Shown here in pieces: positions 1-64,000 of a stretch of DNA of 64,000 nt. The stretch comes from Nostoc sp. S4 (GTDB taxonomy: Bacteria > Cyanobacteriota > Cyanobacteriia > Cyanobacteriales > Nostocaceae). The stretch spans positions 1 through 64,000 of the forward strand of contig JAQYWR010000003.1 in NCBI GenBank assembly GCA_029379225.1. The letters run 5' to 3'. Made by a program: the position numbers and the translations under genes. Within the stretch, counting starts at the first letter, position 1; each line of letters begins with the position of its first letter. The notes below the pieces were generated by a model. That model was not told the DNA's origin, did not search any database, and worked only from the letters and a program-made list of their open reading frames with translations.

Positions 1-2125
1 GTGTGGCGATCGCTTCAACACTACCAGAAACCACACACGAAGATGGACTGTTAATCGCTGCGACTTCGACCAACGGCTGTGTATTTAAAATAGATTGCAC
101 TTGTTTGGCTGGCAGTGGAATTGCCAGCATACTCCCTGCGGGCAACTGTTGCATCAGTTGTCCCCGCTTTGCCACCAGTATTAAAGCATCTTCTAGAGAG
201 AACACACCTGCAATAGTGGCTGCGACATATTCCCCAATGCTGTGACCAATCATTGCTTTTGGACGCACTCCCCATTCCATCCACAACTGAGCCAGAGCGT
301 ACTCAATGATAAATAATGCACTTTGGGTAATTGCTGTTTGTGGGAGTTGTTGAGTAGCAGTTTCAATTTTTTCTTCTTTAGGGAAGAGTATATGGCGGAT
401 ATCTAAATTAAGGTGAGGTTGAAGAATCTGAGCGCAAGTATCTATATGTTTTCTAAAGGTGGGTTCAATTTGGTATAATTCCTGCGCCATGTTCACATAT
501 TGCGTTCCTTGTCCGGAAAACATGAAGATGACAGGCTGTTCTCTATGATCCTGGTATGTAGTAAAAACCCGTTTGAGATCCTGTGTTTCCAAGGCGGTTA
601 CAGCATCCTTAATATCCTGACAAACCAACACTCGGCGATGGTTAAAAGCCCGACGACCTACTTGTAGGGTATGAGCTACATTGGCTAGATTTATATTCGG
701 ATGCTGTTTAAAATACGCAACCAAATTTGCAGTTGCAGTTTTAAGTGCTGAACTAGTTTTGGCTGATAATAAAAGCAAATGCCAAGGTCTAAATTCTTCA
801 AAATGTTTGATTTCAGGGGCTTCTTCAAGAATGATATGGGCATTAGTTCCACCAAAGCCTAAAGAACTAACTCCAGCCCGACGGGGAGTACCGTTCGCTT
901 TCCACTCTACAAGTTCAGTATTAACATAGAAGGGGCTGTTAACAAAATCTATCTGAGGATTGGGAACTTCAAAATTGATGCTAGGAGGTATTTGTTTGTA
1001 TTTCAATGCCAAGACAGTCTTAATGAGACTTGCTACACCAGATGCTGTATCTAGATGTCCGATATTTGGTTTGACTGAACCGATAGCGCAAAAGCCATTT
1101 TTCTTTGTAAAGGTACGAAAAGCCTTAGTTAGTGCTGTGATTTCCACTGGATCGCCAGTAGCTGTTCCAGTTCCATGTGTTTCTATATACGAGATATCAT
1201 CAGCATCTATTCCAGCATTTCCTAGAGCCTCGACGACTACTTCTGCCTGACCATCTACACTAGGTGCTGTGTAACTAACTTTTAACGAACCGTCGTTGTT
1301 AATTGCTGAACCCTTAATAACTGCATGAATGTAGTCTCTATCCGCAATAGCATCTTTTAACCTTTTTAATACGATAATTCCAAGCCCACTGCCGAAAATG
1401 GTACCTTGTGCTTTAGCATCAAAGGCACGACAGTGACCATCAGGAGACAAAATTCCATCTTCTTGATAGAAATAGCCTGATTTTTGTGGAACTGCGATCG
1501 CCACTCCACCTGCTAAAGCAATATCACACTCTTCATCTAGTAAACTTTTGCAAGCTAAGTGTACAGCAACTAATGAAGTGGAACAGTAAGTTTGAATGCC
1601 TATACTTGGCCCTTTGAGATTTAATTTGTATGAGACATTTGTGCTAATAAAATCTTTATAAAGAGTATGTTTATTTGAAAAGTTTATCAAATTAGAGTTG
1701 GAAAAAATATTGTTAAAAAAGTAACTGTTTGTGCTTGTTCCCGCATAAACCCCAATTAACCCTTTATAGGTTTCTGGATCGTATCCAGCGTTTTCAAGAG
1801 CTTCCCAGGCACATTCCAGGAAGAAGCGTTGTTGAGGGTCTATAACTTCAGCTTCTTTAGGGCTAAAGCCAAAAAACCTAGCATCAAAATCCTCAATATC
1901 TTCTAGTACAGGTGCTGCTTTCACATAATTTAGGTCGTTTAAAACAGCCTTTTCAATATTTAATTCTACTAAATCATCATTCGAAAAAAATGAAATACAC
2001 TCAACTCCATGTTGTAAATTATGCCAAAATTCATCAAGATTTTTTGCACCAGCAAACCTACCAGACATTCCTACTAACGCTATATCTAAATCTGCTGTTT
2101 CTTCAAATGTTGTATTTACATTCAT
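1..2125 (-). CDS. Type I PKS module, KS-AT (C-terminal part beyond window)
   Basis: Extends an acyl chain by one malonyl unit as the last visible module of the assembly line. The start ATG at 2125 gives MNVNTTFEETADLD, followed by the KS N-terminus IALVGMSGRF. The KS spans about residues 10-430. Its active-site stretch (about residue 180) reads QTYCSTS, where all other KS domains here have QTACSTS; the catalytic Cys is kept, and both His motifs (THGTGT, NIGHLD) are present. The AT begins near residue 530 with GHSIGEYVAA around 625. The reading frame runs off the left edge within the AT, so later domains (KR, ACP, TE) cannot be judged. It starts 33 bases after the upstream PKS gene ends, as the next gene of the operon. 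Its AT DNA is nearly the same as that at 4675-4920. The family call is secure; the total length is unknown. Confidence 0.93.
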   Translation of the reverse strand, partial: MNVNTTFEETADLDIALVGMSGRFAGAKNLDEFWHNLQHGVECISFFSNDDLVELNIEKAVLNDLNYVKAAPVLEDIEDFDARFFGFSPKEAEVIDPQQRFFLECAWEALENAGYDPETYKGLIGVYAGTSTNSYFFNNIFSNSNLINFSNKHTLYKDFISTNVSYKLNLKGPSIGIQTYCSTSLVAVHLACKSLLDEECDIALAGGVAIAVPQKSGYFYQEDGILSPDGHCRAFDAKAQGTIFGSGLGIIVLKRLKDAIADRDYIHAVIKGSAINNDGSLKVSYTAPSVDGQAEVVVEALGNAGIDADDISYIETHGTGTATGDPVEITALTKAFRTFTKKNGFCAIGSVKPNIGHLDTASGVASLIKTVLALKYKQIPPSINFEVPNPQIDFVNSPFYVNTELVEWKANGTPRRAGVSSLGFGGTNAHIILEEAPEIKHFEEFRPWHLLLLSAKTSSALKTATANLVAYFKQHPNINLANVAHTLQVGRRAFNHRRVLVCQDIKDAVTALETQDLKRVFTTYQDHREQPVIFMFSGQGTQYVNMAQELYQIEPTFRKHIDTCAQILQPHLNLDIRHILFPKEEKIETATQQLPQTAITQSALFIIEYALAQLWMEWGVRPKAMIGHSIGEYVAATIAGVFSLEDALILVAKRGQLMQQLPAGSMLAIPLPAKQVQSILNTQPLVEVAAINSPSSCVVSGSVEAIAT

Positions 2126-2157
2126 AATTTTTTAGCAAATCAATATCAAGTAACTTA

Positions 2158-5100
2158 TCATGAGAACTTGTCTTGCATTTTTCTCTCCCTTCTTCTTTGT
2201 CCTCGACTTAATCTTTGTTCAAAAGTGCTTTCTTGAGATTCTTCAGGAAGTAAAATATTGGACATAGCTCCTACATGGGGACATTCATAAAGCTTGGCAA
2301 TAGAAAAATTTAAATTAAACGCTTTATTTAAGTTAGAAATTACTTGAATGCCTATGAGTGAATCACCACCAAGCTCAAAGAAGTTATCATGAATTCCTAT
2401 CTGTTCAATTCCAAGACTTTGTTGCCAAATATCAACAATTTTTTGCTCAATTTCATTTCTAGGAGCAATATAGTTATTACTCAGTTCAGGTCTGGGATAT
2501 TTTAACTTTGATTCATTGACTTTCTCTAAAAGTTCTAAGACGCCTAGTTCATCGTAAGAATTTTGCTGATGTAGTGAATTCAGCAAGTCAGAGCAGGATA
2601 CTACAACTTGGGGTATTGTACTTCCTAAAATACGCATCAAAGCATCTATACCCTCATGAGGTGATATTGCTTGTTTAAGATCTTCTGCACGCAATTCTTG
2701 GAGTTGTTGAGGTCTGGCTGTGTTTACCGCCATCCCAACTTCTTGCCAAGCATCCCAGTTTATACTTGTAATAAATGTGTTACGTTTCGAGATATTGCAG
2801 TAAGCAAAAGCGTCAAGAAAAGCATTGGCTCCACAATAGTCTACCTGTCCAAATCCCCCTAAAATTGAATTCATCGATGATGTGAGGACAAAGAAATCCA
2901 ATTGAATATCCTTGAGGATAGCATTGAGAACCAGTGTCCCCTTGACTTTGGGAGCTAAAATACTTTCCGCTTCCTCCTGCGTTTTTCGCTGAATCATGCC
3001 GCCTCCAGGAACTCCAGCAGCATGAATCACACCATTGAGTTGACCAAACTGTGACTGTGCTTGAGCGATCGCCAAATGCATCTGTTCAATGTTAGTCACA
3101 TCAGCGCTCATCACCAAAACTTCTGCACCCAACTGTTCGAGTTCTTGCACTTTGAGAATCTTGCGGCTGGTGCTATCAGTCTGATTATGAGCGATCGACC
3201 ATTGTTCCCAGTCATCTCGCTTAGGCAAAGTCGAACGTCCGATCAACAGCAGTTTTGCTTGTACAGTTCGAGCTAAGTATTCTGCTATCACAAGTCCAAT
3301 ACCTCCGAGTCCACCTGTAATCAGATAGACTCCCCTTTCTCTTAATTGCGGTGTTCCGTTCTTAGCTTCATCAAAGCGTATCGGCTCAAAACTTTGCACC
3401 CAACGATTCAGACCTCGATAAGCAATTACTTTGTCAGAGTTAGAAACTGTCAATTCTGTCAGTAATTTTTCTACGAGTTTTTCTTCTTGCCGACTTCCTG
3501 GTGAGGGAAGAATAACATCAATACTACGACAGCTAATATTTGAGTATTCTTGGGATATGACTTTAATTGGTCCGAGTAAAGTTGCTTTTTCTGGACACAG
3601 CACCTCAGTTCCTGTCACTGGCTGTAAGTTGTTAGAAATGACTGTAATTTGTACTTCAGAAGATGTTTCTTCTCTTCCCAGAGCTTGGGCAAGAAATAGC
3701 AGACTGTAAAATCCCGTTATTAATGCTTTTTCTACTTTTTCAATTTCCAGTTCTTGCTCAATGCTCGGTGTAACATTCCACAAATGAACAATCGTTTTTG
3801 GGAATTTATCTTGTGTTAATAGTTCTTTAATTAAAGTATTGTAATCATAATTATATTGAGGATTGAGAGTATATTGACTCTCACTCAGCTTTGTGAACTC
3901 TGTGCCAATTTTTACGATAATAACATGCTGATTTTTTTGTTGGAGTTGTTTAACTAATTTGTTACCCAAGCCACACTCATCGATAAACACCAAAGTACAA
4001 GATTGTTGAGATACTTGTTCGAGAGATGCTGAAGGTAAAGATGGTTTCCAAAAAGGGATGTAGAACCAGTCAGCAATGTCGGGCTTTTTGTCTAGTGACA
4101 CTGGAGTAGGATGGTCATCAATTCCTTGTTTTTTTGGTTCAATCCAATATCTCTGACGTTCAAAGGGATAAGTAGGTAAAGGCAGACGATGACGCCGTTC
4201 ATGAGTATAAAAACCTGACCAATCTATTTCCACACCAGCCAACCATACCCGACCTAATATCTGCAATAAATAAGCAACATCAGACTGTTGTTCTTTGACA
4301 TGGCGTACACAACTCAACACTATCTGTTTGGCATTAGGTTGTAAATGTTGTGTTGTGATTGTACTTAATGTCCGCCCAGGACCTATCTCCAAGAAAACGC
4401 CTTCAAACTGCTGTAATAGTTGGGATATTCCAGCAGAAAATTGCACAATTTGCCGTAAATGTTGACTCCAGTAGCCGGGATTGGTAGCATCATCATCTGT
4501 AATCCAGTCGCCTGTGACATTGGATATGAAACGAATACACGGTGGATTTAGCTTCACTTTTTTCACAGCCTGAGTGAATGATTCCAAGATTGGTGTCATC
4601 ATCACAGAATGAAATGCATGAGATGTATGCAACAGGCGACATTCAATTCCTTTGGATGATAATTGATTTTGGAGTGTGGCGATCGCTTCAACAGTACCAG
4701 AAACCACACACGAAGATGGACTGTTAACCGCTGCTACTTCGACCAATGGCTGTGTATCTAAAATAGATTGTATATCTTTTGGCGGCAGTGGAATTGCCAA
4801 CATACTCCCTGTGGGCAATTGTTGCATCAGTTGTCCCCGCTTTGCCACCACAGCTAAAGCATCTTCTAGAGAGAACACACCTGCAATGGTGGCTGCGACA
4901 TATTCCCCAATGCTATGACCAATCATCGCCTCTGGTCGCACTCCCCATTCCATCCACAACTGAGCAAGAGCATACTCGATGACAAACAATGCACTTTGGG
5001 TAATTGCTGTTTGCTGTAGTTGTTGAGTAGCAATTTCAATTTGTTGTTTTTTAGGGAAGAGTATATAGCGGATATCAAGATTGAGCAGCGGTTGGAGAAT

Positions 5101-6807
5101 GTTAGCACACACATCTACATATTTGCGGAATGTATTTTCTACCTCGTAAAGTTCCCGCCCCATATCCACATATTGCGCCCCTTGTCCGGAAAACATAAAA
5201 ATGACTGAACGGTGACTGGGTTTGTGGTGATAAGTGAAAACACGTTGCGGATCTTGGGAATTTAGCACTTTTACTGCATCATCTTGGTCATGGCAAACCA
5301 TTATGCGGCGATAGTCAAAAGCCTGACGACCTAATTGTAGGGTATGAGCTACATCAGCGAGTTTTAAATCAGGATGTTGTTGGAGGTGAGCACCCAGTTG
5401 CGCTGTAATAGTTTCTAGGGCTGTAGTGGTTTTGGCTGATAGAAGCAATAATTGCCAGGGCCGGGAAGCACTAGACTTTTCAACAACTGGGGCTTCTTCT
5501 AAGATCGCATGGGCATTAGTTCCGCCAATGCCAAAAGAACTAACACCTGCTCTACGAGGGGTTCCGTTAGTTTTCCACTCCGATAATTTAGTATTGACAT
5601 AGAAGGGACTGTTGGCGAAATCTATTTGGGGATTAGGCTGCTCAAAGTGTAAACTGGGGGGTATTTGTTGATGTTTCAGGGCTTGTACTGTTTTGATTAA
5701 CCCTGTGACTCCCGCTGCTGTATTCAAATGTCCGATGTTGGTTTTTACTGAGCCGATCGCACAAAAGCCTTTTTTGTTCGTGCTAGCACGAAAAGCTTGT
5801 GTCAGAGCCTTGATTTCAATGGGGTCTCCTAACGGAGTTCCAGTACCATGTGTTTCTATATACGAGATAGTTTCAGGTTCAACACCCGCTAAGACCAAAG
5901 CCTCTAAAATGACTTCCCTTTGACCATCAACGCTGGGGGCTGTATATCCAACTTTTAGAGAACCGTCATTGTTGATTGCTGAACCCTTAATAACTGCATG
6001 AATAAAGTCACCATCAGCAAAGGCATCTTCTAAGCGCTTCAAAACGACAAGGCCTGTACCTTGACTGGGAACACATCCTTGAGTATTAGTGTCAAAGGCT
6101 CTGCAATGTCCATCAGAAGAATGAATCCCTCCTTTGTGATACTGGTAACCAGCTTTTTGCGGTATAGAGAGTGAAATGCCGCCAGCTAATCCGATATCAC
6201 TTTCGCCATTTAGTAAACTTTGGCAAGCTAAGTGGACAGCAACCAACGATGTAGAGCAAGCAGTCTGAACGTTGATACTTGGTCCCCTAAGATTTAACTT
6301 GTAAGAAACTTGCGTGGGTAAGAAATCCTTGTCGTTTCCAATCAGAAGTTGGAAGCCGTCTACTGATTCTATAAAGTCTCGGTCGGGATATAAGTTTGCA
6401 AGCAGATAGCTACTTGCAGCTACACCAGCGAAAAGACCAATTTGACCATTATAGGTTTGGGAGTTGTAGCCAGCATTTTCTAAAGCTTCCCAAACACATT
6501 CTAGGAAAAGACGGTGTTGTGGATCTGTAATTTCAGCTTCTCTAGGAGAAAAGCCAAAAAACGAAGCATCAAATAACTCTATATTTTCTAGAACACCTCC
6601 TGCCTTGACGTAACTGGCTTGATTCAGCAATACTGGATTTATGCCAGCAGATACTAGTTCTGCATCCGTGAAAAAAGAAATAGACTCTACACCATGTCGG
6701 ATGTTTTGCCAAAAACTTTCAACGTTTTTTGACCCAGGAAAACGACCTGCCATGCCGATGATAGCTATTTCATCTTTATTATTTAAGTTATTAAAATCAT
6801 TTAGCAT
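2158..6807 (-). CDS. Type I PKS module, KS-AT-KR-ACP
   Basis: Adds one malonyl-derived two-carbon unit to the Ser-linked intermediate and reduces the beta-ketone to a hydroxyl. The protein has 1549 residues. KS: about 12-430, active Cys in QTACSTS near 182, with THGTGT and NIGHLN. AT: about 530-850, GHSIGEYVAA near 629 and the malonyl-type HAFH motif. KR: from about 1130, NADPH motif TGGLGGIG near 1160, catalytic Ser (TSSMNS), Tyr and Asn (VDYCGAN) all present. ACP: phosphopantetheine Ser in ELGGDSL near 1481. There is no methyltransferase or dehydratase between AT and KR. The C-terminus is a basic tail (RGQRRRERK), as on other carriers that hand over to a KS, fitting transfer to the KS gene just downstream. 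It starts 9 bases after the decarboxylase gene ends. Confidence 0.96.
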   Translation of the reverse strand: MLNDFNNLNNKDEIAIIGMAGRFPGSKNVESFWQNIRHGVESISFFTDAELVSAGINPVLLNQASYVKAGGVLENIELFDASFFGFSPREAEITDPQHRLFLECVWEALENAGYNSQTYNGQIGLFAGVAASSYLLANLYPDRDFIESVDGFQLLIGNDKDFLPTQVSYKLNLRGPSINVQTACSTSLVAVHLACQSLLNGESDIGLAGGISLSIPQKAGYQYHKGGIHSSDGHCRAFDTNTQGCVPSQGTGLVVLKRLEDAFADGDFIHAVIKGSAINNDGSLKVGYTAPSVDGQREVILEALVLAGVEPETISYIETHGTGTPLGDPIEIKALTQAFRASTNKKGFCAIGSVKTNIGHLNTAAGVTGLIKTVQALKHQQIPPSLHFEQPNPQIDFANSPFYVNTKLSEWKTNGTPRRAGVSSFGIGGTNAHAILEEAPVVEKSSASRPWQLLLLSAKTTTALETITAQLGAHLQQHPDLKLADVAHTLQLGRQAFDYRRIMVCHDQDDAVKVLNSQDPQRVFTYHHKPSHRSVIFMFSGQGAQYVDMGRELYEVENTFRKYVDVCANILQPLLNLDIRYILFPKKQQIEIATQQLQQTAITQSALFVIEYALAQLWMEWGVRPEAMIGHSIGEYVAATIAGVFSLEDALAVVAKRGQLMQQLPTGSMLAIPLPPKDIQSILDTQPLVEVAAVNSPSSCVVSGTVEAIATLQNQLSSKGIECRLLHTSHAFHSVMMTPILESFTQAVKKVKLNPPCIRFISNVTGDWITDDDATNPGYWSQHLRQIVQFSAGISQLLQQFEGVFLEIGPGRTLSTITTQHLQPNAKQIVLSCVRHVKEQQSDVAYLLQILGRVWLAGVEIDWSGFYTHERRHRLPLPTYPFERQRYWIEPKKQGIDDHPTPVSLDKKPDIADWFYIPFWKPSLPSASLEQVSQQSCTLVFIDECGLGNKLVKQLQQKNQHVIIVKIGTEFTKLSESQYTLNPQYNYDYNTLIKELLTQDKFPKTIVHLWNVTPSIEQELEIEKVEKALITGFYSLLFLAQALGREETSSEVQITVISNNLQPVTGTEVLCPEKATLLGPIKVISQEYSNISCRSIDVILPSPGSRQEEKLVEKLLTELTVSNSDKVIAYRGLNRWVQSFEPIRFDEAKNGTPQLRERGVYLITGGLGGIGLVIAEYLARTVQAKLLLIGRSTLPKRDDWEQWSIAHNQTDSTSRKILKVQELEQLGAEVLVMSADVTNIEQMHLAIAQAQSQFGQLNGVIHAAGVPGGGMIQRKTQEEAESILAPKVKGTLVLNAILKDIQLDFFVLTSSMNSILGGFGQVDYCGANAFLDAFAYCNISKRNTFITSINWDAWQEVGMAVNTARPQQLQELRAEDLKQAISPHEGIDALMRILGSTIPQVVVSCSDLLNSLHQQNSYDELGVLELLEKVNESKLKYPRPELSNNYIAPRNEIEQKIVDIWQQSLGIEQIGIHDNFFELGGDSLIGIQVISNLNKAFNLNFSIAKLYECPHVGAMSNILLPEESQESTFEQRLSRGQRRRERKMQDKFS

Positions 6808-6816
6808 ATTCCGAAC

Positions 6817-8475
6817 TCAAACTATTTTTTGAAAATTTGAGATTACAATCTCTGAAGCAATCTGAATCTGGTCATTTAAAACCGCATCGATATCTTCTTC
6901 AGTAGTTAATGGATTAGCAATCACCGCACGTAAGGCAATAATAGGAATTTCTTTACTAAAGCTGGTAGTTGTTTTTGTTGTCCGCGAGATAAAAGTACGA
7001 CCGATTTGGCGCTGGATTTTCTGCAAGCGTTCATTAAATTGATTGATGAGTTGATTGTCGATTTCGGTCAACTGCTTTTTGATAACAAGCTCTCTCAATT
7101 GCTCAGGAATATATCGATAAATAAGCAGGTTAGTATCAGGTTCTGCTAACAACTCAAACTCAGGCATGGTACAGATCCGATCTGCCATATATTCAGTTTT
7201 CCGAATTCCTTCATCAATCAAAAATTCATATCCCTTAAGTCCGAGCAGATTTAGCCCAGCATGTAAAAATAAAGCCATACCCGGCCTAGATCCTTCTAAA
7301 GCACGTTTACCTAAATCAAATGACCCTTTACGCATGGTGTAGCTAGCTTGCTTTTCGATCGCTGTTGCCATATACGGATCGCGCAGAAAGACCATACCAA
7401 TGCCCATTGGCAAATATAGTTGTTTGTGTCCGTCAATAGTCACCGAATCAGCCCGTTCAATGCCAGCAAGCTTATGCCGATGCTGTTCAGAAAAAATAAG
7501 TGGTCCACCCCAAGCAGCATCTACATGAAAATGTACATTCGCTTCCTGTGCAATCTCTGCAATCTCAAAAAGCGAATCTACTCCACCTGAGTCTGTGGTA
7601 CCAGCAACGCCTACAATCCCAATAATAAGAAGGTTTTGGGCGCGACACTCTACAACAGCTTGGCGCAGCGCCTGTATATTAACTCGATTGTTGCTGTCAG
7701 CGGGGATTCTAATTAAACTCTGTGTACCAATGCCCATCAAATCCGCAGCTTTATCAAAAGAGAAATGCATCAACTCAGAGCCAATAATCACTGCTCCTTT
7801 GTAACCGTAGAAATCTAGAGCTGCGGCTAAACCTTCTTTTTCTATACCAAGAAACCCATCTTTCGCTCCCAAAATAGCATTTCGGGCGCACCAAAGCGCC
7901 GTAATATTTGCCACTGTCCCACCGGAAACTAAAATTCCCAGTGTACTCAGGTTATTTTGAATGTGCTGACTATAGAAATTATCAGAAAAATTGTAAATTA
8001 GTCGATGCAACATCGCCAAAGCTTCGCGTTCACAGAAGCTTAAGGCTTTAGCAGTCTCTATTTTGACAACATTTTGATTCATTGCCGTCATCAGTTTTGC
8101 CAGAGGACGCACAAAGGAAGGAAGCGCCGAGGTCATGTGACCGATAAATCGTGGCGAGGATGTATTTATTGAATGAGCAACAACATTGTTGCCTAAGCAT
8201 TTGAGATAGCTCTCAAAATCAATAGGTTGAACAGGTATTTGACTATCAGAAAAATTTCCTACTAAAAAATCTAAATCAATCCGAGTGTTAGTATCAATCG
8301 CATTTAAAAACTCCTCCGAAAATTCATCAAATATTTTATTTATTTTTTCCTCAATAGTTGTTGTCTGACTTGATAAAGCAAAAAGTTCCATTACTTGTTT
8401 TTCTATATCATTATTTAATGCTTTTCCCGTCTCCAAACAGTAATTATTCAGCATTTCTTGTTTACTTAATGTCAT
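6817..8475 (-). CDS. PLP-dependent decarboxylase, likely aspartate 1-decarboxylase type
   Basis: Group II pyridoxal-phosphate decarboxylase (glutamate/aromatic amino acid decarboxylase fold). Visible motifs are SGGTVANITALW, the cofactor-contacting HVDAAWGG, and the PLP lysine in IDGHKQLYLP. The N-terminal wording SSPRFIGHMTSALP resembles, from memory, the PanP-like putative PLP aspartate 1-decarboxylases that make beta-alanine; other substrates (Glu, Cys-sulfinate) cannot be excluded. It sits inside the NRPS/PKS operon, between the Ser-specific NRPS and a PKS gene. A beta-alanine supply role would match the beta-Ala-like adenylation code of the NRPS at 17860-21246 (inference). Start choice: the frame opens at a GTG at 8526 that overlaps the upstream stop, but the ATG at 8475 has a GAG element 8 bases upstream and is preferred. 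From that ATG the protein is 552 residues. Confidence 0.9.
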   Translation of the reverse strand: MTLSKQEMLNNYCLETGKALNNDIEKQVMELFALSSQTTTIEEKINKIFDEFSEEFLNAIDTNTRIDLDFLVGNFSDSQIPVQPIDFESYLKCLGNNVVAHSINTSSPRFIGHMTSALPSFVRPLAKLMTAMNQNVVKIETAKALSFCEREALAMLHRLIYNFSDNFYSQHIQNNLSTLGILVSGGTVANITALWCARNAILGAKDGFLGIEKEGLAAALDFYGYKGAVIIGSELMHFSFDKAADLMGIGTQSLIRIPADSNNRVNIQALRQAVVECRAQNLLIIGIVGVAGTTDSGGVDSLFEIAEIAQEANVHFHVDAAWGGPLIFSEQHRHKLAGIERADSVTIDGHKQLYLPMGIGMVFLRDPYMATAIEKQASYTMRKGSFDLGKRALEGSRPGMALFLHAGLNLLGLKGYEFLIDEGIRKTEYMADRICTMPEFELLAEPDTNLLIYRYIPEQLRELVIKKQLTEIDNQLINQFNERLQKIQRQIGRTFISRTTKTTTSFSKEIPIIALRAVIANPLTTEEDIDAVLNDQIQIASEIVISNFQKIV

Positions 8476-8518
8476 CTTGTATTCTCGAATAATTTTATTT
8501 TTTACTTCATTTTTGTGA

Positions 8519-11500
8519 TTAAACACCCTTATTTTTTGTCGCTGAACGATGTTCTTTCCTAGCTTGTTTGCGTTGTTGTACTGACGCTGTTCTGCTTTCA
8601 GGGCGACGAGAATGTTGTGTAAAAGACTTTTGTTGGCTTGATTCCTGACTAAGATATTTAGCTAGATGGCTGATAGTCGGATATTGAAACATTTCCACCA
8701 ATGGGAAATTTAGCTCAAATATTTTTTGCAGTTTGTTATGAACCTGAACCAAGAGCAATGAATGACCACCGAGTTCAAAGAAGTTATCATGAATTCCTAA
8801 ATCTTCAAGATGAAGTACTTCTTGCCAGATATTGGCAATAGTTTTTTCTACTTCAGTTTGGGGTGGCTGATAAACTGCTTCTAATTCCGGACGTGTTGTA
8901 TCAGGTGCAGGCAGCGCTTTTCGGTCTACTTTACCATTCGGTGTAAGCGGTAGTGTCTCTAGCATCACAAAAGCTGCTGGAATCATAAAATCTGGCAGCT
9001 TTTCTTTCACAAAATCACGTAGATTATTAAGTGTTGGCTTTTCAGAACTGTAAGTAATATAAGCGATGAGTTGCTTTTGAGCTACTCGATCGGAATGAGT
9101 AATAACTACAGCTTCTCGCACTTGTGGATGTGTAGATAAAACATTTTCAATTTCTCCAATTTCAATCCGATAACCCCGGATTTTAACTTGATAGTCTGCT
9201 CTCCCAACATATTGAATATTGCCATCAGGTAAATAACGTCCTAAATCCCCAGTTTTATAAAGCCGTTCAAATTGTGGATTGTGGATTTTGAATTTTGAAT
9301 TATTAAAGTAATTAGGAATAAACTTCTCATTAGTTAATTCTTTATGGTTTAAGTAACCGCGAGCCACTCCCACTCCGCCAATATAAATTTCACCTGTAAC
9401 ACCTATAGGAACTGGTTGCAAATAAGCATCCAAAATGTAAATTTGGGTATTGGCAATAGGACGACCAATAGGTACTGTTTTCAGGTTACTATTTTTTTGA
9501 CATTGCCAGAAAGTCACATCAATAGCTGCTTCTGTGGGTCCGTAGAGATTATGCAATTCGCAACCCAAACGCTCAAAGAATATGTTTTGCAAGTCAATTG
9601 GCAAAGCTTCACCACTACAAATAACTCTTTTAAGTGAAGTACATTTTTCCACACCGCTACTTTTAATAAAGATTTGCAGCATTGAGGGAACAAAATGTAA
9701 GGTAGTAATTTGCTCAACAGCAATCAAATTTATCAGGTAACCACTGTCTCGATGTCCTTCTGGTTTAGCAATTACTAAACGTGCGCCAGTTATCAAAGTC
9801 CAAAAGAATTCCCAAACAGAAACATCGAAGCTAAAAGGGGTTTTTTGCAGTATGCTATCTGTAGAATTTATTTGGTAAGCTTCTTGCATCCACAGCAAAC
9901 GATTGCATATCCCTTGATGGGTGTTCATTGCACCCTTTGGTTTTCCGGTTGACCCTGATGTATAAATTACATAAGCTAAGTTCAAGGATACAACACTACT
10001 AATGGGGTTTATCTCAGTTTCTTGGGAGATTAAACTCCAATCTGTATCGAGGTAAACTGCGTGTGCATGATTATCGGCAAGTCTAGATACAAACTTCTGT
10101 TGAGTTAATAGCACTGCTACCTGGGCATCTTTTAGTATAAAAGATAATCGCTCTTGGGGATAAGTGGGATCTAGCGGTACATATACACCACCTGCTTTCA
10201 GGATACCCAGCAGACCGATAATCATCTCTAGCGATCGCTCTGTGCAAATCCCGACTAATACTTCTGGTTTCACTCCCAGCTTTCTCAGGTATTGTCCTAG
10301 CTGATTAGCTCTGGCATTCAGTTCCCGGTAGGTTAGCTGCTCATCTTCAAAAACTACTGCCACAGCATCTGGCGTGCGTTCCACCTGAACCTCAAACAAC
10401 TGATGGATGCATTGGTCTGATGGGTACTCAGTTTGAGTATCATTCCATTCTACCAGCAGAGTTTGCCGTTCAAGTTGTGTTAACAATGGTAAATCCGAGA
10501 GTCGCTGCTCTGGATTTGTGACAATACCCTCCAGCAAGGTCTGAAAATGCCCTAGCATCCGAGTAATAGTGGTGGCATCAAATAGAACAGTACTGTACTC
10601 CACTAGTACTGTTAATCCTCGATCTGTTTCCCTCAGGTTAAAGCGCAGTTCAAACTTTGTTGTCTCGTTGTCAACAGTCAAAGGGCTGATGGTTAGATCC
10701 AAAAGCTCTAAAGTTTCTACTTGTGCCAGTTGAAAATCAAATTTGGCCTGAAACAAGGGCGTCATTTGGCTTAAATTCCGTTCTGGATTCAAAACCTCAA
10801 CCAGTTTCTCAAACGGCAAGTCTTGATGAGCATAAGCCCCTAGCATTACCTCGCGCACCCGACTAAGCAACTCGCGAAAAGCAGGATTCCCAGTCACATT
10901 AGTACGTAATACCAATGTGTTAATTATAAAACCAATTAATCCCTCTGTCTCAACTCGATTGCGATTGGCAATATCTGTACCTACAACAATGTCATCCTGG
11001 CTAGTGTATCTATGCAGTAGAACCTTAAATGCTGCCAACAATAGTGTAAACAGTGTCACCCCTTCTTTTGCACTCAAAGCCTTAAGAGCATCAGATAGAG
11101 ATTTAGATAATACAAAAGGTTGCCGTGCGCCTTGGTATGTTGCAACAGGTGGTCGAGGCCTGTCTGTTGGCAGTTCTAAAATAGGAAGATTAGCCAACTG
11201 CTGCTTCCAGTAAGCTACGTGAGTTTCAAGCACCTCTCCTTGTAGCTGCTGACGTTGCCAAGCTGCCCAATCTCCATACTGGATTGGAAGTTCGGGTAAG
11301 GGGGAAGACTTCCCACGAGCAAAAGCTTCGTAAAGTTCTTTCATCTCCCGAACAAATATCCCCAAAGACCAGCGGTCACAAATAATGTGATGTATTGTCA
11401 AGAACAGTACAAATTCTGTCTCTCTCAACTGTAAGAGAGTAAACCGCAATAATGGTTTCGTCAAGTCAAAGGATCGCTGAGCTTCTTCTTTAGCGAGGCG

Positions 11501-11914
11501 CTGAATCTCCAGTTCTGTTATGGGTATATCTCTCAAATCCACTATCGGTAATTTTAATGACTGGGTTAAACCAATAATCTGGATTGGTTCCCCTTCTGAA
11601 TTACTAATAAAAGTTGTTCGCAAGTTTTCATGACGCCTGACAATCTCGGTAAAGACCTGTTCTAGCAATGCGGCATTCAGCTGACCCTCAAGACGTAAGG
11701 CACTAAAAACATTGTAATTACTGTTGTCAGGGTCTAATTGCTGGACAAACCATAGCCGTTGCTGGGAAAAGGATAAAGGTAACGCGTTAGAATCTTTTCT
11801 TTTATAAATTTCTGACGTTTTTAGAGAACTCAAACCTCTCTGCTTGAGTCGCTTTTCCAGTAGTTCCCGTTGCTCTGGAGAAAGAGCAACAATTTGTTGA
11901 ACTAAATCACTCAT
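8519..11914 (-). CDS. NRPS module C-A-PCP, serine-specific
   Basis: Adds one amino acid to the polyketide delivered by the PKS encoded upstream. The protein has 1131 residues. The C domain begins after a leader (LSPEQRELLEKRLK) and has the active-site motif HHIICDRWS near residue 177: His and Asp are kept, but the usual Gly after Asp is Arg. The A domain has YTSGSTGKPKG near 650, YKTGDL, and the A10 Lys in NGKVDRKALP. Aligning by eye to GrsA gives specificity residues D V W H I S L I D K, the classic serine code with one conservative change. The PCP Ser is in ELGGHSLL near 1050. The protein ends in a Lys/Arg-rich tail (about the last 35 residues) that may dock onto the next KS. Its stop overlaps an upstream GTG of the decarboxylase frame. 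There is no epimerase domain. Confidence 0.96.
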   Translation of the reverse strand: MSDLVQQIVALSPEQRELLEKRLKQRGLSSLKTSEIYKRKDSNALPLSFSQQRLWFVQQLDPDNSNYNVFSALRLEGQLNAALLEQVFTEIVRRHENLRTTFISNSEGEPIQIIGLTQSLKLPIVDLRDIPITELEIQRLAKEEAQRSFDLTKPLLRFTLLQLRETEFVLFLTIHHIICDRWSLGIFVREMKELYEAFARGKSSPLPELPIQYGDWAAWQRQQLQGEVLETHVAYWKQQLANLPILELPTDRPRPPVATYQGARQPFVLSKSLSDALKALSAKEGVTLFTLLLAAFKVLLHRYTSQDDIVVGTDIANRNRVETEGLIGFIINTLVLRTNVTGNPAFRELLSRVREVMLGAYAHQDLPFEKLVEVLNPERNLSQMTPLFQAKFDFQLAQVETLELLDLTISPLTVDNETTKFELRFNLRETDRGLTVLVEYSTVLFDATTITRMLGHFQTLLEGIVTNPEQRLSDLPLLTQLERQTLLVEWNDTQTEYPSDQCIHQLFEVQVERTPDAVAVVFEDEQLTYRELNARANQLGQYLRKLGVKPEVLVGICTERSLEMIIGLLGILKAGGVYVPLDPTYPQERLSFILKDAQVAVLLTQQKFVSRLADNHAHAVYLDTDWSLISQETEINPISSVVSLNLAYVIYTSGSTGKPKGAMNTHQGICNRLLWMQEAYQINSTDSILQKTPFSFDVSVWEFFWTLITGARLVIAKPEGHRDSGYLINLIAVEQITTLHFVPSMLQIFIKSSGVEKCTSLKRVICSGEALPIDLQNIFFERLGCELHNLYGPTEAAIDVTFWQCQKNSNLKTVPIGRPIANTQIYILDAYLQPVPIGVTGEIYIGGVGVARGYLNHKELTNEKFIPNYFNNSKFKIHNPQFERLYKTGDLGRYLPDGNIQYVGRADYQVKIRGYRIEIGEIENVLSTHPQVREAVVITHSDRVAQKQLIAYITYSSEKPTLNNLRDFVKEKLPDFMIPAAFVMLETLPLTPNGKVDRKALPAPDTTRPELEAVYQPPQTEVEKTIANIWQEVLHLEDLGIHDNFFELGGHSLLLVQVHNKLQKIFELNFPLVEMFQYPTISHLAKYLSQESSQQKSFTQHSRRPESRTASVQQRKQARKEHRSATKNKGV

Positions 11915-11972
11915 TAATTTATACCAAAATTAAATTAATACTTGAAACTCAGCATTCGTAGCAACTAAATTA

Positions 11973-13043
11973 TCAGCTAAGTGACACCAATTTTTCCTGA
12001 TTAAGACTACAGAGATCCTTCAAATCTTTGAGGTAAGGCAAACTTGCCATCACAGCATCATAATTTGGGTTGAAATCAATTAAACAAGCGACTTCATTAA
12101 CGCCAACCTGTTTCAAATGCTCAATCATTTCCATACAAGTCGTTTTTGAGCCAATCAGAGTTCTTCCTTTTAGCCAACCTTCATAGGCAAACCGTAAAAG
12201 ACTATTGATGTCTGCTTCCGTAAATTTTTCTAAATTCACCTTTATACCGGCATTCTTAGCTAAATTTTCAAGTAAGTCAATATGTGTTTTTAAGTAATTG
12301 CAAAAAGGTTCCCTTGCTTGTTCTTTTACTGTGTTGAAGTCTTCTCCTACAAACGTATGTATCATCATTGCTACTTTCCCGGCTTTAGGGTCGTGACCGT
12401 ATTTTGCTAAAGATTGACGATACAGTGATATTTGTGGAGCGACTTCTTCTATAGTTCCTCCCAACAAAGAAGTGAGTACGTTAGCACCTATTTTGCCAGC
12501 TTCAATAAATGTTGCGTTTGATTGACACACAATCCAAGTAGGTAGCTTACGCTGTATTGGTCGTGGAAATGTCCTCACTTTGAAAGTGTTTCCTGTTACA
12601 TCTTTGAGTTCAACTTGTTCACCTTCCCAAAGCTTCTGGACTGTCTGGATTCCATGCCACATAGCTTCTCTACGGTTGGCATGACTTTCGGCAGAAAGTA
12701 CAAAGTCATCTATCGTCCAACCTGAGGCAAAAGCAAGGGCAACTCTACCGTTTGAAAGATTATCAACCACAGACCATTCTTCAGCAACACGCGCTGGATT
12801 ATGAAGTGGCATGACAATACTGCCAGAGCGCAATTGAATTCGCTCAGTTATCATAGCCAGCGCTGCACTTGTCAACGATGGGTTAGGATAAAGTCCTCCA
12901 AACGGGTGAAAATGACGCTCAGGAGTCCAAAGTGCTGAAAAACCATTTTTATCTCCATATTTGGCACTTTCTATTAATAGATCGTACTTGTTTTTATGAA
13001 TTTTTAACCCATCACCTGAAAAATAAAATAAACTAAATTCCAT
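11973..13043 (-). CDS. Luciferase-like monooxygenase (MupA/Atu3640 type, NRPS/PKS tailoring)
   Basis: Flavin-dependent class (bacterial luciferase fold) monooxygenase of 356 residues. The N-terminus MEFSLFYFSGDG, the ALWTPERHFHPFGG segment and AFASGW are typical of the natural-product luciferase-like subgroup, which occurs as free proteins or as domains inside NRPS/PKS proteins. It is an independent gene here, 134 bases after the PKS gene 13178-17851 and 58 bases before the Ser NRPS gene, so it probably acts on a carrier-bound intermediate at that stage (inference). Reaction and position of oxidation cannot be read from the sequence. A strong ribosome-binding site (AAGGAG, 7 bases before the ATG) precedes it, stronger than for most genes of the operon. 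A hairpin lies in its leader. Confidence 0.9.
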   Translation of the reverse strand: MEFSLFYFSGDGLKIHKNKYDLLIESAKYGDKNGFSALWTPERHFHPFGGLYPNPSLTSAALAMITERIQLRSGSIVMPLHNPARVAEEWSVVDNLSNGRVALAFASGWTIDDFVLSAESHANRREAMWHGIQTVQKLWEGEQVELKDVTGNTFKVRTFPRPIQRKLPTWIVCQSNATFIEAGKIGANVLTSLLGGTIEEVAPQISLYRQSLAKYGHDPKAGKVAMMIHTFVGEDFNTVKEQAREPFCNYLKTHIDLLENLAKNAGIKVNLEKFTEADINSLLRFAYEGWLKGRTLIGSKTTCMEMIEHLKQVGVNEVACLIDFNPNYDAVMASLPYLKDLKDLCSLNQEKLVSLS

Positions 13044-13121
13044 TTATTAACTCCTTAATTTTTTCTCTAAAAAGCTTGTCCAATTTTTGATTATCTTGTC
13101 AGCAAAAAGTTTTTTATGAAT

Positions 13122-13160
13122 GGGGGACGGAAATCAAAATTTTAACTATTTCCGAACCCC
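13122..13160. other. Interrupted inverted repeat between PKS and monooxygenase genes
   Basis: The arms CGGAAAT (13128-13134) and ATTTCCG (13148-13154) pair perfectly around a 13-base loop. They are extended by GGGG/CCCC on the outside after a small asymmetric mismatch. It lies in the 134-base gap between two genes of the same operon. It could be an mRNA processing or stabilising hairpin, or a weak attenuator; the minus-strand side is not followed directly by a clean T run, so terminator function is not claimed. Confidence 0.4.
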
Positions 13161-13177
13161 TTTTATAATGAGGTCTA

Positions 13178-16100
13178 CTAAGAATCTGTCACTAGTTCTT
13201 GTTGAATTTCTTCTGCTGAGAGGCTTTTTATCTCCTGTAATAAAGCGGCAATTTCTTGATTTTCTTCTTGATTCGGTTGTGTTTCAGCAATGATTACAGC
13301 AAGCCCAGCCACGGTAGGAGCATCAAAAAGAATACTTTGCAAGGGCAATTCCACTTGAAAACTTTCTCGCAGACGTGAAGTCACCTGAACAGCTAGCAAA
13401 GAGTGTCCTCCCAACTCAAAAAAGTTATCATGAATCCCCACTAATTCAGTACCAAGAAGCTCTTGCCAGATATTTGCAATGTTTTGCTCAATCTCGTTAC
13501 TAGGAGCTATGTAGGCAGTTTGCAGATTTGGTCTTGAGTGCTGCGAGAGTTGATCTTCTTGGGAATTGTTCGTACTGTGTAGAGCTTCACGCTTAATCCA
13601 TGTGTTAAGCCTGACTTGCAAATCTCCTGGTGAAACAATAAATTGACCTGCTGAACCCGTTGATAAAACGCGCACACAAACATCCCATACTTCTTTGGAT
13701 GTCATTGCCAATTCATTCAAATCTGCTCCAAACCCAATATTTTTTTCTTGTTTCTCTTCATACTTTACGGCATCCCAATTGATGCTGAACCATGAAATGG
13801 AGCTTGTCTGATTACGTTTATTTACAAAAGCATCAATGAAGAGATTAGCTGCGGAATAGGCAACAAGTCCAAGTCCTCCCACTACAGATGATAATGAGGA
13901 TTGCAACAGATAAAAATCAAGTTCTCTGCCTTGTAAGACTTTTTCTATAATGTGGAGTCCGTGAACTTTTGAGTGGAATTGTGACTCACTTTCAGTTCGA
14001 CCAATCTCTTGAATAGAGAAAGTTGACTTCTCGTTACTCATTGGTGTTGCGTAGAACATCCCATGAATCTGACCAAAGTATTCATATGCATGAGTAATTG
14101 CTGCTTGCACTTGTTCAAAATTTGCAATATCAGCCTCAATAATTAGAAATTTTGTACCTAACTCTTCTAACGCAAGTATTTTTCGGATGTAGCTACTAAT
14201 TGCATCCTGTTCATCGTGAGTTACCAGCCATTGCGACCATTCATTTCTTTGTGGAAGCCCTATATTGCCAATCAGGATGATTTTAGCTTGTACTGTTTGA
14301 GCTAAATGCTCTGCAAACACTAAACCAAGACTTCCCGTCAGCTCGCCTGCAATTAAGTAAATTCCCTCTTCTCTGAGTCTAATTGTTTCTTCTTCAATTT
14401 CTTCTAATTGTGCAGGCTCAAAGGTTTGTACCCATCTATGATTACCACGGTAAGCAACAACCAAGTCAGATAACTGGGTCGTCAGTTCTGCTATGAGTTG
14501 GTTTATGAGTTGATTTTCCTGGTAAGTCCCCGATTCCGGAATAACAATATCAATGTTACGGCAGGTAATATTTGGGTACTCTTGTGGAATTACCTTACAT
14601 GGGCCTAATACTGTCCCCTTTTCTGGAATCAACTCCTCTTGTCCAATAGTATCATAAAGGTTATTGGTCACAATCATTATTTGAACAGAAGTCGTAACAT
14701 TCTGTTTACTTAGTGCTTGTGCTATGAAAAGCAAACTGTAAAAACCTAAATCCTGATGATCTTCAAAGCTTGAAATTGCTGATTGTGTCTGCTCAAACAA
14801 GGTTTTATTTGGAGATTGAATATTTGCTGTGACACCCCAAAAATGAGCAATGGTTTGTGGAATTTTATCTATTGTATGTAAGGTTTGGAATAAGGCATCA
14901 TAGTCATGTCGCTGTTGAGGATTGATTGCATAGGTGCGATCGCTAAGTTGAGCAAATTTATCTCCTACGGTTACAGTAATAACTTCTTGCCCCTCTTGCT
15001 CCAGTCGTTGAACAATTTGTGCGCCTAGTTTAGACGAATCCACAAAGACCAGCCAACACAGCTTTTGCTTTACCAACCTTCTTTTTTGGAAGGGTTCAAG
15101 TAACTTTACTTGTTTCCAGCTAGGAAGATAAAACCAGTCGCCAATATTTGGTTTTTTGCTAAGTTGAATTTGACGATTATTGTTACTATCTATTGTTTGT
15201 GGCTCAATCCAATAACGCTGGCGCTCAAAAGGGTATGTTGGCAATGGAATTCGATGTCTTTGCTCGGTTACATAAAAGCCATCCCAATCTACTTGTACTC
15301 CTGCTAGCCAGAGTCGCCCTAAAGTGTTGAGTAAAAATGCTACATCCGACTTTTGCTCTTTTGGATGGCGCATTGAACTCAACACTATTGACTGATTAGT
15401 TTGTTGTTTTACAAAAGTATTTAAAGTTTGCCCAGGACCAACTTCCAGCAATATTTGCTCTGACTCTTTAATTAACTCAGCAATGCCTGTACTAAAGCGT
15501 ACGGTGTGCCGCAGATGTCTTGCCCAGTAACTGGGATTGATTGCTTCATTATTAGTAATCCAAGTTCCTGTCAGGTTGGAGATAAACGGAATTTCAGGAG
15601 GATTTAAATTAACTTTTTCAACTTGCTTGGTAAATGGTTCCAGGATGGAATCCATAATTTGGGAATGAAAAGCGTGGGAAGTATGCAATCGACGACACTC
15701 TACACCTTGTTGTGTTAAGCGACTTTGCAAACTGGCGATCGCTTCTTCACAACCTGATACAACACATAATGATGGTGCGTTAATTCCAGCAAGAGTTAGT
15801 TCCTCATTCAGCCAAGGTTGTATCTCTTCCTCTGAAAGTGGAACAGAAAGCATAGCACCTGTTGGGAGCTGTTGCATAAGCTTTCCACGGGCAGCAACAA
15901 CTGCTAAAGCATCTTCTAGAGTAAATACACCTGCCAAACAAGCAGCCACATACTCTCCTATACTGTGACCAATCATTGCTGTAGGAGATATACCCCATGC
16001 CATCCACAACTGAGCTAAGGCATACTCAATAACAAATAGTGCTGGCTGAGTGATATGAGTTTGTTCCAGTTGCTCTGCTGCTTGTGAGTCTTTTTCATCT

Positions 16101-17851
16101 GGGTATAAAATACTGTATAAATCAATATTTAAGTGAGATTTGAGTATTTCACAGCACTTATCAATATGTTTCCGAAATACGGGCTCAGTTTCGTATAATT
16201 CTTGACCCATATTCACATACTGTGAACCTTGACCAGGAAACAAAAACACAACCTGTTGGTTACACGGTTCTTGGAAGTGGGTGAAAATTCTTTGTGGGTC
16301 TAGAGTCTCTAGGGTTTTTACTGCATCATCAAAGTTCTGACATACTACCATTCGACGATGGTCAAATGCTCGACGACCGACTTCAAGAGTATATGCTACA
16401 TCAGCCAGTTTTAAGTCAGGATGCTGCTTAAGATGGGTAACTAGATTTGTCGTCGCAGTTTCTAGTGCCGAGTCTGTTTTTGCAGAAAGCAGCAATAACT
16501 GCCAAGGGCGAGAAGGACTTGAAGGTTCAACAGATGGAGCTTCTTCCAGTATGACATGGGCATTGGTTCCACCAATACCAAAGGAACTAACTCCAGCGCG
16601 ACGGGGAGTACCATTTGTTTTCCATTCTGAAAGTGTGGTGTTAACGTAAAAGGGACTGTTATCGAAGTCTATTTCAGGATTTGGCTGCTCAAAGTGCAAG
16701 CTAGGCGGTATTTGTTGATGCTTAAGAGCTAAAACAGTCTTGATTAATCCTGCAACACCAGCCGCAGTATCTAGGTGTCCAATATTCGTTTTGAGTGAAC
16801 CAATCGCACAGAAACTTTTCTTTTGGGTATCGGCATGAAACGCTTGTGTTAGTGCTGCGATTTCAATCGGATCTCCCAAAGATGTTCCTGTTCCGTGTGC
16901 CTCAATATAAGTTATTGTCTCTGGGTCAACTTCAGCAATTGTTTGAGCCGCTTTAATCACATGAGCTTGAGTATCTATACGGGGTGCTGTATAACTAACT
17001 TTAAGAGCGCCATCATTGTTGATAGCTGAACCTTTGATAACAGCATAAATGCAATCGCCATCAGTAAGAGCATCCTCTAATCGCTTCAAGACCACAATGC
17101 CCACACCGCTACCGAAAACAGTTCCCTTTGCTTTAGCATCAAAGGCACGGCAATGACCGTCTGGAGATAAAATTCCCCCTTCTTGATATAAATATCCAGC
17201 TTTTTGTGATGAACTGATTGCAACACCACCAGCTAAGGCAATATCACATTCACCCCCTAGCAAACTTCGACAGGCTAGATGTACGGCAACTAATGAAGTT
17301 GAACAGGCAGTTTGAATGTCTATTGAAGGCCCTTCTAACTCTAATTTGTAGGATACTCGTGTCGTTAGAAAATCTTTGTCATTTCCAAATACTAACTGTT
17401 GATTATCAATAGAATTTCGAAAATTTTGATCTGAATAAATGTTAATTAGATAACTATTAATACTTGTACCACCATAAATTCCAATCAATCCTTTGTACTT
17501 TTTAGAATCGTAGCCAGCGCTTTCAAGAGCCTCCCAAGCGCACTCTAAGAAAAGACGTTGTTGGGGATCGATGATTTCTGCTTCTCTTGGATTGAAGCCA
17601 AAGAATGAAGCATCAAATAATTCCACATCTTCTAATGCAGCTTTAGATTTTACATACTGAGGGTGATTCAGCATAGCAGAATCTATTCCTGAAGATATCA
17701 ATTCTTCATTTGTGAAAGAAGCTATTGAGTCCACCCCATTTTGCAGATTTTGCCAAAATTCATCAAGATTTCTGGCACCAGGAAAACGACCAGTCATGCC
17801 AATTATGGCTACTTCTAACCCATTTCTACTGAATTCTGCGGAAGTACTCAT
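13178..17851 (-). CDS. Type I PKS module, KS-AT-KR(degenerate)-ACP
   Basis: Extends the chain after the beta-Ala-like NRPS module. The protein has 1557 residues. KS: active Cys in QTACSTS near 181, AHGTGT and NIGHLD present. AT: GHSIGEYVAA near 627 with malonyl-type HAFH. The KR-like region starts near 1130, but its NADPH-binding loop reads AGELTGSLG (about 1163) instead of TGGLGGIG, with one extra residue and lost glycines. The catalytic Ser, Tyr (VAYSAAN), Asn and a Lys are still present. Reduction at this step is therefore doubtful and the beta-keto group may survive. ACP: Ser in ELGGHSLL near 1486. The C-terminal tail is acidic and Gln-rich (LSAEEIQQEL), as on the other carriers that feed a C domain. 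It starts 8 bases after the upstream NRPS stop. There is no methyltransferase. Confidence 0.95.
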   Translation of the reverse strand: MSTSAEFSRNGLEVAIIGMTGRFPGARNLDEFWQNLQNGVDSIASFTNEELISSGIDSAMLNHPQYVKSKAALEDVELFDASFFGFNPREAEIIDPQQRLFLECAWEALESAGYDSKKYKGLIGIYGGTSINSYLINIYSDQNFRNSIDNQQLVFGNDKDFLTTRVSYKLELEGPSIDIQTACSTSLVAVHLACRSLLGGECDIALAGGVAISSSQKAGYLYQEGGILSPDGHCRAFDAKAKGTVFGSGVGIVVLKRLEDALTDGDCIYAVIKGSAINNDGALKVSYTAPRIDTQAHVIKAAQTIAEVDPETITYIEAHGTGTSLGDPIEIAALTQAFHADTQKKSFCAIGSLKTNIGHLDTAAGVAGLIKTVLALKHQQIPPSLHFEQPNPEIDFDNSPFYVNTTLSEWKTNGTPRRAGVSSFGIGGTNAHVILEEAPSVEPSSPSRPWQLLLLSAKTDSALETATTNLVTHLKQHPDLKLADVAYTLEVGRRAFDHRRMVVCQNFDDAVKTLETLDPQRIFTHFQEPCNQQVVFLFPGQGSQYVNMGQELYETEPVFRKHIDKCCEILKSHLNIDLYSILYPDEKDSQAAEQLEQTHITQPALFVIEYALAQLWMAWGISPTAMIGHSIGEYVAACLAGVFTLEDALAVVAARGKLMQQLPTGAMLSVPLSEEEIQPWLNEELTLAGINAPSLCVVSGCEEAIASLQSRLTQQGVECRRLHTSHAFHSQIMDSILEPFTKQVEKVNLNPPEIPFISNLTGTWITNNEAINPSYWARHLRHTVRFSTGIAELIKESEQILLEVGPGQTLNTFVKQQTNQSIVLSSMRHPKEQKSDVAFLLNTLGRLWLAGVQVDWDGFYVTEQRHRIPLPTYPFERQRYWIEPQTIDSNNNRQIQLSKKPNIGDWFYLPSWKQVKLLEPFQKRRLVKQKLCWLVFVDSSKLGAQIVQRLEQEGQEVITVTVGDKFAQLSDRTYAINPQQRHDYDALFQTLHTIDKIPQTIAHFWGVTANIQSPNKTLFEQTQSAISSFEDHQDLGFYSLLFIAQALSKQNVTTSVQIMIVTNNLYDTIGQEELIPEKGTVLGPCKVIPQEYPNITCRNIDIVIPESGTYQENQLINQLIAELTTQLSDLVVAYRGNHRWVQTFEPAQLEEIEEETIRLREEGIYLIAGELTGSLGLVFAEHLAQTVQAKIILIGNIGLPQRNEWSQWLVTHDEQDAISSYIRKILALEELGTKFLIIEADIANFEQVQAAITHAYEYFGQIHGMFYATPMSNEKSTFSIQEIGRTESESQFHSKVHGLHIIEKVLQGRELDFYLLQSSLSSVVGGLGLVAYSAANLFIDAFVNKRNQTSSISWFSINWDAVKYEEKQEKNIGFGADLNELAMTSKEVWDVCVRVLSTGSAGQFIVSPGDLQVRLNTWIKREALHSTNNSQEDQLSQHSRPNLQTAYIAPSNEIEQNIANIWQELLGTELVGIHDNFFELGGHSLLAVQVTSRLRESFQVELPLQSILFDAPTVAGLAVIIAETQPNQEENQEIAALLQEIKSLSAEEIQQELVTDS

Positions 17852-17859
17852 TATATTTA

Positions 17860-20800
17860 TTAAACTCTCTTACTAATTGTCAAAAATTGTTTGATCCGAG
17901 ATTTACCATCTTTTAACTGTTCAGTTCTAGTATCAGTTTGATTAATAGATAATGGTTTATTTGTGTTTGTTTGATTGAGGAACTCTGCCAAAGAACTGAT
18001 AGTTGGATATCTAAACATTTCAAGCATTGATAAATTTGCTGGAAATATTTGACGCAACTGGTTGTGAACCTGAACTATCAGTAATGAATGTCCACCAAGT
18101 TCAAAAAAGTTATCGTGAATACCTATTTTCTCTAGCTTGAGTGCCTTCTGCCAAACAGTAGCGATCGCTTTTTCCAAATCAGTTTGTGGTTTGATGTAAG
18201 TCGCTTCCAACTGTGGACGAAGATTATCTGAAACTGGCAATGCCTGACGATCTACCTTGCCATTAGGTGTTAATGGCAAAGACTTCATGGGCACAAAGGC
18301 AGTAGGCACCATATAATCAGGCAAATTCTGTTTTAAGAAGCTCCGTAATTCGCTAAGTATAGGAACTAACTCATGTTCACACACTATATAAGCCACTAGC
18401 CATTTGTCGCCACATACATCCTCCTTGACGACGACTACGGCTTCTCGAATGGTGGGATGTTGAGTTAGTCGTGCTTCAATTTCAGGGAGTTCGATGCGGA
18501 AGCCACGAATTTTAACTTGGTGGTCGATACGACCAATGTACTCTATCTCTCCATTGGGCAGATAGCGAGCTAAATCTCCTGTTTTATATAGACGTGCCGC
18601 TGTATCGCTAAAGGGGTTGGAAATGAATTTTTCAGCAGTAAGTTCGGGCTGGTTTAAATAACCTCGTGCTAGTCCATCCCCACCGATGTACAGTTCGCCT
18701 GGTACACCAATGGGAACTGGTTGTCTGTTGACATCTAGTATATAAATTTGTGTATTAGCGATCGCACGACCAATCCAAACGCACTCTGACAAAGATGCTT
18801 GCAGACTGAGGCTGTAGCAACTCACATCTCCAGAAACCTCCGACGAACCGTAAAGGTTTAACAAGGTGCTATCCGGTAAACTCTGCCGAAATTGCTCAAG
18901 CAAATCAATTGAGAGGGCTTCGCCACTGCTAATCCACAATTTCAGTTTGGGTAGTTGCAACTGTAAAACACTAGATGTATTCAACAGTACACGCAATAAG
19001 GAAGGAACAAGTACTAACCGTGTCACATTGTTGTGAGTCAGAGTAGCTATGAACTGTTGTGGATCTTTAAGAATGTTATCAGGCACAATCAGTGTTTGTA
19101 TTCCTTGGAGTAAGGGTCCAAAGATTTCCCAGACTGAATCCACAAAGTTTAAGGATGTTTTCTGGCAACAAACTTCTCCTTTTACAAAAGGATAATTCTG
19201 CCACATCCAATGAAAACGATTGACAGCACCTCTGTGTAGACCAAAAACTCCCTTGGGTTGACCTGTAGAACCAGAAGTGTAGATGACATAAGCTAAGTTC
19301 TCGACTTCTGAAATGCTGAGGGGGCGATCTTGGCTTTGCTGGGCAATGATATTCCAGTCGGTGTCCAAGCAAACCACCTGTGCTTGATGTTCAGGAAGTT
19401 TCGCCACCAGTTGCTGCTGGGTTAGTAGTACTGGCACTTGAGAATCTGACAACATGAAAGCCAAACGTGACGCCGGATATGCTGGATCTAGCGGTACATA
19501 TGCGCCCCCTGCTTTCAGGATGCCCAGCAAACCGACTATCATCTCGAGCGATCGCTCTGTGCAAATTCCTACCAATACTTCTGGTTTTACTCCAAGCGTT
19601 CGCAGATAGTGTGCCAGTTGATTAGCTCTAGCATTTAGTTGACGGTAGGTTAATTGTTTATCTTCAAACACTACTGCTATAGCGTCCGGCGTGCGTTCCA
19701 CTTGAGCCTCAAATAACTGATGGATGCACTGATGTTGGGGATACTCTACAGAGGTATCATTCCACTGTACCAGCAGTAGCTGCTGCTGGGCTGTTGTTAA
19801 AAGTGGCAAGTTCGAGAGTCTCTGATCGGGATTAGCAACAATACTTTCTAATAAGGTTTGAAAACACCTCAACATTCGGGTAATGGTAACCTCATCAAAT
19901 AGAGCCACGTTGTACTCCATACTTCCAATTAGCCCTTGCTCGGTTTCCACCATTTCCATAGCTAGCTCAAACCTCGCCGTTCCTTTTTCAAACTCCAAGG
20001 GAGTCATGGTTAAACCCGGTAGTTCGAGAGTTGCAGTTGCTCCTAGGTAATTCTGAAGTTGAAACATCACCTGAAGCAAAGGTGTATGGCTTAAGTACCG
20101 CTGTAACTTAAGTTCTTCTACGATTTTCTCGAAAGGCAGATCCTGGTGAGCATAAGCTTCTGAAGCCACTTGACGCACTCTTGCCAACAGTTCCAAAAAA
20201 CTGGGATTGCCTCCAAAGTAAGTACGCATTACTAAGGTATTGGCAAAAAATCCAATCAACTCTTCAGTTTCAATCCGATTGCGTCCGGAGACGGTAGTGC
20301 CAACCAAGATGTCCTCATCTTGGGTGTAGCGGTGAAGTAACGTCTTGAACGCCGCTAACAGCGTCATGAATAGTGTCACCCCCTCTTGCTGACTGAGAGC
20401 CTTAAGCGCCTCGGTTAGAGTCTTAGAGAGTTGCAGAAACTGCATTGCGCCTCGGTTGGTCTGAACAACTGGACGTGGACGGTCAGTGGGTAACTCGATC
20501 AAAGAAGGAGCGCTAGCTAACTGCTGCTTCCAGTAGGCTAGTTGCATCTCTTGTGCCTCTCCCTGAAACCACTGCCGCTGCCAAAGGGCAAAGTCCGCAT
20601 ACTGAATGGGGAGTTCCGGAAGCAAAAGGAGGCGATCGCTGTTAAAAGTTTCGTAAAGTGCTGCCAGTTCCCGAATAAATATACTGAGAGACCAGCCATC
20701 AAAGACTATGTGGTGTATTACGAACAGTATTACGTACTCAGCTTTGTCCAATTGTAGCAGCATCACTCGCAGTAAAGGAGCTTTGCTTAAGTCAAAAGGA

Positions 20801-21246
20801 CGCTGGGCTTCTTCGGTAGCCAGTTGCTGAACTTTACGTTCCCGCACGGTTGGCGGCAACTCTTGCATATCTACTACTGGTACCGTCAAGGTTAAAGTTG
20901 GGGCAATTACTTGGAGCGATTGACCCTCCACTGTGGCAAATGTGGTGCGTAAGGCTTCGTGACGCCTCACGATTTCGTTAATGCTACGCTCCCATGCTGA
21001 CACGTTGAGCTGACCTTTCAGGCGCATGGCTTGAGGAATGTTATAGGCGGTGCTGTCAGTATCTAACTGGTCGAGCAACCACAGTCGCTGCTGGGCAAAC
21101 GATAGGGGAAAGGAATTAGATTCTCGACTTTGGGGTGCGATCGCCGTTGCTGAGAAGAGGTTCTTTTTTTTATCATTCAGCTTTTGTAGCAGAAGCTTAC
21201 GTTTTTCTGGAGAAAGATTGGCGATGCGTTGAGAAAGTTCACTCAT
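17860..21246 (-). CDS. NRPS module C-A-PCP, beta-alanine-like specificity
   Basis: One-module NRPS of 1128 residues. C domain with intact HHIVFDGWS near 180. A domain with YTSGSTGQPKG near 660 and A10 Lys in NGKVDRQALP. In the A4 core the usual Phe-Asp pair is replaced: NFVDSVWE puts Val at position 235 (GrsA numbering), where Asp normally holds the alpha-amino group. The full code by eye is V D W V I S L G D K, close to the remembered beta-alanine code of bleomycin-type domains (VDWVISLADK). A beta-amino acid, most likely beta-alanine, is inferred. PCP Ser in ELGGHSLL near 1050. The tail is basic and precedes a KS protein. Its start overlaps the end of the upstream PKS gene by 8 bases, suggesting coupled translation. 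The decarboxylase at 6817-8475 could supply the substrate. Confidence 0.95.
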   Translation of the reverse strand: MSELSQRIANLSPEKRKLLLQKLNDKKKNLFSATAIAPQSRESNSFPLSFAQQRLWLLDQLDTDSTAYNIPQAMRLKGQLNVSAWERSINEIVRRHEALRTTFATVEGQSLQVIAPTLTLTVPVVDMQELPPTVRERKVQQLATEEAQRPFDLSKAPLLRVMLLQLDKAEYVILFVIHHIVFDGWSLSIFIRELAALYETFNSDRLLLLPELPIQYADFALWQRQWFQGEAQEMQLAYWKQQLASAPSLIELPTDRPRPVVQTNRGAMQFLQLSKTLTEALKALSQQEGVTLFMTLLAAFKTLLHRYTQDEDILVGTTVSGRNRIETEELIGFFANTLVMRTYFGGNPSFLELLARVRQVASEAYAHQDLPFEKIVEELKLQRYLSHTPLLQVMFQLQNYLGATATLELPGLTMTPLEFEKGTARFELAMEMVETEQGLIGSMEYNVALFDEVTITRMLRCFQTLLESIVANPDQRLSNLPLLTTAQQQLLLVQWNDTSVEYPQHQCIHQLFEAQVERTPDAIAVVFEDKQLTYRQLNARANQLAHYLRTLGVKPEVLVGICTERSLEMIVGLLGILKAGGAYVPLDPAYPASRLAFMLSDSQVPVLLTQQQLVAKLPEHQAQVVCLDTDWNIIAQQSQDRPLSISEVENLAYVIYTSGSTGQPKGVFGLHRGAVNRFHWMWQNYPFVKGEVCCQKTSLNFVDSVWEIFGPLLQGIQTLIVPDNILKDPQQFIATLTHNNVTRLVLVPSLLRVLLNTSSVLQLQLPKLKLWISSGEALSIDLLEQFRQSLPDSTLLNLYGSSEVSGDVSCYSLSLQASLSECVWIGRAIANTQIYILDVNRQPVPIGVPGELYIGGDGLARGYLNQPELTAEKFISNPFSDTAARLYKTGDLARYLPNGEIEYIGRIDHQVKIRGFRIELPEIEARLTQHPTIREAVVVVKEDVCGDKWLVAYIVCEHELVPILSELRSFLKQNLPDYMVPTAFVPMKSLPLTPNGKVDRQALPVSDNLRPQLEATYIKPQTDLEKAIATVWQKALKLEKIGIHDNFFELGGHSLLIVQVHNQLRQIFPANLSMLEMFRYPTISSLAEFLNQTNTNKPLSINQTDTRTEQLKDGKSRIKQFLTISKRV

Positions 21247-24200
21247 TTGACCCCCTTACTTCAATTAACTGCTCCTGTGAGGCAAGTAGTGTTTGTACCT
21301 CGTCCTTCGATAGCTGTTCGATGTCTGCTAAGGCTGCAGCCAACACGTCTTGATCGCTTTGCTCAGTTAGTTTTTGGATAATCGCCTCAGCCAACTGTAC
21401 TATAGTAGGTGCTTTAAAAAAGCTCTGATAAGGCAGTTCTACCTCAAAGGTTTTGCATAGCCGAGAAATGAGCATAGTAGCAAATAAAGAATCTCCTCCT
21501 AATTCAAAAAAGTTGTCGTGGATGCCCACTTGTTCAATACCCAGCAGTTGTTGCCAGATGTCAGCAACGGTTTGCTCGACCTCGTTACTAGGAGCAACAT
21601 AAGCATTTCCTAGATTGGGACGGGGGTGAGTTTGTTTGGCTCGACTCAGCTGCACTAATTCCTTTTCCAAAGACTTGACAGAATCCTGCGGCTGAATTGA
21701 AGCCTGAAAATCTTGTGTTGATACAATGACCTCAGACACTGTACTATTACATAAAATACGTCTAAATGCCTCAATCCCCTCTGACAACGTCATTCCTGCC
21801 GTCACAGCTTCTCCTGTTAACTGCTTATGCCGTGCTTCGACAGCGATTGACATTCCTAAATTATTCCATCTATCCCAGTTAATAGATATAGTGAACCTGT
21901 TATGTTGATAAACGCTGTGGTGAGCGAAAGCATCAAGGAAGGTGTTTTCAGCAGTATAGTCTACCATCCCTGGTGTGCCGCAAAATGAATTTAGTGATGA
22001 ACACAGTACAAAGAAATCCAGCTTGGCATCCTTTAAGAGAACATCAAGAACTATTGTTCCGGCAACTTTTGGTGCCAAAGCACTTGCTGCAGCTTCTTTT
22101 GTTTTTAGTTGAATCATTCCTCCCCCAGTAACTGCTGCTGCATGGATCACCCCATTGATTTGACCAAATTGCTGATTCGCTTTTTTGATAACCGCTGACA
22201 TTTGTTCGGCGTTAGCAACGTCAGCACTAAGTACCATCACCTCTGCACCCAATGCTTCTATGATCTGCAATTTTTGGATTTTACAGCTGACGCTATCCTG
22301 TTTATCATGAGTAGATAACCATTGTGGCCACTCGTCTCGGTCGGGAAAAGCCGAACGCCCCAGGAGTATTAGTTTGGCATGTACGGTCTGTGCTATATAT
22401 TCTGCCAGTGCCAGACCAATGCCTCCTAGTCCACCTGTAATCAAATAGACTCCCCCTGCCCTTAATCGGGGATTCCCTTCAACTTTTCCATCTAATCGTA
22501 TGGGTTGAAAGTCCTGTACCCAGCGATGATGCCCACGGTAGGCTATAACTTGGTCAGATGTTTGGGCATATAGCTCATTCAGCAGCGCTTCAATGAGTTG
22601 TTCTTCTTGCCGACTTTCATCTGAGGGAATAACGATATCAATGCTGCGACAGGTGATATTTGGATATTCCAATGGAATAACTTTACACGGACCGAGAACA
22701 AGTGCCTTCTCTGGACATAATGCCTCTGAGCCTGTGACCTCCTGCATGTTGTTTGAGACAATCGCAATTTCAAGGGAATGTGTCTGATTATTTTCATAAA
22801 GTGCTTGCGTCAGAAACAGCAAGCTGTAAAAGTCCAAGTATTCAGACTTTTCAAGGGACTCAATTGATAATTCTGCGTGCAGGTTTGGTGTGACACTCCA
22901 TAAATGAACAATCCTATTTGGGGTCTTGTTCAGTGCGAGAAGTTCTTTGAATAGTACGTCGTAATCATCCCGTTGTCGAGGGTTGATGGTATATGCACGT
23001 TGAGACAATTTATTCTTTCTACTAAATTGCTCTCCAACCTTGACTGTAATCACCTCGTGACCATCAAGCTCGATACGTTGCACCATTTTCTCACCCAAGC
23101 CGCACTCATCGGCAAACACTAACCAACATCCTGGCTGAGTTGCTTGAACTTTTGAGTCCAAAGGCTGTGGTGGCATTGAGCGTTTCCATGATGGAATGTA
23201 AAACCAATCGGCAAGGTCGGGTTTCTTATCTGATGAGACTTGACGCATTTGGTCAGCATTTTTTTGTTCAATCAACACCGTAAATGCTGAAGGTGCTGAT
23301 AAATCTACCAATGCCGGAGCCTGAGCCACCAGAACATCGTGCCCAAAAGCTTCAGTTTCTGATAGAGCCACCACCTCAACAAACCCATGATCGCGTAGTG
23401 CTTTTTGCCACTGGTCTTTTGATAAAAACGGATTTCCTTGACTGCGTTCTTCATCCTCAAGCGGATTCATCAGTAGACCGTCGGTCATGTCAAATTCTAT
23501 CTGAGGTTGTGTGATTTCCCAGAGCAGGAAAAAGCCTCCAGGAGCCAACAAGGAGCGCACGTGCTCTAAGGTCTGTGCCATGTTTAGAGTAACGTGCAGC
23601 ACATTGACAGCTACAACTACATCAAAGCTGTGTCTTGAGTAACCCTGCTCACTTGGAGGTTGCTCAATGTCTAGCAAGCGATATTCAACAAAGGGATAGG
23701 CACTAAATTTCTGTTGGGCTAATTGCACGAGCAAACCACCCACGTCCGTAAAGGTGTAATTAGTTTGCTTCGATGGCAAAATTGGGAGCAGAACCTCTGT
23801 GGCGATTCCGTTTCCACCGCCGATTTCTAGAATTCTCAGGTTGACGTCTGTTGGTAATAACTTCACCACCTGTTCTAGACTTGCCTGGATGATCCCCTTA
23901 CAATAGTCATATAAGGGTAACTTTTGATTTGAATCTTCTGCTGTCTGTTCTGCCCTTTTTTGAAGCGAAGCTACATACAACTCCAACGGTTCTTGTTTAC
24001 CAGTCAGTACGCTTGCTAGATTTTCTCCACATTGTTGCACAGTATCTACTACTTGGGGTGTGTCGGCAAATCGGACTTTCACTTCTTCTAAAAGACCATT
24101 AAGAGCATCTGTTGAAAATGGTACAAGGTTGGTAAATAGCCCTTGCTCTTTCTGTAGTTGACCTTGCTCTACGAGTACGTTAAGCCAACGACACAATAAT

Positions 24201-27151
24201 TGGCGGTAGCGAGGAATAATTTGACATTGCTCAAACAACTCCTCAATGGAATACTTTTTGTTGGGATTGCTAAAAGCACCTAAACGCTTTAGACCAAGGT
24301 TGATGTAAACAGTGCATAAACCTTCCAAACACTGTTTATTCGCCAGATATGTTTGCTCATCAAATTCCTTAATTCCTGCACAAGCTTGGGTCTGACCAGC
24401 CTTTACCAGGGATTTCCACAACAGGGAGTTGAGAAGCTTGTTGCTCTGTCCTCTATCCTTTGTCACCTGTCCCAAATAACCCTGTGGTTCAATCCAGTAA
24501 CGCTGACGCTCAAATGGATATGTCGGTAGAGGGATGCGATGACGCCATTCATGGGTGTATAAACAAGACCAATCGATTTGAACACCGAAAAGCCATAACC
24601 GACCTAAAGTGTGAAGTAAAAATGCCACATCTGACTGTTGATCCTGGGGATGGCGCAGTGATGTCAGCGCTACCAATTCTTCTTGTTGATGCTGTTTGGT
24701 AAAAGTGCTTAACGTCCGCCCTGGACCAACTTCTAGGAAGATTCGCTTTGGTTGTTTGAACAACTCCGCGATCCCTTCGCTAAAGCGCACTGGCTGCCTC
24801 AGATGCCTTGCCCAATAGTTGGGGTCTGTCGCTTCGGCTGTGGTAATCCAAGTCCCACTAACGTTGGAAACAAATGGAATTTGAGGGGGATTGAGTTTGA
24901 CTTTTTGTAAGTTCTGTGTGTAGGGGTCGATGATTGGTTCCATCATCTGGGAATGAAAGGCATGGGAAGTATGCAGTCGCCGACAGCCTGCACCTTTTTC
25001 TTGTAGCTGCTGTTGCAATTTTTCTACCGCTTCTGTGGAACCCGAGACTACACAGTAGGACGGACTATTGCTCGCAGCTAAAGACAGTTCTGGTTCCAAT
25101 AAGGGTCGTACCTTGTGTTCTGGAAGTTGAACCGACAGCATTGCACCAGTTGGCAACTGCTGCATCAGTTTTCCTCGCTGCGCTACCAGTGCTAAGGCAT
25201 CTTCCAGCGAGAAAACTCCAGCCAGAGTGGCTGCTACATATTCCCCAATACTATGACCAATCATTGCCTCAGGTTGCACGCCCCATACCATCCATAACTG
25301 AGCTAGGGCATACTCAATCACAAACAGTGCTGGTTGAGTAATAGCGGTTTGTAATAACTGCTGTGTTGCTTGTTGGGCCTGTTGTTCACTTGGGTACAGC
25401 ACAGTACGCAAATCCAGCCCAATATGAGGTTTTAGTAGTTGACAACACTCATCAACTTGCTCTTTGAAGATGGGTTCACTCTGGTAGAGTTCCCTCCCCA
25501 TATTTACGTACTGCGCCCCTTGTCCGGAAAACATAAACACTACAGGGCGATTACACGGTTCTTCATAGTGGGTGAATACTCGTTGTGGATCTTGATTGCT
25601 CAGTACCTTCACAGCATCATCGATATCTTGACACACCACCATGCGGCGATGGTTAAAAGCTCGGCGACCTACCTGTAAAGTGTAAGCGACATCAGCCAAG
25701 TTCAAATAAGTATGCTGCTGAAGGTGAGCGGCTATATTGGTTGTCACAGTTTCTATCGCTGTACTAGTCTTAGCCGAGAACAGCAACAACTGCCAGGGAC
25801 GCGAAGAACCTGATGGCTCGACAACTGGGGCTTCTTCCAGAATCGCATGGGCATTTGTTCCCCCTATCCCAAAGGAACTAACTCCAGCGCGACGCGGAAT
25901 ACCGTTTATGTTTGCTTTCCAATCAGAAAGAGAGTTATTAACGTAAAAAGGACTGTTAACAAAATCAATCTGAGGTGATGGTTCTTGAAAATGCAAGCTG
26001 GCTGGTATCTGTTTGTGCTTAAGTGCTAGCGTAGTTTTGATCAATCCAGTCACACCAGCAGCAGCGTCCAAATGTCCGATATTGGTTTTGACTGAACCAA
26101 TTGCACAGAATCCTTTCTTCTGAGTACTGGAGCGAAAAGCTTGTGTCAGCGCTGCAACTTCAATAGGATCTCCTAGAGGTGTTCCTGTGCCGTGAGCCTC
26201 AATATAAGTAATTGTCTCAGGTTCTACTTCTGCTATGATTTGAGCCGTTCTAATGACCTTTGCTTGGGTGTCTATACGGGGGGCTGTGTAGCTAACCTTG
26301 AATGATCCATCATTATTGATGGCTGAACCTTTGATGACAGCATGAATGCAATCGCCATCAGCAAGAGCCTCCTCTAATCGCTTTAATACCACAATGCCCA
26401 CACCTTCACCGCTAACAGTTCCTTGTGCTGTAGTATCAAAGGCGCGGCAGTGTCCATCAGGAGACAATATTCCCCCTTCTGTGTAAAAATATCCGGCTTT
26501 TCTTGACGCACTTATGGAAACCCCACCAGCCAAAGCGATATCACATTCAACATTCAGCAAGCTTTGGCAAGCCAAGTGGATAGCAACTAATGAAGTTGAG
26601 CAGGCTGTTTGAACGGTATAACTAGGTCCCTCTAGGTTAAGTTTGTAAGAAACGCGTGTAGTTAAAAAATCTTTGTCACCTGCAATCATAAGTTGCTCAG
26701 GGTTGATAGAGTCTATGATATTTTGATTGAGGTAAACACTAAGTAAGTAACTGCTCAAACTAGAGCCAGCATATACACCAACAGTACCTTTGTAGGTTTC
26801 TGAGTCGTATCCAGCACTTTCAAGGGCTTCCCAAGCACACTCCAAGAAAAGTCGGTGTTGCGGATCGGTAATTTCTGCTTCTCTAGGATTAAAGCCAAAG
26901 AATGAAGCGTCAAAAAATTCTACATCTTCTAATGTAGATCCTGCCTTTACATAGTTAGAGTCACTGAGTACAGATGAACTGACTCCTGATAACAATAGTT
27001 CTTCATCAGTAAAAAAAGAGACTGATTCTATTCCATTCTGAAGATTATTCCAAAACTCATCAATATTTTTAGCTCCAGGAAAACGTCCTGTTAAGCCTAT
27101 AATAGCTATTTCTGAACCATTTTTAAGAGTAGATACAATTGGAGAGTTCAT
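21239..27151 (-). CDS. Type I PKS module, KS-AT-cMT-KR-ACP
   Basis: Adds a malonyl unit to the Thr-linked intermediate, methylates the alpha carbon and reduces the ketone. The protein has 1970 residues. KS: Cys in QTACSTS near 182, AHGTGT, NIGHLD. AT: GHSIGEYVAA near 633 with malonyl-type HAFH, so the branch must come from SAM rather than methylmalonyl-CoA. C-methyltransferase: about 950-1270, SAM motif LEIGGGNG near 1110. KR: TGGLGGIG near 1570, with Ser and Tyr/Asn (VDYTAEN) intact. ACP: Ser in ELGGDSL near 1884. The tail is acidic (LSKDEVQTLL), feeding the C domain of the next protein, whose gene start overlaps by 8 bases. It follows the Asn-Thr NRPS after 32 bases. It closely parallels the PKS at 36351-42176. 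Confidence 0.96.
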   Translation of the reverse strand: MNSPIVSTLKNGSEIAIIGLTGRFPGAKNIDEFWNNLQNGIESVSFFTDEELLLSGVSSSVLSDSNYVKAGSTLEDVEFFDASFFGFNPREAEITDPQHRLFLECAWEALESAGYDSETYKGTVGVYAGSSLSSYLLSVYLNQNIIDSINPEQLMIAGDKDFLTTRVSYKLNLEGPSYTVQTACSTSLVAIHLACQSLLNVECDIALAGGVSISASRKAGYFYTEGGILSPDGHCRAFDTTAQGTVSGEGVGIVVLKRLEEALADGDCIHAVIKGSAINNDGSFKVSYTAPRIDTQAKVIRTAQIIAEVEPETITYIEAHGTGTPLGDPIEVAALTQAFRSSTQKKGFCAIGSVKTNIGHLDAAAGVTGLIKTTLALKHKQIPASLHFQEPSPQIDFVNSPFYVNNSLSDWKANINGIPRRAGVSSFGIGGTNAHAILEEAPVVEPSGSSRPWQLLLFSAKTSTAIETVTTNIAAHLQQHTYLNLADVAYTLQVGRRAFNHRRMVVCQDIDDAVKVLSNQDPQRVFTHYEEPCNRPVVFMFSGQGAQYVNMGRELYQSEPIFKEQVDECCQLLKPHIGLDLRTVLYPSEQQAQQATQQLLQTAITQPALFVIEYALAQLWMVWGVQPEAMIGHSIGEYVAATLAGVFSLEDALALVAQRGKLMQQLPTGAMLSVQLPEHKVRPLLEPELSLAASNSPSYCVVSGSTEAVEKLQQQLQEKGAGCRRLHTSHAFHSQMMEPIIDPYTQNLQKVKLNPPQIPFVSNVSGTWITTAEATDPNYWARHLRQPVRFSEGIAELFKQPKRIFLEVGPGRTLSTFTKQHQQEELVALTSLRHPQDQQSDVAFLLHTLGRLWLFGVQIDWSCLYTHEWRHRIPLPTYPFERQRYWIEPQGYLGQVTKDRGQSNKLLNSLLWKSLVKAGQTQACAGIKEFDEQTYLANKQCLEGLCTVYINLGLKRLGAFSNPNKKYSIEELFEQCQIIPRYRQLLCRWLNVLVEQGQLQKEQGLFTNLVPFSTDALNGLLEEVKVRFADTPQVVDTVQQCGENLASVLTGKQEPLELYVASLQKRAEQTAEDSNQKLPLYDYCKGIIQASLEQVVKLLPTDVNLRILEIGGGNGIATEVLLPILPSKQTNYTFTDVGGLLVQLAQQKFSAYPFVEYRLLDIEQPPSEQGYSRHSFDVVVAVNVLHVTLNMAQTLEHVRSLLAPGGFFLLWEITQPQIEFDMTDGLLMNPLEDEERSQGNPFLSKDQWQKALRDHGFVEVVALSETEAFGHDVLVAQAPALVDLSAPSAFTVLIEQKNADQMRQVSSDKKPDLADWFYIPSWKRSMPPQPLDSKVQATQPGCWLVFADECGLGEKMVQRIELDGHEVITVKVGEQFSRKNKLSQRAYTINPRQRDDYDVLFKELLALNKTPNRIVHLWSVTPNLHAELSIESLEKSEYLDFYSLLFLTQALYENNQTHSLEIAIVSNNMQEVTGSEALCPEKALVLGPCKVIPLEYPNITCRSIDIVIPSDESRQEEQLIEALLNELYAQTSDQVIAYRGHHRWVQDFQPIRLDGKVEGNPRLRAGGVYLITGGLGGIGLALAEYIAQTVHAKLILLGRSAFPDRDEWPQWLSTHDKQDSVSCKIQKLQIIEALGAEVMVLSADVANAEQMSAVIKKANQQFGQINGVIHAAAVTGGGMIQLKTKEAAASALAPKVAGTIVLDVLLKDAKLDFFVLCSSLNSFCGTPGMVDYTAENTFLDAFAHHSVYQHNRFTISINWDRWNNLGMSIAVEARHKQLTGEAVTAGMTLSEGIEAFRRILCNSTVSEVIVSTQDFQASIQPQDSVKSLEKELVQLSRAKQTHPRPNLGNAYVAPSNEVEQTVADIWQQLLGIEQVGIHDNFFELGGDSLFATMLISRLCKTFEVELPYQSFFKAPTIVQLAEAIIQKLTEQSDQDVLAAALADIEQLSKDEVQTLLASQEQLIEVRGSNE

Positions 27152-27183
27152 TATTCGACCATTCCTTAAATATTTCCAATTTT

Positions 27184-30100
27184 TTAAATCTTTTGCTGAC
27201 GTTTTCTTTGATGAGCTTTGCCAGCTTCAATCTTTTTAGTATCAATATCAGTTGTACGAAAAGAAGATTTCTTCTTGTTGACTTTATTTAAATAATTTGC
27301 TAAGGAGCTTATGGTCGGATATCTAAACAGATCGAGTACTAATAAATCGTTCTCAAATATTTTATACAACTTGTTATGAGCCTGAACCAAGAGCAATGAA
27401 TGACCACCGAGTTCAAAAAAATTATCATGAATTCCTACGTTCTCGACATGAAGTACTTCTTGCCAAATATCAGCAATAGTTTTTTCTACCTCGGTTTGGG
27501 GTGACTGATAAACCGCTTCCAACTCAGGACGTGCTGTATCAGGTGCAGGCAACGCTTTTCGGTCTACTTTACCATTAGGTGTGAGTGGTAGTGCCTCTAG
27601 CATGACAAAAGCTGCTGGCACCATGTAATTTGGCAGCTTTGAGTTTAGGAAGTCTCGCAGTTCAGTAATTACTAATGTCTTATCTGTATTAAGTACTATA
27701 TAGGCAACCATTCTTTGAGAATTGGCTGAATCAGAGCGAACGACAACTAGAGTTTCTTCTACTGCTGGGTGTTGATTCAGGTGTGCCTCAATTTCTCCAA
27801 GTTCGATCCGGAAACCACGGATTTTCACCTGGTGGTCAATACGTCCTAAGTATTCAATATCTCCATTAGGCAGATAGCGGGCTAAGTCACCAGAGCGATA
27901 TAGGCGTGCGTTTGGTTTTTTGCTAAAGGTATTGGGAATAAACTTCTTGCTAGTTAGTTCTGGTCGATTAAGATAACCTCGTGCCACACCAGCACCACCA
28001 ATGCACATCTCACCCCTAACTCCAACAGGTACTGGCTGTTCATATTGATCTAACAAGTAGACTTGCAAGTCAGGAATTGGACGACCAATGACACTCCCAC
28101 AAGTAGCTTCTAAGTCTGCCATTGTTAGTGGGCGATAAGTAACATGTACCGTTGTTTCCGTAATGCCGTACATGTTGACTAACTGTGGAAACTGGTCACC
28201 GTGGCGCTCAAACCAAGGTCTTAAACTCTGAAGTTCTAGAGCTTCTCCACCAAAAACCACCAGTCGTAGACTCAACTTGTTGGCATCTCCTAAAGTTTTT
28301 TCTACTTGAATAAGTTGCCGGAAAGCTGAAGGCGTCTGGTTGAGTACTGTCACTTGCTGCTGTGACAACAATTTGTAGAAGTTTTCAGGTGAACGACTCA
28401 GCCAGTAGGGTACTACTACTAACTGTCCACCATACAGCAAAGCACCCCAGAGTTCCCAAACAGAAAAATCAAAGGCAATTGAATGGAAAAGTGTCCAGAC
28501 ATCCTGTTGATTGAAGTGATACCAGGACTGTGTTGCTAACAACAGACGAATAACATTGCTGTGATTGACTAAGACGCCCTTGGGTTGACCTGTTGAGCCT
28601 GAGGTGTAGATGATATAAGCTAGGTTATTAGTTGTACTATCACTGATGAAATTCTCTTGGCTTTTCTGAGCAATACTTCCCCAATCCGTGTCTAGGCAAA
28701 TAACCTTTGTTTGAGATTCTGGCAAATTCTCTATCAAGCGCTGCTGCGTCACCAAGACTGGTAACTGAGTGTCCTGCAATATGAAGGCTAATCGCTCTTG
28801 GGGATATGCTGGATCTAGCGGTACATAAGCACCCCCTGCTTTGAGGATGCCCAATAATCCAACTATCATCTCGAGCGATCGCTCTGTGCAAATTCCCACT
28901 AATACTTCTGGTTTTACTCCTAGCGATCGCAAATAGTGCGCTAGTTGATTCGCTCTTGCGTTTAGTTCTTGATAGGTTAACTGTTGGTCTTCAAACACTA
29001 CGGCAATAGCGTCCGGTGTGCGTTCTACTTGAACCTCAAACAATTTATGGATGCACTCGTCTTGAGGATACTCAACAGAGGTATGATTCCAGTGTACTAG
29101 GAGCGCCTTTTCGGCTTGAGTCAACAGTGGTAACTCCGACACCCGCTGCTGTGGATTAGCAACAATCCCCTCAAGCAAGGTTTGTAAATGCCCTGCCATC
29201 CGGTTTATGGTGCTTGACTCAAATAAATCGCTATTATACTCCAGAGTTCCAACTAGCCCCTGTGCTGTTTCTGTCATATCCAGAGTCAAATCAAACTTTG
29301 CCGTGCCGCTGTTACTTTCCAAAAGACTTAAACTCAAACCAGACAACTCTAAGGCTGACATTGGTGCATTTTGAAGCGCAAACATTACCTGGAACAGTGG
29401 GGTGTGATTTAAGTCTCGCTGTGGTTGCAGTTGCTCTATCAGCTGCTCAAAAGGCAAATCTTGGTGAGCATAAGCTCTTAATGCCACTTCCCGCACGCGA
29501 GTCAGTAGCTCCTCAAAAGTGGGATTATTTGCCAAGTTTGTTCGCAGTACTAGGGTATTGACAAAAAAACCAATTAACCCTTCTATCTCCGCCTGATTGC
29601 GGTTGGCTATGGGTGAACCGACCACAATATCTTCTTGCCCTGTGTATCGCCATAACAAAGTCTGGAAAGCTGCTAATAGAGTCATAAACAAGGTACTTCC
29701 CTGCTGCTGGCTCAATTTATTCAAGGCTTGTGATAACTCAACAGATAGCTCGAATGAATAGGTAGCACCCGCAAATGTCTGAAGGGCAGGTCGTGGGTGG
29801 TCAGTGGGTAACTCGAGTAGTGTTGGTGCGCCCTCTAACTGCTTTTTCCAGTAAGATATCTGGGATTGTAGTACTTCTGCTTGTAGCCATTGTCTCTGCC
29901 ATGCTGCAAAATCTACATATTGGATTGGCAGTTCAGCTAACGGCGAAGGTTGTCCTGCACAGAAGGCTTGATATAGTGTTGCCACCTCACGTACCAGCAC
30001 GCCTATTGACCAACCGTCAGAGACAATGTGGTGCATGGTTAGTAGTAATATGTGCTCAAGTTCATTAAGACGCAGTAGTTTGACACGCAACAGCAGGTCA

Positions 30101-33100
30101 CTGTTGAGGTCAAAGGGTTGTTGCGCTTCAAAGTCTGCCAGTTGTCTGACTTCGGCTTGTTGTTGATTTGAAGTTAATTCACTGAGATCAAATACTGGTA
30201 ACAGTAGTGATGTCGCTGATGAGATAACTGCTACAGCTTGCCCTTCTATTGTTTGAAAATTAGTTCGCAATGCTTCGTGGCGACGGAGAATTTCATTGAA
30301 ACTTTGTTGTAGTCCTCCTAAGTTGAATTCCCCTTGTAAGCGAACAGCAGCAGGGATGTTGTAGAAGGGGCTTTTTGGCTCTAACTGGGCAAGGAACCAT
30401 AACCGTTGCTGGGCAAATGATAGGGGTAACTTTTGTGAGCGGGAAATCCGCTCAATTGTTGCTGTTTGGAGTCCCAAGTCTGCTTTGATGGCTTTTTCGA
30501 TGTCTTTGGCTAGCCCAGCTATTGTTGGTTGTTCAAATAAGCGACGTAAAGAAAGCTCTTGTTGAAAAACTTTTCGCACCTGGGAAATCACTTGAGTTGC
30601 TAAAAGCGAGTGTCCACCTAATTCAAAGAAATTATTGTGGATACCGACTTCCTGTAGACCGAGGATTTGCGCCCAAATTCCAGCTAGTATCTCCTCAATT
30701 GCTGTGGAAGGAGCTACAAAAGTTTCTTGGAGTTCGGGGCGTGTTTGGTCTGGAGCAGGTAATGCCCGACGATCTACTTTGCCATTGGTTGTTAATGGCA
30801 GGGCATCCATTAGTACAAACACTGATGGCAGCATATATTCTGGCAAATGCTGTTTGAGATAGCTCCGCAGTTCACTAGGAATAGGAGTTGCATCGGATTT
30901 GGAAACCATATAAGCCACCAAACGCTGGTCACTAGGCACATCCTCCCGCGCCATCACTATCGTCTCTCGCACGCTTGGGTGTTGTTTTAGTAATCCCTCA
31001 ATTTCTCCTAACTCAATACGGAAACCTCTGACTTTCACCTGGTTATCTATTCGCCCCAGGAACTCCAGATTTCCGTCTAACCGATAGCGAACTAAGTCCC
31101 CTGTTTTATACAAACGTGCCCCTGGTTGCTCACTAAAGGGATTAGGGATAAACTTTTCTGCTGTTAGTTCCGAGCGATTGAAATAACCTCTGGCTAAACC
31201 TAAACCGCCGATGTATAGTTCACCTGGAACTCCAATTGGTACAGCCTTATGGTATTGGTTGAGTACATAAAGCTCAGTATTAGCGATCGCACGACCAATC
31301 GGAACAGAACCTGAGAGCATCTCACCTTTAGGTACTTGGTAAATGCAACAACCCACGACTGTCTCTGTCGGTCCATATTCATTCACTAAGATTGTATTAG
31401 GTGCAAAGTTTTGCCAGAAAGTAATGCTTTCGGCCAGCAGATTTTCTCCTCCAATAATTAAGGCTCTAGCTTTATCAGGAACTTCTGATGAAGATAAATG
31501 CTTTTCGAGTAGCTGTAGTTGAGCTGGTGTAATTTTGACTAAGCTGTAGTTTGAGCCGTTACGTAGGGCATCACCTAAAGACTCCATGCTTTGGTCTTCT
31601 GGAATAAGTTCTACCCGTCGTCCTACTACCAAAGGGGAAAACAGCCCAGTAATAGTGAGGTCAAAAGCTAGCGAAGAGTGAACCGTAGCCCCCTCTCCCA
31701 GATCAACTGCATAAGCTTGGGTACACCATGTTAGATAATTAACTAAACCTTGATGGGGAATTAATGTTCCTTTGGGCTTACCAGTAGAACCAGAAGTATA
31801 AATAACGTAGGCTAAATTGTCAGATATTGCCTTACTGATAGGGTTTTGTGTACTTTCGGAGGCAATCCTCTCCCAGTCATAATCCAGGCAACACAACTCA
31901 GCACTACATTCAGGAAGGATAGATAACAACTTTTGTTGGGTCAACAGCACAGGTGTACAGGTTTCTTCTAAAATGAAGGCTAACCTTTCTTTGGGATATA
32001 TAGGATCTAATGGCAAATAAGCTCCACCTGCTTTAAGAATACCTAGCACTCCCACAACCATATCGAGCGATCGCTCTGTGCAAATCCCGACTATAATTTC
32101 TGGACCAACGCCCATTTTTTGTAAGTAATGAGCTAGTTGATTTGCCCGTACGTTTAGCTGTGAGTAGGTTAGTTGCTGGTTTTCACAAACTACAGCAATG
32201 TTGTCAGGGGTGCGATCGCACTGTGATTCAAACCAGTGGTGTATACATTGGTGTTGTGAGGTAGCAGTTTTTGTGTTGTTGAATTCAACTAAAAGTTGCT
32301 CTCGCTCAACAGGGCTGAGAATGTCGAAAGAAGCGATCGCTCCTTCAAGATTTTTTACAACGCTGGCTAACAATGTCTCAAATTGACTTGCCAGACGTTG
32401 AATATCTTCAACAACGTAGACATTGGCATCATAGTGAAATTCAGCAGTTATACGATCGTCATACCGACGAACACAGGATAGTTTGACCTGGAATTGATCC
32501 ACACAGGCGTACTGTTTATAAGTTGAAAAACAGATACTGTCTGCGTAATACCTGGCTGACAGAGACGCAAACTCAAAACAGAATGGGAAGAAAGGTTGTT
32601 GTTGACTATTGCCATTCAACGTACTAACACTTTCTTCCCAAGAAAAGCTTTCCTGGCATTCAAATGTCTCCTCTGTCGCTTCCGCAACTATATTCAACAG
32701 TTCACTAAATTTGTAGTTATTCTGAAGATTACATTGAAAGGGTAAATATTTAACCAACAGACCTAGAGCTTCTTGCAATTGTTCATAGTTACGACCATTA
32801 CTAGCTATACCAATGATCGTATCTGATTTGCCAGTAAGTTGGCACAACAATATTTGCCAGCAAGTAAGAAAAAAGACATAACTTGTAATATTTGTGTGCT
32901 GTGCTAGCGTCGCATCTATTTTAGTTACTAAATCTGGCGGAATATCCAAACTAAGCGATTGGGGCTTAAATTCCGAGTTGTTAATTAGCTGATTTGAGTA
33001 AGGAAGCTTCAATTCTCCAATATTAAAGACATCGAACTTTCTCCAGTAATTTGATTCAGCTTTTAGTTCCTCTGTCTGCAATAATTCATTTTGCCATTCA

Positions 33101-33630
33101 GAGATATCTGCATATTGCAGAGGTTGTTCGGATAGTTTCTCATGCTGTAAACAAGTAGCATAGCATCTGCTGAGTTCACAAACTAAATTATTTAGACTTG
33201 GCGCGTCTGCATATAAAGCAGGCAAACTGACGATTAATAAGTACTTTTGTGGTGTCAGAGTTACTAAGGTAGCCAACAATAGCGATCCTCGAGCCAAATC
33301 AAGACTCTGCTGACTCGCTGATTGAAACAGTTTCTCTATCTCAGACTCTATAGCATCTTTATCTTCTAAATATGCTTCATTTAATGATATTAAAGTATCT
33401 TCATTAATTACTTGAATAGGAGTTTTTATCCCATTAATGCAATGAAAGGTAGTTCGGAGAATTTCATGGCGATTGACTATTTGATTTAAGGCTTCTTTCA
33501 AAACATCTTTTTTCAGATTTCCTTCCAAAAGAATCGCACAATGAGCCTGATATGCTCGACTATCTTTTTGTAACAACCATAGACGCTTTTGTTGCGGAGA
33601 TAGTGAAAAACCCTGAATTTGTTCTTGCAT
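27184..33630 (-). CDS. Two-module NRPS, C*-A(Asn)-PCP-C-A(Thr)-PCP
   Basis: Dimodular NRPS of 2148 residues. The first about 430 residues are C-like (SPQQKRLWLL), but the expected HHxxxDG motif reads SLPALYADAPSL near 133-145, so it cannot catalyse condensation in the usual way. A1: YTSGSTGKPKG near 613, code by eye D L T K I G E V G K, the asparagine code. PCP1 Ser near 1005. C2: intact HHIVSDGWS near 1203. A2: code D F W N V G M V H K, a threonine code. PCP2 Ser near 2078, then a Lys/Arg-rich tail that probably docks onto the next KS. The genes just upstream encode a TauD-like oxygenase and a free-standing C domain with an intact motif. This suggests that the degenerate domain recruits the oxygenase and the free C domain makes the bond (inference). 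No epimerase domains. Confidence 0.96.
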   Translation of the reverse strand: MQEQIQGFSLSPQQKRLWLLQKDSRAYQAHCAILLEGNLKKDVLKEALNQIVNRHEILRTTFHCINGIKTPIQVINEDTLISLNEAYLEDKDAIESEIEKLFQSASQQSLDLARGSLLLATLVTLTPQKYLLIVSLPALYADAPSLNNLVCELSRCYATCLQHEKLSEQPLQYADISEWQNELLQTEELKAESNYWRKFDVFNIGELKLPYSNQLINNSEFKPQSLSLDIPPDLVTKIDATLAQHTNITSYVFFLTCWQILLCQLTGKSDTIIGIASNGRNYEQLQEALGLLVKYLPFQCNLQNNYKFSELLNIVAEATEETFECQESFSWEESVSTLNGNSQQQPFFPFCFEFASLSARYYADSICFSTYKQYACVDQFQVKLSCVRRYDDRITAEFHYDANVYVVEDIQRLASQFETLLASVVKNLEGAIASFDILSPVEREQLLVEFNNTKTATSQHQCIHHWFESQCDRTPDNIAVVCENQQLTYSQLNVRANQLAHYLQKMGVGPEIIVGICTERSLDMVVGVLGILKAGGAYLPLDPIYPKERLAFILEETCTPVLLTQQKLLSILPECSAELCCLDYDWERIASESTQNPISKAISDNLAYVIYTSGSTGKPKGTLIPHQGLVNYLTWCTQAYAVDLGEGATVHSSLAFDLTITGLFSPLVVGRRVELIPEDQSMESLGDALRNGSNYSLVKITPAQLQLLEKHLSSSEVPDKARALIIGGENLLAESITFWQNFAPNTILVNEYGPTETVVGCCIYQVPKGEMLSGSVPIGRAIANTELYVLNQYHKAVPIGVPGELYIGGLGLARGYFNRSELTAEKFIPNPFSEQPGARLYKTGDLVRYRLDGNLEFLGRIDNQVKVRGFRIELGEIEGLLKQHPSVRETIVMAREDVPSDQRLVAYMVSKSDATPIPSELRSYLKQHLPEYMLPSVFVLMDALPLTTNGKVDRRALPAPDQTRPELQETFVAPSTAIEEILAGIWAQILGLQEVGIHNNFFELGGHSLLATQVISQVRKVFQQELSLRRLFEQPTIAGLAKDIEKAIKADLGLQTATIERISRSQKLPLSFAQQRLWFLAQLEPKSPFYNIPAAVRLQGEFNLGGLQQSFNEILRRHEALRTNFQTIEGQAVAVISSATSLLLPVFDLSELTSNQQQAEVRQLADFEAQQPFDLNSDLLLRVKLLRLNELEHILLLTMHHIVSDGWSIGVLVREVATLYQAFCAGQPSPLAELPIQYVDFAAWQRQWLQAEVLQSQISYWKKQLEGAPTLLELPTDHPRPALQTFAGATYSFELSVELSQALNKLSQQQGSTLFMTLLAAFQTLLWRYTGQEDIVVGSPIANRNQAEIEGLIGFFVNTLVLRTNLANNPTFEELLTRVREVALRAYAHQDLPFEQLIEQLQPQRDLNHTPLFQVMFALQNAPMSALELSGLSLSLLESNSGTAKFDLTLDMTETAQGLVGTLEYNSDLFESSTINRMAGHLQTLLEGIVANPQQRVSELPLLTQAEKALLVHWNHTSVEYPQDECIHKLFEVQVERTPDAIAVVFEDQQLTYQELNARANQLAHYLRSLGVKPEVLVGICTERSLEMIVGLLGILKAGGAYVPLDPAYPQERLAFILQDTQLPVLVTQQRLIENLPESQTKVICLDTDWGSIAQKSQENFISDSTTNNLAYIIYTSGSTGQPKGVLVNHSNVIRLLLATQSWYHFNQQDVWTLFHSIAFDFSVWELWGALLYGGQLVVVPYWLSRSPENFYKLLSQQQVTVLNQTPSAFRQLIQVEKTLGDANKLSLRLVVFGGEALELQSLRPWFERHGDQFPQLVNMYGITETTVHVTYRPLTMADLEATCGSVIGRPIPDLQVYLLDQYEQPVPVGVRGEMCIGGAGVARGYLNRPELTSKKFIPNTFSKKPNARLYRSGDLARYLPNGDIEYLGRIDHQVKIRGFRIELGEIEAHLNQHPAVEETLVVVRSDSANSQRMVAYIVLNTDKTLVITELRDFLNSKLPNYMVPAAFVMLEALPLTPNGKVDRKALPAPDTARPELEAVYQSPQTEVEKTIADIWQEVLHVENVGIHDNFFELGGHSLLLVQAHNKLYKIFENDLLVLDLFRYPTISSLANYLNKVNKKKSSFRTTDIDTKKIEAGKAHQRKRQQKI

Positions 33631-33648
33631 TTTTGACCACCCTCAGTT

Positions 33649-34695
33649 TCAAATTTCGTCAAAACTTGTCATTTCACCCATCGCAACAAAAAGCTTTCGT
33701 TCTCCAAAAAAAGGATTACGCCCATGAGCAGTTAATAGGTTATCTAATATTAATAAATCTCCAGTTTGCCAAGGAAAGCTGATTTCTAGCTTTTGATATA
33801 CTCCACAAATTTCTTCCATTACAGAGTCTTCAATACGAGAACCATCACCGTAGTAGCAATTTCGGGGTAAATCTTCTTCCTGGAAAGATGATAACAGAGT
33901 CTCACGCGTTTCCATATCTAAGCATGAAGTATGCCAATGTTGAGCTTGGGTAAACCAAGTCAGTTCACCAGTTTGAGGATGCTTGACCACGGCAGGTCGT
34001 ACAGCACGGGTTCTCAATCTACCATTATCTTTCCATTCAAAATCGATACCAGCTTCTCTACAATTAGCCTCTACTTTTGCTTGATTTTGAGTTTGAAAAA
34101 CAGTTGACCAGTCTAGTCCAAGTTTAGAGTCGTAGTTGCGAAGATACATGACCTTCTTTTCAATAAATCTTTCCCGAATCTTGCGATCGATTAGTTCAAA
34201 AACTTTACGACTATCAACAATAGGAGTTTCTCCTCCTTGTTCTGCTGGTTGACCACAGCCAAAAAAGATTTTCCTAGGCCAACGATAGTTGAAAGAATTT
34301 TCATTATGCCACAACAGTTTTTTATCTGCTGGATAAAAAACTGGAGTATAAACGTTAGGACTGACAGCTTCACGAATATGTTCACCATTTTCATTAAACA
34401 AGTTTGGGCATAGTGTCAGGCAAACTTGCTCAAAAACTCCTGCTCTGTCTAAATTAAAACCCCGCAATAATATAGCACCCTGTTTTAGTAACTTTGTTTG
34501 TATAAATTCTTGGTTCTCCTCGATCCAATTTACTAAGTCGAGATTTTCTACCGCAGGCTTGAATACTACAGGAAGTGTTTCCCCATATTTAAAATAATCT
34601 ATTTTTATTAATTCTCCTTGTATCAATTTTACTGCTTTTCTTGTAATATTTTCTAAACCTTGAAGTTTAAATTGCTTATTTTCTATATTTTTCAT
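33649..34695 (-). CDS. TauD/SyrP-like Fe(II)/2-oxoglutarate oxygenase
   Basis: Non-haem iron, 2-oxoglutarate-dependent oxygenase of 348 residues. The iron-binding triad is visible as LLWHNENSF (His-X-Glu, about residues 128-136) and the distal His in LLTAHGRNPF, with an Arg nearby (GERK) for 2-oxoglutarate. His-X-Glu rather than His-X-Asp is known from AsnO/VioC-type amino acid beta-hydroxylases, and SyrP hydroxylates carrier-bound Asp. The gene lies between a free C domain gene and an NRPS gene whose first A domain reads as Asn, so beta-hydroxylation of Asn is the best guess (inference). It starts 20 bases after the C domain gene stops and ends 18 bases before the NRPS start. A hydroxylation target elsewhere in the chain cannot be excluded. 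Confidence 0.92.
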   Translation of the reverse strand: MKNIENKQFKLQGLENITRKAVKLIQGELIKIDYFKYGETLPVVFKPAVENLDLVNWIEENQEFIQTKLLKQGAILLRGFNLDRAGVFEQVCLTLCPNLFNENGEHIREAVSPNVYTPVFYPADKKLLWHNENSFNYRWPRKIFFGCGQPAEQGGETPIVDSRKVFELIDRKIRERFIEKKVMYLRNYDSKLGLDWSTVFQTQNQAKVEANCREAGIDFEWKDNGRLRTRAVRPAVVKHPQTGELTWFTQAQHWHTSCLDMETRETLLSSFQEEDLPRNCYYGDGSRIEDSVMEEICGVYQKLEISFPWQTGDLLILDNLLTAHGRNPFFGERKLFVAMGEMTSFDEI

Positions 34696-34715
34696 ATTTG
34701 GGACTTTTTATCTTT

Positions 34716-36272
34716 TTAAGAGATGGTCGTAATGGCTTTACGCTGAACATCTTTCAACAGGTTAGAATACTCTTCTTTTCGCTTGCTTTTTATGTAGAGG
34801 CGTTGTTGTTTTTCCACTTCCACTAAGTTGTCAACCAGTTCATTCAATCGGATCTCTGGTTGTTTTACAACAGTATTTAAAAGGGTTTCAAAATTTTTCA
34901 ACATCTTTATAATACTACTAGCATCAAACAGATCCATGTCGTACTCTAAATCACCCTTAATCCCTTGTTCTGTATCTATCACTCTTAGGAATAAATCAAG
35001 TGTTGTTTTTTCTGTATCTACCTGATTTAAAGTACTAGTTGTTAAATTTGTAAGCTCTAGAAGTGGCAGAGCAATATTATCAAGAACAAACTTAACCTGG
35101 AATAATGGCATACGATTTAGGTTTCGCTCTACTTTTAGAGCATCTACAACTTTCTCAAACGGCAGATCTTGATGGGTATAGGCTCCTAAAGTTACTTCAC
35201 GTACTCGTCCAAGTAACTCCCGAAAGGAGGGATTTCCAGACAAATTAGTACGCAACACCAACTGGTTGACGAAGAACCCGATTAATCCCTCTATTTCAGC
35301 TTGGTTGCGGTTGGCAACATCAGTACCTACAACAATATCGTCCTGATTAGTGTACCAGTGCAATAAAGTTTGAAACGTAGCCAGTAATGTCATAAAAAGT
35401 GTAACACCTTCCTGCTGACTCAAGGCTTTAAGCTCTTGTGATAAAGCTTTTGATAACATCAGGTATTGTTTTGCACCCTGAAAAGTTTGAATTGCTTGTC
35501 GGGGGCGATCGGTAGGCAATTGTAAACAAGGAAGGCTGTCAAGACGTTTCTTCCAATAAGTAATTTGAGATTCTAGTATCTTTCCTTGTAGCCATTGCCG
35601 TTGCCAGAGAGCAAAGTCTGCATACTGGATAGGGAGTTCAGGTAGTGGTGAAGGTAATCCAGCACAAAAAGCTTTGTACAGCGCTGTCAATTCGCGAACA
35701 AACACACCAATTGACCAGCCGTCTATGGCAATGTGATGTATTGTTAATTGCATTAAATATTTTGTTTTGCTCAGATGCAACAGGATAGGTCGCAACAAAG
35801 GTTCTTGCGCCAAATTAAAAACTAGTTGGGCTTCCTTAGTGGTTAATCGTTGGATTTCTTGCTCAAGCTGATTCTTTGGTAGTTTCTGGAGGTCTACTGT
35901 CGGCAAAACAATACTCAAAAATGGAGCAATGACTTGAACTGGTTGTCCCTCTATGATTTTGAAGGTAGTACGTAGGGATTCGTGACGTTGCACAATCTCA
36001 TTCAGGCTCTGCTCCAATGCCGTTACATTGAGTGAACCTGTAAAGCGTAGAAATCCAGAAACATTGTAAGCAGTACTAGTGGGATCTAATTGATGGAGAA
36101 ACCAAAGGCGTTGTTGGGCAAAAGATAGTGGAACAGGACTTGTTTGGGAACGTCTCGGAATAACTTCTAATTGAGAGTCAACTTGACCTCGCAGCCGCTT
36201 TTCGAGAAGTTCTCGCTGAGTGGGTGAAAGTTTCGATCGTCGTTTTAAAATTTCATCTTTTGAAATTTTCAT
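34716..36272 (-). CDS. Free-standing NRPS condensation domain
   Basis: The protein has 518 residues and holds only a C domain: leader LSPTQRELLEKRLRG, C1 motif LSFAQQRLWFLHQL, catalytic HHIAIDGWS near residue 178, late motifs HQDLPFEKVVDAL and RNQAEIEGLIGFFVN. It stops after the C domain with a polar Lys/Arg-rich tail; no A or PCP follows. It lies between a PKS gene (ACP donor) and the TauD-like oxygenase gene, upstream of an NRPS that starts with a C-like domain lacking the catalytic His pair. The simplest reading is that it forms the amide bond between the PKS-bound chain and Asn in trans. It may have separated from the next NRPS gene when the oxygenase gene was inserted. Intact motifs argue against a pseudogene. 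Confidence 0.94.
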   Translation of the reverse strand: MKISKDEILKRRSKLSPTQRELLEKRLRGQVDSQLEVIPRRSQTSPVPLSFAQQRLWFLHQLDPTSTAYNVSGFLRFTGSLNVTALEQSLNEIVQRHESLRTTFKIIEGQPVQVIAPFLSIVLPTVDLQKLPKNQLEQEIQRLTTKEAQLVFNLAQEPLLRPILLHLSKTKYLMQLTIHHIAIDGWSIGVFVRELTALYKAFCAGLPSPLPELPIQYADFALWQRQWLQGKILESQITYWKKRLDSLPCLQLPTDRPRQAIQTFQGAKQYLMLSKALSQELKALSQQEGVTLFMTLLATFQTLLHWYTNQDDIVVGTDVANRNQAEIEGLIGFFVNQLVLRTNLSGNPSFRELLGRVREVTLGAYTHQDLPFEKVVDALKVERNLNRMPLFQVKFVLDNIALPLLELTNLTTSTLNQVDTEKTTLDLFLRVIDTEQGIKGDLEYDMDLFDASSIIKMLKNFETLLNTVVKQPEIRLNELVDNLVEVEKQQRLYIKSKRKEEYSNLLKDVQRKAITTIS

Positions 36273-36350
36273 TATTAATATCTTGAATTCAAAGACTTTT
36301 GCTATCTATTTTGACAATTGCACATCAAGGGTTAAATGCATTTATCAAAT

Positions 36351-39300
36351 CTAACTAATTTTAACTTCAGAGAATTTTTCTAACTCTTCTAGGATCATTT
36401 CTTCAATAACTAAAGCCAATTCAGCTATATTCGGTTCATCGAAGAAGCGTTGATGAGACAGTTCTATATTGAAAGTTTTACGTATTCGAGAAATAACAAT
36501 AGTAGCAAGTAAAGAGTCTCCTCTCAAATCAAAAAAGTTATCGTAAATTCCTACTTGTTCAATGCTAAAGATTTCCTGCCAAATGTCAGTCAGAATGTGC
36601 TCAATCTCGGTACGTGGAGCCACATAAGCATTTACTAGGTTAGGGCGAGGGTGAGTTGGTTTATCTCGCCTAATCTTAGTAAATTCTTCTTCTAAGGTAT
36701 TGAGAGTATCTTGTAGGTTAATCAAATTTCGATTAATCAGGTTATTAAAATCGCTTTTCGATACAATTACCTGAGGTATTGTGCTAGAAAACAGAATACG
36801 TCTAAAAGCCTCCATGGCTTCTTCAAGGGTTAATGGTGTTTCTTCAAGTGTAAATTCTGACACCCTATCTAAGTTTGCTTGAGTCATCCATTCTGAAGTG
36901 TTCCATCTATTCCAATTTATGGATCTAATAAACCTGCCATTTTTAGAGGCACTGTAGTAAGCAAACGCATCAATGAAAGCACATTCAGCAGTATATTCTA
37001 CTAGCCCGATTCCACCTACAACTGAAGCTTGTGATGAAGTAAGTACAAAGAAATCCAACTCGGTATCTTTGAAGAGATTATGGAGTATTATTGTTCCTAT
37101 TACTTTCGGCGCAAGAAAAATTCTTCCTGTTTCTAGCGTTTTTTGGGCAAAGAATTCTTGTTGACTTTCTACAGCATTATGGATTACCCCATTAATCTGA
37201 CCAAATCGATTGTTTGCATGAGTGATTGCTGCTTCCATTTGTTCTCGATTGGTAACGTCAGCTTTAACTACTAAAACTTCCGCACCCAAAACCTCAAGTT
37301 CTTGCAATTTAAGAATCTTACGGCTTACGCTATCTTGCTCACCATAATCTGATAGCCATTGTGACCACTCTTCTCGCTCAGGAAAAGCTGAACGTCCTAT
37401 CAGTATGAGTTTTGCTTGTAGAGTCTTCGCTAGATATTCTGCATTAAAGAGACCAACTCCTCCTAATCCACCCGTTATTAAATAAACTCCCCTTTCCCTG
37501 AACTGGGGTTTTGCTTCGACTATTCCATCCAAGTAGACGGGTTCAAAAGTCTGCACCCAGCGATAATTTCCACGGTACGCCACAACACGGTCAGACGATT
37601 GAACCATGAATTCAGCCAGTAGCTGATCTATAAGTTTTTCTTGTTGCCAATTTTCTGTTTCAGGAATAACGATATCAATGCTACGACAGATGATATTCGG
37701 GTACTCTTGCTGAATGACCTTACACGGTCCTAATACGAAAGCCTTTCCTGGGTCTAGTACCTCTGAGCCTGTCACTTCCTGCAAATTGTTTGACACTATT
37801 CCAATTTCCACGGAACTTGTCATCTGTTGCTGCTCTGCAAGTGTTTGTGCTAGAAATACCAGACTGTAGAAACTCAAAGTTTCACACTTTTCAAGGGACT
37901 CAATTGTTAATTCTATGCCCCTGTTTAATGTCAGACTCCACAAATGTAAAATCCTGTTTGGAGTTAACTCCAGTGCACCAAGTTCTTTGATCAAGGCGTA
38001 GTAATCATCTCGTCGTTGAGGGTTGATGGTATATACGCGTTGAGAAGATGCTATTTCACTACTAAATTGCTCTCCTATTTTGACAATAATTGCATTCTGA
38101 CCCTCAAGGGTAAGTCGTTGCACGATTTTATTACCCAAACCGTACTCATCGATAAATACTAACCAACACCCTGGCTGAGTTGCTTGAAGCTTTGAATTAA
38201 ACGGCTGAGGTGGCATTAAGCGTTTCCAAGAGGGAATGTAAAACCAATCGGAAATGTTCAGCTTTTCGTGTAATGAAACTTGAGGTTTGTTTTCAGCATT
38301 TATTTGCTCAAAGGTTACAGTAAATGCTGAAGCTGCGGGTAATGCTGTTGACGCAGAAGCTTGAGCTACGAAAACATATTGTTCAAAAACATCAATTTCA
38401 GAAAAAGCCGCCACCTCAACAAACCCATGATTACGTAAAGCTTCCTGCCATTGTTCTTTTGATAAAAAGGGATTACCTGAATTTCGTTGTTTATCCTCTA
38501 ACGGATTCATCAACAGACCATCAATCATGTCGAAGTCTAATTGAGGTTGCGTTATCTCCTGGATTAATAACAGACCTTCAGGAGCCAATAAAGAGCGTAC
38601 ATACTCAAGAGTTTTTCCTATGTTCTGAGTCACATGCAGCACATTTACGGCTAGTACTACATCAAAGCTGTGACTTTCGTACCCTTGTTCAGATGGAGGT
38701 TGCTCGATGTTTAGTAAACGATATTCAACAAATGGATAGGCGCTAAATTTCTTTTCAGCTTCCGTTAAGAAAAAACCGCCTACATCAGTAAAGGTGTAAT
38801 TGGTTTGCTTGGATGGCAATATAGGTAGCAATTCTGCCGTTACAATACCAGTTCCACCCCCGATTTCTAAGATTCTTAGGTTCACCTCAGATGGCAATGA
38901 CTTTACTACCACCTCCAGGCTTGCTTGGATAATGGCATTAAAGTAGATATCAGCGGGCAAGTTTTGCCGAGAAATTTCTCCTTCCTTGGCTAACGTATCA
39001 GCATACAACTTCAATGGTTCTTTTTTACCAACAAGTATATCTGTCAGATTTTCACCAAAGTTCTGGACGAGTTCTATCTGTTGAGGTATATCAGCCCATC
39101 TAATTGTGAATTCTTTTACCAAACTATTAATAGAGTCTGCTGACAATGGCAGAAAGTTTGTAAAGAGTTCTCTAACTTGCTTTAGGTGGCCTCGCTCTAC
39201 AAGGACATCCAGCCAGCGACACAATAATTGTCGGTAGTGAGGAATAACTTGACATTGCTCAAACAACTCCTCAAGAGAATAGTTCTGTGATGGATTGTTG

Positions 39301-42176
39301 AATGCACCTAAATTCTTTAAAGCAAGATTCATGTAGGCGGTACATAAATGTTCCAAGCACTGTTTGTTCGCTAGATAAGTGTGATTGTCAAATTTAGAGA
39401 TTCCCTCACTCGCTTGTAACTGGCCAACTTCTACCAGAGATTTCCAAAGCTCCGGTGCTGATACACTTCGTTGGAGGTGTCCCTTAGTTGAAGGTGAAAG
39501 TTTTTCGGGTTCAATCCAGTAACGCTGCCGCTCAAAGGGATATGTTGGCAAGGGAAGACGATGACGGTGCTCATAGGTGTAAAATCTTGACCAATCTACC
39601 TGTACTCCATACAACCAGAGTTTACCTAATGTGTTTAATAAGAATGTTACGTCAGACTGTTTTTCCTGAGGATGCCGTAATGAGGATAGTTCTGGAGAAT
39701 CTAAATGCTTTTTAGTGAAGCTACACAAAGTGTGCCCTGGCCCCACCTCTAGGAGAATGTAATTTGGCTCTTGTGACAATGTAGAAATGCCTGCCGCAAA
39801 TTGCACTGTTTGCCGTAAATGTTTTGCCCAGTAATTTGGATCTGTGGCTTGTTCTGCTGTAATCCGGTTTCCTGTGACATTAGAAACAAAGGTAATTTTT
39901 GGAGGATGTAATTTGACTTTGCTTACTTCCTTCTGAAATGCCTCTAATATGGGTTCCATCATTGGGGAATGAAAAGCATGGGAAGTATAGAGACGGCGGC
40001 AGTCTATACCTTGTTCTTGGAGCTGATTTTGAAATACGTCTATGGCATCATGGGTTCCCGAAACCACACATAAAGCTGGTGCATTACAAGCAGCAAGGGA
40101 TAATTTTTCATCCAATAAAGCTTTAACTTCTGACTCTGGCAGTGGTACAGAGAGCATAGCACCAGATGGTAGTTGTTGCATCAGCCGTCCACGCGCCGCC
40201 ACTAGTGCCAAAGCATCTTCAAGTAACATGACACCAGCAAGGCAAGCTGCTACATATTCCCCGATGCTATGACCAATCATTGCATCTGGAGAAATTCCCC
40301 ATGACATCCACAACTGAGCCAGAGCATACTCTATCACAAACAATGCAGGCTGAGTAATGTCAGTTTGTTGCAGTTTTTGGGCTGTGGCTTTTGACTCAGA
40401 CTCGCCCGGATATATGAGCGATCGCAGATCCAATCCTATATAAGGTTGGAGCAATTGACAGCACAAATCCACTTGTTCCCGAAAAATTGGCTCAGTCTGG
40501 TAAAGTTCTTTACCCATGTCCACATACTGAGCGCCCTGTCCTGGAAACATGAATACGATGGGGCGATCGCCTGCTTCTAGTAAATTAGTGAAAACTCTTT
40601 GAGGATCTCGCACCTGCAAGGCGCTGGTTGCATCTTCAATATCTTGACACACTAATACGCGACGATGATTGAATTGCCTGCGTCCTACTTGCAACGTATG
40701 CGCTACATCTGCCAGAGTAATATCGCTGTGTTGCTTAAGGTATTGAACCAGATTTTCTGTGGCAGTTTCCAAAGCGGAGTCTGTTTTGGCAGAAAGTACC
40801 AATAACTGCCAAGGGCGAGAGGGACTAGAAGCTTTTAAGGCTGGCGCTTCTTCCAGAATTACATGAGCATTAGTCCCACCAATACCTAAGGAACTGACTC
40901 CAGCACGACGAGGAGTAAGTCCGGTTTTCCATTCCGTCAGCGTTGTATTAACGTAAAAAGGACTATTGGCAAAATCTATTTGGGGATTGGCTTCTTCAAA
41001 ATTTAAGCTCGGGGGTATTTGTTTATGTTTGAGAGCCAAAACAGTTTTGATTAAACTTGTAACCCCAGCTGCTGCATCTAGATGTCCAATGTTTGTTTTA
41101 ACTGAACCGATCGCACAGAAGCCTTTTTTATCCGTACTTTCACGAAACACGTTTGTTAAAGCAGAAATTTCAATGGGATCGCCTAAGACAGTTCCTGTAC
41201 CGTGAGCTTCTACATAGCTAATTGTTTCAGGTTCCAGCCCAGCCAAAGCAAGTGCTTCTGCGATGACATCTGCTTGTCCGTTAACACTAGGTGCTGTATA
41301 ACCGATTTTACCAGAACCATCGTTATTGATAGCACTACCTTTAATTACAGCATAGATATTATCACCATCGGCGATCGCCTCAGATAATCGCTTCAAAACT
41401 ACAATTCCTACACCATTACCAATAATCGTTCCCTTGGCTTTAGCATCAAAGGCGCGACAGTGGCCGTCAGGTGATAAAATACCCCCTTCTTCATACAAAT
41501 ACCCTGTTTTTTGGGGAATGTGAATAGATACTCCACCTGCTAAAGCTATATCGCATTGGTAATTTAATAGACTTTGACAAGCTAAAGAAATAGCTACTAA
41601 GGAAGTAGAACAAGCGGTTTGTACCGTTAGACTTGGGCCTGTGAGATTTAATTTATAGGAAACGCGAGTCGCTAGGAAATCTTTATCGTTACCAATTCCC
41701 TTTTGGAAAATGCTACCCAATCCAGCGCGATCGCTATTTAAATCCAATGATAAATAATTATTTGAACTAGAACCAGCATAAACTCCAATCCGACTTTCGC
41801 AACGTTGAGAGTCATAGCCAGCATTTTCTAATGCTTCCCATGCATATTCTAAAAATAAACGATGCTGCGGGTCTGTAATTTCTGCTTCTTTAGGATTCAA
41901 GGCAAAGAATGAAGCATCAAATAAATCTATATTTTCTAATACAGCAAGGCTTTTGACATAATTAGGATCACTAAGTAATTCTAGAGCAATTCCAGAGGAG
42001 ATTAATTCTTGATCCGTGAAAGTAGATATTGATTCTACTCCAAAACGTAAATTTTCCCAAAACTTTTCAATATTATTAGCACCGGGAAAACATCCCGACA
42101 TACCAATAATTGCAATTGCTTGTATTGAATCGTATACTTCTGTACTGTTCATTGCTCTTAATCTTACTAAATTCAT
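36351..42176 (-). CDS. Type I PKS module, KS-AT-cMT-KR-ACP
   Basis: First PKS module of the line, with 1941 residues. KS: Cys in QTACSTS near 189, AHGTGT, NIGHLD. AT: GHSIGEYVAA near 635, malonyl-type HAFH. C-methyltransferase: SAM motif LEIGGGTG near 1105, very like the second cMT at 21239-27151. KR: TGGLGGVG near 1567 and Ser (TSSQAS) are kept, but the Tyr motif reads VEYTAEC, so the usual catalytic Asn is Cys; the inner HAAG motif is also changed to HNAV. Reduction is therefore uncertain. ACP: Ser in DLRGDSLL near 1885, where the usual first Gly is Arg. The tail is acidic and feeds the free C domain. Two starts are possible: ATG 42176, or ATG 42152, which has a purine-rich AAGAG just upstream and an N-terminus (MNST) like the sister PKS. 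A 174-base gap precedes it. Confidence 0.95.
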   Translation of the reverse strand: MNLVRLRAMNSTEVYDSIQAIAIIGMSGCFPGANNIEKFWENLRFGVESISTFTDQELISSGIALELLSDPNYVKSLAVLENIDLFDASFFALNPKEAEITDPQHRLFLEYAWEALENAGYDSQRCESRIGVYAGSSSNNYLSLDLNSDRAGLGSIFQKGIGNDKDFLATRVSYKLNLTGPSLTVQTACSTSLVAISLACQSLLNYQCDIALAGGVSIHIPQKTGYLYEEGGILSPDGHCRAFDAKAKGTIIGNGVGIVVLKRLSEAIADGDNIYAVIKGSAINNDGSGKIGYTAPSVNGQADVIAEALALAGLEPETISYVEAHGTGTVLGDPIEISALTNVFRESTDKKGFCAIGSVKTNIGHLDAAAGVTSLIKTVLALKHKQIPPSLNFEEANPQIDFANSPFYVNTTLTEWKTGLTPRRAGVSSLGIGGTNAHVILEEAPALKASSPSRPWQLLVLSAKTDSALETATENLVQYLKQHSDITLADVAHTLQVGRRQFNHRRVLVCQDIEDATSALQVRDPQRVFTNLLEAGDRPIVFMFPGQGAQYVDMGKELYQTEPIFREQVDLCCQLLQPYIGLDLRSLIYPGESESKATAQKLQQTDITQPALFVIEYALAQLWMSWGISPDAMIGHSIGEYVAACLAGVMLLEDALALVAARGRLMQQLPSGAMLSVPLPESEVKALLDEKLSLAACNAPALCVVSGTHDAIDVFQNQLQEQGIDCRRLYTSHAFHSPMMEPILEAFQKEVSKVKLHPPKITFVSNVTGNRITAEQATDPNYWAKHLRQTVQFAAGISTLSQEPNYILLEVGPGHTLCSFTKKHLDSPELSSLRHPQEKQSDVTFLLNTLGKLWLYGVQVDWSRFYTYEHRHRLPLPTYPFERQRYWIEPEKLSPSTKGHLQRSVSAPELWKSLVEVGQLQASEGISKFDNHTYLANKQCLEHLCTAYMNLALKNLGAFNNPSQNYSLEELFEQCQVIPHYRQLLCRWLDVLVERGHLKQVRELFTNFLPLSADSINSLVKEFTIRWADIPQQIELVQNFGENLTDILVGKKEPLKLYADTLAKEGEISRQNLPADIYFNAIIQASLEVVVKSLPSEVNLRILEIGGGTGIVTAELLPILPSKQTNYTFTDVGGFFLTEAEKKFSAYPFVEYRLLNIEQPPSEQGYESHSFDVVLAVNVLHVTQNIGKTLEYVRSLLAPEGLLLIQEITQPQLDFDMIDGLLMNPLEDKQRNSGNPFLSKEQWQEALRNHGFVEVAAFSEIDVFEQYVFVAQASASTALPAASAFTVTFEQINAENKPQVSLHEKLNISDWFYIPSWKRLMPPQPFNSKLQATQPGCWLVFIDEYGLGNKIVQRLTLEGQNAIIVKIGEQFSSEIASSQRVYTINPQRRDDYYALIKELGALELTPNRILHLWSLTLNRGIELTIESLEKCETLSFYSLVFLAQTLAEQQQMTSSVEIGIVSNNLQEVTGSEVLDPGKAFVLGPCKVIQQEYPNIICRSIDIVIPETENWQQEKLIDQLLAEFMVQSSDRVVAYRGNYRWVQTFEPVYLDGIVEAKPQFRERGVYLITGGLGGVGLFNAEYLAKTLQAKLILIGRSAFPEREEWSQWLSDYGEQDSVSRKILKLQELEVLGAEVLVVKADVTNREQMEAAITHANNRFGQINGVIHNAVESQQEFFAQKTLETGRIFLAPKVIGTIILHNLFKDTELDFFVLTSSQASVVGGIGLVEYTAECAFIDAFAYYSASKNGRFIRSINWNRWNTSEWMTQANLDRVSEFTLEETPLTLEEAMEAFRRILFSSTIPQVIVSKSDFNNLINRNLINLQDTLNTLEEEFTKIRRDKPTHPRPNLVNAYVAPRTEIEHILTDIWQEIFSIEQVGIYDNFFDLRGDSLLATIVISRIRKTFNIELSHQRFFDEPNIAELALVIEEMILEELEKFSEVKIS

Positions 42177-42351
42177 TACACATTAAAATATGATTTTTAC
42201 ATTATCCATAAGTAAGTCAGCACGCTCAAACCTCATCTATAGTTTAGTTTTATAAAAAACTGTAAAATGAGCAATTTTTAAACCATTTGCTTACTTGACA
42301 TTGTTATATAGATTTATTTTTCAGCGCCGACTTAATTACGTCTAATATTAT

Positions 42352-43194
42352 TTAATAACCAACAAACGCTTTACCAAAAAACCATAATAAAAACTTTTCA
42401 ACTTTTGTCAATTCTGGATGGTATAAATCCAATAACAAAACCACTCTTTCTTTCTGACTTTTATTCCATGCTTCATGCTCAAAACTATGATCGAAAAATA
42501 ACGTTTGCCCTTCAGTCCAACTCCGCGTTTCATTTCCGACCCTAATGGCACAATTTTCTGGAATTATTAATCCTAATTGACAGGTAAGATCAATATTTGA
42601 ACTATCGTGGTGTGGAGGTAAGGCAACTCCTGGTTTTAAAACAAGAAATACAACCTGCCCAAAAGGAATCACAAAAGATTCCAACTTAGAAACAATCTTT
42701 ACTGTTCTGGGAAATAGAGATCGGCCTGCTTTAGTAAATTTACCTTCTTTCCATAACACAAATTCTCCCCAGTCATCTTCCTTGAGATCCGGGTGTACGT
42801 CACTTGATTCACATCTTGAAACTAAATTATGTTTCTTCAAGTAATTACTTGACCACTCATCTTCTATATCTTTCGCACCTTTTACAAGCGTGTCAGATAT
42901 AAATTTTAAAGCGTGGTAATCACAACATTCATACCAAGGTTTAGAAGTGATCCCAAGATATAAAAGTCGTTTTGGTTTTTGATGCATGTTAAAATTATCA
43001 TGATCTATCAGTCCCAAATAAAATTTTAAGGACTTTTCAAATCTAGAAACATTACTTATAGGAAATAATAAATTTAACAGTGCTAATAGCGAAAAAAGTA
43101 TTTTTAGTTTTATTTTATCCGACTCATCCAAAATCTGCTGATGTGGCAGCGATTCCTTGTATTCTTGCAAATTTGAATTTCCTAATGTAGTCAT
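42352..43194 (-). CDS. Aspartyl/asparaginyl beta-hydroxylase family oxygenase
   Basis: The protein has 280 residues. The C-terminal half shows the AspH-family double-stranded beta-helix core: FLVLKPGVALPPHHDSSN carries the first iron His pair, followed by LGLIIP, the WTEGQTLFFDHSFEHEAWN stretch with the second iron His and its flanking Glu-Ala-Trp-Asn, and RVVLLLDLYHPEL. Such proteins use Fe(II) and 2-oxoglutarate to hydroxylate amino acid side chains, and free members occur in NRPS clusters. A hydrophobic stretch near residues 30-45 (ILFSLLALLNLLF) could touch a membrane. It lies between the split first NRPS module and the first PKS, so the first residue or the acyl chain is a possible target (inference). 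It is the second, unrelated oxygenase of the operon. Gaps on both sides (112 and 157 bases) are larger than for most neighbours. Confidence 0.9.
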   Translation of the reverse strand: MTTLGNSNLQEYKESLPHQQILDESDKIKLKILFSLLALLNLLFPISNVSRFEKSLKFYLGLIDHDNFNMHQKPKRLLYLGITSKPWYECCDYHALKFISDTLVKGAKDIEDEWSSNYLKKHNLVSRCESSDVHPDLKEDDWGEFVLWKEGKFTKAGRSLFPRTVKIVSKLESFVIPFGQVVFLVLKPGVALPPHHDSSNIDLTCQLGLIIPENCAIRVGNETRSWTEGQTLFFDHSFEHEAWNKSQKERVVLLLDLYHPELTKVEKFLLWFFGKAFVGY

Positions 43195-43306
43195 TTTTAT
43201 TTACCTATATTCAAAAGTGGCTTGTTTAAAGTGATAGCAGATTTTTTTGTTGCAAAGTTAATGAATATTTTTAACTCATTTTTCACGAATTATCAGTTAA
43301 TTGTTA

Positions 43307-43948
43307 TTACTGGCGAATTTGCTTTTTTCGGTTAACAGCTACTTTTTGTTTTTCTGCTCTGTCACGAATTTTTTGAAAAGAAACTTTTTGGCTTTGGTCC
43401 TGAATTAAATAATTAGCTAAATAACTGATGGTTGGGTATTGGAACAGGTCAGTAATTAAGACATTTTTAGGAAAAAGTTGTTGCAGTTTGCTTTGAACTT
43501 GAAGCGCAAGTAGTGAATGACCACCTAAATCAAAGAAATTATCATTCATTCCTACCTTTTCTAGCTGAAGAACTTCTTGCCAAATAGTTGCAATCATTTT
43601 CTCAACCTCGTTACGAGGTGCCACATAATCAACGGCTAAATCTGAACTAAAATCCTTTGGTGTTGGCAAAGCATGACGGTTTACCTTTCCATTGGGCAAA
43701 AGCGGCAGAACTTCTAGCATCACTATCATTGATGGGACCATGTAACCTGGGAGCTTTTCTTTTAAAAATCCGCATAATTCTATGCTCGTGGCTGCTTGCT
43801 TGTTAATAGGAACAATATAGGCTACTAAGCGCTTTTGGGTTTGCTTACTTTCCTCAGCGGCACTTAACTTTTGTCCATCAAGTTGAAGTTGAAGAAGTGC
43901 GAGTTTTTTGGGAGAAAGATTCGCTATACGCTTATACAAATCAATCAT
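43307..43948 (-). CDS. Detached C-terminal A subdomain (A9-A10) plus PCP
   Basis: A small NRPS protein of 213 residues. It opens with a leader like those on C-domain proteins (RIANLSPKKLALLQLQL), then joins the end of an adenylation domain: RLVAYIV, A9 motif LPGYMVPSMIVML and A10 NGKVNRHALP with the adenylation Lys. A PCP follows (NEVEKMIATIWQEVL, Ser in DLGGHSLLALQV about residue 145), then a basic tail (RAEKQKVAVNRKKQ) suited to meet a KS. The front of this A domain (A1-A8) is at the end of the upstream protein 44106-49925, which lacks A9-A10 and PCP. A GGAG site 9 bases before the ATG argues for real separate translation and not a sequencing break. The two proteins presumably assemble to activate and tether the first amino acid. 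Confidence 0.94.
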   Translation of the reverse strand: MIDLYKRIANLSPKKLALLQLQLDGQKLSAAEESKQTQKRLVAYIVPINKQAATSIELCGFLKEKLPGYMVPSMIVMLEVLPLLPNGKVNRHALPTPKDFSSDLAVDYVAPRNEVEKMIATIWQEVLQLEKVGMNDNFFDLGGHSLLALQVQSKLQQLFPKNVLITDLFQYPTISYLANYLIQDQSQKVSFQKIRDRAEKQKVAVNRKKQIRQ

Positions 43949-44105
43949 GACAAATGCTCCGGATATATCAGCTTATTTTGGCTGAAACTTTACATACAAG
44001 AGATGATTTTGTATTCCAGTAGTCTGAAAGAACGAAAATGCGTTTATTGTACAGATTGTTATTCATGTTAATAGCATTGGAGATGCGTTTGCCCTGAGAG
44101 TTTAT

Positions 44106-47100
44106 TTACTTAATAGCCTTGATGACAACCATTGAGTCAGCCCACCAATAATTGCAATCTTCTGGAGGAAACAAAGAATCAACAACACTGATTGTAAGAG
44201 AGCTAAAATATTTCAGAACAAGTCTTTGATGCCTACGACTAAAGGAATCAATTTCGTTAGTGTAGTAAGTAAAAATGCCTCCTTTATTTAACTGTTCTGC
44301 AGCAATTGGTAAAAAATGCTCAGCAAAAGTAATGTTGTTAATAACATGTTCTATGAACTCCTTTTCGTCAAGGGGATAAGTATCAAAAAAGATACCATCA
44401 TATGTTTGTAATTGAGAGCCAACATCTTGCCATTTTCCATGAATTAATCTAATATCCCGTTCTAGATATTGATTTTTCCATTGGTTAAAAGTTTTTACTA
44501 CATCATCATTCAATTCAATTATTGTATGTGATTTAACACCCCTTTCTTGAATATAAGTTGCAGAAATCCCCATCCCGAAACCGACTTCCAAAACATCTCC
44601 ATGTGTTTCAGTGATAATATTCGCCATTGCCTTCATTAATGGGCGCTCCCAATCTTGCATGACCTGCTGGTCTTCAATAATCAGTTGGGTGCTATCGTAT
44701 TCCGCTCGACTCTTACTCCAGTCGTTTTGGATTTGAAGTCTTTTAGAACCAGTAACGAATTTTTTTGAGATTTTATCTAAATTGAGTAAGTCATCACTAA
44801 ATTCGTCGAGAGTTCTTTGAATAATCCAGTTTCTTTGTAATTCCTGGGGAGGACTGATAAATGTATTGTTGTGCAGTTGCAGAGAGATATTAAATTCGGG
44901 AAATCTTTTGATTATAGTTTTTCCTTGTTCGTTATAGGATGGCATTTCTTTGGCAAGCATCTTTTCCACTTTATCCTCTGAAAGATTTTCTAGATTTTCT
45001 AAGAGTTGATTAGCAGTTTCTGCACCTAGAGATAATATTCGCCTGTACAAAGTTTCTACTTCTTGGTGTCCAATGGAACTATGCAATTGCTCTTGATTGA
45101 ATTTTGGCGGCTTTTCAATCTGCTCTTTGACTAAAACCATAGCATCCTGAACAGTAGGATGTTGTTTTAGAACAGTTTCTATTTCCCCTAACTCAATACG
45201 ATAGCCACGGAGTTTCACTTGGTGGTCGATGCGCCTCAGGAACTCGATATTCCCATCTAATCGGTAGCGAGCTAAATCGCCTGTCTGATAAAGACGCGCT
45301 CCTGATTCTGTACTATATGGATTCGGTATAAACCTTTCTGCTGTTAATTCCGGTCGGTTGCGGTAGCCTCTTGCTAAACCCACACCTCCAATATAAAGTT
45401 CTCCTGGAACACCTATCGGAACTAATTCCAGAGATGAATCTAGTATATAGATTTGAATGTTATTAATTGGTTTTCCAATTGTTAACTCACATCCCACAGT
45501 TTTAAGAGATGTTACTGTTGATAAATCGCACATTGTTGCAGAAATTGTCGTTTCTGTAGGGCCGTAGCAATTAACGAGTCGTACTTGTTCCCCTACCTGC
45601 TGCTGCCATATTTTTAAACGCGAAGGATCAGCTTTTTCGCCACCAATGAGAACTAATCGCACTGTTACAGGTAGTACTAAATTTACCGTAGACAATTCAT
45701 CTGTTAGCTGATGCCAAAAGCTAGTAGGTAAGTCAAGTATTGTAAGTTCCAAATTATTACACTGATACAGAAATTCCGATATGGAACTCAACATTTGATC
45801 GGTTCGCAGTATCAGGGTTGCACCTTGCAATAAACACGAAAATATTTCTTCGGCACCTACATCAAAACTAATTGAAGTAAACTGCAAAAAGCGATCGCTC
45901 GACTTCAGCGCAAACTCTATACATGTAGTATTAATATAAGTACTCAAGGAGCGATGCTGGATCATTACCCCTTTGGGTGTTCCCGTTGAACCAGATGTAT
46001 AAATTAAATAGGCAAGGTTTTCTGGTTGTGTCTGATTAATCGGGTTTTCTTGGCTGTTATCAGCAATTGTTTGCCAGTCTATATCTAAGCAAATAACTCT
46101 ATATTCATCTTCAGACAGTGTGTCCAATTGTACTGATATAGTTAATAAAACTGGCACTTGGGCATCCTTTAACATCAAAGCCAGACGTTCTTTTGGATAA
46201 GTCGGATCTAGAGGCACATAAGCACCTCCGGCTTTGAGGATCGCCAAGAGTCCGATGACCATTTCTAAAGAGCGCTGTATACAAATACCAACTCGCACTT
46301 CTGGCCCAACTCCCAGCGATCGCAGATGATGTGCTACTTGATTCGCACGCTGGTTCAATTCTCTGTAAGTTAAATGCTGGTTTTGAAATACCACCGCGAT
46401 CGCATTTGGTGTCCGTTCTACCTGTGCCTCAAACAGTTGATGAATGCATTGTTCGGAGGAATTTTGAATTGGAAATTGATTTCTACTAAGTTGTAGTAAC
46501 TCCTGACGATCTTCCGCGCTCAATAGTGGTAAGTCGGATAGCCGAGCTTGAGGATGAGCAGCAATGCCTGAGAGTAAATTCTGAAAATGCCTTAGCATTC
46601 GGCTGATGGTAGCAGCATCAAATAGGTCAGTATTGTAATTGAAGGATACCGCCACTTCTTGCTCTGTAATTTCAATAAACAGGCTCAAATCAAACTGCGC
46701 TGTTTGTGTTTCTATTTTTAACAAGCTCAATACCAAACCAGGCATTTCTGGTAAGTGTGAGTAATCTTGAACATTGAACATGACTTGAAACAGCGGTGTT
46801 CGACTTGTATCCCGTTCTGGTTGCAATGCTTCTACCAGTTGGTCAAAAGGCAAATCCTGATGTGTGTAAGCTCCTAAAGCTACCTTTCTCACTCGTGTCA
46901 GCAACTCCTCAAAAGTCGGGTTGCCGCTCATATCTGTACGTAATACTAAGGTATTGACAAAAAAGCCAATTAACCGTTTTATTTCTTCACGATTCCGGTT
47001 AGCGACAGGTGTTCCTACAGCAATATCATCTTGTCCTGTGTAACGGTAGAGGAAAGTCTCAAATGCTGCCAATAGCAACATGAATACAGTTACACCCTCT

Positions 47101-49925
47101 TGACGAGCGATCGCCTTTAGTTGCTTGATTACTGCTTCAGGCAACTCAATAGATTGTTGAGCGCCGTGTGAGGTTTGCACCGCCGGCCGTGGTCGGTCAG
47201 TGGGTAGTTGTAATGCGGCTGGTATACCCTCAAGTTGTTGCTTCCAGTAAGAGAGTTGAGTTTGCAGGATTTCTCCTTGTAGCCATTGTCGCTGCCAGTG
47301 TGCAAAGTCTTTGTATTGGATAGAGACTTCCGGTAGTGGCGAAGAACTTTTGGTTAAGAATGCTTTGTACTGTAATGCTATCTCTTGTAAAAATACCTCA
47401 GCAGACCAGCCATCAGAGATTATGTGGTGCATCTCAAGCAAAAGAATATGCTCTTGCTGTGCTAGGCGCAAAAGTTTAGCACGTAACAATGGCCCCTGTA
47501 TTAGATCAAAAGGTTGTTGGCTCTCTTGAGTCAAGAATTGCCGAACTGCTGCATCACCCTGTGATTCAATATTTTTTTGATAATCTATTACTGATAAAGA
47601 TAATTTTAAGGAAGAAGCAATAACTTGAACTGGTTGCCCGTTGACTGTAGTAAAAGTGGTTCTTAAAGTTTCATGTCGTCGGATAATTTCATTAAAACTT
47701 TGTTCTAACAAGGGAATGTCAAGCTGACCTTTGAGATTAACAGCTAAGGAAATATTATAAGCTGGGTTGCCTGGTTCCAAACGGTCAAGGAACCATAATC
47801 GTTGCTGGGCAAAAGATAAGGGATAAACTTCAGCTTGCTGGATTTGGCTAAGAGACTCTGAGAGGATGAAAGCCTCTGCTGTCATTTGAGCAAGTATCTT
47901 GGTAGAGAGCGATCGCATACTCATTCCTTCAAAGAAGTCTGCTACAGATACCTCTACTTCTAAATCAATCTCAATCCGATTTTTTAACTCAAATACTTTT
48001 AAAGAGTCTAGTCCAAGAGTGCTTAATGGTTCTTGAGGATTGATATCATCCGGTGCGATGGAAAGTACTCCCGCCAAAAGTTCAATCAAATATGATTCTA
48101 ATACTGGTTGACACTCCTTTGGAGAAAGCGCCAATAGTTCAGAACGCTGTAATTGAGTTTGTTTTCTGGCAATATCGCTAATCTGAAGAATGTTACTTTC
48201 AACTACATTCAGTTCGCCATTTTGAAACTGAGTACGAGTTGCACGACGTTGAATCTTACCACTAGAAGTTTTGGGTATAGTACCTGGTTTAATTAAAACC
48301 ACTGCATAAATCTGTACTTCATGTTCTTCAGTGATTGCTTGCCGAATTGCACGAGCTACTTCTGCTAAATTTGGTTTGGCACGAAACTCTAATTCTTGTA
48401 CAAGTACTAGCCTTTCTTCGTTATTAACTTCTACTGTAAATGCTGCATTAGCACCGGAACGTAAGGATGAATGACTGCGTTCTGCACTTAATTCTATATC
48501 TTGCGGATAAATATTTCTTCCACGAATAATAATTAAATCTTTTGCTCTACCTGTAATGAAAAGTTCACGATTATGCAAAAAACCTAAGTCACCAGTCCGT
48601 AAAAATGGCCCTTCTTCTGTGTCTTTTAGATAAGCGTGGAATGTTTCCTTTGTTTCTTGTGTGCGATTCCAATAACCTTGACCAACACAGGGACCAGATA
48701 CCCAAATTTCGCCAACTTCATCTGATGAACAGCGATTTAATTCAGAATTGACAATCACAATCTCTTGTTGAGGAATTGCTTGACCGCAGCTGACAAAACT
48801 TTGGATATCTTGATGGGTAGTTGCTTCGACTATCTGATTGTGTGAAAGGGCAAATTTATCTACAGTTTTGACTTGAGCTAAAGCTGTTTTGCTTCCACCA
48901 GAAACTATCAAAGTTGCTTCTGCCATACCATAACAAGGGTAGAACACCTCTGGACGAAAGCCACACTCTGCAAAGGTGGTTGCAAATTGCTCAAGAGTCT
49001 CTTGTCGGACTGGTTCAGCACCATTAAACGCAACACTCCAACTACTTAAATCGAGAGTTTCTTTTTGTTGAGTAGTAATCCTTTGAATACACTGTTGATA
49101 AGCAAAGTTAGGGCCGCCGCTCGTGGTGCCTTTGTAGCGGGAAATCGCTTGTAACCAGCGGTAAGGTCGTTGTAAAAAAGCTGCTGGTGACATTAAGATG
49201 CAACCAAACCCTCCATATAAAGGTTGCAAAATCCCACCAATCAATCCCATATCATGATAAACAGGTAGCCAGGAGACAAACTTGCTGCTGGGCGAATGCT
49301 CCATCATTTGGTAAGTTACTGCGGCGTTGTGCAGCAAGTTACCATGACTGAGCATGACTCCCTTTGGTGTGCCTGTAGAACCGGATGTATATTGCAGAAA
49401 GGCTAAGGTATCCCCATTGATTGCAGGTTGTTTCCAAGAATCTTCTAGACCCTGTGCTATGTTGTCAGTTGTCAGCCAGCGAAAATTTCCCTGTTTTATT
49501 TGTGGTATGAGTATTGATTGTAATGTGGGGAGCATTGCTGTTGTAGTGAGAGCAACACTTGCCTGTGCATCTATACTTATAGCTTGTATTCTGGGCGTAT
49601 TACGTTGATTGCGAGGCGGATAAGCTGGAACCGCCACAACCCCAGCATATAAACAACCAAAAAACGCTATTAAGTAATCAAGTCCAGGAGGATAGAGCAA
49701 TATGGCACGTTCCCCACTCAAACCCAGAGCTTGTAATTGAGCGCCTACAGCCCGACTGCGCCGATCCAATTCATCGTAAGTCAGCGTTAATTCTATTGTC
49801 TCTCCATCTTCGAGGAAGGTGAAGGCTTGTGCGTGTGGTGTTTTTAAGCTGCGATAACGCAGAATATCAACTATTGTCTCATATTGATGAGATATTTCTT
49901 GAAAGTTATTGATAATTAAAGTCAT
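44106..49925 (-). CDS. FAAL-ACP-C-A(split)-methyltransferase loading protein
   Basis: Starts the assembly line; 1939 residues. FAAL: about 15-590, with AMP-binding TSGSTGTPKGVMLSHGN and YRSLK/YPPGLDY wording of fatty acyl-AMP ligases, loading a fatty acid onto the next domain. ACP: Ser in LGLDSLKVFEL near 638. C: LSFAQQRLWFLDRL near 700, HHIISDGWS near 832. A: YTSGSTGTPKG near 1310 to A8 (RGYRIELGEIE) near 1575, code by eye D V E D L G C I S with the Lys on the next protein; Glu and Asp in the pocket suggest a basic substrate. After A8 there is no A9-A10; instead residues about 1650-1939 form a guanidinoacetate-methyltransferase-like domain (VLEVGFGMG near 1772, FFDTYPL near 1843). The conserved Gly before RIDHQVK is Arg. 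The start has only a weak Shine-Dalgarno site. Confidence 0.95.
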   Translation of the reverse strand: MTLIINNFQEISHQYETIVDILRYRSLKTPHAQAFTFLEDGETIELTLTYDELDRRSRAVGAQLQALGLSGERAILLYPPGLDYLIAFFGCLYAGVVAVPAYPPRNQRNTPRIQAISIDAQASVALTTTAMLPTLQSILIPQIKQGNFRWLTTDNIAQGLEDSWKQPAINGDTLAFLQYTSGSTGTPKGVMLSHGNLLHNAAVTYQMMEHSPSSKFVSWLPVYHDMGLIGGILQPLYGGFGCILMSPAAFLQRPYRWLQAISRYKGTTSGGPNFAYQQCIQRITTQQKETLDLSSWSVAFNGAEPVRQETLEQFATTFAECGFRPEVFYPCYGMAEATLIVSGGSKTALAQVKTVDKFALSHNQIVEATTHQDIQSFVSCGQAIPQQEIVIVNSELNRCSSDEVGEIWVSGPCVGQGYWNRTQETKETFHAYLKDTEEGPFLRTGDLGFLHNRELFITGRAKDLIIIRGRNIYPQDIELSAERSHSSLRSGANAAFTVEVNNEERLVLVQELEFRAKPNLAEVARAIRQAITEEHEVQIYAVVLIKPGTIPKTSSGKIQRRATRTQFQNGELNVVESNILQISDIARKQTQLQRSELLALSPKECQPVLESYLIELLAGVLSIAPDDINPQEPLSTLGLDSLKVFELKNRIEIDLEVEVSVADFFEGMSMRSLSTKILAQMTAEAFILSESLSQIQQAEVYPLSFAQQRLWFLDRLEPGNPAYNISLAVNLKGQLDIPLLEQSFNEIIRRHETLRTTFTTVNGQPVQVIASSLKLSLSVIDYQKNIESQGDAAVRQFLTQESQQPFDLIQGPLLRAKLLRLAQQEHILLLEMHHIISDGWSAEVFLQEIALQYKAFLTKSSSPLPEVSIQYKDFAHWQRQWLQGEILQTQLSYWKQQLEGIPAALQLPTDRPRPAVQTSHGAQQSIELPEAVIKQLKAIARQEGVTVFMLLLAAFETFLYRYTGQDDIAVGTPVANRNREEIKRLIGFFVNTLVLRTDMSGNPTFEELLTRVRKVALGAYTHQDLPFDQLVEALQPERDTSRTPLFQVMFNVQDYSHLPEMPGLVLSLLKIETQTAQFDLSLFIEITEQEVAVSFNYNTDLFDAATISRMLRHFQNLLSGIAAHPQARLSDLPLLSAEDRQELLQLSRNQFPIQNSSEQCIHQLFEAQVERTPNAIAVVFQNQHLTYRELNQRANQVAHHLRSLGVGPEVRVGICIQRSLEMVIGLLAILKAGGAYVPLDPTYPKERLALMLKDAQVPVLLTISVQLDTLSEDEYRVICLDIDWQTIADNSQENPINQTQPENLAYLIYTSGSTGTPKGVMIQHRSLSTYINTTCIEFALKSSDRFLQFTSISFDVGAEEIFSCLLQGATLILRTDQMLSSISEFLYQCNNLELTILDLPTSFWHQLTDELSTVNLVLPVTVRLVLIGGEKADPSRLKIWQQQVGEQVRLVNCYGPTETTISATMCDLSTVTSLKTVGCELTIGKPINNIQIYILDSSLELVPIGVPGELYIGGVGLARGYRNRPELTAERFIPNPYSTESGARLYQTGDLARYRLDGNIEFLRRIDHQVKLRGYRIELGEIETVLKQHPTVQDAMVLVKEQIEKPPKFNQEQLHSSIGHQEVETLYRRILSLGAETANQLLENLENLSEDKVEKMLAKEMPSYNEQGKTIIKRFPEFNISLQLHNNTFISPPQELQRNWIIQRTLDEFSDDLLNLDKISKKFVTGSKRLQIQNDWSKSRAEYDSTQLIIEDQQVMQDWERPLMKAMANIITETHGDVLEVGFGMGISATYIQERGVKSHTIIELNDDVVKTFNQWKNQYLERDIRLIHGKWQDVGSQLQTYDGIFFDTYPLDEKEFIEHVINNITFAEHFLPIAAEQLNKGGIFTYYTNEIDSFSRRHQRLVLKYFSSLTISVVDSLFPPEDCNYWWADSMVVIKAIK

Positions 49926-50149
49926 TTTATGCCTTAGCCAATTTAGATATACGCAAACAACCCTTAAATAGGGCTAACCGAATGAGACATTCTGCTACTG
50001 ATGGCTTACGGTAAGATTTTTAATATTCAGAATTTTTTTGGATAGTCAGTGCTACTGCTTGGTCAGTGGCAGAGATTTTTTCAAATTATGTTGCAAATAT
50101 TTTTCAGAGAATGCTTGAAAATTCAAAGCATATACTAAAAACCTCACTT

Positions 50150-50222
50150 CCATTTCTATCTCCTACAAGGAGATAGGCTTTGAAACCCTTATTCCCTTGT
50201 ACGAAAGGGGGTTAGAGGAGAT
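50150..50222. repeat. Dispersed palindromic repeat, Nostocales type
   Basis: Two successive hairpins: CTATCTCC (50156-50163) pairs perfectly with GGAGATAG (50169-50176) around TACAA, and CCCTT pairs with AAGGG a little further on. The linking words (GGCTTTGAAACCC, GGGGGTTAGAGG) resemble a family of short interspersed repeats that I remember from Nostoc/Anabaena intergenic regions. Its exact borders are a guess. It lies in the leader region of the NRPS operon and could fold in its mRNA if transcription starts upstream of it. Confidence 0.55.
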
Positions 50223-50323
50223 AATTCTGAGGCTTTTGGTGTTTCATACAATACTTTTAAAACACTTTTTCACTCAATGTTTCCTAATATAGTAGGAATT
50301 TATTGCACTTAGCAATCCCTAAA

Positions 50324-50533
50324 CTATAAAGAATTATTATCAATAACTAGTGAATTATATTTGTAATCAGGCTTGACTAATTTACTACTTTTAGCATATG
50401 CAAGTTTGGGAGTTGCAAAATACAAGTATGAATTTAAGCGTAGGCTTAGCCCATCGTAGATATCCCTTGCAAAGTTTGAAATATACATCAGATCGTATTC
50501 AGATAAAAGGGAAAAAATAGTAGTTTTAGGCAT
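50324..50533 (-). CDS. Small hypothetical ORF, doubtful
   Basis: A frame of 69 codons starting ATG (MPKTTIFSLLSEYDLMY) between the repeat and the AraC remnant. I recognise no family. There is no Shine-Dalgarno site in the bases before the ATG and composition is the same AT-rich background as the gap. It may be chance; a small leader peptide of the NRPS operon is only a remote possibility. Confidence 0.15.
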   Translation of the reverse strand: MPKTTIFSLLSEYDLMYISNFARDIYDGLSLRLNSYLYFATPKLAYAKSSKLVKPDYKYNSLVIDNNSL

Positions 50534-50785
50534 TATTTAAAAGACTAAATGGCAAAATGTTTTGTTATCAAAAGCGCGAATATATACTTAAAATTTGCTT
50601 TATTATTATCTAGTTTATTGTATAAAAATAGTTCAGTAGTAGTTTTGGACGCTACGCCCTTAAAAGCTTGCTTGAGGCGAGTGAATATTATTGAGTTCTG
50701 TTTAGGTAAATAGTTAGGAATAAATCGTGGTAATATTGTTGAAAATTAATATTATCAAGCTATAACCATCTAGCAATCGCCAGCT

Positions 50786-51196
50786 ATGACCATTACCCTA
50801 ACGCTGGAATAGGAAAGAGACCTTTGGGCAGAAGCTAGACAAAATAGCCAACAAAACTTGTCAGAGCCATTTTAATCCTATTGTCAAGTACCTAAACAAC
50901 TGGGCAAAAGATATACGCGAACCATAGAAGTGCATACCCAAGTGCGGCTGGGGATTAGTAACTACGAATACTACGATGATGTACTGCAAGCAGGCTGTGA
51001 ATGCCTTCACCTTTTGGAATTTGCTATGAAGCGAGCAAAACGCTGGCTCAGAGAAGGAAATCGCAGAGTGCTAGAAGTGGCAATTACGATTGGTTACTCC
51101 AATCCCATACACATTAGTGTTGCTTTTAAACGTAAGCTTGGTATCTTTCCCCAGTCAATGTTTGTTGGCAGAAAAGTTTGTTTGACGATGATTTAG
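50786..51196 (+). pseudogene. AraC-family regulator, decayed
   Basis: Reading from the ATG at 50786 gives an AraC-regulator N-terminus (MTITLTLE, then ERDLWAEARQNSQQN, KQLGKRYTR, YEYYDDVL) as found beside cyanobacterial siderophore receptors. It has a TAG at 50810-50812 and a TAA at 50873-50875 in the same frame. Straight after YYDDVL the frame jumps to the second helix-turn-helix of the C-terminal DNA-binding domain (RAKRWLRE, EVAITIGYSNPIHISVAFKRKLGI). Most of the roughly 300-residue family length is therefore deleted. Both the stops and the deletion say it is dead as a regulator. It lies directly upstream of the TonB receptor gene that its intact relatives would be expected to control. A short product from a start at 50930 would lack an effector-binding domain. 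Confidence 0.88.
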
Positions 51197-51209
51197 TTCT
51201 GTATTGGGG

Positions 51210-51237
51210 TTGACACAACTCATCCAATTCCTTTAAT
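51210..51237 (+). promoter_or_regulatory. Candidate sigma70-type promoter of the TonB receptor gene
   Basis: TTGACA at 51210-51215 and TTTAAT at 51232-51237 with a 16-base spacer, 71 bases before the preferred receptor ATG and just after the AraC remnant. This is a perfect -35 and a 5/6 match at -10. No clear Fur-box palindrome was recognised around it. Confidence 0.5.
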
Positions 51238-51308
51238 CTCAATTTTAAGCTTGTTTAGAAAACTTCTCAACAAAGAGGGTTTCGGTTACTGGAGTGTGGG
51301 GAATTATT

Positions 51309-54002
51309 ATGAGGATTCAAGAGTTGTCGTCTAATATTTGGCTGTGGTTATTAATGATTTTTCTGCCGTTGTTGATGGCACAATCTGTACAAGCACAGGT
51401 TAAGCAGAATCAGTCAACAGTAATTAATAGTCAGGAACATTTCAAAACGACTGCCGATTTTTCTGCTAACAGACAAATTAGGCGAACGAGCGAGATTGAA
51501 CACCCAGCTACCAATGCTAGTGGATTACTTTCGCAATCGTCAACCTCACAAGCAACGCCTGCATCAGAAATTGTGCTAGTAACAGGAGTAAAGGCAAATC
51601 CCACTGATAAAGGTGTGGAGGTGATTTTACAGACAACCAAAGGCGAACAATTACAAGTTACAAATCGCAGTACTGGTAATAATTTTATTGCAGATATTCC
51701 TAATGCCCAACTACGGCTACCGTCAGGCGAAGCATTCACATTTCGTTCCCAAAAACCAACATCGGGTATTACTGAGATAGTAGTAACAAATTTTGATGCC
51801 AGCACGGTTCGGGTGACGGTGACAGGTGAGGCAAATGTGCCAATTGTCGAGTTGTTTGACAGTGCGAATGAAGGGTTGATTTTTAGCGTAGCCAGTGCAT
51901 CTGCTTCTAGCCAGCCACCACAATCACAAACGCAACCAACACCGCAAACACAGCAGCCAGCACTCCCTGTACAGCCAACTCAACCATCAACTAGTGGTGA
52001 TGAACCTATCGAGTTAGTGGTCACAGGAGAACAAGATGGATATAGCGTACCAGATGCGAGCACTGCGACCAAAACCGATACTCCTCTACGCGACATCCCG
52101 CAATCAATTCAAGTTGTACCCCAACAGGTACTCAAAGACCAACAAGTCACCCGCTTGAACGATGCTTTAAGAAATGTTCCTGGTGTGGTTACTGTCTTTG
52201 GCTCGCCTGGCAATAGCGAAGAAAGTTCATTTACCATTCGGGGCTTCGAGTTTGCGAATCCGCTCAGGAATGGTCTGGCAGATCCTCTGGGTGGACGCTC
52301 GCTAGAACTCTCCAATATAGAGCGAGTGGAAGTCCTCAAGGGTCCGGCTTCAGCTTTGTTTGGTAATGGAAGTCCCGGTGGCACAGTCAACTTGATTACC
52401 AAGCAGCCCCTCGCCAATCCTTACTATGCAGTTGAAGCAACGGTTGGAAGTTACAGCTATTATCGAGGTGCTGTAGATCTGTCCGGGCCTTTAAACGATT
52501 CTAAAACAGGGCTGTATCGACTGAATCTGTCCTACAAAGATGCAGGCAGTTTTATCGATTTTGCTCATGATAAAAATCTACTCTTTGCGCCAGTTTTGAG
52601 TTTTGCAATTGGCGAGCGCACAAAGCTAACTATGGAAGGAGAGTATATCAGTGCAGACACCAATAGATTGTGGCTACCAGCCGTTGGCACCGTACTACCT
52701 AACCCAAATGGTAAAATACCACGCAACCTGAACATTAGTGGACCTGACAAGAATGACAATTTTGTTCATGAAGACATTGGTAGAATTGGATATAGCTTAG
52801 AACACAAATTCAGTGACAACTGGTCATTAAAAAACGCTTTTCGGGCAATATTTTATAATTTTGAACTCAGCGGGTTTTTCCCTACTAGTCTCGACTCTGA
52901 TGATAACCGAACACTAAATCGAATATTTGCTCAAGGACAGTTTAATGACGAGGCTTACAATATGGCAACGGACATCATTGGCAAATTCTCAACTGGTTCG
53001 ATCCAGCATCAGTTGTTATTTGGCTTTGATCTGAGTAGATTTTCTTATGAATCTTTATTTACTGTTAATAATGCAGCACCCATCGACCTGTTTAACCCAG
53101 TGTATGACCAATCCATTGGTGCAGATTTGGGTCCTCAAAATCTTTCCTCTCTAACAGATGCACTGGGTATTTATGTTCAAGATCAGATCGCGCTGAGTGA
53201 GAATCTGAAATTGCTGTTAGGTGTCCGGTTTGATGCCTTTAAACAGACGGATGGAGATTTGCTCGCAAACACCGAAAGCAGCCAGTCAGGAGATGCGTTT
53301 AGCCCTCGTTTCGGTATTGTCTACCAACCCATAGAGCCAATTTCACTCTATGCCAGCTACAGTCGCTCGTTTACCCCAGCGATTGGAACTAGCTTTGATG
53401 GCAGCATCTTTGAACCAGAACGTGCTACGCAGTATGAAGTTGGGGTCAAGGCAGATTTGAATCAGAGAATTTCTACAACACTTGCTTTCTATAATCTGAC
53501 TCGCTCCAATGTCTTGACTGAAGACCCAAATAATCCAGATTTTTCGATTCAAACAGGTGAACAGCGCAGCCGGGGTATCGAATTTAATATTGGCGGTGAA
53601 ATCTTACCCGGTTTGAATGTGATTGCAGGTTATGCTTACACGGATGCCAAAATCACCGAAGACAATACTTACACACCAGGTAATCGCCTCAACAATGTAC
53701 CAGAACATAGTTTTAATTTGTGGACAAAGTATGAAATTCAATCTGGTAGTCTCAAAGGACTCGGCTTTGGTTTGGGGTTATACTATGTAGGCGATCGCCA
53801 GGGAGATTTAGAAAATGACTTTGAATTGCCGAGCTATTTGCGTACTGATGCTGCCATTTTCTATAAACAAGGACAACTCCGCGCACAGGTGAATTTCAGA
53901 AATCTGTTTGATGTGGATTATTTTGAGTCTGCTAGGAGCCTTTCGCGTATTTATCCTGGTGAGCCGTTTACGGTGCAGGGCACGATTTCCTGGGAGTTGT
54001 GA
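51309..54002 (+). CDS. TonB-dependent siderophore receptor with AMIN domain
   Basis: Outer-membrane receptor for ferric siderophores, powered by TonB. The GTG at 51294 opens the frame, but the ATG at 51309 directly precedes a clean signal peptide (IWLWLLMIFLPLLMAQSVQAQ) and has GGGGA upstream, giving 897 residues. After the signal comes an AMIN domain (about 85-195; LVTGVKANPTDKGVEVIL), typical of cyanobacterial receptors, then a Pro/Gln/Thr-rich linker, a TonB-box-like segment (IELVVTGEQDG), the plug (DIPQSIQVVPQQVLKDQQ, RVEVLKGPASALFGNGSPGG) and a beta-barrel to the C-terminus (FTVQGTISWEL). It resembles hydroxamate/ferrichrome-type receptors. It looks intact although the regulator before it and the PepSY gene after it are broken. 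Nearness to an NRPS operon raises, but does not prove, uptake of that product. Confidence 0.95.
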   Translation: MRIQELSSNIWLWLLMIFLPLLMAQSVQAQVKQNQSTVINSQEHFKTTADFSANRQIRRTSEIEHPATNASGLLSQSSTSQATPASEIVLVTGVKANPTDKGVEVILQTTKGEQLQVTNRSTGNNFIADIPNAQLRLPSGEAFTFRSQKPTSGITEIVVTNFDASTVRVTVTGEANVPIVELFDSANEGLIFSVASASASSQPPQSQTQPTPQTQQPALPVQPTQPSTSGDEPIELVVTGEQDGYSVPDASTATKTDTPLRDIPQSIQVVPQQVLKDQQVTRLNDALRNVPGVVTVFGSPGNSEESSFTIRGFEFANPLRNGLADPLGGRSLELSNIERVEVLKGPASALFGNGSPGGTVNLITKQPLANPYYAVEATVGSYSYYRGAVDLSGPLNDSKTGLYRLNLSYKDAGSFIDFAHDKNLLFAPVLSFAIGERTKLTMEGEYISADTNRLWLPAVGTVLPNPNGKIPRNLNISGPDKNDNFVHEDIGRIGYSLEHKFSDNWSLKNAFRAIFYNFELSGFFPTSLDSDDNRTLNRIFAQGQFNDEAYNMATDIIGKFSTGSIQHQLLFGFDLSRFSYESLFTVNNAAPIDLFNPVYDQSIGADLGPQNLSSLTDALGIYVQDQIALSENLKLLLGVRFDAFKQTDGDLLANTESSQSGDAFSPRFGIVYQPIEPISLYASYSRSFTPAIGTSFDGSIFEPERATQYEVGVKADLNQRISTTLAFYNLTRSNVLTEDPNNPDFSIQTGEQRSRGIEFNIGGEILPGLNVIAGYAYTDAKITEDNTYTPGNRLNNVPEHSFNLWTKYEIQSGSLKGLGFGLGLYYVGDRQGDLENDFELPSYLRTDAAIFYKQGQLRAQVNFRNLFDVDYFESARSLSRIYPGEPFTVQGTISWEL

Positions 54003-54675
54003 TTGCAATTTCGGGGCATTTACATTATATTTACGATCGAGCAATTTAAATTACGCCCAATAGTATTTATCTTACACCGCTATATTGGTTTAGCTATAGG
54101 TCTGCTATTAATTATAGCTGGTTTAACAGGTAGTCTGTTGGTATTTGCGGATGAGATCGACCACTTCTTATTGGCTCGCCAAATCGGACGTGTCATTCCT
54201 CAAGGACAACAAAATTTATGGACTCACCTCTACTCCCAATCCATCTAACCTTGTTTCTCAAAACATTACTGGTAAATTGCCGCTTAATGTAACACAACAG
54301 TTGCAAAAAGCAGATACGGCATTACCAGATGAAGTTACAACTTACGTTTTGCTACCAATAAAACCCGAAGATGCGATGGCAGTGGGCAAAAAACTACCCC
54401 AGGAAAGCTGGAAGTACGGCTACAGTCAGATTTATCTAGATCGGTATACAAATAAGATTTTGCGACTGAACAATGGGTTAAAAGCACCTCTAGGTGAGAA
54501 AATTTGGGATTCCTTTGGAGCACTGCATTATGGCACTCTTGGCGGATTACCAACACGTATTCTCTATGTGTTTGTCGGACTTGTACCGCTCATTCTATTT
54601 ATTACCGATTTTGTGATGTGGAGGTATCGTTATCAAAAAATCTCAATGCACGACCAATTCTGCCAATTTTATTGA
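54003..54675 (+). pseudogene. PepSY-associated membrane protein, frameshifted and internally deleted
   Basis: One base after the receptor stop a TTG-initiated frame gives the start of an iron-regulated PepSY membrane protein (FILHRYIGLAIGLLLIIAGLTGSLLVFADEID in pieces: LHRYIGLAIGLLL, GSLLVF) and ends at 54248. The C-terminal part (LPLNVTQQLQKADTALP, LHYGTLGGLPTRILYVF, GLVPLILFITDFVMWRYR) continues in the +1 frame to 54675. Even when joined, the product is about 220 residues, against roughly 380 for the family as I remember it, and the central helices are missing. So a deletion plus a frameshift near 54200-54235 has destroyed it. Such proteins are thought to help in siderophore-iron handling at the inner membrane and often follow TonB receptors. 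The damage mirrors the broken AraC gene. Confidence 0.85.
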
Positions 54676-54735
54676 AAGATTAAAACATAGCCTGATAACA
54701 TCACTAACGAAAAGAATATGAACTGAGGTATTACT

Positions 54736-55071
54736 ATGGCAACAATGGGAAAGTATTGCAAAGCTTATCCTTTGAAAAAATTACGTGAGTTCAGTCAGTG
54801 GACTGAGTGTCCTGAAAATACAAGGAGAGAAAATAAATCAGTTGAGGGTAAGGAAGTCGAAAGTAATAGAGAGTTAACTGATGATGACTTTCTTTACCTA
54901 CAAGAAAATTACGTAGTGACTGATGGGATTTTCAAGGATGAGAATATCATTTTTGACAAGATAACTCCCGAATGGAAGGAGTTTTGCCACAAGACCTTAG
55001 CATTTGAGATTCCAGTCTACGAGCCTGTACTTGTACAAGCATCAACAAATCAAAACAAAAGTGATTCTTAA
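54736..55071 (+). CDS. Conserved-looking hypothetical protein, 111 aa
   Basis: Not assigned to a family. The N-terminus MGKYCKAYPLKKLREFSQW is the sort of wording I associate with unnamed cyanobacterial proteins. The middle is acidic and polar (TDDDFLYLQENYVVTDGIF) and there are no membrane helices or signal peptide. A GAGG site lies about 8 bases before the ATG. The next gene starts 15 bases downstream on the same strand, with its own strong ribosome-binding site, so the two probably form a small operon, perhaps with the MbtH gene 313 bases further on. A role linked to the NRPS or to the receptor is only suggested by position. Confidence 0.7.
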   Translation: MATMGKYCKAYPLKKLREFSQWTECPENTRRENKSVEGKEVESNRELTDDDFLYLQENYVVTDGIFKDENIIFDKITPEWKEFCHKTLAFEIPVYEPVLVQASTNQNKSDS

Positions 55072-55086
55072 GAGGAAGACATCTGT

Positions 55087-55413
55087 ATGAATGAATTAGT
55101 GCAACGTTTATCAGAAAGTGAACATTGTGTTGAAGCAAGCTTACGACCCGAAAAAACAGCAACAGCACTGAAAGAAAGTATTGACCGAGGGTACGTACAT
55201 ATCAAATTCAGAAATACTAGCGGAGGTACTGATTTAGGTATCAGACTCGACCCAGAAGCATCTAATTTGCAAGAAGCTGACTTTGAGCATCAAACAGGGA
55301 GGGTTCATCTGGTTGGGAACTTGACGCTGAATTACGTGAAAGTTCGATGTATTGCAGATATTGAACTGGCAAGTTTAGAAGGTAAGGGACACCTTGAACT
55401 AGTGGAATCATGA
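55087..55413 (+). CDS. Conserved-looking hypothetical protein, 108 aa
   Basis: No named family recognised. The protein is soluble and looks beta-rich: HIKFRNTSGGTDLGIRLD, then a repeated pattern of short strands (GRVHLVGNLTLNYVKVRCIADI) and a C-terminal GKGHLEL. It starts 15 bases after the preceding small gene, with GAGGAAG about 9 bases before the ATG. It ends 313 bases before the MbtH-like gene. The pairing of these two small genes near MbtH in a cyanobacterium suggests a common transcript, but nothing in the sequence gives the function. Confidence 0.72.
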   Translation: MNELVQRLSESEHCVEASLRPEKTATALKESIDRGYVHIKFRNTSGGTDLGIRLDPEASNLQEADFEHQTGRVHLVGNLTLNYVKVRCIADIELASLEGKGHLELVES

Positions 55414-55726
55414 GATTTCCCCGTGCAAATTATTAAGGTTCATGGACTAGTAGACATCGGGGTAATAAGCCACCTATTTGAAATGCCTGAAACCCTTGCC
55501 CCAAACTTAATTACTTAGTTCCCTTCTCACCTTCACAGGAGTACTGGAAATTACAGGCAGTTAGTACTAGTAGTCTGCCAAGTGTGATTATGACAGGTTA
55601 AACGAGTTAATAGTAAGTACTTTATTGCTTAAATCACGGCTAGAGCCACCGACTACTAGCTGATTGTAATGTACTGGATTATCAAATCTTAGAAAGCATA
55701 GCCAATTAAATAGCAGGAGACAAATT
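55414..55726. other. Intergenic region before the MbtH gene
   Basis: A 313-base gap with stops in all frames and no recognised RNA or repeat. It holds the MbtH ribosome-binding site AGGAGA at 55715-55720, 6 bases before the ATG. A separate MbtH promoter may lie here, but I could not identify a convincing pair of boxes. Confidence 0.5.
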
Positions 55727-55954
55727 ATGTACCAAGACGACAAAGAAGACATAACAATTTACAAAGTTGTAGTCAATCATGAAGAACAGTATTCCATTTG
55801 GCCAGCCGACCGAGAAAATGCACTTGGCTGGAAGGATGCTGGCAAAAGTGGTTTAAAACAAGAATGCCTAGATTATGTTAAAGAAGTTTGGACTGATATG
55901 AGACCGCTTAGTCTTCGCAAAAAAATGGAAGAAGCTGCTGGGGGTAAATTATAA
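55727..55954 (+). CDS. MbtH-like protein, NRPS adenylation-domain partner
   Basis: A 75-residue MbtH-family protein. These small proteins bind NRPS adenylation domains and help them fold and work. The signature is clear: [12 protein letters not shown] about ten residues later, [22 protein letters not shown] in pieces (CLDYV, WTDMRP, SLR), including the conserved Trp residues. It is on the opposite strand from the NRPS operon, about 5.8 kb from its first gene, and has a strong AGGAGA ribosome-binding site. No other MbtH gene is seen in the window, so it is the natural candidate to serve the A domains here; it could also serve other clusters in the genome. Confidence 0.96.
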
Positions 55955-56100
55955 ACGCATTTGAGTTGCATATTTATATCAGGTTCGGTTGAAGACTTAT
56001 CATTAGCACTGACCCAGGGAGTTCTGAATAATAAATCATTAACCGAGCTTGATATTACTTGCGGCTATAACCTCTTGTTAGTGCGATCGCTCCGATTCGG

Positions 56101-56457
56101 TTATATTTCGAGAATTTCTTTGATAACACTCTTTAAATCTTTGTCTGCTGGACGTTTTATAAACTGTTCATGATTATAAATCTATACTAGTTTGATGACA
56201 CAGTTAACTGTATCAACCAAGTACATTAATCTAACTTGTCCTGAAGCTCCTTTTCCTATTTTTAACTCTAGTTTGTAAAATGTCCATCCTTCAGGTAACT
56301 GCATTTTTGCAGGCAAAGGTTCATGACGCGAATTTATGGGATACTGGTCATCAATCAAGTTTTCCAAAGCTTCAGTAAGAAGCTCAACAAAATCACTTCC
56401 AAGAGCTTTTGCAAGTTTTTTAAAAGAACGCTTAAAATTATCTGATTCCTCAATCAA
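56101..56457 (-). pseudogene. RelE/HigB-like toxin with an in-frame TAG
   Basis: Toxin-like reading frame starting at TTG 56457, which overlaps the stop of the antitoxin frame. The frame shows ESDNFKRSFKKLAKAL, LPEGWTFYKLELKIG and GQVRLMYLV, a RelE/ParE-superfamily pattern. A TAG at 56182-56184 ends it after KLV. Yet the same frame continues with a protein-like stretch (IYNHEQFIKRPADKDL then KEILEI) to a TAA at 56101. A Trp codon (TGG) changed to TAG would restore a continuous toxin of about 118 residues, so the end was probably lost by a point mutation. A start further upstream (56526) is possible but would overlap the antitoxin by 77 bases. The shortened 91-residue product might still fold. 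Confidence 0.65.
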
Positions 56458-57037
56458 GAAGGGAGTTGAGCCAGTCACCCACTTCTCCTTTATGAATCTG
56501 AATTGAGGATTTGGTATTAATAGCATCCTCTAGAGTTTTAGCCATTAACGATTCATATATGGGGTGTTCTCGCTCGATTAAATCAAGCTTTTGATAACCC
56601 AACGCTTTCATATCTTCCAGAAGAATTGGCTCAGTTGAACTGGCTTGAGGAGGCAAACCCTTACGTGCCTTTTTCCAGGGAAATTCTCCATGAGTCATAT
56701 CACTGAGTCAATATGCATGGTATCCGCCGAAGTATTCCCAAATTTCTGATAAAAGTTTTTTCTTTTCATTAGAAATCTCTAACAGGAAATCCTGGTTGGG
56801 GACAGGTAACTGGTTTGCTTCAAATTCACTATAAAACCTATAAGCAGGCGGACAAACTGGCCCATATCGCCATGCTTGAATCTCTTCATTAAAGAATGGC
56901 TCATCATACAGTGCCAAATGCAAGCTTTGTGAATAATACAAAAGCTTTTGTACCTTCATATTGGTCATTTCAGCTTCTATACCATCCTCATAAGCTCTGA
57001 CGATAAAGTAGCGAGCTGCATTCAGACAATCAATCAT
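56450..57037 (-). pseudogene. Panacea-domain (DUF4065, SocA-like) antitoxin with an in-frame TGA
   Basis: The first 109 codons give the front of a DUF4065/Panacea domain (CLNAARYFIVRAYE, MKVQKLLYYSQSLHLALYD, FNEEIQAWRYGPVCPPAYR, IWEYFGGYHAY), ending in a TGA at 56708-56710. In the same frame the sequence resumes at once with LSDMTHGEFPWKKARKG, the end of that domain, and continues to a stop at 56450. One base change from Gln or Trp to TGA explains this. Panacea proteins are antitoxins that pair with many unrelated toxins, and the RelE-like frame downstream fits as partner. The C-terminal extension (IQIHKGEVGDWLNSLL) may be the toxin-binding part. The gene is divergent from the SNF2 gene group. 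Confidence 0.82.
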
Positions 57038-57375
57038 ACTCGTGACTCTTTACATTTAAGTAGTTTAGTCTGGTGGTATGGGAATAGTACATTGCTTGAC
57101 TCAATTATAGTGTGATGTCTGAGGACAAACCGCTTTGCAGGAGGTTGAGTGAAGCGATGGCTTCACTCAAAAATTGATGACCATACCTGTGATCTGTAAA
57201 TTGAATAAAGTAATCTAAATATGCCTTTGCTTTGTTGCATTTAACAACCGCCTGCTTGATGTTTTATAGTAATTACTTCTTGTAGTTCCGTATTAGACAA
57301 ATGTACTATATAATACTTTTAGAGTAAATACCATTACACTACCTAAGTTAAAGCAAGTTAGCATTTCAGTTTAGT
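57038..57375. other. Divergent intergenic region between toxin-antitoxin and SNF2 groups
   Basis: A 338-base region that must hold promoters for both directions. On the minus strand a perfect TATAAT lies at 57104-57109, about 67 bases before the antitoxin ATG, without a good -35. On the plus strand a perfect TATAAT lies at 57309-57314, 62 bases before the ATG at 57376, also without a clear -35. The 26-base palindrome at 57145-57170 sits between them. Confidence 0.5.
57145..57170. promoter_or_regulatory. Perfect 26-base palindrome, candidate operator
   Basis: TTGAGTGAAGC (57145-57155) pairs without mismatch with GCTTCACTCAA (57160-57170) around GATG. Neither side is followed by a T run, so a factor-independent terminator is unlikely. 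It lies between the two divergent candidate -10 boxes and could be a binding site for a dimeric repressor, for example an antitoxin, or a short mobile-element remnant. Confidence 0.5.
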
Positions 57376-57915
57376 ATGGATGACTTTAAAATAGCTTTTC
57401 TCTTAAAATACTTGTTTGATAATGATGCAATTCAAGGAGCTGTATTAGTAACTGACAAAGATACTAGACCACTTGAATTTCGTGTTACTGAACCAATTCG
57501 TCCTACAAAATTTCAAAGGACACTTTATGGGGAGATTCTATATGATTATATCCTTGTAGAGCTAATAGCGGTTCCGTTAGTTGCATCTTTGAAGGAGAAA
57601 CCTAGTCTTGTCCTAATTCGAGATGAAATTTTTTTGAGCATCAGTAGTAAACAAGAAGTTCCTGTATTTCGACTGCTTAAGGATAGTGAGGGAATATTTG
57701 GTAAACAAATATGTACTGAACAGATTACATCACCTGGTTCAAAATTTAATACCTTACGGATAACGACTACTAAGAAATTCGAGCAACAACTAACTAGTAC
57801 AAAACTAAATTTAGAACAAGTATATGCATCAAGGGACTTGCTAGAACCATTTAATAGGCTTCATATTGCGTGTGAACAAATCAATACTCAAGATCCAAGA
57901 GAGCAGGTTAAGTAA
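57376..57915 (+). CDS. Hypothetical protein, first gene of the SNF2-phosphorylase group
   Basis: The protein has 179 residues and belongs to no family I recognise. It begins MDDFKIAFLLKYLFDNDAI, suggesting an N-terminal helix bundle, followed by a beta-rich middle (IQGAVLVTDKDTRPLEFRV, SLVLIRDEIFLSI) and a helical end. There is no signal peptide or membrane helix. No Shine-Dalgarno site stands out. Its stop codon is immediately followed by the ATG of the SNF2 gene (TAAATG), so the two are almost certainly translated together and their products probably interact. It could be a sensor or adaptor of the large protein (inference only). Confidence 0.82.
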   Translation: MDDFKIAFLLKYLFDNDAIQGAVLVTDKDTRPLEFRVTEPIRPTKFQRTLYGEILYDYILVELIAVPLVASLKEKPSLVLIRDEIFLSISSKQEVPVFRLLKDSEGIFGKQICTEQITSPGSKFNTLRITTTKKFEQQLTSTKLNLEQVYASRDLLEPFNRLHIACEQINTQDPREQVK

Positions 57916-60711
57916 ATGATATTGGAAAGTCTTGCTAAACAAACAATAAAATTATTTTCAAAATTTACTATACCTCCTCATAGACAAACTGATAAATGGC
58001 AGCCACAATCTCCAGGTATTGAAAACAAAACTTTTGAAATAACGCTCCAATCAGTATCAGATAATCTTTGTTTAGAAATCTCAAGAGTTGAAATATCATA
58101 TAACTTATTACTTACTTATGCAGAGATTTTCGAGCCTTATCCCAATTTATATTTAGATTTAGCTAAGATACTTAGTAATAATTACTTTGAACAACTAAAT
58201 ATTCCTAAAATATTAGGATATGAGGATACAATCCAACTATCACAGCCTTATTTTTCTGAAAACATATTTACATATATTGAAGCGCCAAATATACAAAGTA
58301 AAATATTTAACAGGCAAATCAAAGCAGGTCTAGGTAAACCTTTATCAATTCCAAAAATTCGTAAGGCATCCTCTCAAGTAAAAGGTTTAAATGAATGGGA
58401 TTTACTTTATCCATCACTATGCCCTCCTTTACTTTTTGATTTCGATGAAATAGATTTTTTTCGAGACTTACGTAACTATCAAGTAGAAGGTATTAATTTC
58501 TTAGTTCAAAATACCTCTGCTTTGCTTGCAGACGAAATGGGAACTGGAAAAACAGTTCAAACGGTTAATTCATTACGTATTCTCTTTCGACAAGGTAAAA
58601 TACATTGTGCTTTGATTATTTGTCCATTAGCAGTTATCGGTAGTGCTTATTTGAGCGAAGAAACTGGAAAATCAGAAGGATGGGACGGTCATTTTTATAA
58701 TTGGGCAAAAGAACTTTTAGTTACAGTTCTCAGAGATAATCGGGAACAGCGTAAAATTGATTGGCAAACACCTGCACATATTTATATTACGACTTACGAT
58801 ACTCTTCGCAATGATTTAAGAGATGAAATATTAAAAGAAATTGATTTTAAAAAAATTGATTGTGTAGTTATAGATGAAGCTCAAAAAATAAAAAATAGAA
58901 GCTCTAAGGTAGCACAATCTGTTAGAAAATTATTACCTAAATATCGTTGGGCTTTAACTGGTACACCTATTGAAAACAGCATTGATGACATAATATCAAT
59001 TTTTGAGTTTGTCAAACCGGGTCTTTTCAAATTAGCAACTGATTATTTACCACAGCAAGTAAAAAGTACTATCGCCCCATATATGCTTCGTCGTTTAAAG
59101 CGAGATGTCTTGAAGGATTTACCTGAAAAGATTTATCAAGAAAACTGGTTAGAACTTGATTCTCATCAGAAAGTCGAGTACGAAAATGCTTTAAATGCTG
59201 GTCGCAGTAAACTTGAAACGTCTATTCATACTGAAAGTGATTTTCAAGTTAGGAGCCATATTTTTGCTTTGATTACTAAACTTAAGCAAATCTGTAACTT
59301 TGCTAATGGTAAGCAAACTAGCCCAAAAACTGAGCTTTTAATTGACTATATCGAAACAATAGCTGCAAATAGTGAAAAAGTTTTGATTTTTTCCCAGTAT
59401 GTACCAGAAGGAATTGATAAACTGGAGAGACTTTTACAAAAGAAAGGAATTGGCTTTGTTTCATATAAAGGTGGAATGTCTGAACAGCAGAAAAGCCAAG
59501 CTGTAAGTGACTTTAGAAATAAACCAGATATTTGTGCATTTATTGGCACATTTAAGGCTGTTGGCTTTGGTTTAACTTTAACTGAAGCATCTTATGTAAT
59601 ACATTTCGACCATTGGTGGAATCCCGCAGTAATGCAGCAGGCAGAAGATAGAGCGCACAGAATTGGACAAGCAAATAAATTAACTGTTTATAGCTTTTGG
59701 ATACGAGACACCATAGAAGAAAGGATAAAGAAAAAGCTATATGATAAACGTTCCCTTATTGAAAAAGTAATAGACCCACTTGCACAAGAGGCTTTCGATA
59801 ATATTGTGACTACTGAAGAGTGGCTTGATATGTTTGGAGTCAAAGTAAAATCTAGACAATCACTCGTAAAAGATAATAATCTACTTGTTTCTCAGCAGCC
59901 AAATAATGAATATAAAGAGGCAAGTAATATATCTACAGAGCCTATGATAGATTTTGCAATCATTACGGCTATTGAGATTGAACGTAAGGCTGTATGTGAA
60001 GCCTTTAAAATAACAGCAGAACATCGAGTGCGTAAAGGGTCGCGCGTATACTGGCGTAACCGCATTGAACTTCAAACTGGTGATTTTTATGAAATAGTGG
60101 TCACACAGTTGCCTGATATGTCCAATGTTGAAGCAGCACTAATGGCATCGGACATCATTACTCAGTGGAAACCACAAGCTATGTTGATGGTGGGTATAGC
60201 AGGAGCAGCACGCCAGAATCAGCATTTAGGCGATCTTATTATCGCTAGAGACATTTACTACTATGACCGAGGAAAAGAAACACCACAAGGCAGACTACCA
60301 GAACCCATTATGTATAAAGCTGATGCTACATTATGGAGCCGAGTTACTTCCATTCCTGAATGGAATGAGCCAATATCGGTAGCTAGACCAGATAAAACTG
60401 AAGTTCGTCCCCAAATTTACTACGATGCTATCGCTTCTGGCGAAAGGGTAATTGCTGATCCAGTAGTGCGTGATGAAATAGCTAATAGGCATCGCAAAAT
60501 TATGGCATTTGAAATGGAAGGTTATGGTATTAGTGCAGCTGCTTGGCAGAGTTCTGATAAAGTTAAACACTTGGTTATCAGAGCAATTTGCGATTTTGCA
60601 GACTCTAGTAAAAATAGTGAATGGCATCCCTATGCTGCTTCGGTTGCGGCAGGCTATACTAAACATTTCCTTCTCGACAGACCTCTTGAACCAAGAAATC
60701 TAAACCGTTAG
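57916..60711 (+). CDS. SNF2-family helicase fused to a nucleoside phosphorylase/nucleosidase domain
   Basis: The protein has 931 residues. Residues 1-180 are of unknown fold. Residues about 185-640 are a complete SNF2/SWI2 ATPase: Walker A DEMGTGKT near 207, DEAQ box (VVIDEAQKIKN), ALTGTPIEN, then the C-lobe with GFGLTLTEASYVIHFDHWWN and QAEDRAHRIGQ. From about 675 comes a PNP/UDP-family nucleoside phosphorylase or nucleosidase domain: IITAIEIERKAV, MVGIAGAA, GDLIIARDIYYYD, substrate-binding FEMEGYG and RAICDFADSS with the catalytic Asp. SNF2 proteins translocate on double-stranded DNA; PNP-family domains act in some bacterial defence systems as ATP-degrading effectors (Detocs) or occur in STAND-type proteins. 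A DNA-sensing helicase that triggers nucleotide cleavage is therefore plausible but inferred. Start: ATG right after the previous stop. Confidence 0.93.
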   Translation: MILESLAKQTIKLFSKFTIPPHRQTDKWQPQSPGIENKTFEITLQSVSDNLCLEISRVEISYNLLLTYAEIFEPYPNLYLDLAKILSNNYFEQLNIPKILGYEDTIQLSQPYFSENIFTYIEAPNIQSKIFNRQIKAGLGKPLSIPKIRKASSQVKGLNEWDLLYPSLCPPLLFDFDEIDFFRDLRNYQVEGINFLVQNTSALLADEMGTGKTVQTVNSLRILFRQGKIHCALIICPLAVIGSAYLSEETGKSEGWDGHFYNWAKELLVTVLRDNREQRKIDWQTPAHIYITTYDTLRNDLRDEILKEIDFKKIDCVVIDEAQKIKNRSSKVAQSVRKLLPKYRWALTGTPIENSIDDIISIFEFVKPGLFKLATDYLPQQVKSTIAPYMLRRLKRDVLKDLPEKIYQENWLELDSHQKVEYENALNAGRSKLETSIHTESDFQVRSHIFALITKLKQICNFANGKQTSPKTELLIDYIETIAANSEKVLIFSQYVPEGIDKLERLLQKKGIGFVSYKGGMSEQQKSQAVSDFRNKPDICAFIGTFKAVGFGLTLTEASYVIHFDHWWNPAVMQQAEDRAHRIGQANKLTVYSFWIRDTIEERIKKKLYDKRSLIEKVIDPLAQEAFDNIVTTEEWLDMFGVKVKSRQSLVKDNNLLVSQQPNNEYKEASNISTEPMIDFAIITAIEIERKAVCEAFKITAEHRVRKGSRVYWRNRIELQTGDFYEIVVTQLPDMSNVEAALMASDIITQWKPQAMLMVGIAGAARQNQHLGDLIIARDIYYYDRGKETPQGRLPEPIMYKADATLWSRVTSIPEWNEPISVARPDKTEVRPQIYYDAIASGERVIADPVVRDEIANRHRKIMAFEMEGYGISAAAWQSSDKVKHLVIRAICDFADSSKNSEWHPYAASVAAGYTKHFLLDRPLEPRNLNR

Positions 60712-60767
60712 CTTTTTAATTTTCAATTTATTTGTAGATTATTCATTTTGCCTGCTAGGAAAATATT

Positions 60768-61322
60768 ATGAGTAACGATAAACCACGAATGTTAGAAGTT
60801 TATCTTCAGGAATATGAAAAACTCAAGGATGAGCAAACACAACGCATTGGCTTCCGTGACAACTTGCTTTATGTCACACTTGGGGTGTTTGGTGCAGTCA
60901 TCTCTTTCGCAGTTTCCAATAAAGCTAACTATTATGCACTTCTTATTATCCCTTGGGTTTGTCTAATTCTCGGTTGGAATTATCTAGTGAATGATGAAAA
61001 AATTACTGCTATTGGGAAGTATATTCGCCTGATTTTGGTTGAAAAAATCAAGGAAGAGACTGGTAATAATGACATTGATTCTATCTTTGGTTGGGAAATT
61101 TCCCATAGAAATGACCAGCAACGGAAACGACGCAAAATAGTGCAGCTAATTATTGACCAAATCACATTTGTTTTTTCGGGAATAGTGGGATTAATAGCGT
61201 TTTTCATTTTGATACCACAACCCCTTGGGATTACTCAAGTTCTTTGTTGGATAGAACTAGCACTATTAATAGTTTTGAGTGTAGAAATTGTAATTTATGC
61301 CGATTTAGCAAAAGGAAGATAA
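60768..61322 (+). CDS. Four-helix membrane protein, last gene of the SNF2-phosphorylase group
   Basis: The protein has 184 residues. After a short polar head (LQEYEKLKDEQTQRIGFRDN) there are two close membrane helices, about 28-46 (LLYVTLGVFGAVISFAV) and 51-70 (YYALLIIPWVCLILGW), a charged cytoplasmic loop (ISHRNDQQRKRRK), and two more helices about 128-148 (FVFSGIVGLIAFFILI) and 156-178. No named family is recognised, though the head-plus-helices wording resembles small membrane proteins seen beside bacterial conflict genes. It starts 56 bases after the SNF2 gene with an AGGAAA site, on the same strand. A membrane-acting effector or anchor is a guess from context. Confidence 0.82.
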   Translation: MSNDKPRMLEVYLQEYEKLKDEQTQRIGFRDNLLYVTLGVFGAVISFAVSNKANYYALLIIPWVCLILGWNYLVNDEKITAIGKYIRLILVEKIKEETGNNDIDSIFGWEISHRNDQQRKRRKIVQLIIDQITFVFSGIVGLIAFFILIPQPLGITQVLCWIELALLIVLSVEIVIYADLAKGR

Positions 61323-61379
61323 TTTTCCATTACTTAAAAATACTGTAGATACTGAGAATGTAGAAATATTATCGAGAAA

Positions 61380-61406
61380 GGAGAAAAGCCAGCTAAGAAT
61401 TTCTCC
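61380..61406. terminator. Possible terminator hairpin between convergent genes
   Basis: GGAGAAA (61380-61386) pairs with TTTCTCC (61400-61406) around a 13-base loop, between the end of the membrane protein gene and the end of alaS. No long T run follows on either strand, so the call is weak. Confidence 0.25.
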
Positions 61407-61428
61407 CTCCCTTTCAACAAGAAGATAG

Positions 61429-64000
61429 TTAACTCAAAGCAGACTTTAACTCACTCCCTGCCTGTGCCAAAGCCTCTGGTAATTTACTCGCATCTCTACC
61501 GCCGGCTTGGGCTAAGTTTGGTCTGCCACCGCCGCCGCCACCGCAGATTTTGGCAATATTACCCACAAATTTACCAGCTTGCAGTCCTTTTTTGTTAACT
61601 TGTGGACTAAAAGCCGCAACTATGCTAACTTTTCCGGCTTCCGGAACAGAACCCAGCACCACCGCACCGTTACCGATTTTTTGCAATAAGCGTTCGGCTG
61701 CGGTTTTCAATGATTCTGCGTCAACATCTTCTAATTGGGCGACGATTATTTGAGAATCGCCGACAATTTGGGCTGTTTGTAGCAAGCTGTCAGATTTAGC
61801 GATCGCTAATTGTACCTTCAAGCTTTCCAATTCTTTCTGGCTGGTTCTGAGTTCGGTTTGCAGACTGGTGATTCTATCTGGTAGTTCTTCGGGTTTAACT
61901 TTAAAGCGATCGCTCAAATCTTTAACTACTTTATCCCGCAGGTTGAGATAATCCAACACTGCTGGCCCCGAAACTGCTTCAATCCGCCGCACGCCAGAAG
62001 CAACTCCAGCTTCAGAAATAATCTTAAACACGCCAATTTCAGCAGTATTACTGACATGAGTGCCGCCACACAATTCCATTGATACGCTAGAAAAATCAAT
62101 TACTCGCACATCTTCTCCGTATTTTTCCCCAAACATGGCAACGGCACCCCTAGCTTTAGCTTCTGCTAAAGGTAATACCTCCACTTTTGCGCTATGCGCT
62201 TCAGCAATCCAAGTATTTACTTGTTCTTCAATTTGTTGCACTTCCTCTGTTGTCAATGCACGCGGACAGTTGAAGTCAAAGCGCAATCTATCAAAGGAAA
62301 CCAGGGAACCTGCTTGCGATATGCCCTCATCGACAATTTTCTTCAACGCTGCTTGCAGTAAGTGGGTTGCAGTATGGTTAGCTTGGGCGCGACGCCGACA
62401 TGCACGGTCGATTTGCGCTGTTACAGCATCTCCTACACGCAGTGTACCGCGTTCGATGCGTCCGAAGTGAACAAAGAAATCAGACTCTTTCTTCACATCT
62501 TCGACGCGAATCACAATCCCATCACCGGAGATATAACCGCGATCGCCGATTTGTCCCCCAGATTCAGCATAAAATGGCGTTTTGTCAAGGACAATTTGCA
62601 CTTGTGTTCCTGCTTCTGCTTCCTGTTGGGAAACACCTTCGACCAAAATCGCTTCGACTTTGGCTGTTGCCGTCGGTTGGGTATAACCTAAGAACTCAGT
62701 GGCCTGGATGTGTTCTGCTAATTTGTCGAGGGAACCTTGCACAGTTAAATCGATGCTTTCATGTGCTGCTTTAGCGCGTTCCACCTGCTTTTGCATTTCG
62801 GTATCAAAGCCTGCTTCATCCACTGTTAGATGATTTTCTTCCGCGATTTCTTGAGTAAGTTCTAGAGGAAAACCGTAAGTGTCGTATAAAGTGAAGGCAC
62901 TTTCACCGCTAATAGAGGTTTTGCCTTGCTGTTTTACCTCTTGGATAATTTCTTCTAAGAGTTTTTCGCCTCTATCCAGCGTTCTCAGGAAATTAGATTC
63001 TTCGCGTTGCAACTCAGCTTTAATTGCTGCTTCCCGTTGCCGCACGTTAGGGTAAGCTGATTCTGAAAGAGCGATCGCAGTTTCCGCAACTTGGGTAGTA
63101 AATTCATCACTAATCCCAATTAATCGTCCATGACGTACCACCCGCCGAATTAATCGCCGCAGCACATAACCCCGTCCGACGTTGGAGGCGCGAATTTCAT
63201 CAGCAATCATGTGGACGACAGCCCGAACGTGGTCGCCAATGACTTTTAGGGAAACTTTGGTTTTTTCATCGCTACTGTGGTAATCAATACCAGCAATTTG
63301 GGCTGCTGTTTGGATAATTGGAAAAATCAGGTCAGTTTCGTAGTTATTCGGCACTTTTTGGAGAATTTGCGCCATTCTTTCCAAACCCATGCCGGTGTCG
63401 ATGTTCTTGTTTTGCAGTGGTGTTAGATTGTCGTCAGTATCCCGGTTATATTGCATGAATACGAGGTTATAGAACTCGATAAACCGGGTGTCGTCTTCTA
63501 AATCTATATTTTTGTCGCCGCGTTCCGGGTGGAAGTCGTAATAAATCTCCGAACAAGGGCCGCAAGGGCCAGTGGGCCCGGACACCCAAAAATTATCGTC
63601 TGCACCCATGCGCTTAATTCTTGTTATCGGCACACCAATTCGATCGCGCCAAATGCCAAAGGCTTCGTCATCATCTTCAAAAACGCTGACAACAAGGTTT
63701 TGGGGAGAAAAGCCAAAGACTTTGGTGGAGATTTCCCAACCCCAAGCGATCGCTTGTTCTTTAAAATAATCACCAAAGCTGAAGTTACCCAGCATTTCAA
63801 AGAACGTGTGATGTCGTTTGGTGCGTCCGACGTTTTCGATATCGTTGGTGCGGATACACTTTTGGGAAGTCGTAGCCCGTTTAAATTCTGGTGTGCGCTG
63901 TCCCAGGAATATCGGCTTAAATGGTAGCATCCCCGCGATCGTCAGCAGCACGGTTGGATCTTCTGGCACGAGGGAGGCACTTGGCAGAATTTGGTGACCC
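61429..64000 (-). CDS. alaS: Alanyl-tRNA synthetase (N-terminus beyond window)
   Basis: Charges tRNA-Ala. The visible 857 residues begin inside the catalytic domain: [19 protein letters not shown] in pieces ([21 protein letters not shown]), motif-2 region [17 protein letters not shown], and GLERM. The editing domain shows the zinc-binding HTATHLL and [13 protein letters not shown], and the C-terminal Gly-rich segment of the C-Ala domain ends ARGGRD-like ([13 protein letters not shown]). The frame is open to the right edge, so only about 25 N-terminal residues should be missing from a usual length near 880. It is convergent with the membrane protein gene and is a normal housekeeping gene with no visible lesion; it marks this stretch as chromosomal. 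Confidence 0.98.

Follow-up and report, generated by a model that had tools for sequence, protein, structure and literature searches.

A single adenylation (A) domain of an NRPS is divided between two neighbouring genes in Nostoc sp. S4, and the division lies inside the small A subdomain. The first gene ends with a methyltransferase which, judging by its profile matches, is a homologue of GAMT (guanidinoacetate methyltransferase). The recurrent two-subunit A domain is real, and from sequence we infer the role of its methyltransferase. On balance, the two genes probably form one working NRPS module made as two subunits, which would load arginine (the most likely substrate) and N-methylate its side chain. 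Unless another locus is named, positions refer to the window, i.e. the whole 64,000-base stretch of contig JAQYWR010000003.1 that was analysed.

The gene pair in the window

The pair consists of two open reading frames on the minus strand, gene 1 (44106-49925; protein P0001, 1939 aa) and gene 2 (43307-43948; P0002, 213 aa). Gene 1 encodes a first domain that we take to be a fatty acyl-AMP ligase (FAAL), followed by an ACP, a condensation (C) domain, A-domain motifs A1-A8 and the methyltransferase, after which the frame stops. The motif stretches of the A domain run from residue 1185 to approximately 1593 of P0001, and a SAM-binding stretch is found at 1777. Gene 2 encodes a helical leader, motifs A9-A10 with the catalytic lysine (K88 of P0002), and a PCP; Pfam (1e-3) reported no domain beyond this PCP and hence no terminal reductase. 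A first-pass annotation of this DNA had described A1-A8 and a terminal methyltransferase in the first protein, and a leader, A9-A10 with the catalytic Lys and the PCP in the second, and had read them as one A domain spread over two polypeptides. Its account of gene 1 was borne out by the open reading frames, Pfam, the motif stretches and the subdomain model, and that of gene 2 by K88, the subdomain positions and the Pfam PP-binding match.

The reading of one divided domain was right as well, the two subdomain parts being complementary. With a small-subdomain model built from three sequences, one of which is gene 2's own, gene 1 covers positions 1-39 of 93 and gene 2 positions 35-93. The annotation had placed the break just after the methyltransferase at the A8-A9 junction; this holds, but the cut is within the small subdomain, before the LVAYIVP strand. 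AMP-binding_C (Pfam) was found in P0002 just below the cut-off (23.6 vs 24.5 bits), with the PCP downstream, and was not reported for P0001 at E 1e-3. The window pair does not have both halves on one polypeptide, as a classical interrupted A domain would. When peptide strings were compared, GK was present in all seven gene 2 counterparts.

The gap between the genes is 157 bases in the window, the longest among the seven loci described below. The GGAG start signal that the annotation had assigned to gene 2 is present. Counted from its ATG gene 2 has 213 codons, whereas the open frame has 221, which puts a stop about 8 codons ahead of that ATG. For gene 2, AlphaFold (mean pLDDT 70.1) predicts leader helices at residues 2-9 and 13-23, and in Foldseek the whole model matched A-PCP structures (best E 1.1e-10). 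The gene 1 model is of low confidence (mean pLDDT 57.7).

Table 1. Features of the split A domain and its surroundings in the window
Feature	Position	Strand	Basis
FAAL domain (presumed), start of gene 1	48201..49841	-	Pfam AMP-binding (two stretches in protein), DIP2-like AMP domain to residue 575; A-core model match 45-487 of stop-to-stop frame
Acyl carrier protein	47904..48092	-	Pfam PP-binding, residues 612-674
Condensation domain	46494..47834	-	Pfam Condensation, residues 698-1144
A-domain core, motifs A1-A8, code DVEDLGCISK (last K assumed)	45186..46433	-	Pfam AMP-binding 1165-1521; code by alignment
Small A subdomain, first half (model positions 1-39 of 93)	45117..45233	-	Subdomain model
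Predicted helical segment between half subdomain and methyltransferase; possible donor docking element	44943..45065	-	Low-confidence structure model; weak likeness to two PKS C-terminal tails
GAMT-type methyltransferase, C-terminal end of gene 1	44109..44912	-	Six-row profile match to GAMT structures 1xcj/3orh; Glu, Asp kept at E45, D134 sites
Intergenic gap; GGAG at 43957-43960, 8 bases before ATG	43949..44105	-	Sequence; spacing counted by eye
Gene 2 leader, two predicted helices	43850..43948	-	Likeness to three downstream NRPS N-termini, 27.6 bits; structure model
Small A subdomain, second half (A9-A10), catalytic Lys88 at 43685-43687	43667..43846	-	Model positions 35-93; gene 2 structure model matches A-PCP structures
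PCP of same module (GGHS)	43406..43594	-	Pfam PP-binding 119-181
Adjoining aspartyl/asparaginyl beta-hydroxylase (context, outside split domain)	42352..43194	-	Pfam Asp_Arg_Hydrox, E 6e-42

Several other features of the window were recorded. A TonB-dependent receptor (51294-54002), the Asp/Asn beta-hydroxylase of Table 1 and a TauD-type dioxygenase (33649-34695) lie in or beside the cluster, as does an A domain with the code DLTKIGEVGK, presumably Asn-like. Such a gene set (receptor, beta-hydroxylase, dioxygenase, Asn-like code) is found in beta-hydroxyaspartate siderophore clusters. The A domain at 17860-21246 has the odd code VDWVISLGDK (by alignment), and YGSSE replaces YGPTE. An SNF2-type helicase is fused to a nucleoside phosphorylase-like domain (PNP_UDP_1) at 57916-60711. 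Two plasmids, one from Nostoc (82.4% over 31% of the query) and one from Gloeocapsopsis, were matched by the window's NRPS DNA.

Recurrence of the split and descent of its parts

A pattern scan of GTDB gave 18 stretches, four of which came from relatives. The methyltransferase family is rare. In genome searches with overlapping samples, where a strong match is one above 300 bits and the counts include the own or centre genome, strong matches were found in 2 of 59 relatives, 2 of 53 genomes of the genus and 3 of 388 of the order. Among 386 genomes of the phylum only the own genome had one, and G380 gave weaker GAMT-like matches. Searches around other genomes returned 1/396 (phylum of G447), 2/199 (phylum of G445), 1/57 (phylum of G444) and 2/274 (class of G446). 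Two further searches, of 2 and 38 genomes, had one strong match each and no new member.

Nine loci were found in total. Seven are flanked on either side by NRPS parts; the other two, L015 and L085, are stand-alone, with no A-core match within the stretch read. Near the stand-alone methyltransferase of L085 (7697-13360) are a class III aminotransferase and a radical SAM protein, together with a protein that has no Pfam match but by eye is amidinotransferase-like; the neighbourhood is possibly a guanidino-compound pathway.

The seven split loci are the window, L010/L017 of G033 (same genus), L013 (titled Thermodesulfobacteriota MAG), L014 (titled Acidobacteriota MAG), L016 (Aeromicrobium, Actinomycetota), L086 and L087. 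The last two were placed by search centre only, in the group of L014 and in that of G446, a gammaproteobacterial MAG. This makes five phylum-level groups, three from MAG or isolate titles, with two loci placed by search group; for L013 and L014 the phylum is taken from the title, and a contig of a MAG may be misbinned. The A core and the methyltransferase are fused in five of the seven loci. In L016 and L087 there are three genes (A core, methyltransferase, second half with PCP), the first two overlapping by 4 bases. In none of the seven is the methyltransferase joined to the second half. Gaps to gene 2 are 25 bases in L017, 14 in L013, 26 in L014, -1 in L016, 18 in L086 and 8 in L087.

The subdomain model finds complementary halves in the window, L013 (1-37 + 37-93), L014 (1-38 + 41-93) and L087 (1-34 + 36-93). 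In L017 the halves overlap by model (1-58 + 31-93), in L086 only the second half was detected (47-93), and in L016 neither was; the split in these three loci was read by eye. The presence of the same break in G033 and five more genomes argues against a local sequencing error, and the split looks like a conserved design. The annotation had named homologues that always have one continuous gene as evidence that would count against its reading; the search gave the opposite, a split in every NRPS-linked locus. The split A domain of L014 (2384-10816) has, in addition, radical SAM (PF04055) and B12-binding (PF02310) domains inserted between A2 and A3, so that two inserts and a gene break fall within one A domain.

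All 18 scorable A cores without a GAMT-type methyltransferase were unbroken, with the whole subdomain in the same frame. These controls came from the window and 13 chosen loci, 14 sources in all, and no probability is attached to the count because the control loci were fetched for holding the methyltransferase and are related through it. Two of the 18, both from the G033 cluster, have an insert which by eye resembles an ordinary methyltransferase (the one that was checked has PF08242), and one is a 525-aa stand-alone ligase (L087). The A-core model gave 29 matches in total, two of them from the split domain of L014; left out of the 29 were the FAAL, an A fragment at the contig end of L087 and the first A domain of L016. 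The latter was dropped as not scorable because its ordinary methyltransferase insert (PF08242) hid the subdomain from the model; its PCP follows in the same frame.

The nine methyltransferases, NRPS-linked and stand-alone, form a clade against nine GAMT-like proteins from the window's order with support 100/100 (10 of 13 distinct GAMT-like matches were used as controls). L037 was omitted from this second tree owing to its long branch; in the tree including it, L037 falls within the clade, 10 rows at 99/99. The seven NRPS-linked methyltransferases alone as a clade were not rejected (p 0.085). A single clade of all seven split A cores was rejected (AU p 0.003 for 20 rows and 0.002 for 18), in a weak tree with 3 of 17 inner branches starred and long rows flagged. 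That tree contained 13 other A domains, without L003, L006, L008, the first of L014, the 660 frame of L016 and the ligase. Taken together, the supported methyltransferase clade and the rejected A-core clade indicate that the break appears to go with the methyltransferase rather than with one A-core lineage. Inheritance of A core and methyltransferase as a single unit was rejected by the AU test on the A-core clade.

The gene 2 leader is similar to the N-terminus of other NRPS subunits in the cluster. A model made from three of the four downstream NRPS subunits (the fourth, 27184-33630, has no leader of this kind) scored it at 27.6 bits, and at 21.9 in a whole-window scan in which the next unrelated match had -0.3. 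None of 2000 shuffles reached the real leader score in the window, L013, L014, L017 and L086, and 13 did in L087. In L016 the leader is different, its score being reached by 770 of 2000 shuffles. This likeness, the three-gene versions and the GAMT family of the methyltransferase, which is not the usual nMT, had escaped the first-pass annotation. As a donor docking element, the modelled tail segment of gene 1 is not convincing. The donor model was made from two PKS C-terminal tails (a third, 36351-42176, was omitted as unlike the other two), and the segment's 0.6 bits in the whole-window scan are at noise level, below unrelated matches of 1.8 and 1.2. Shuffles scoring as high, of 2000, numbered 7 in the window, 0 in L017, 2 in L013, 31 in L086, 116 in L014, 1230 in L016 and 1673 in L087. 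Two NRPS proteins (L013:7772-10909 and L018:7095-13880) appear, by eye, to start partway through a condensation domain whose first half is missing.

The methyltransferase and the specificity codes

The window methyltransferase is not an insert of the ordinary NRPS nMT type (PF08242). Pfam at 1e-3 gave no methyltransferase match in P0001, and PF08242 was found in an L017 and an L016 protein. A six-row profile searched against the PDB matched four distinct GAMT sequences (best E 1.9e-30) and, weakly, one non-GAMT methyltransferase (0.0078). An NCBIfam search with the methyltransferase was of little use, and a plasmid protein search gave three weak matches. The domain is homologous to GAMT (PDB 1xcj, 3orh) over approximately 150 residues. 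GAMT itself is a free-standing enzyme with a small free substrate, whereas the window domain is part of an NRPS protein, and in L016 and L087 it is a gene between the two halves.

In GAMT, Glu45 is a substrate residue. D134 takes up the substrate proton, according to the accessible part of PMC12471008. Both residues are common to GAMT and the window domain (site numbers were counted on the 1xcj row of the profile alignment). Glu and Asp are found at sites 45 and 134 in the window, L013, L016, both stand-alone relatives and 10/10 GAMT-like controls. L014 and L086 have Gln and Asp, and the His-coded L017 and L087 have Gln and His.

The A-domain codes, read by alignment with the last K assumed, are DVEDLGCISK (window), DAWDTGCIDK (L013), DPENIGHIDK (L014), DSWDVGLIGK (L016), DVENIGAITK (L086), DSALIAEVWK (L017) and DSALMAEVWK (L087). 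Compared with the Arg consensus in the accessible part of PMC12283262, they match at 8 of ten positions in the window, 7 in L013 and L014, 6 in L016, 9 in L086, 4 in L017 and 3 in L087, two of the ten positions being near-invariant across A domains. Thirteen other A domains match this consensus at 3-7 positions; as the best controls reach 7, only in the window and L086 does the Arg reading exceed them. The same part of PMC12283262 gives DSALIAEVWK as a His code, which fits L017 at 10/10 and L087 at 9/10 positions. The exact His code is also present in a non-split A domain of L086 without a GAMT-type methyltransferase.

Across all seven loci, changes at code position 278 go with changes at site 45. 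The matched changes amount to three independent pairs at most (best tree) and to one on well-supported branches, and as they are so few, shared descent could explain the match between code and active site. The Arg-like code of the window and the His codes of two relatives, matched by active-site changes, suggest side-chain N-methylation by the GAMT-type domain.

Proposed working of the pair and comparison with known systems

In the proposed module, subunit 1 would carry the GAMT-type methyltransferase behind the A core and the first half of the small subdomain, and subunit 2 the second half with the catalytic lysine, plus the PCP. The subunits would be held together by the leader helices of subunit 2 and by completion of the subdomain beta sheet. 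The rebuilt A domain would load arginine, most likely, onto the PCP, and the methyltransferase would then N-methylate the side chain (guanidine) of the loaded residue.

The first-pass annotation knew of no described example of such a split, and in this it was wrong. The corallorazine synthetase pair Crz1/Crz2 has a split A domain that was reconstituted in vitro in 2024, where Crz1.2 adenylates Gly only when mixed with Crz2, and 146 related clusters are reported (PMC11342130, available in part). The layout of the window is the same: a methyltransferase right after A8 ends protein 1, and A9-A10 with a carrier open the next gene. Per the same excerpts Crz is, unlike the window with its Arg-like code, Gly-specific, has a terminal reductase domain and a methyltransferase described as a conventional nMT, and is one reconstituted case in which the split is not tied to a methyltransferase family. 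TioS, KtzH and McyA share with the window a methylase between A8 and A9 (PMC11355689, in part), whereas the halves in the window are on two genes.

The same two-subunit A domain could instead methylate the backbone alpha nitrogen, as ordinary A8-A9 inserts and Crz do; this is unlikely, although it carries real weight. According to the available parts of the sources, interrupted A domains most commonly identified methylate the backbone N (PMC8949500) and the Crz product step is N-methyl-Gly (PMC11342130), and the GAMT Glu is absent in L014 and L086. The methyltransferase, however, is of a different family. Its insertion point is also earlier in the subdomain, at approximately 37-41, whereas two ordinary L017 inserts leave 1-52 + 59-93 and 1-60 + 56-93, after the LVAYVV strand. 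E45 and D134 are moreover kept with the Arg-like code, and Q/H goes with the His codes. That the module has decayed, with the break and partial domain as relics and gene 2 only a carrier protein loaded by another A domain, is very improbable: the window gap is long and gene 2 has no A core, but part order and the GK of the second half are the same across seven loci, the genes are at most 26 bases apart or overlap in 6/7, and the Crz split pair works (PMC11342130, excerpts). Division of one gene by a sequencing or assembly error is scarcely credible even for one draft assembly of 119 contigs, given the recurrence of the break and a gene 2 with its own leader, SD and upstream stop.

As Crz1/Crz2 has already been reconstituted in the work excerpted above, the split A domain is of a known kind. 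New here are the other methyltransferase family, the splitting that follows it across phyla, and the Arg-like and His codes matched by active-site changes. In the available portions of the open-licence literature searched, there was no GAMT-type insert, no side-chain N-methylation by an A-domain insert and no second split A domain. Beyond the two-subunit module itself, we tentatively entertain a distinct cross-phylum class of A domains. In such a class a GAMT-derived side-chain N-methyltransferase (Arg guanidine, His imidazole) would sit at a cut that is never closed, and the second half would always be on its own carrier-bearing subunit, joined by an NRPS-type leader. The combination would spread as a cassette among unrelated A cores.

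If so, NRPS modules would have a natural site for splitting and swapping, namely a small catalytic subdomain that is divided within its beta sheet, reassembled from two polypeptides and maintained in this form in distant bacterial groups. The linked methyltransferase would place a methyl on Arg or His side chains during assembly. For interrupted A domains the accessible part of a review lists main-chain N-methylation and side-chain O- or S-methylation, with side-chain N not among them (PMC11355689), and this type of reaction would be outside the two categories of that review.
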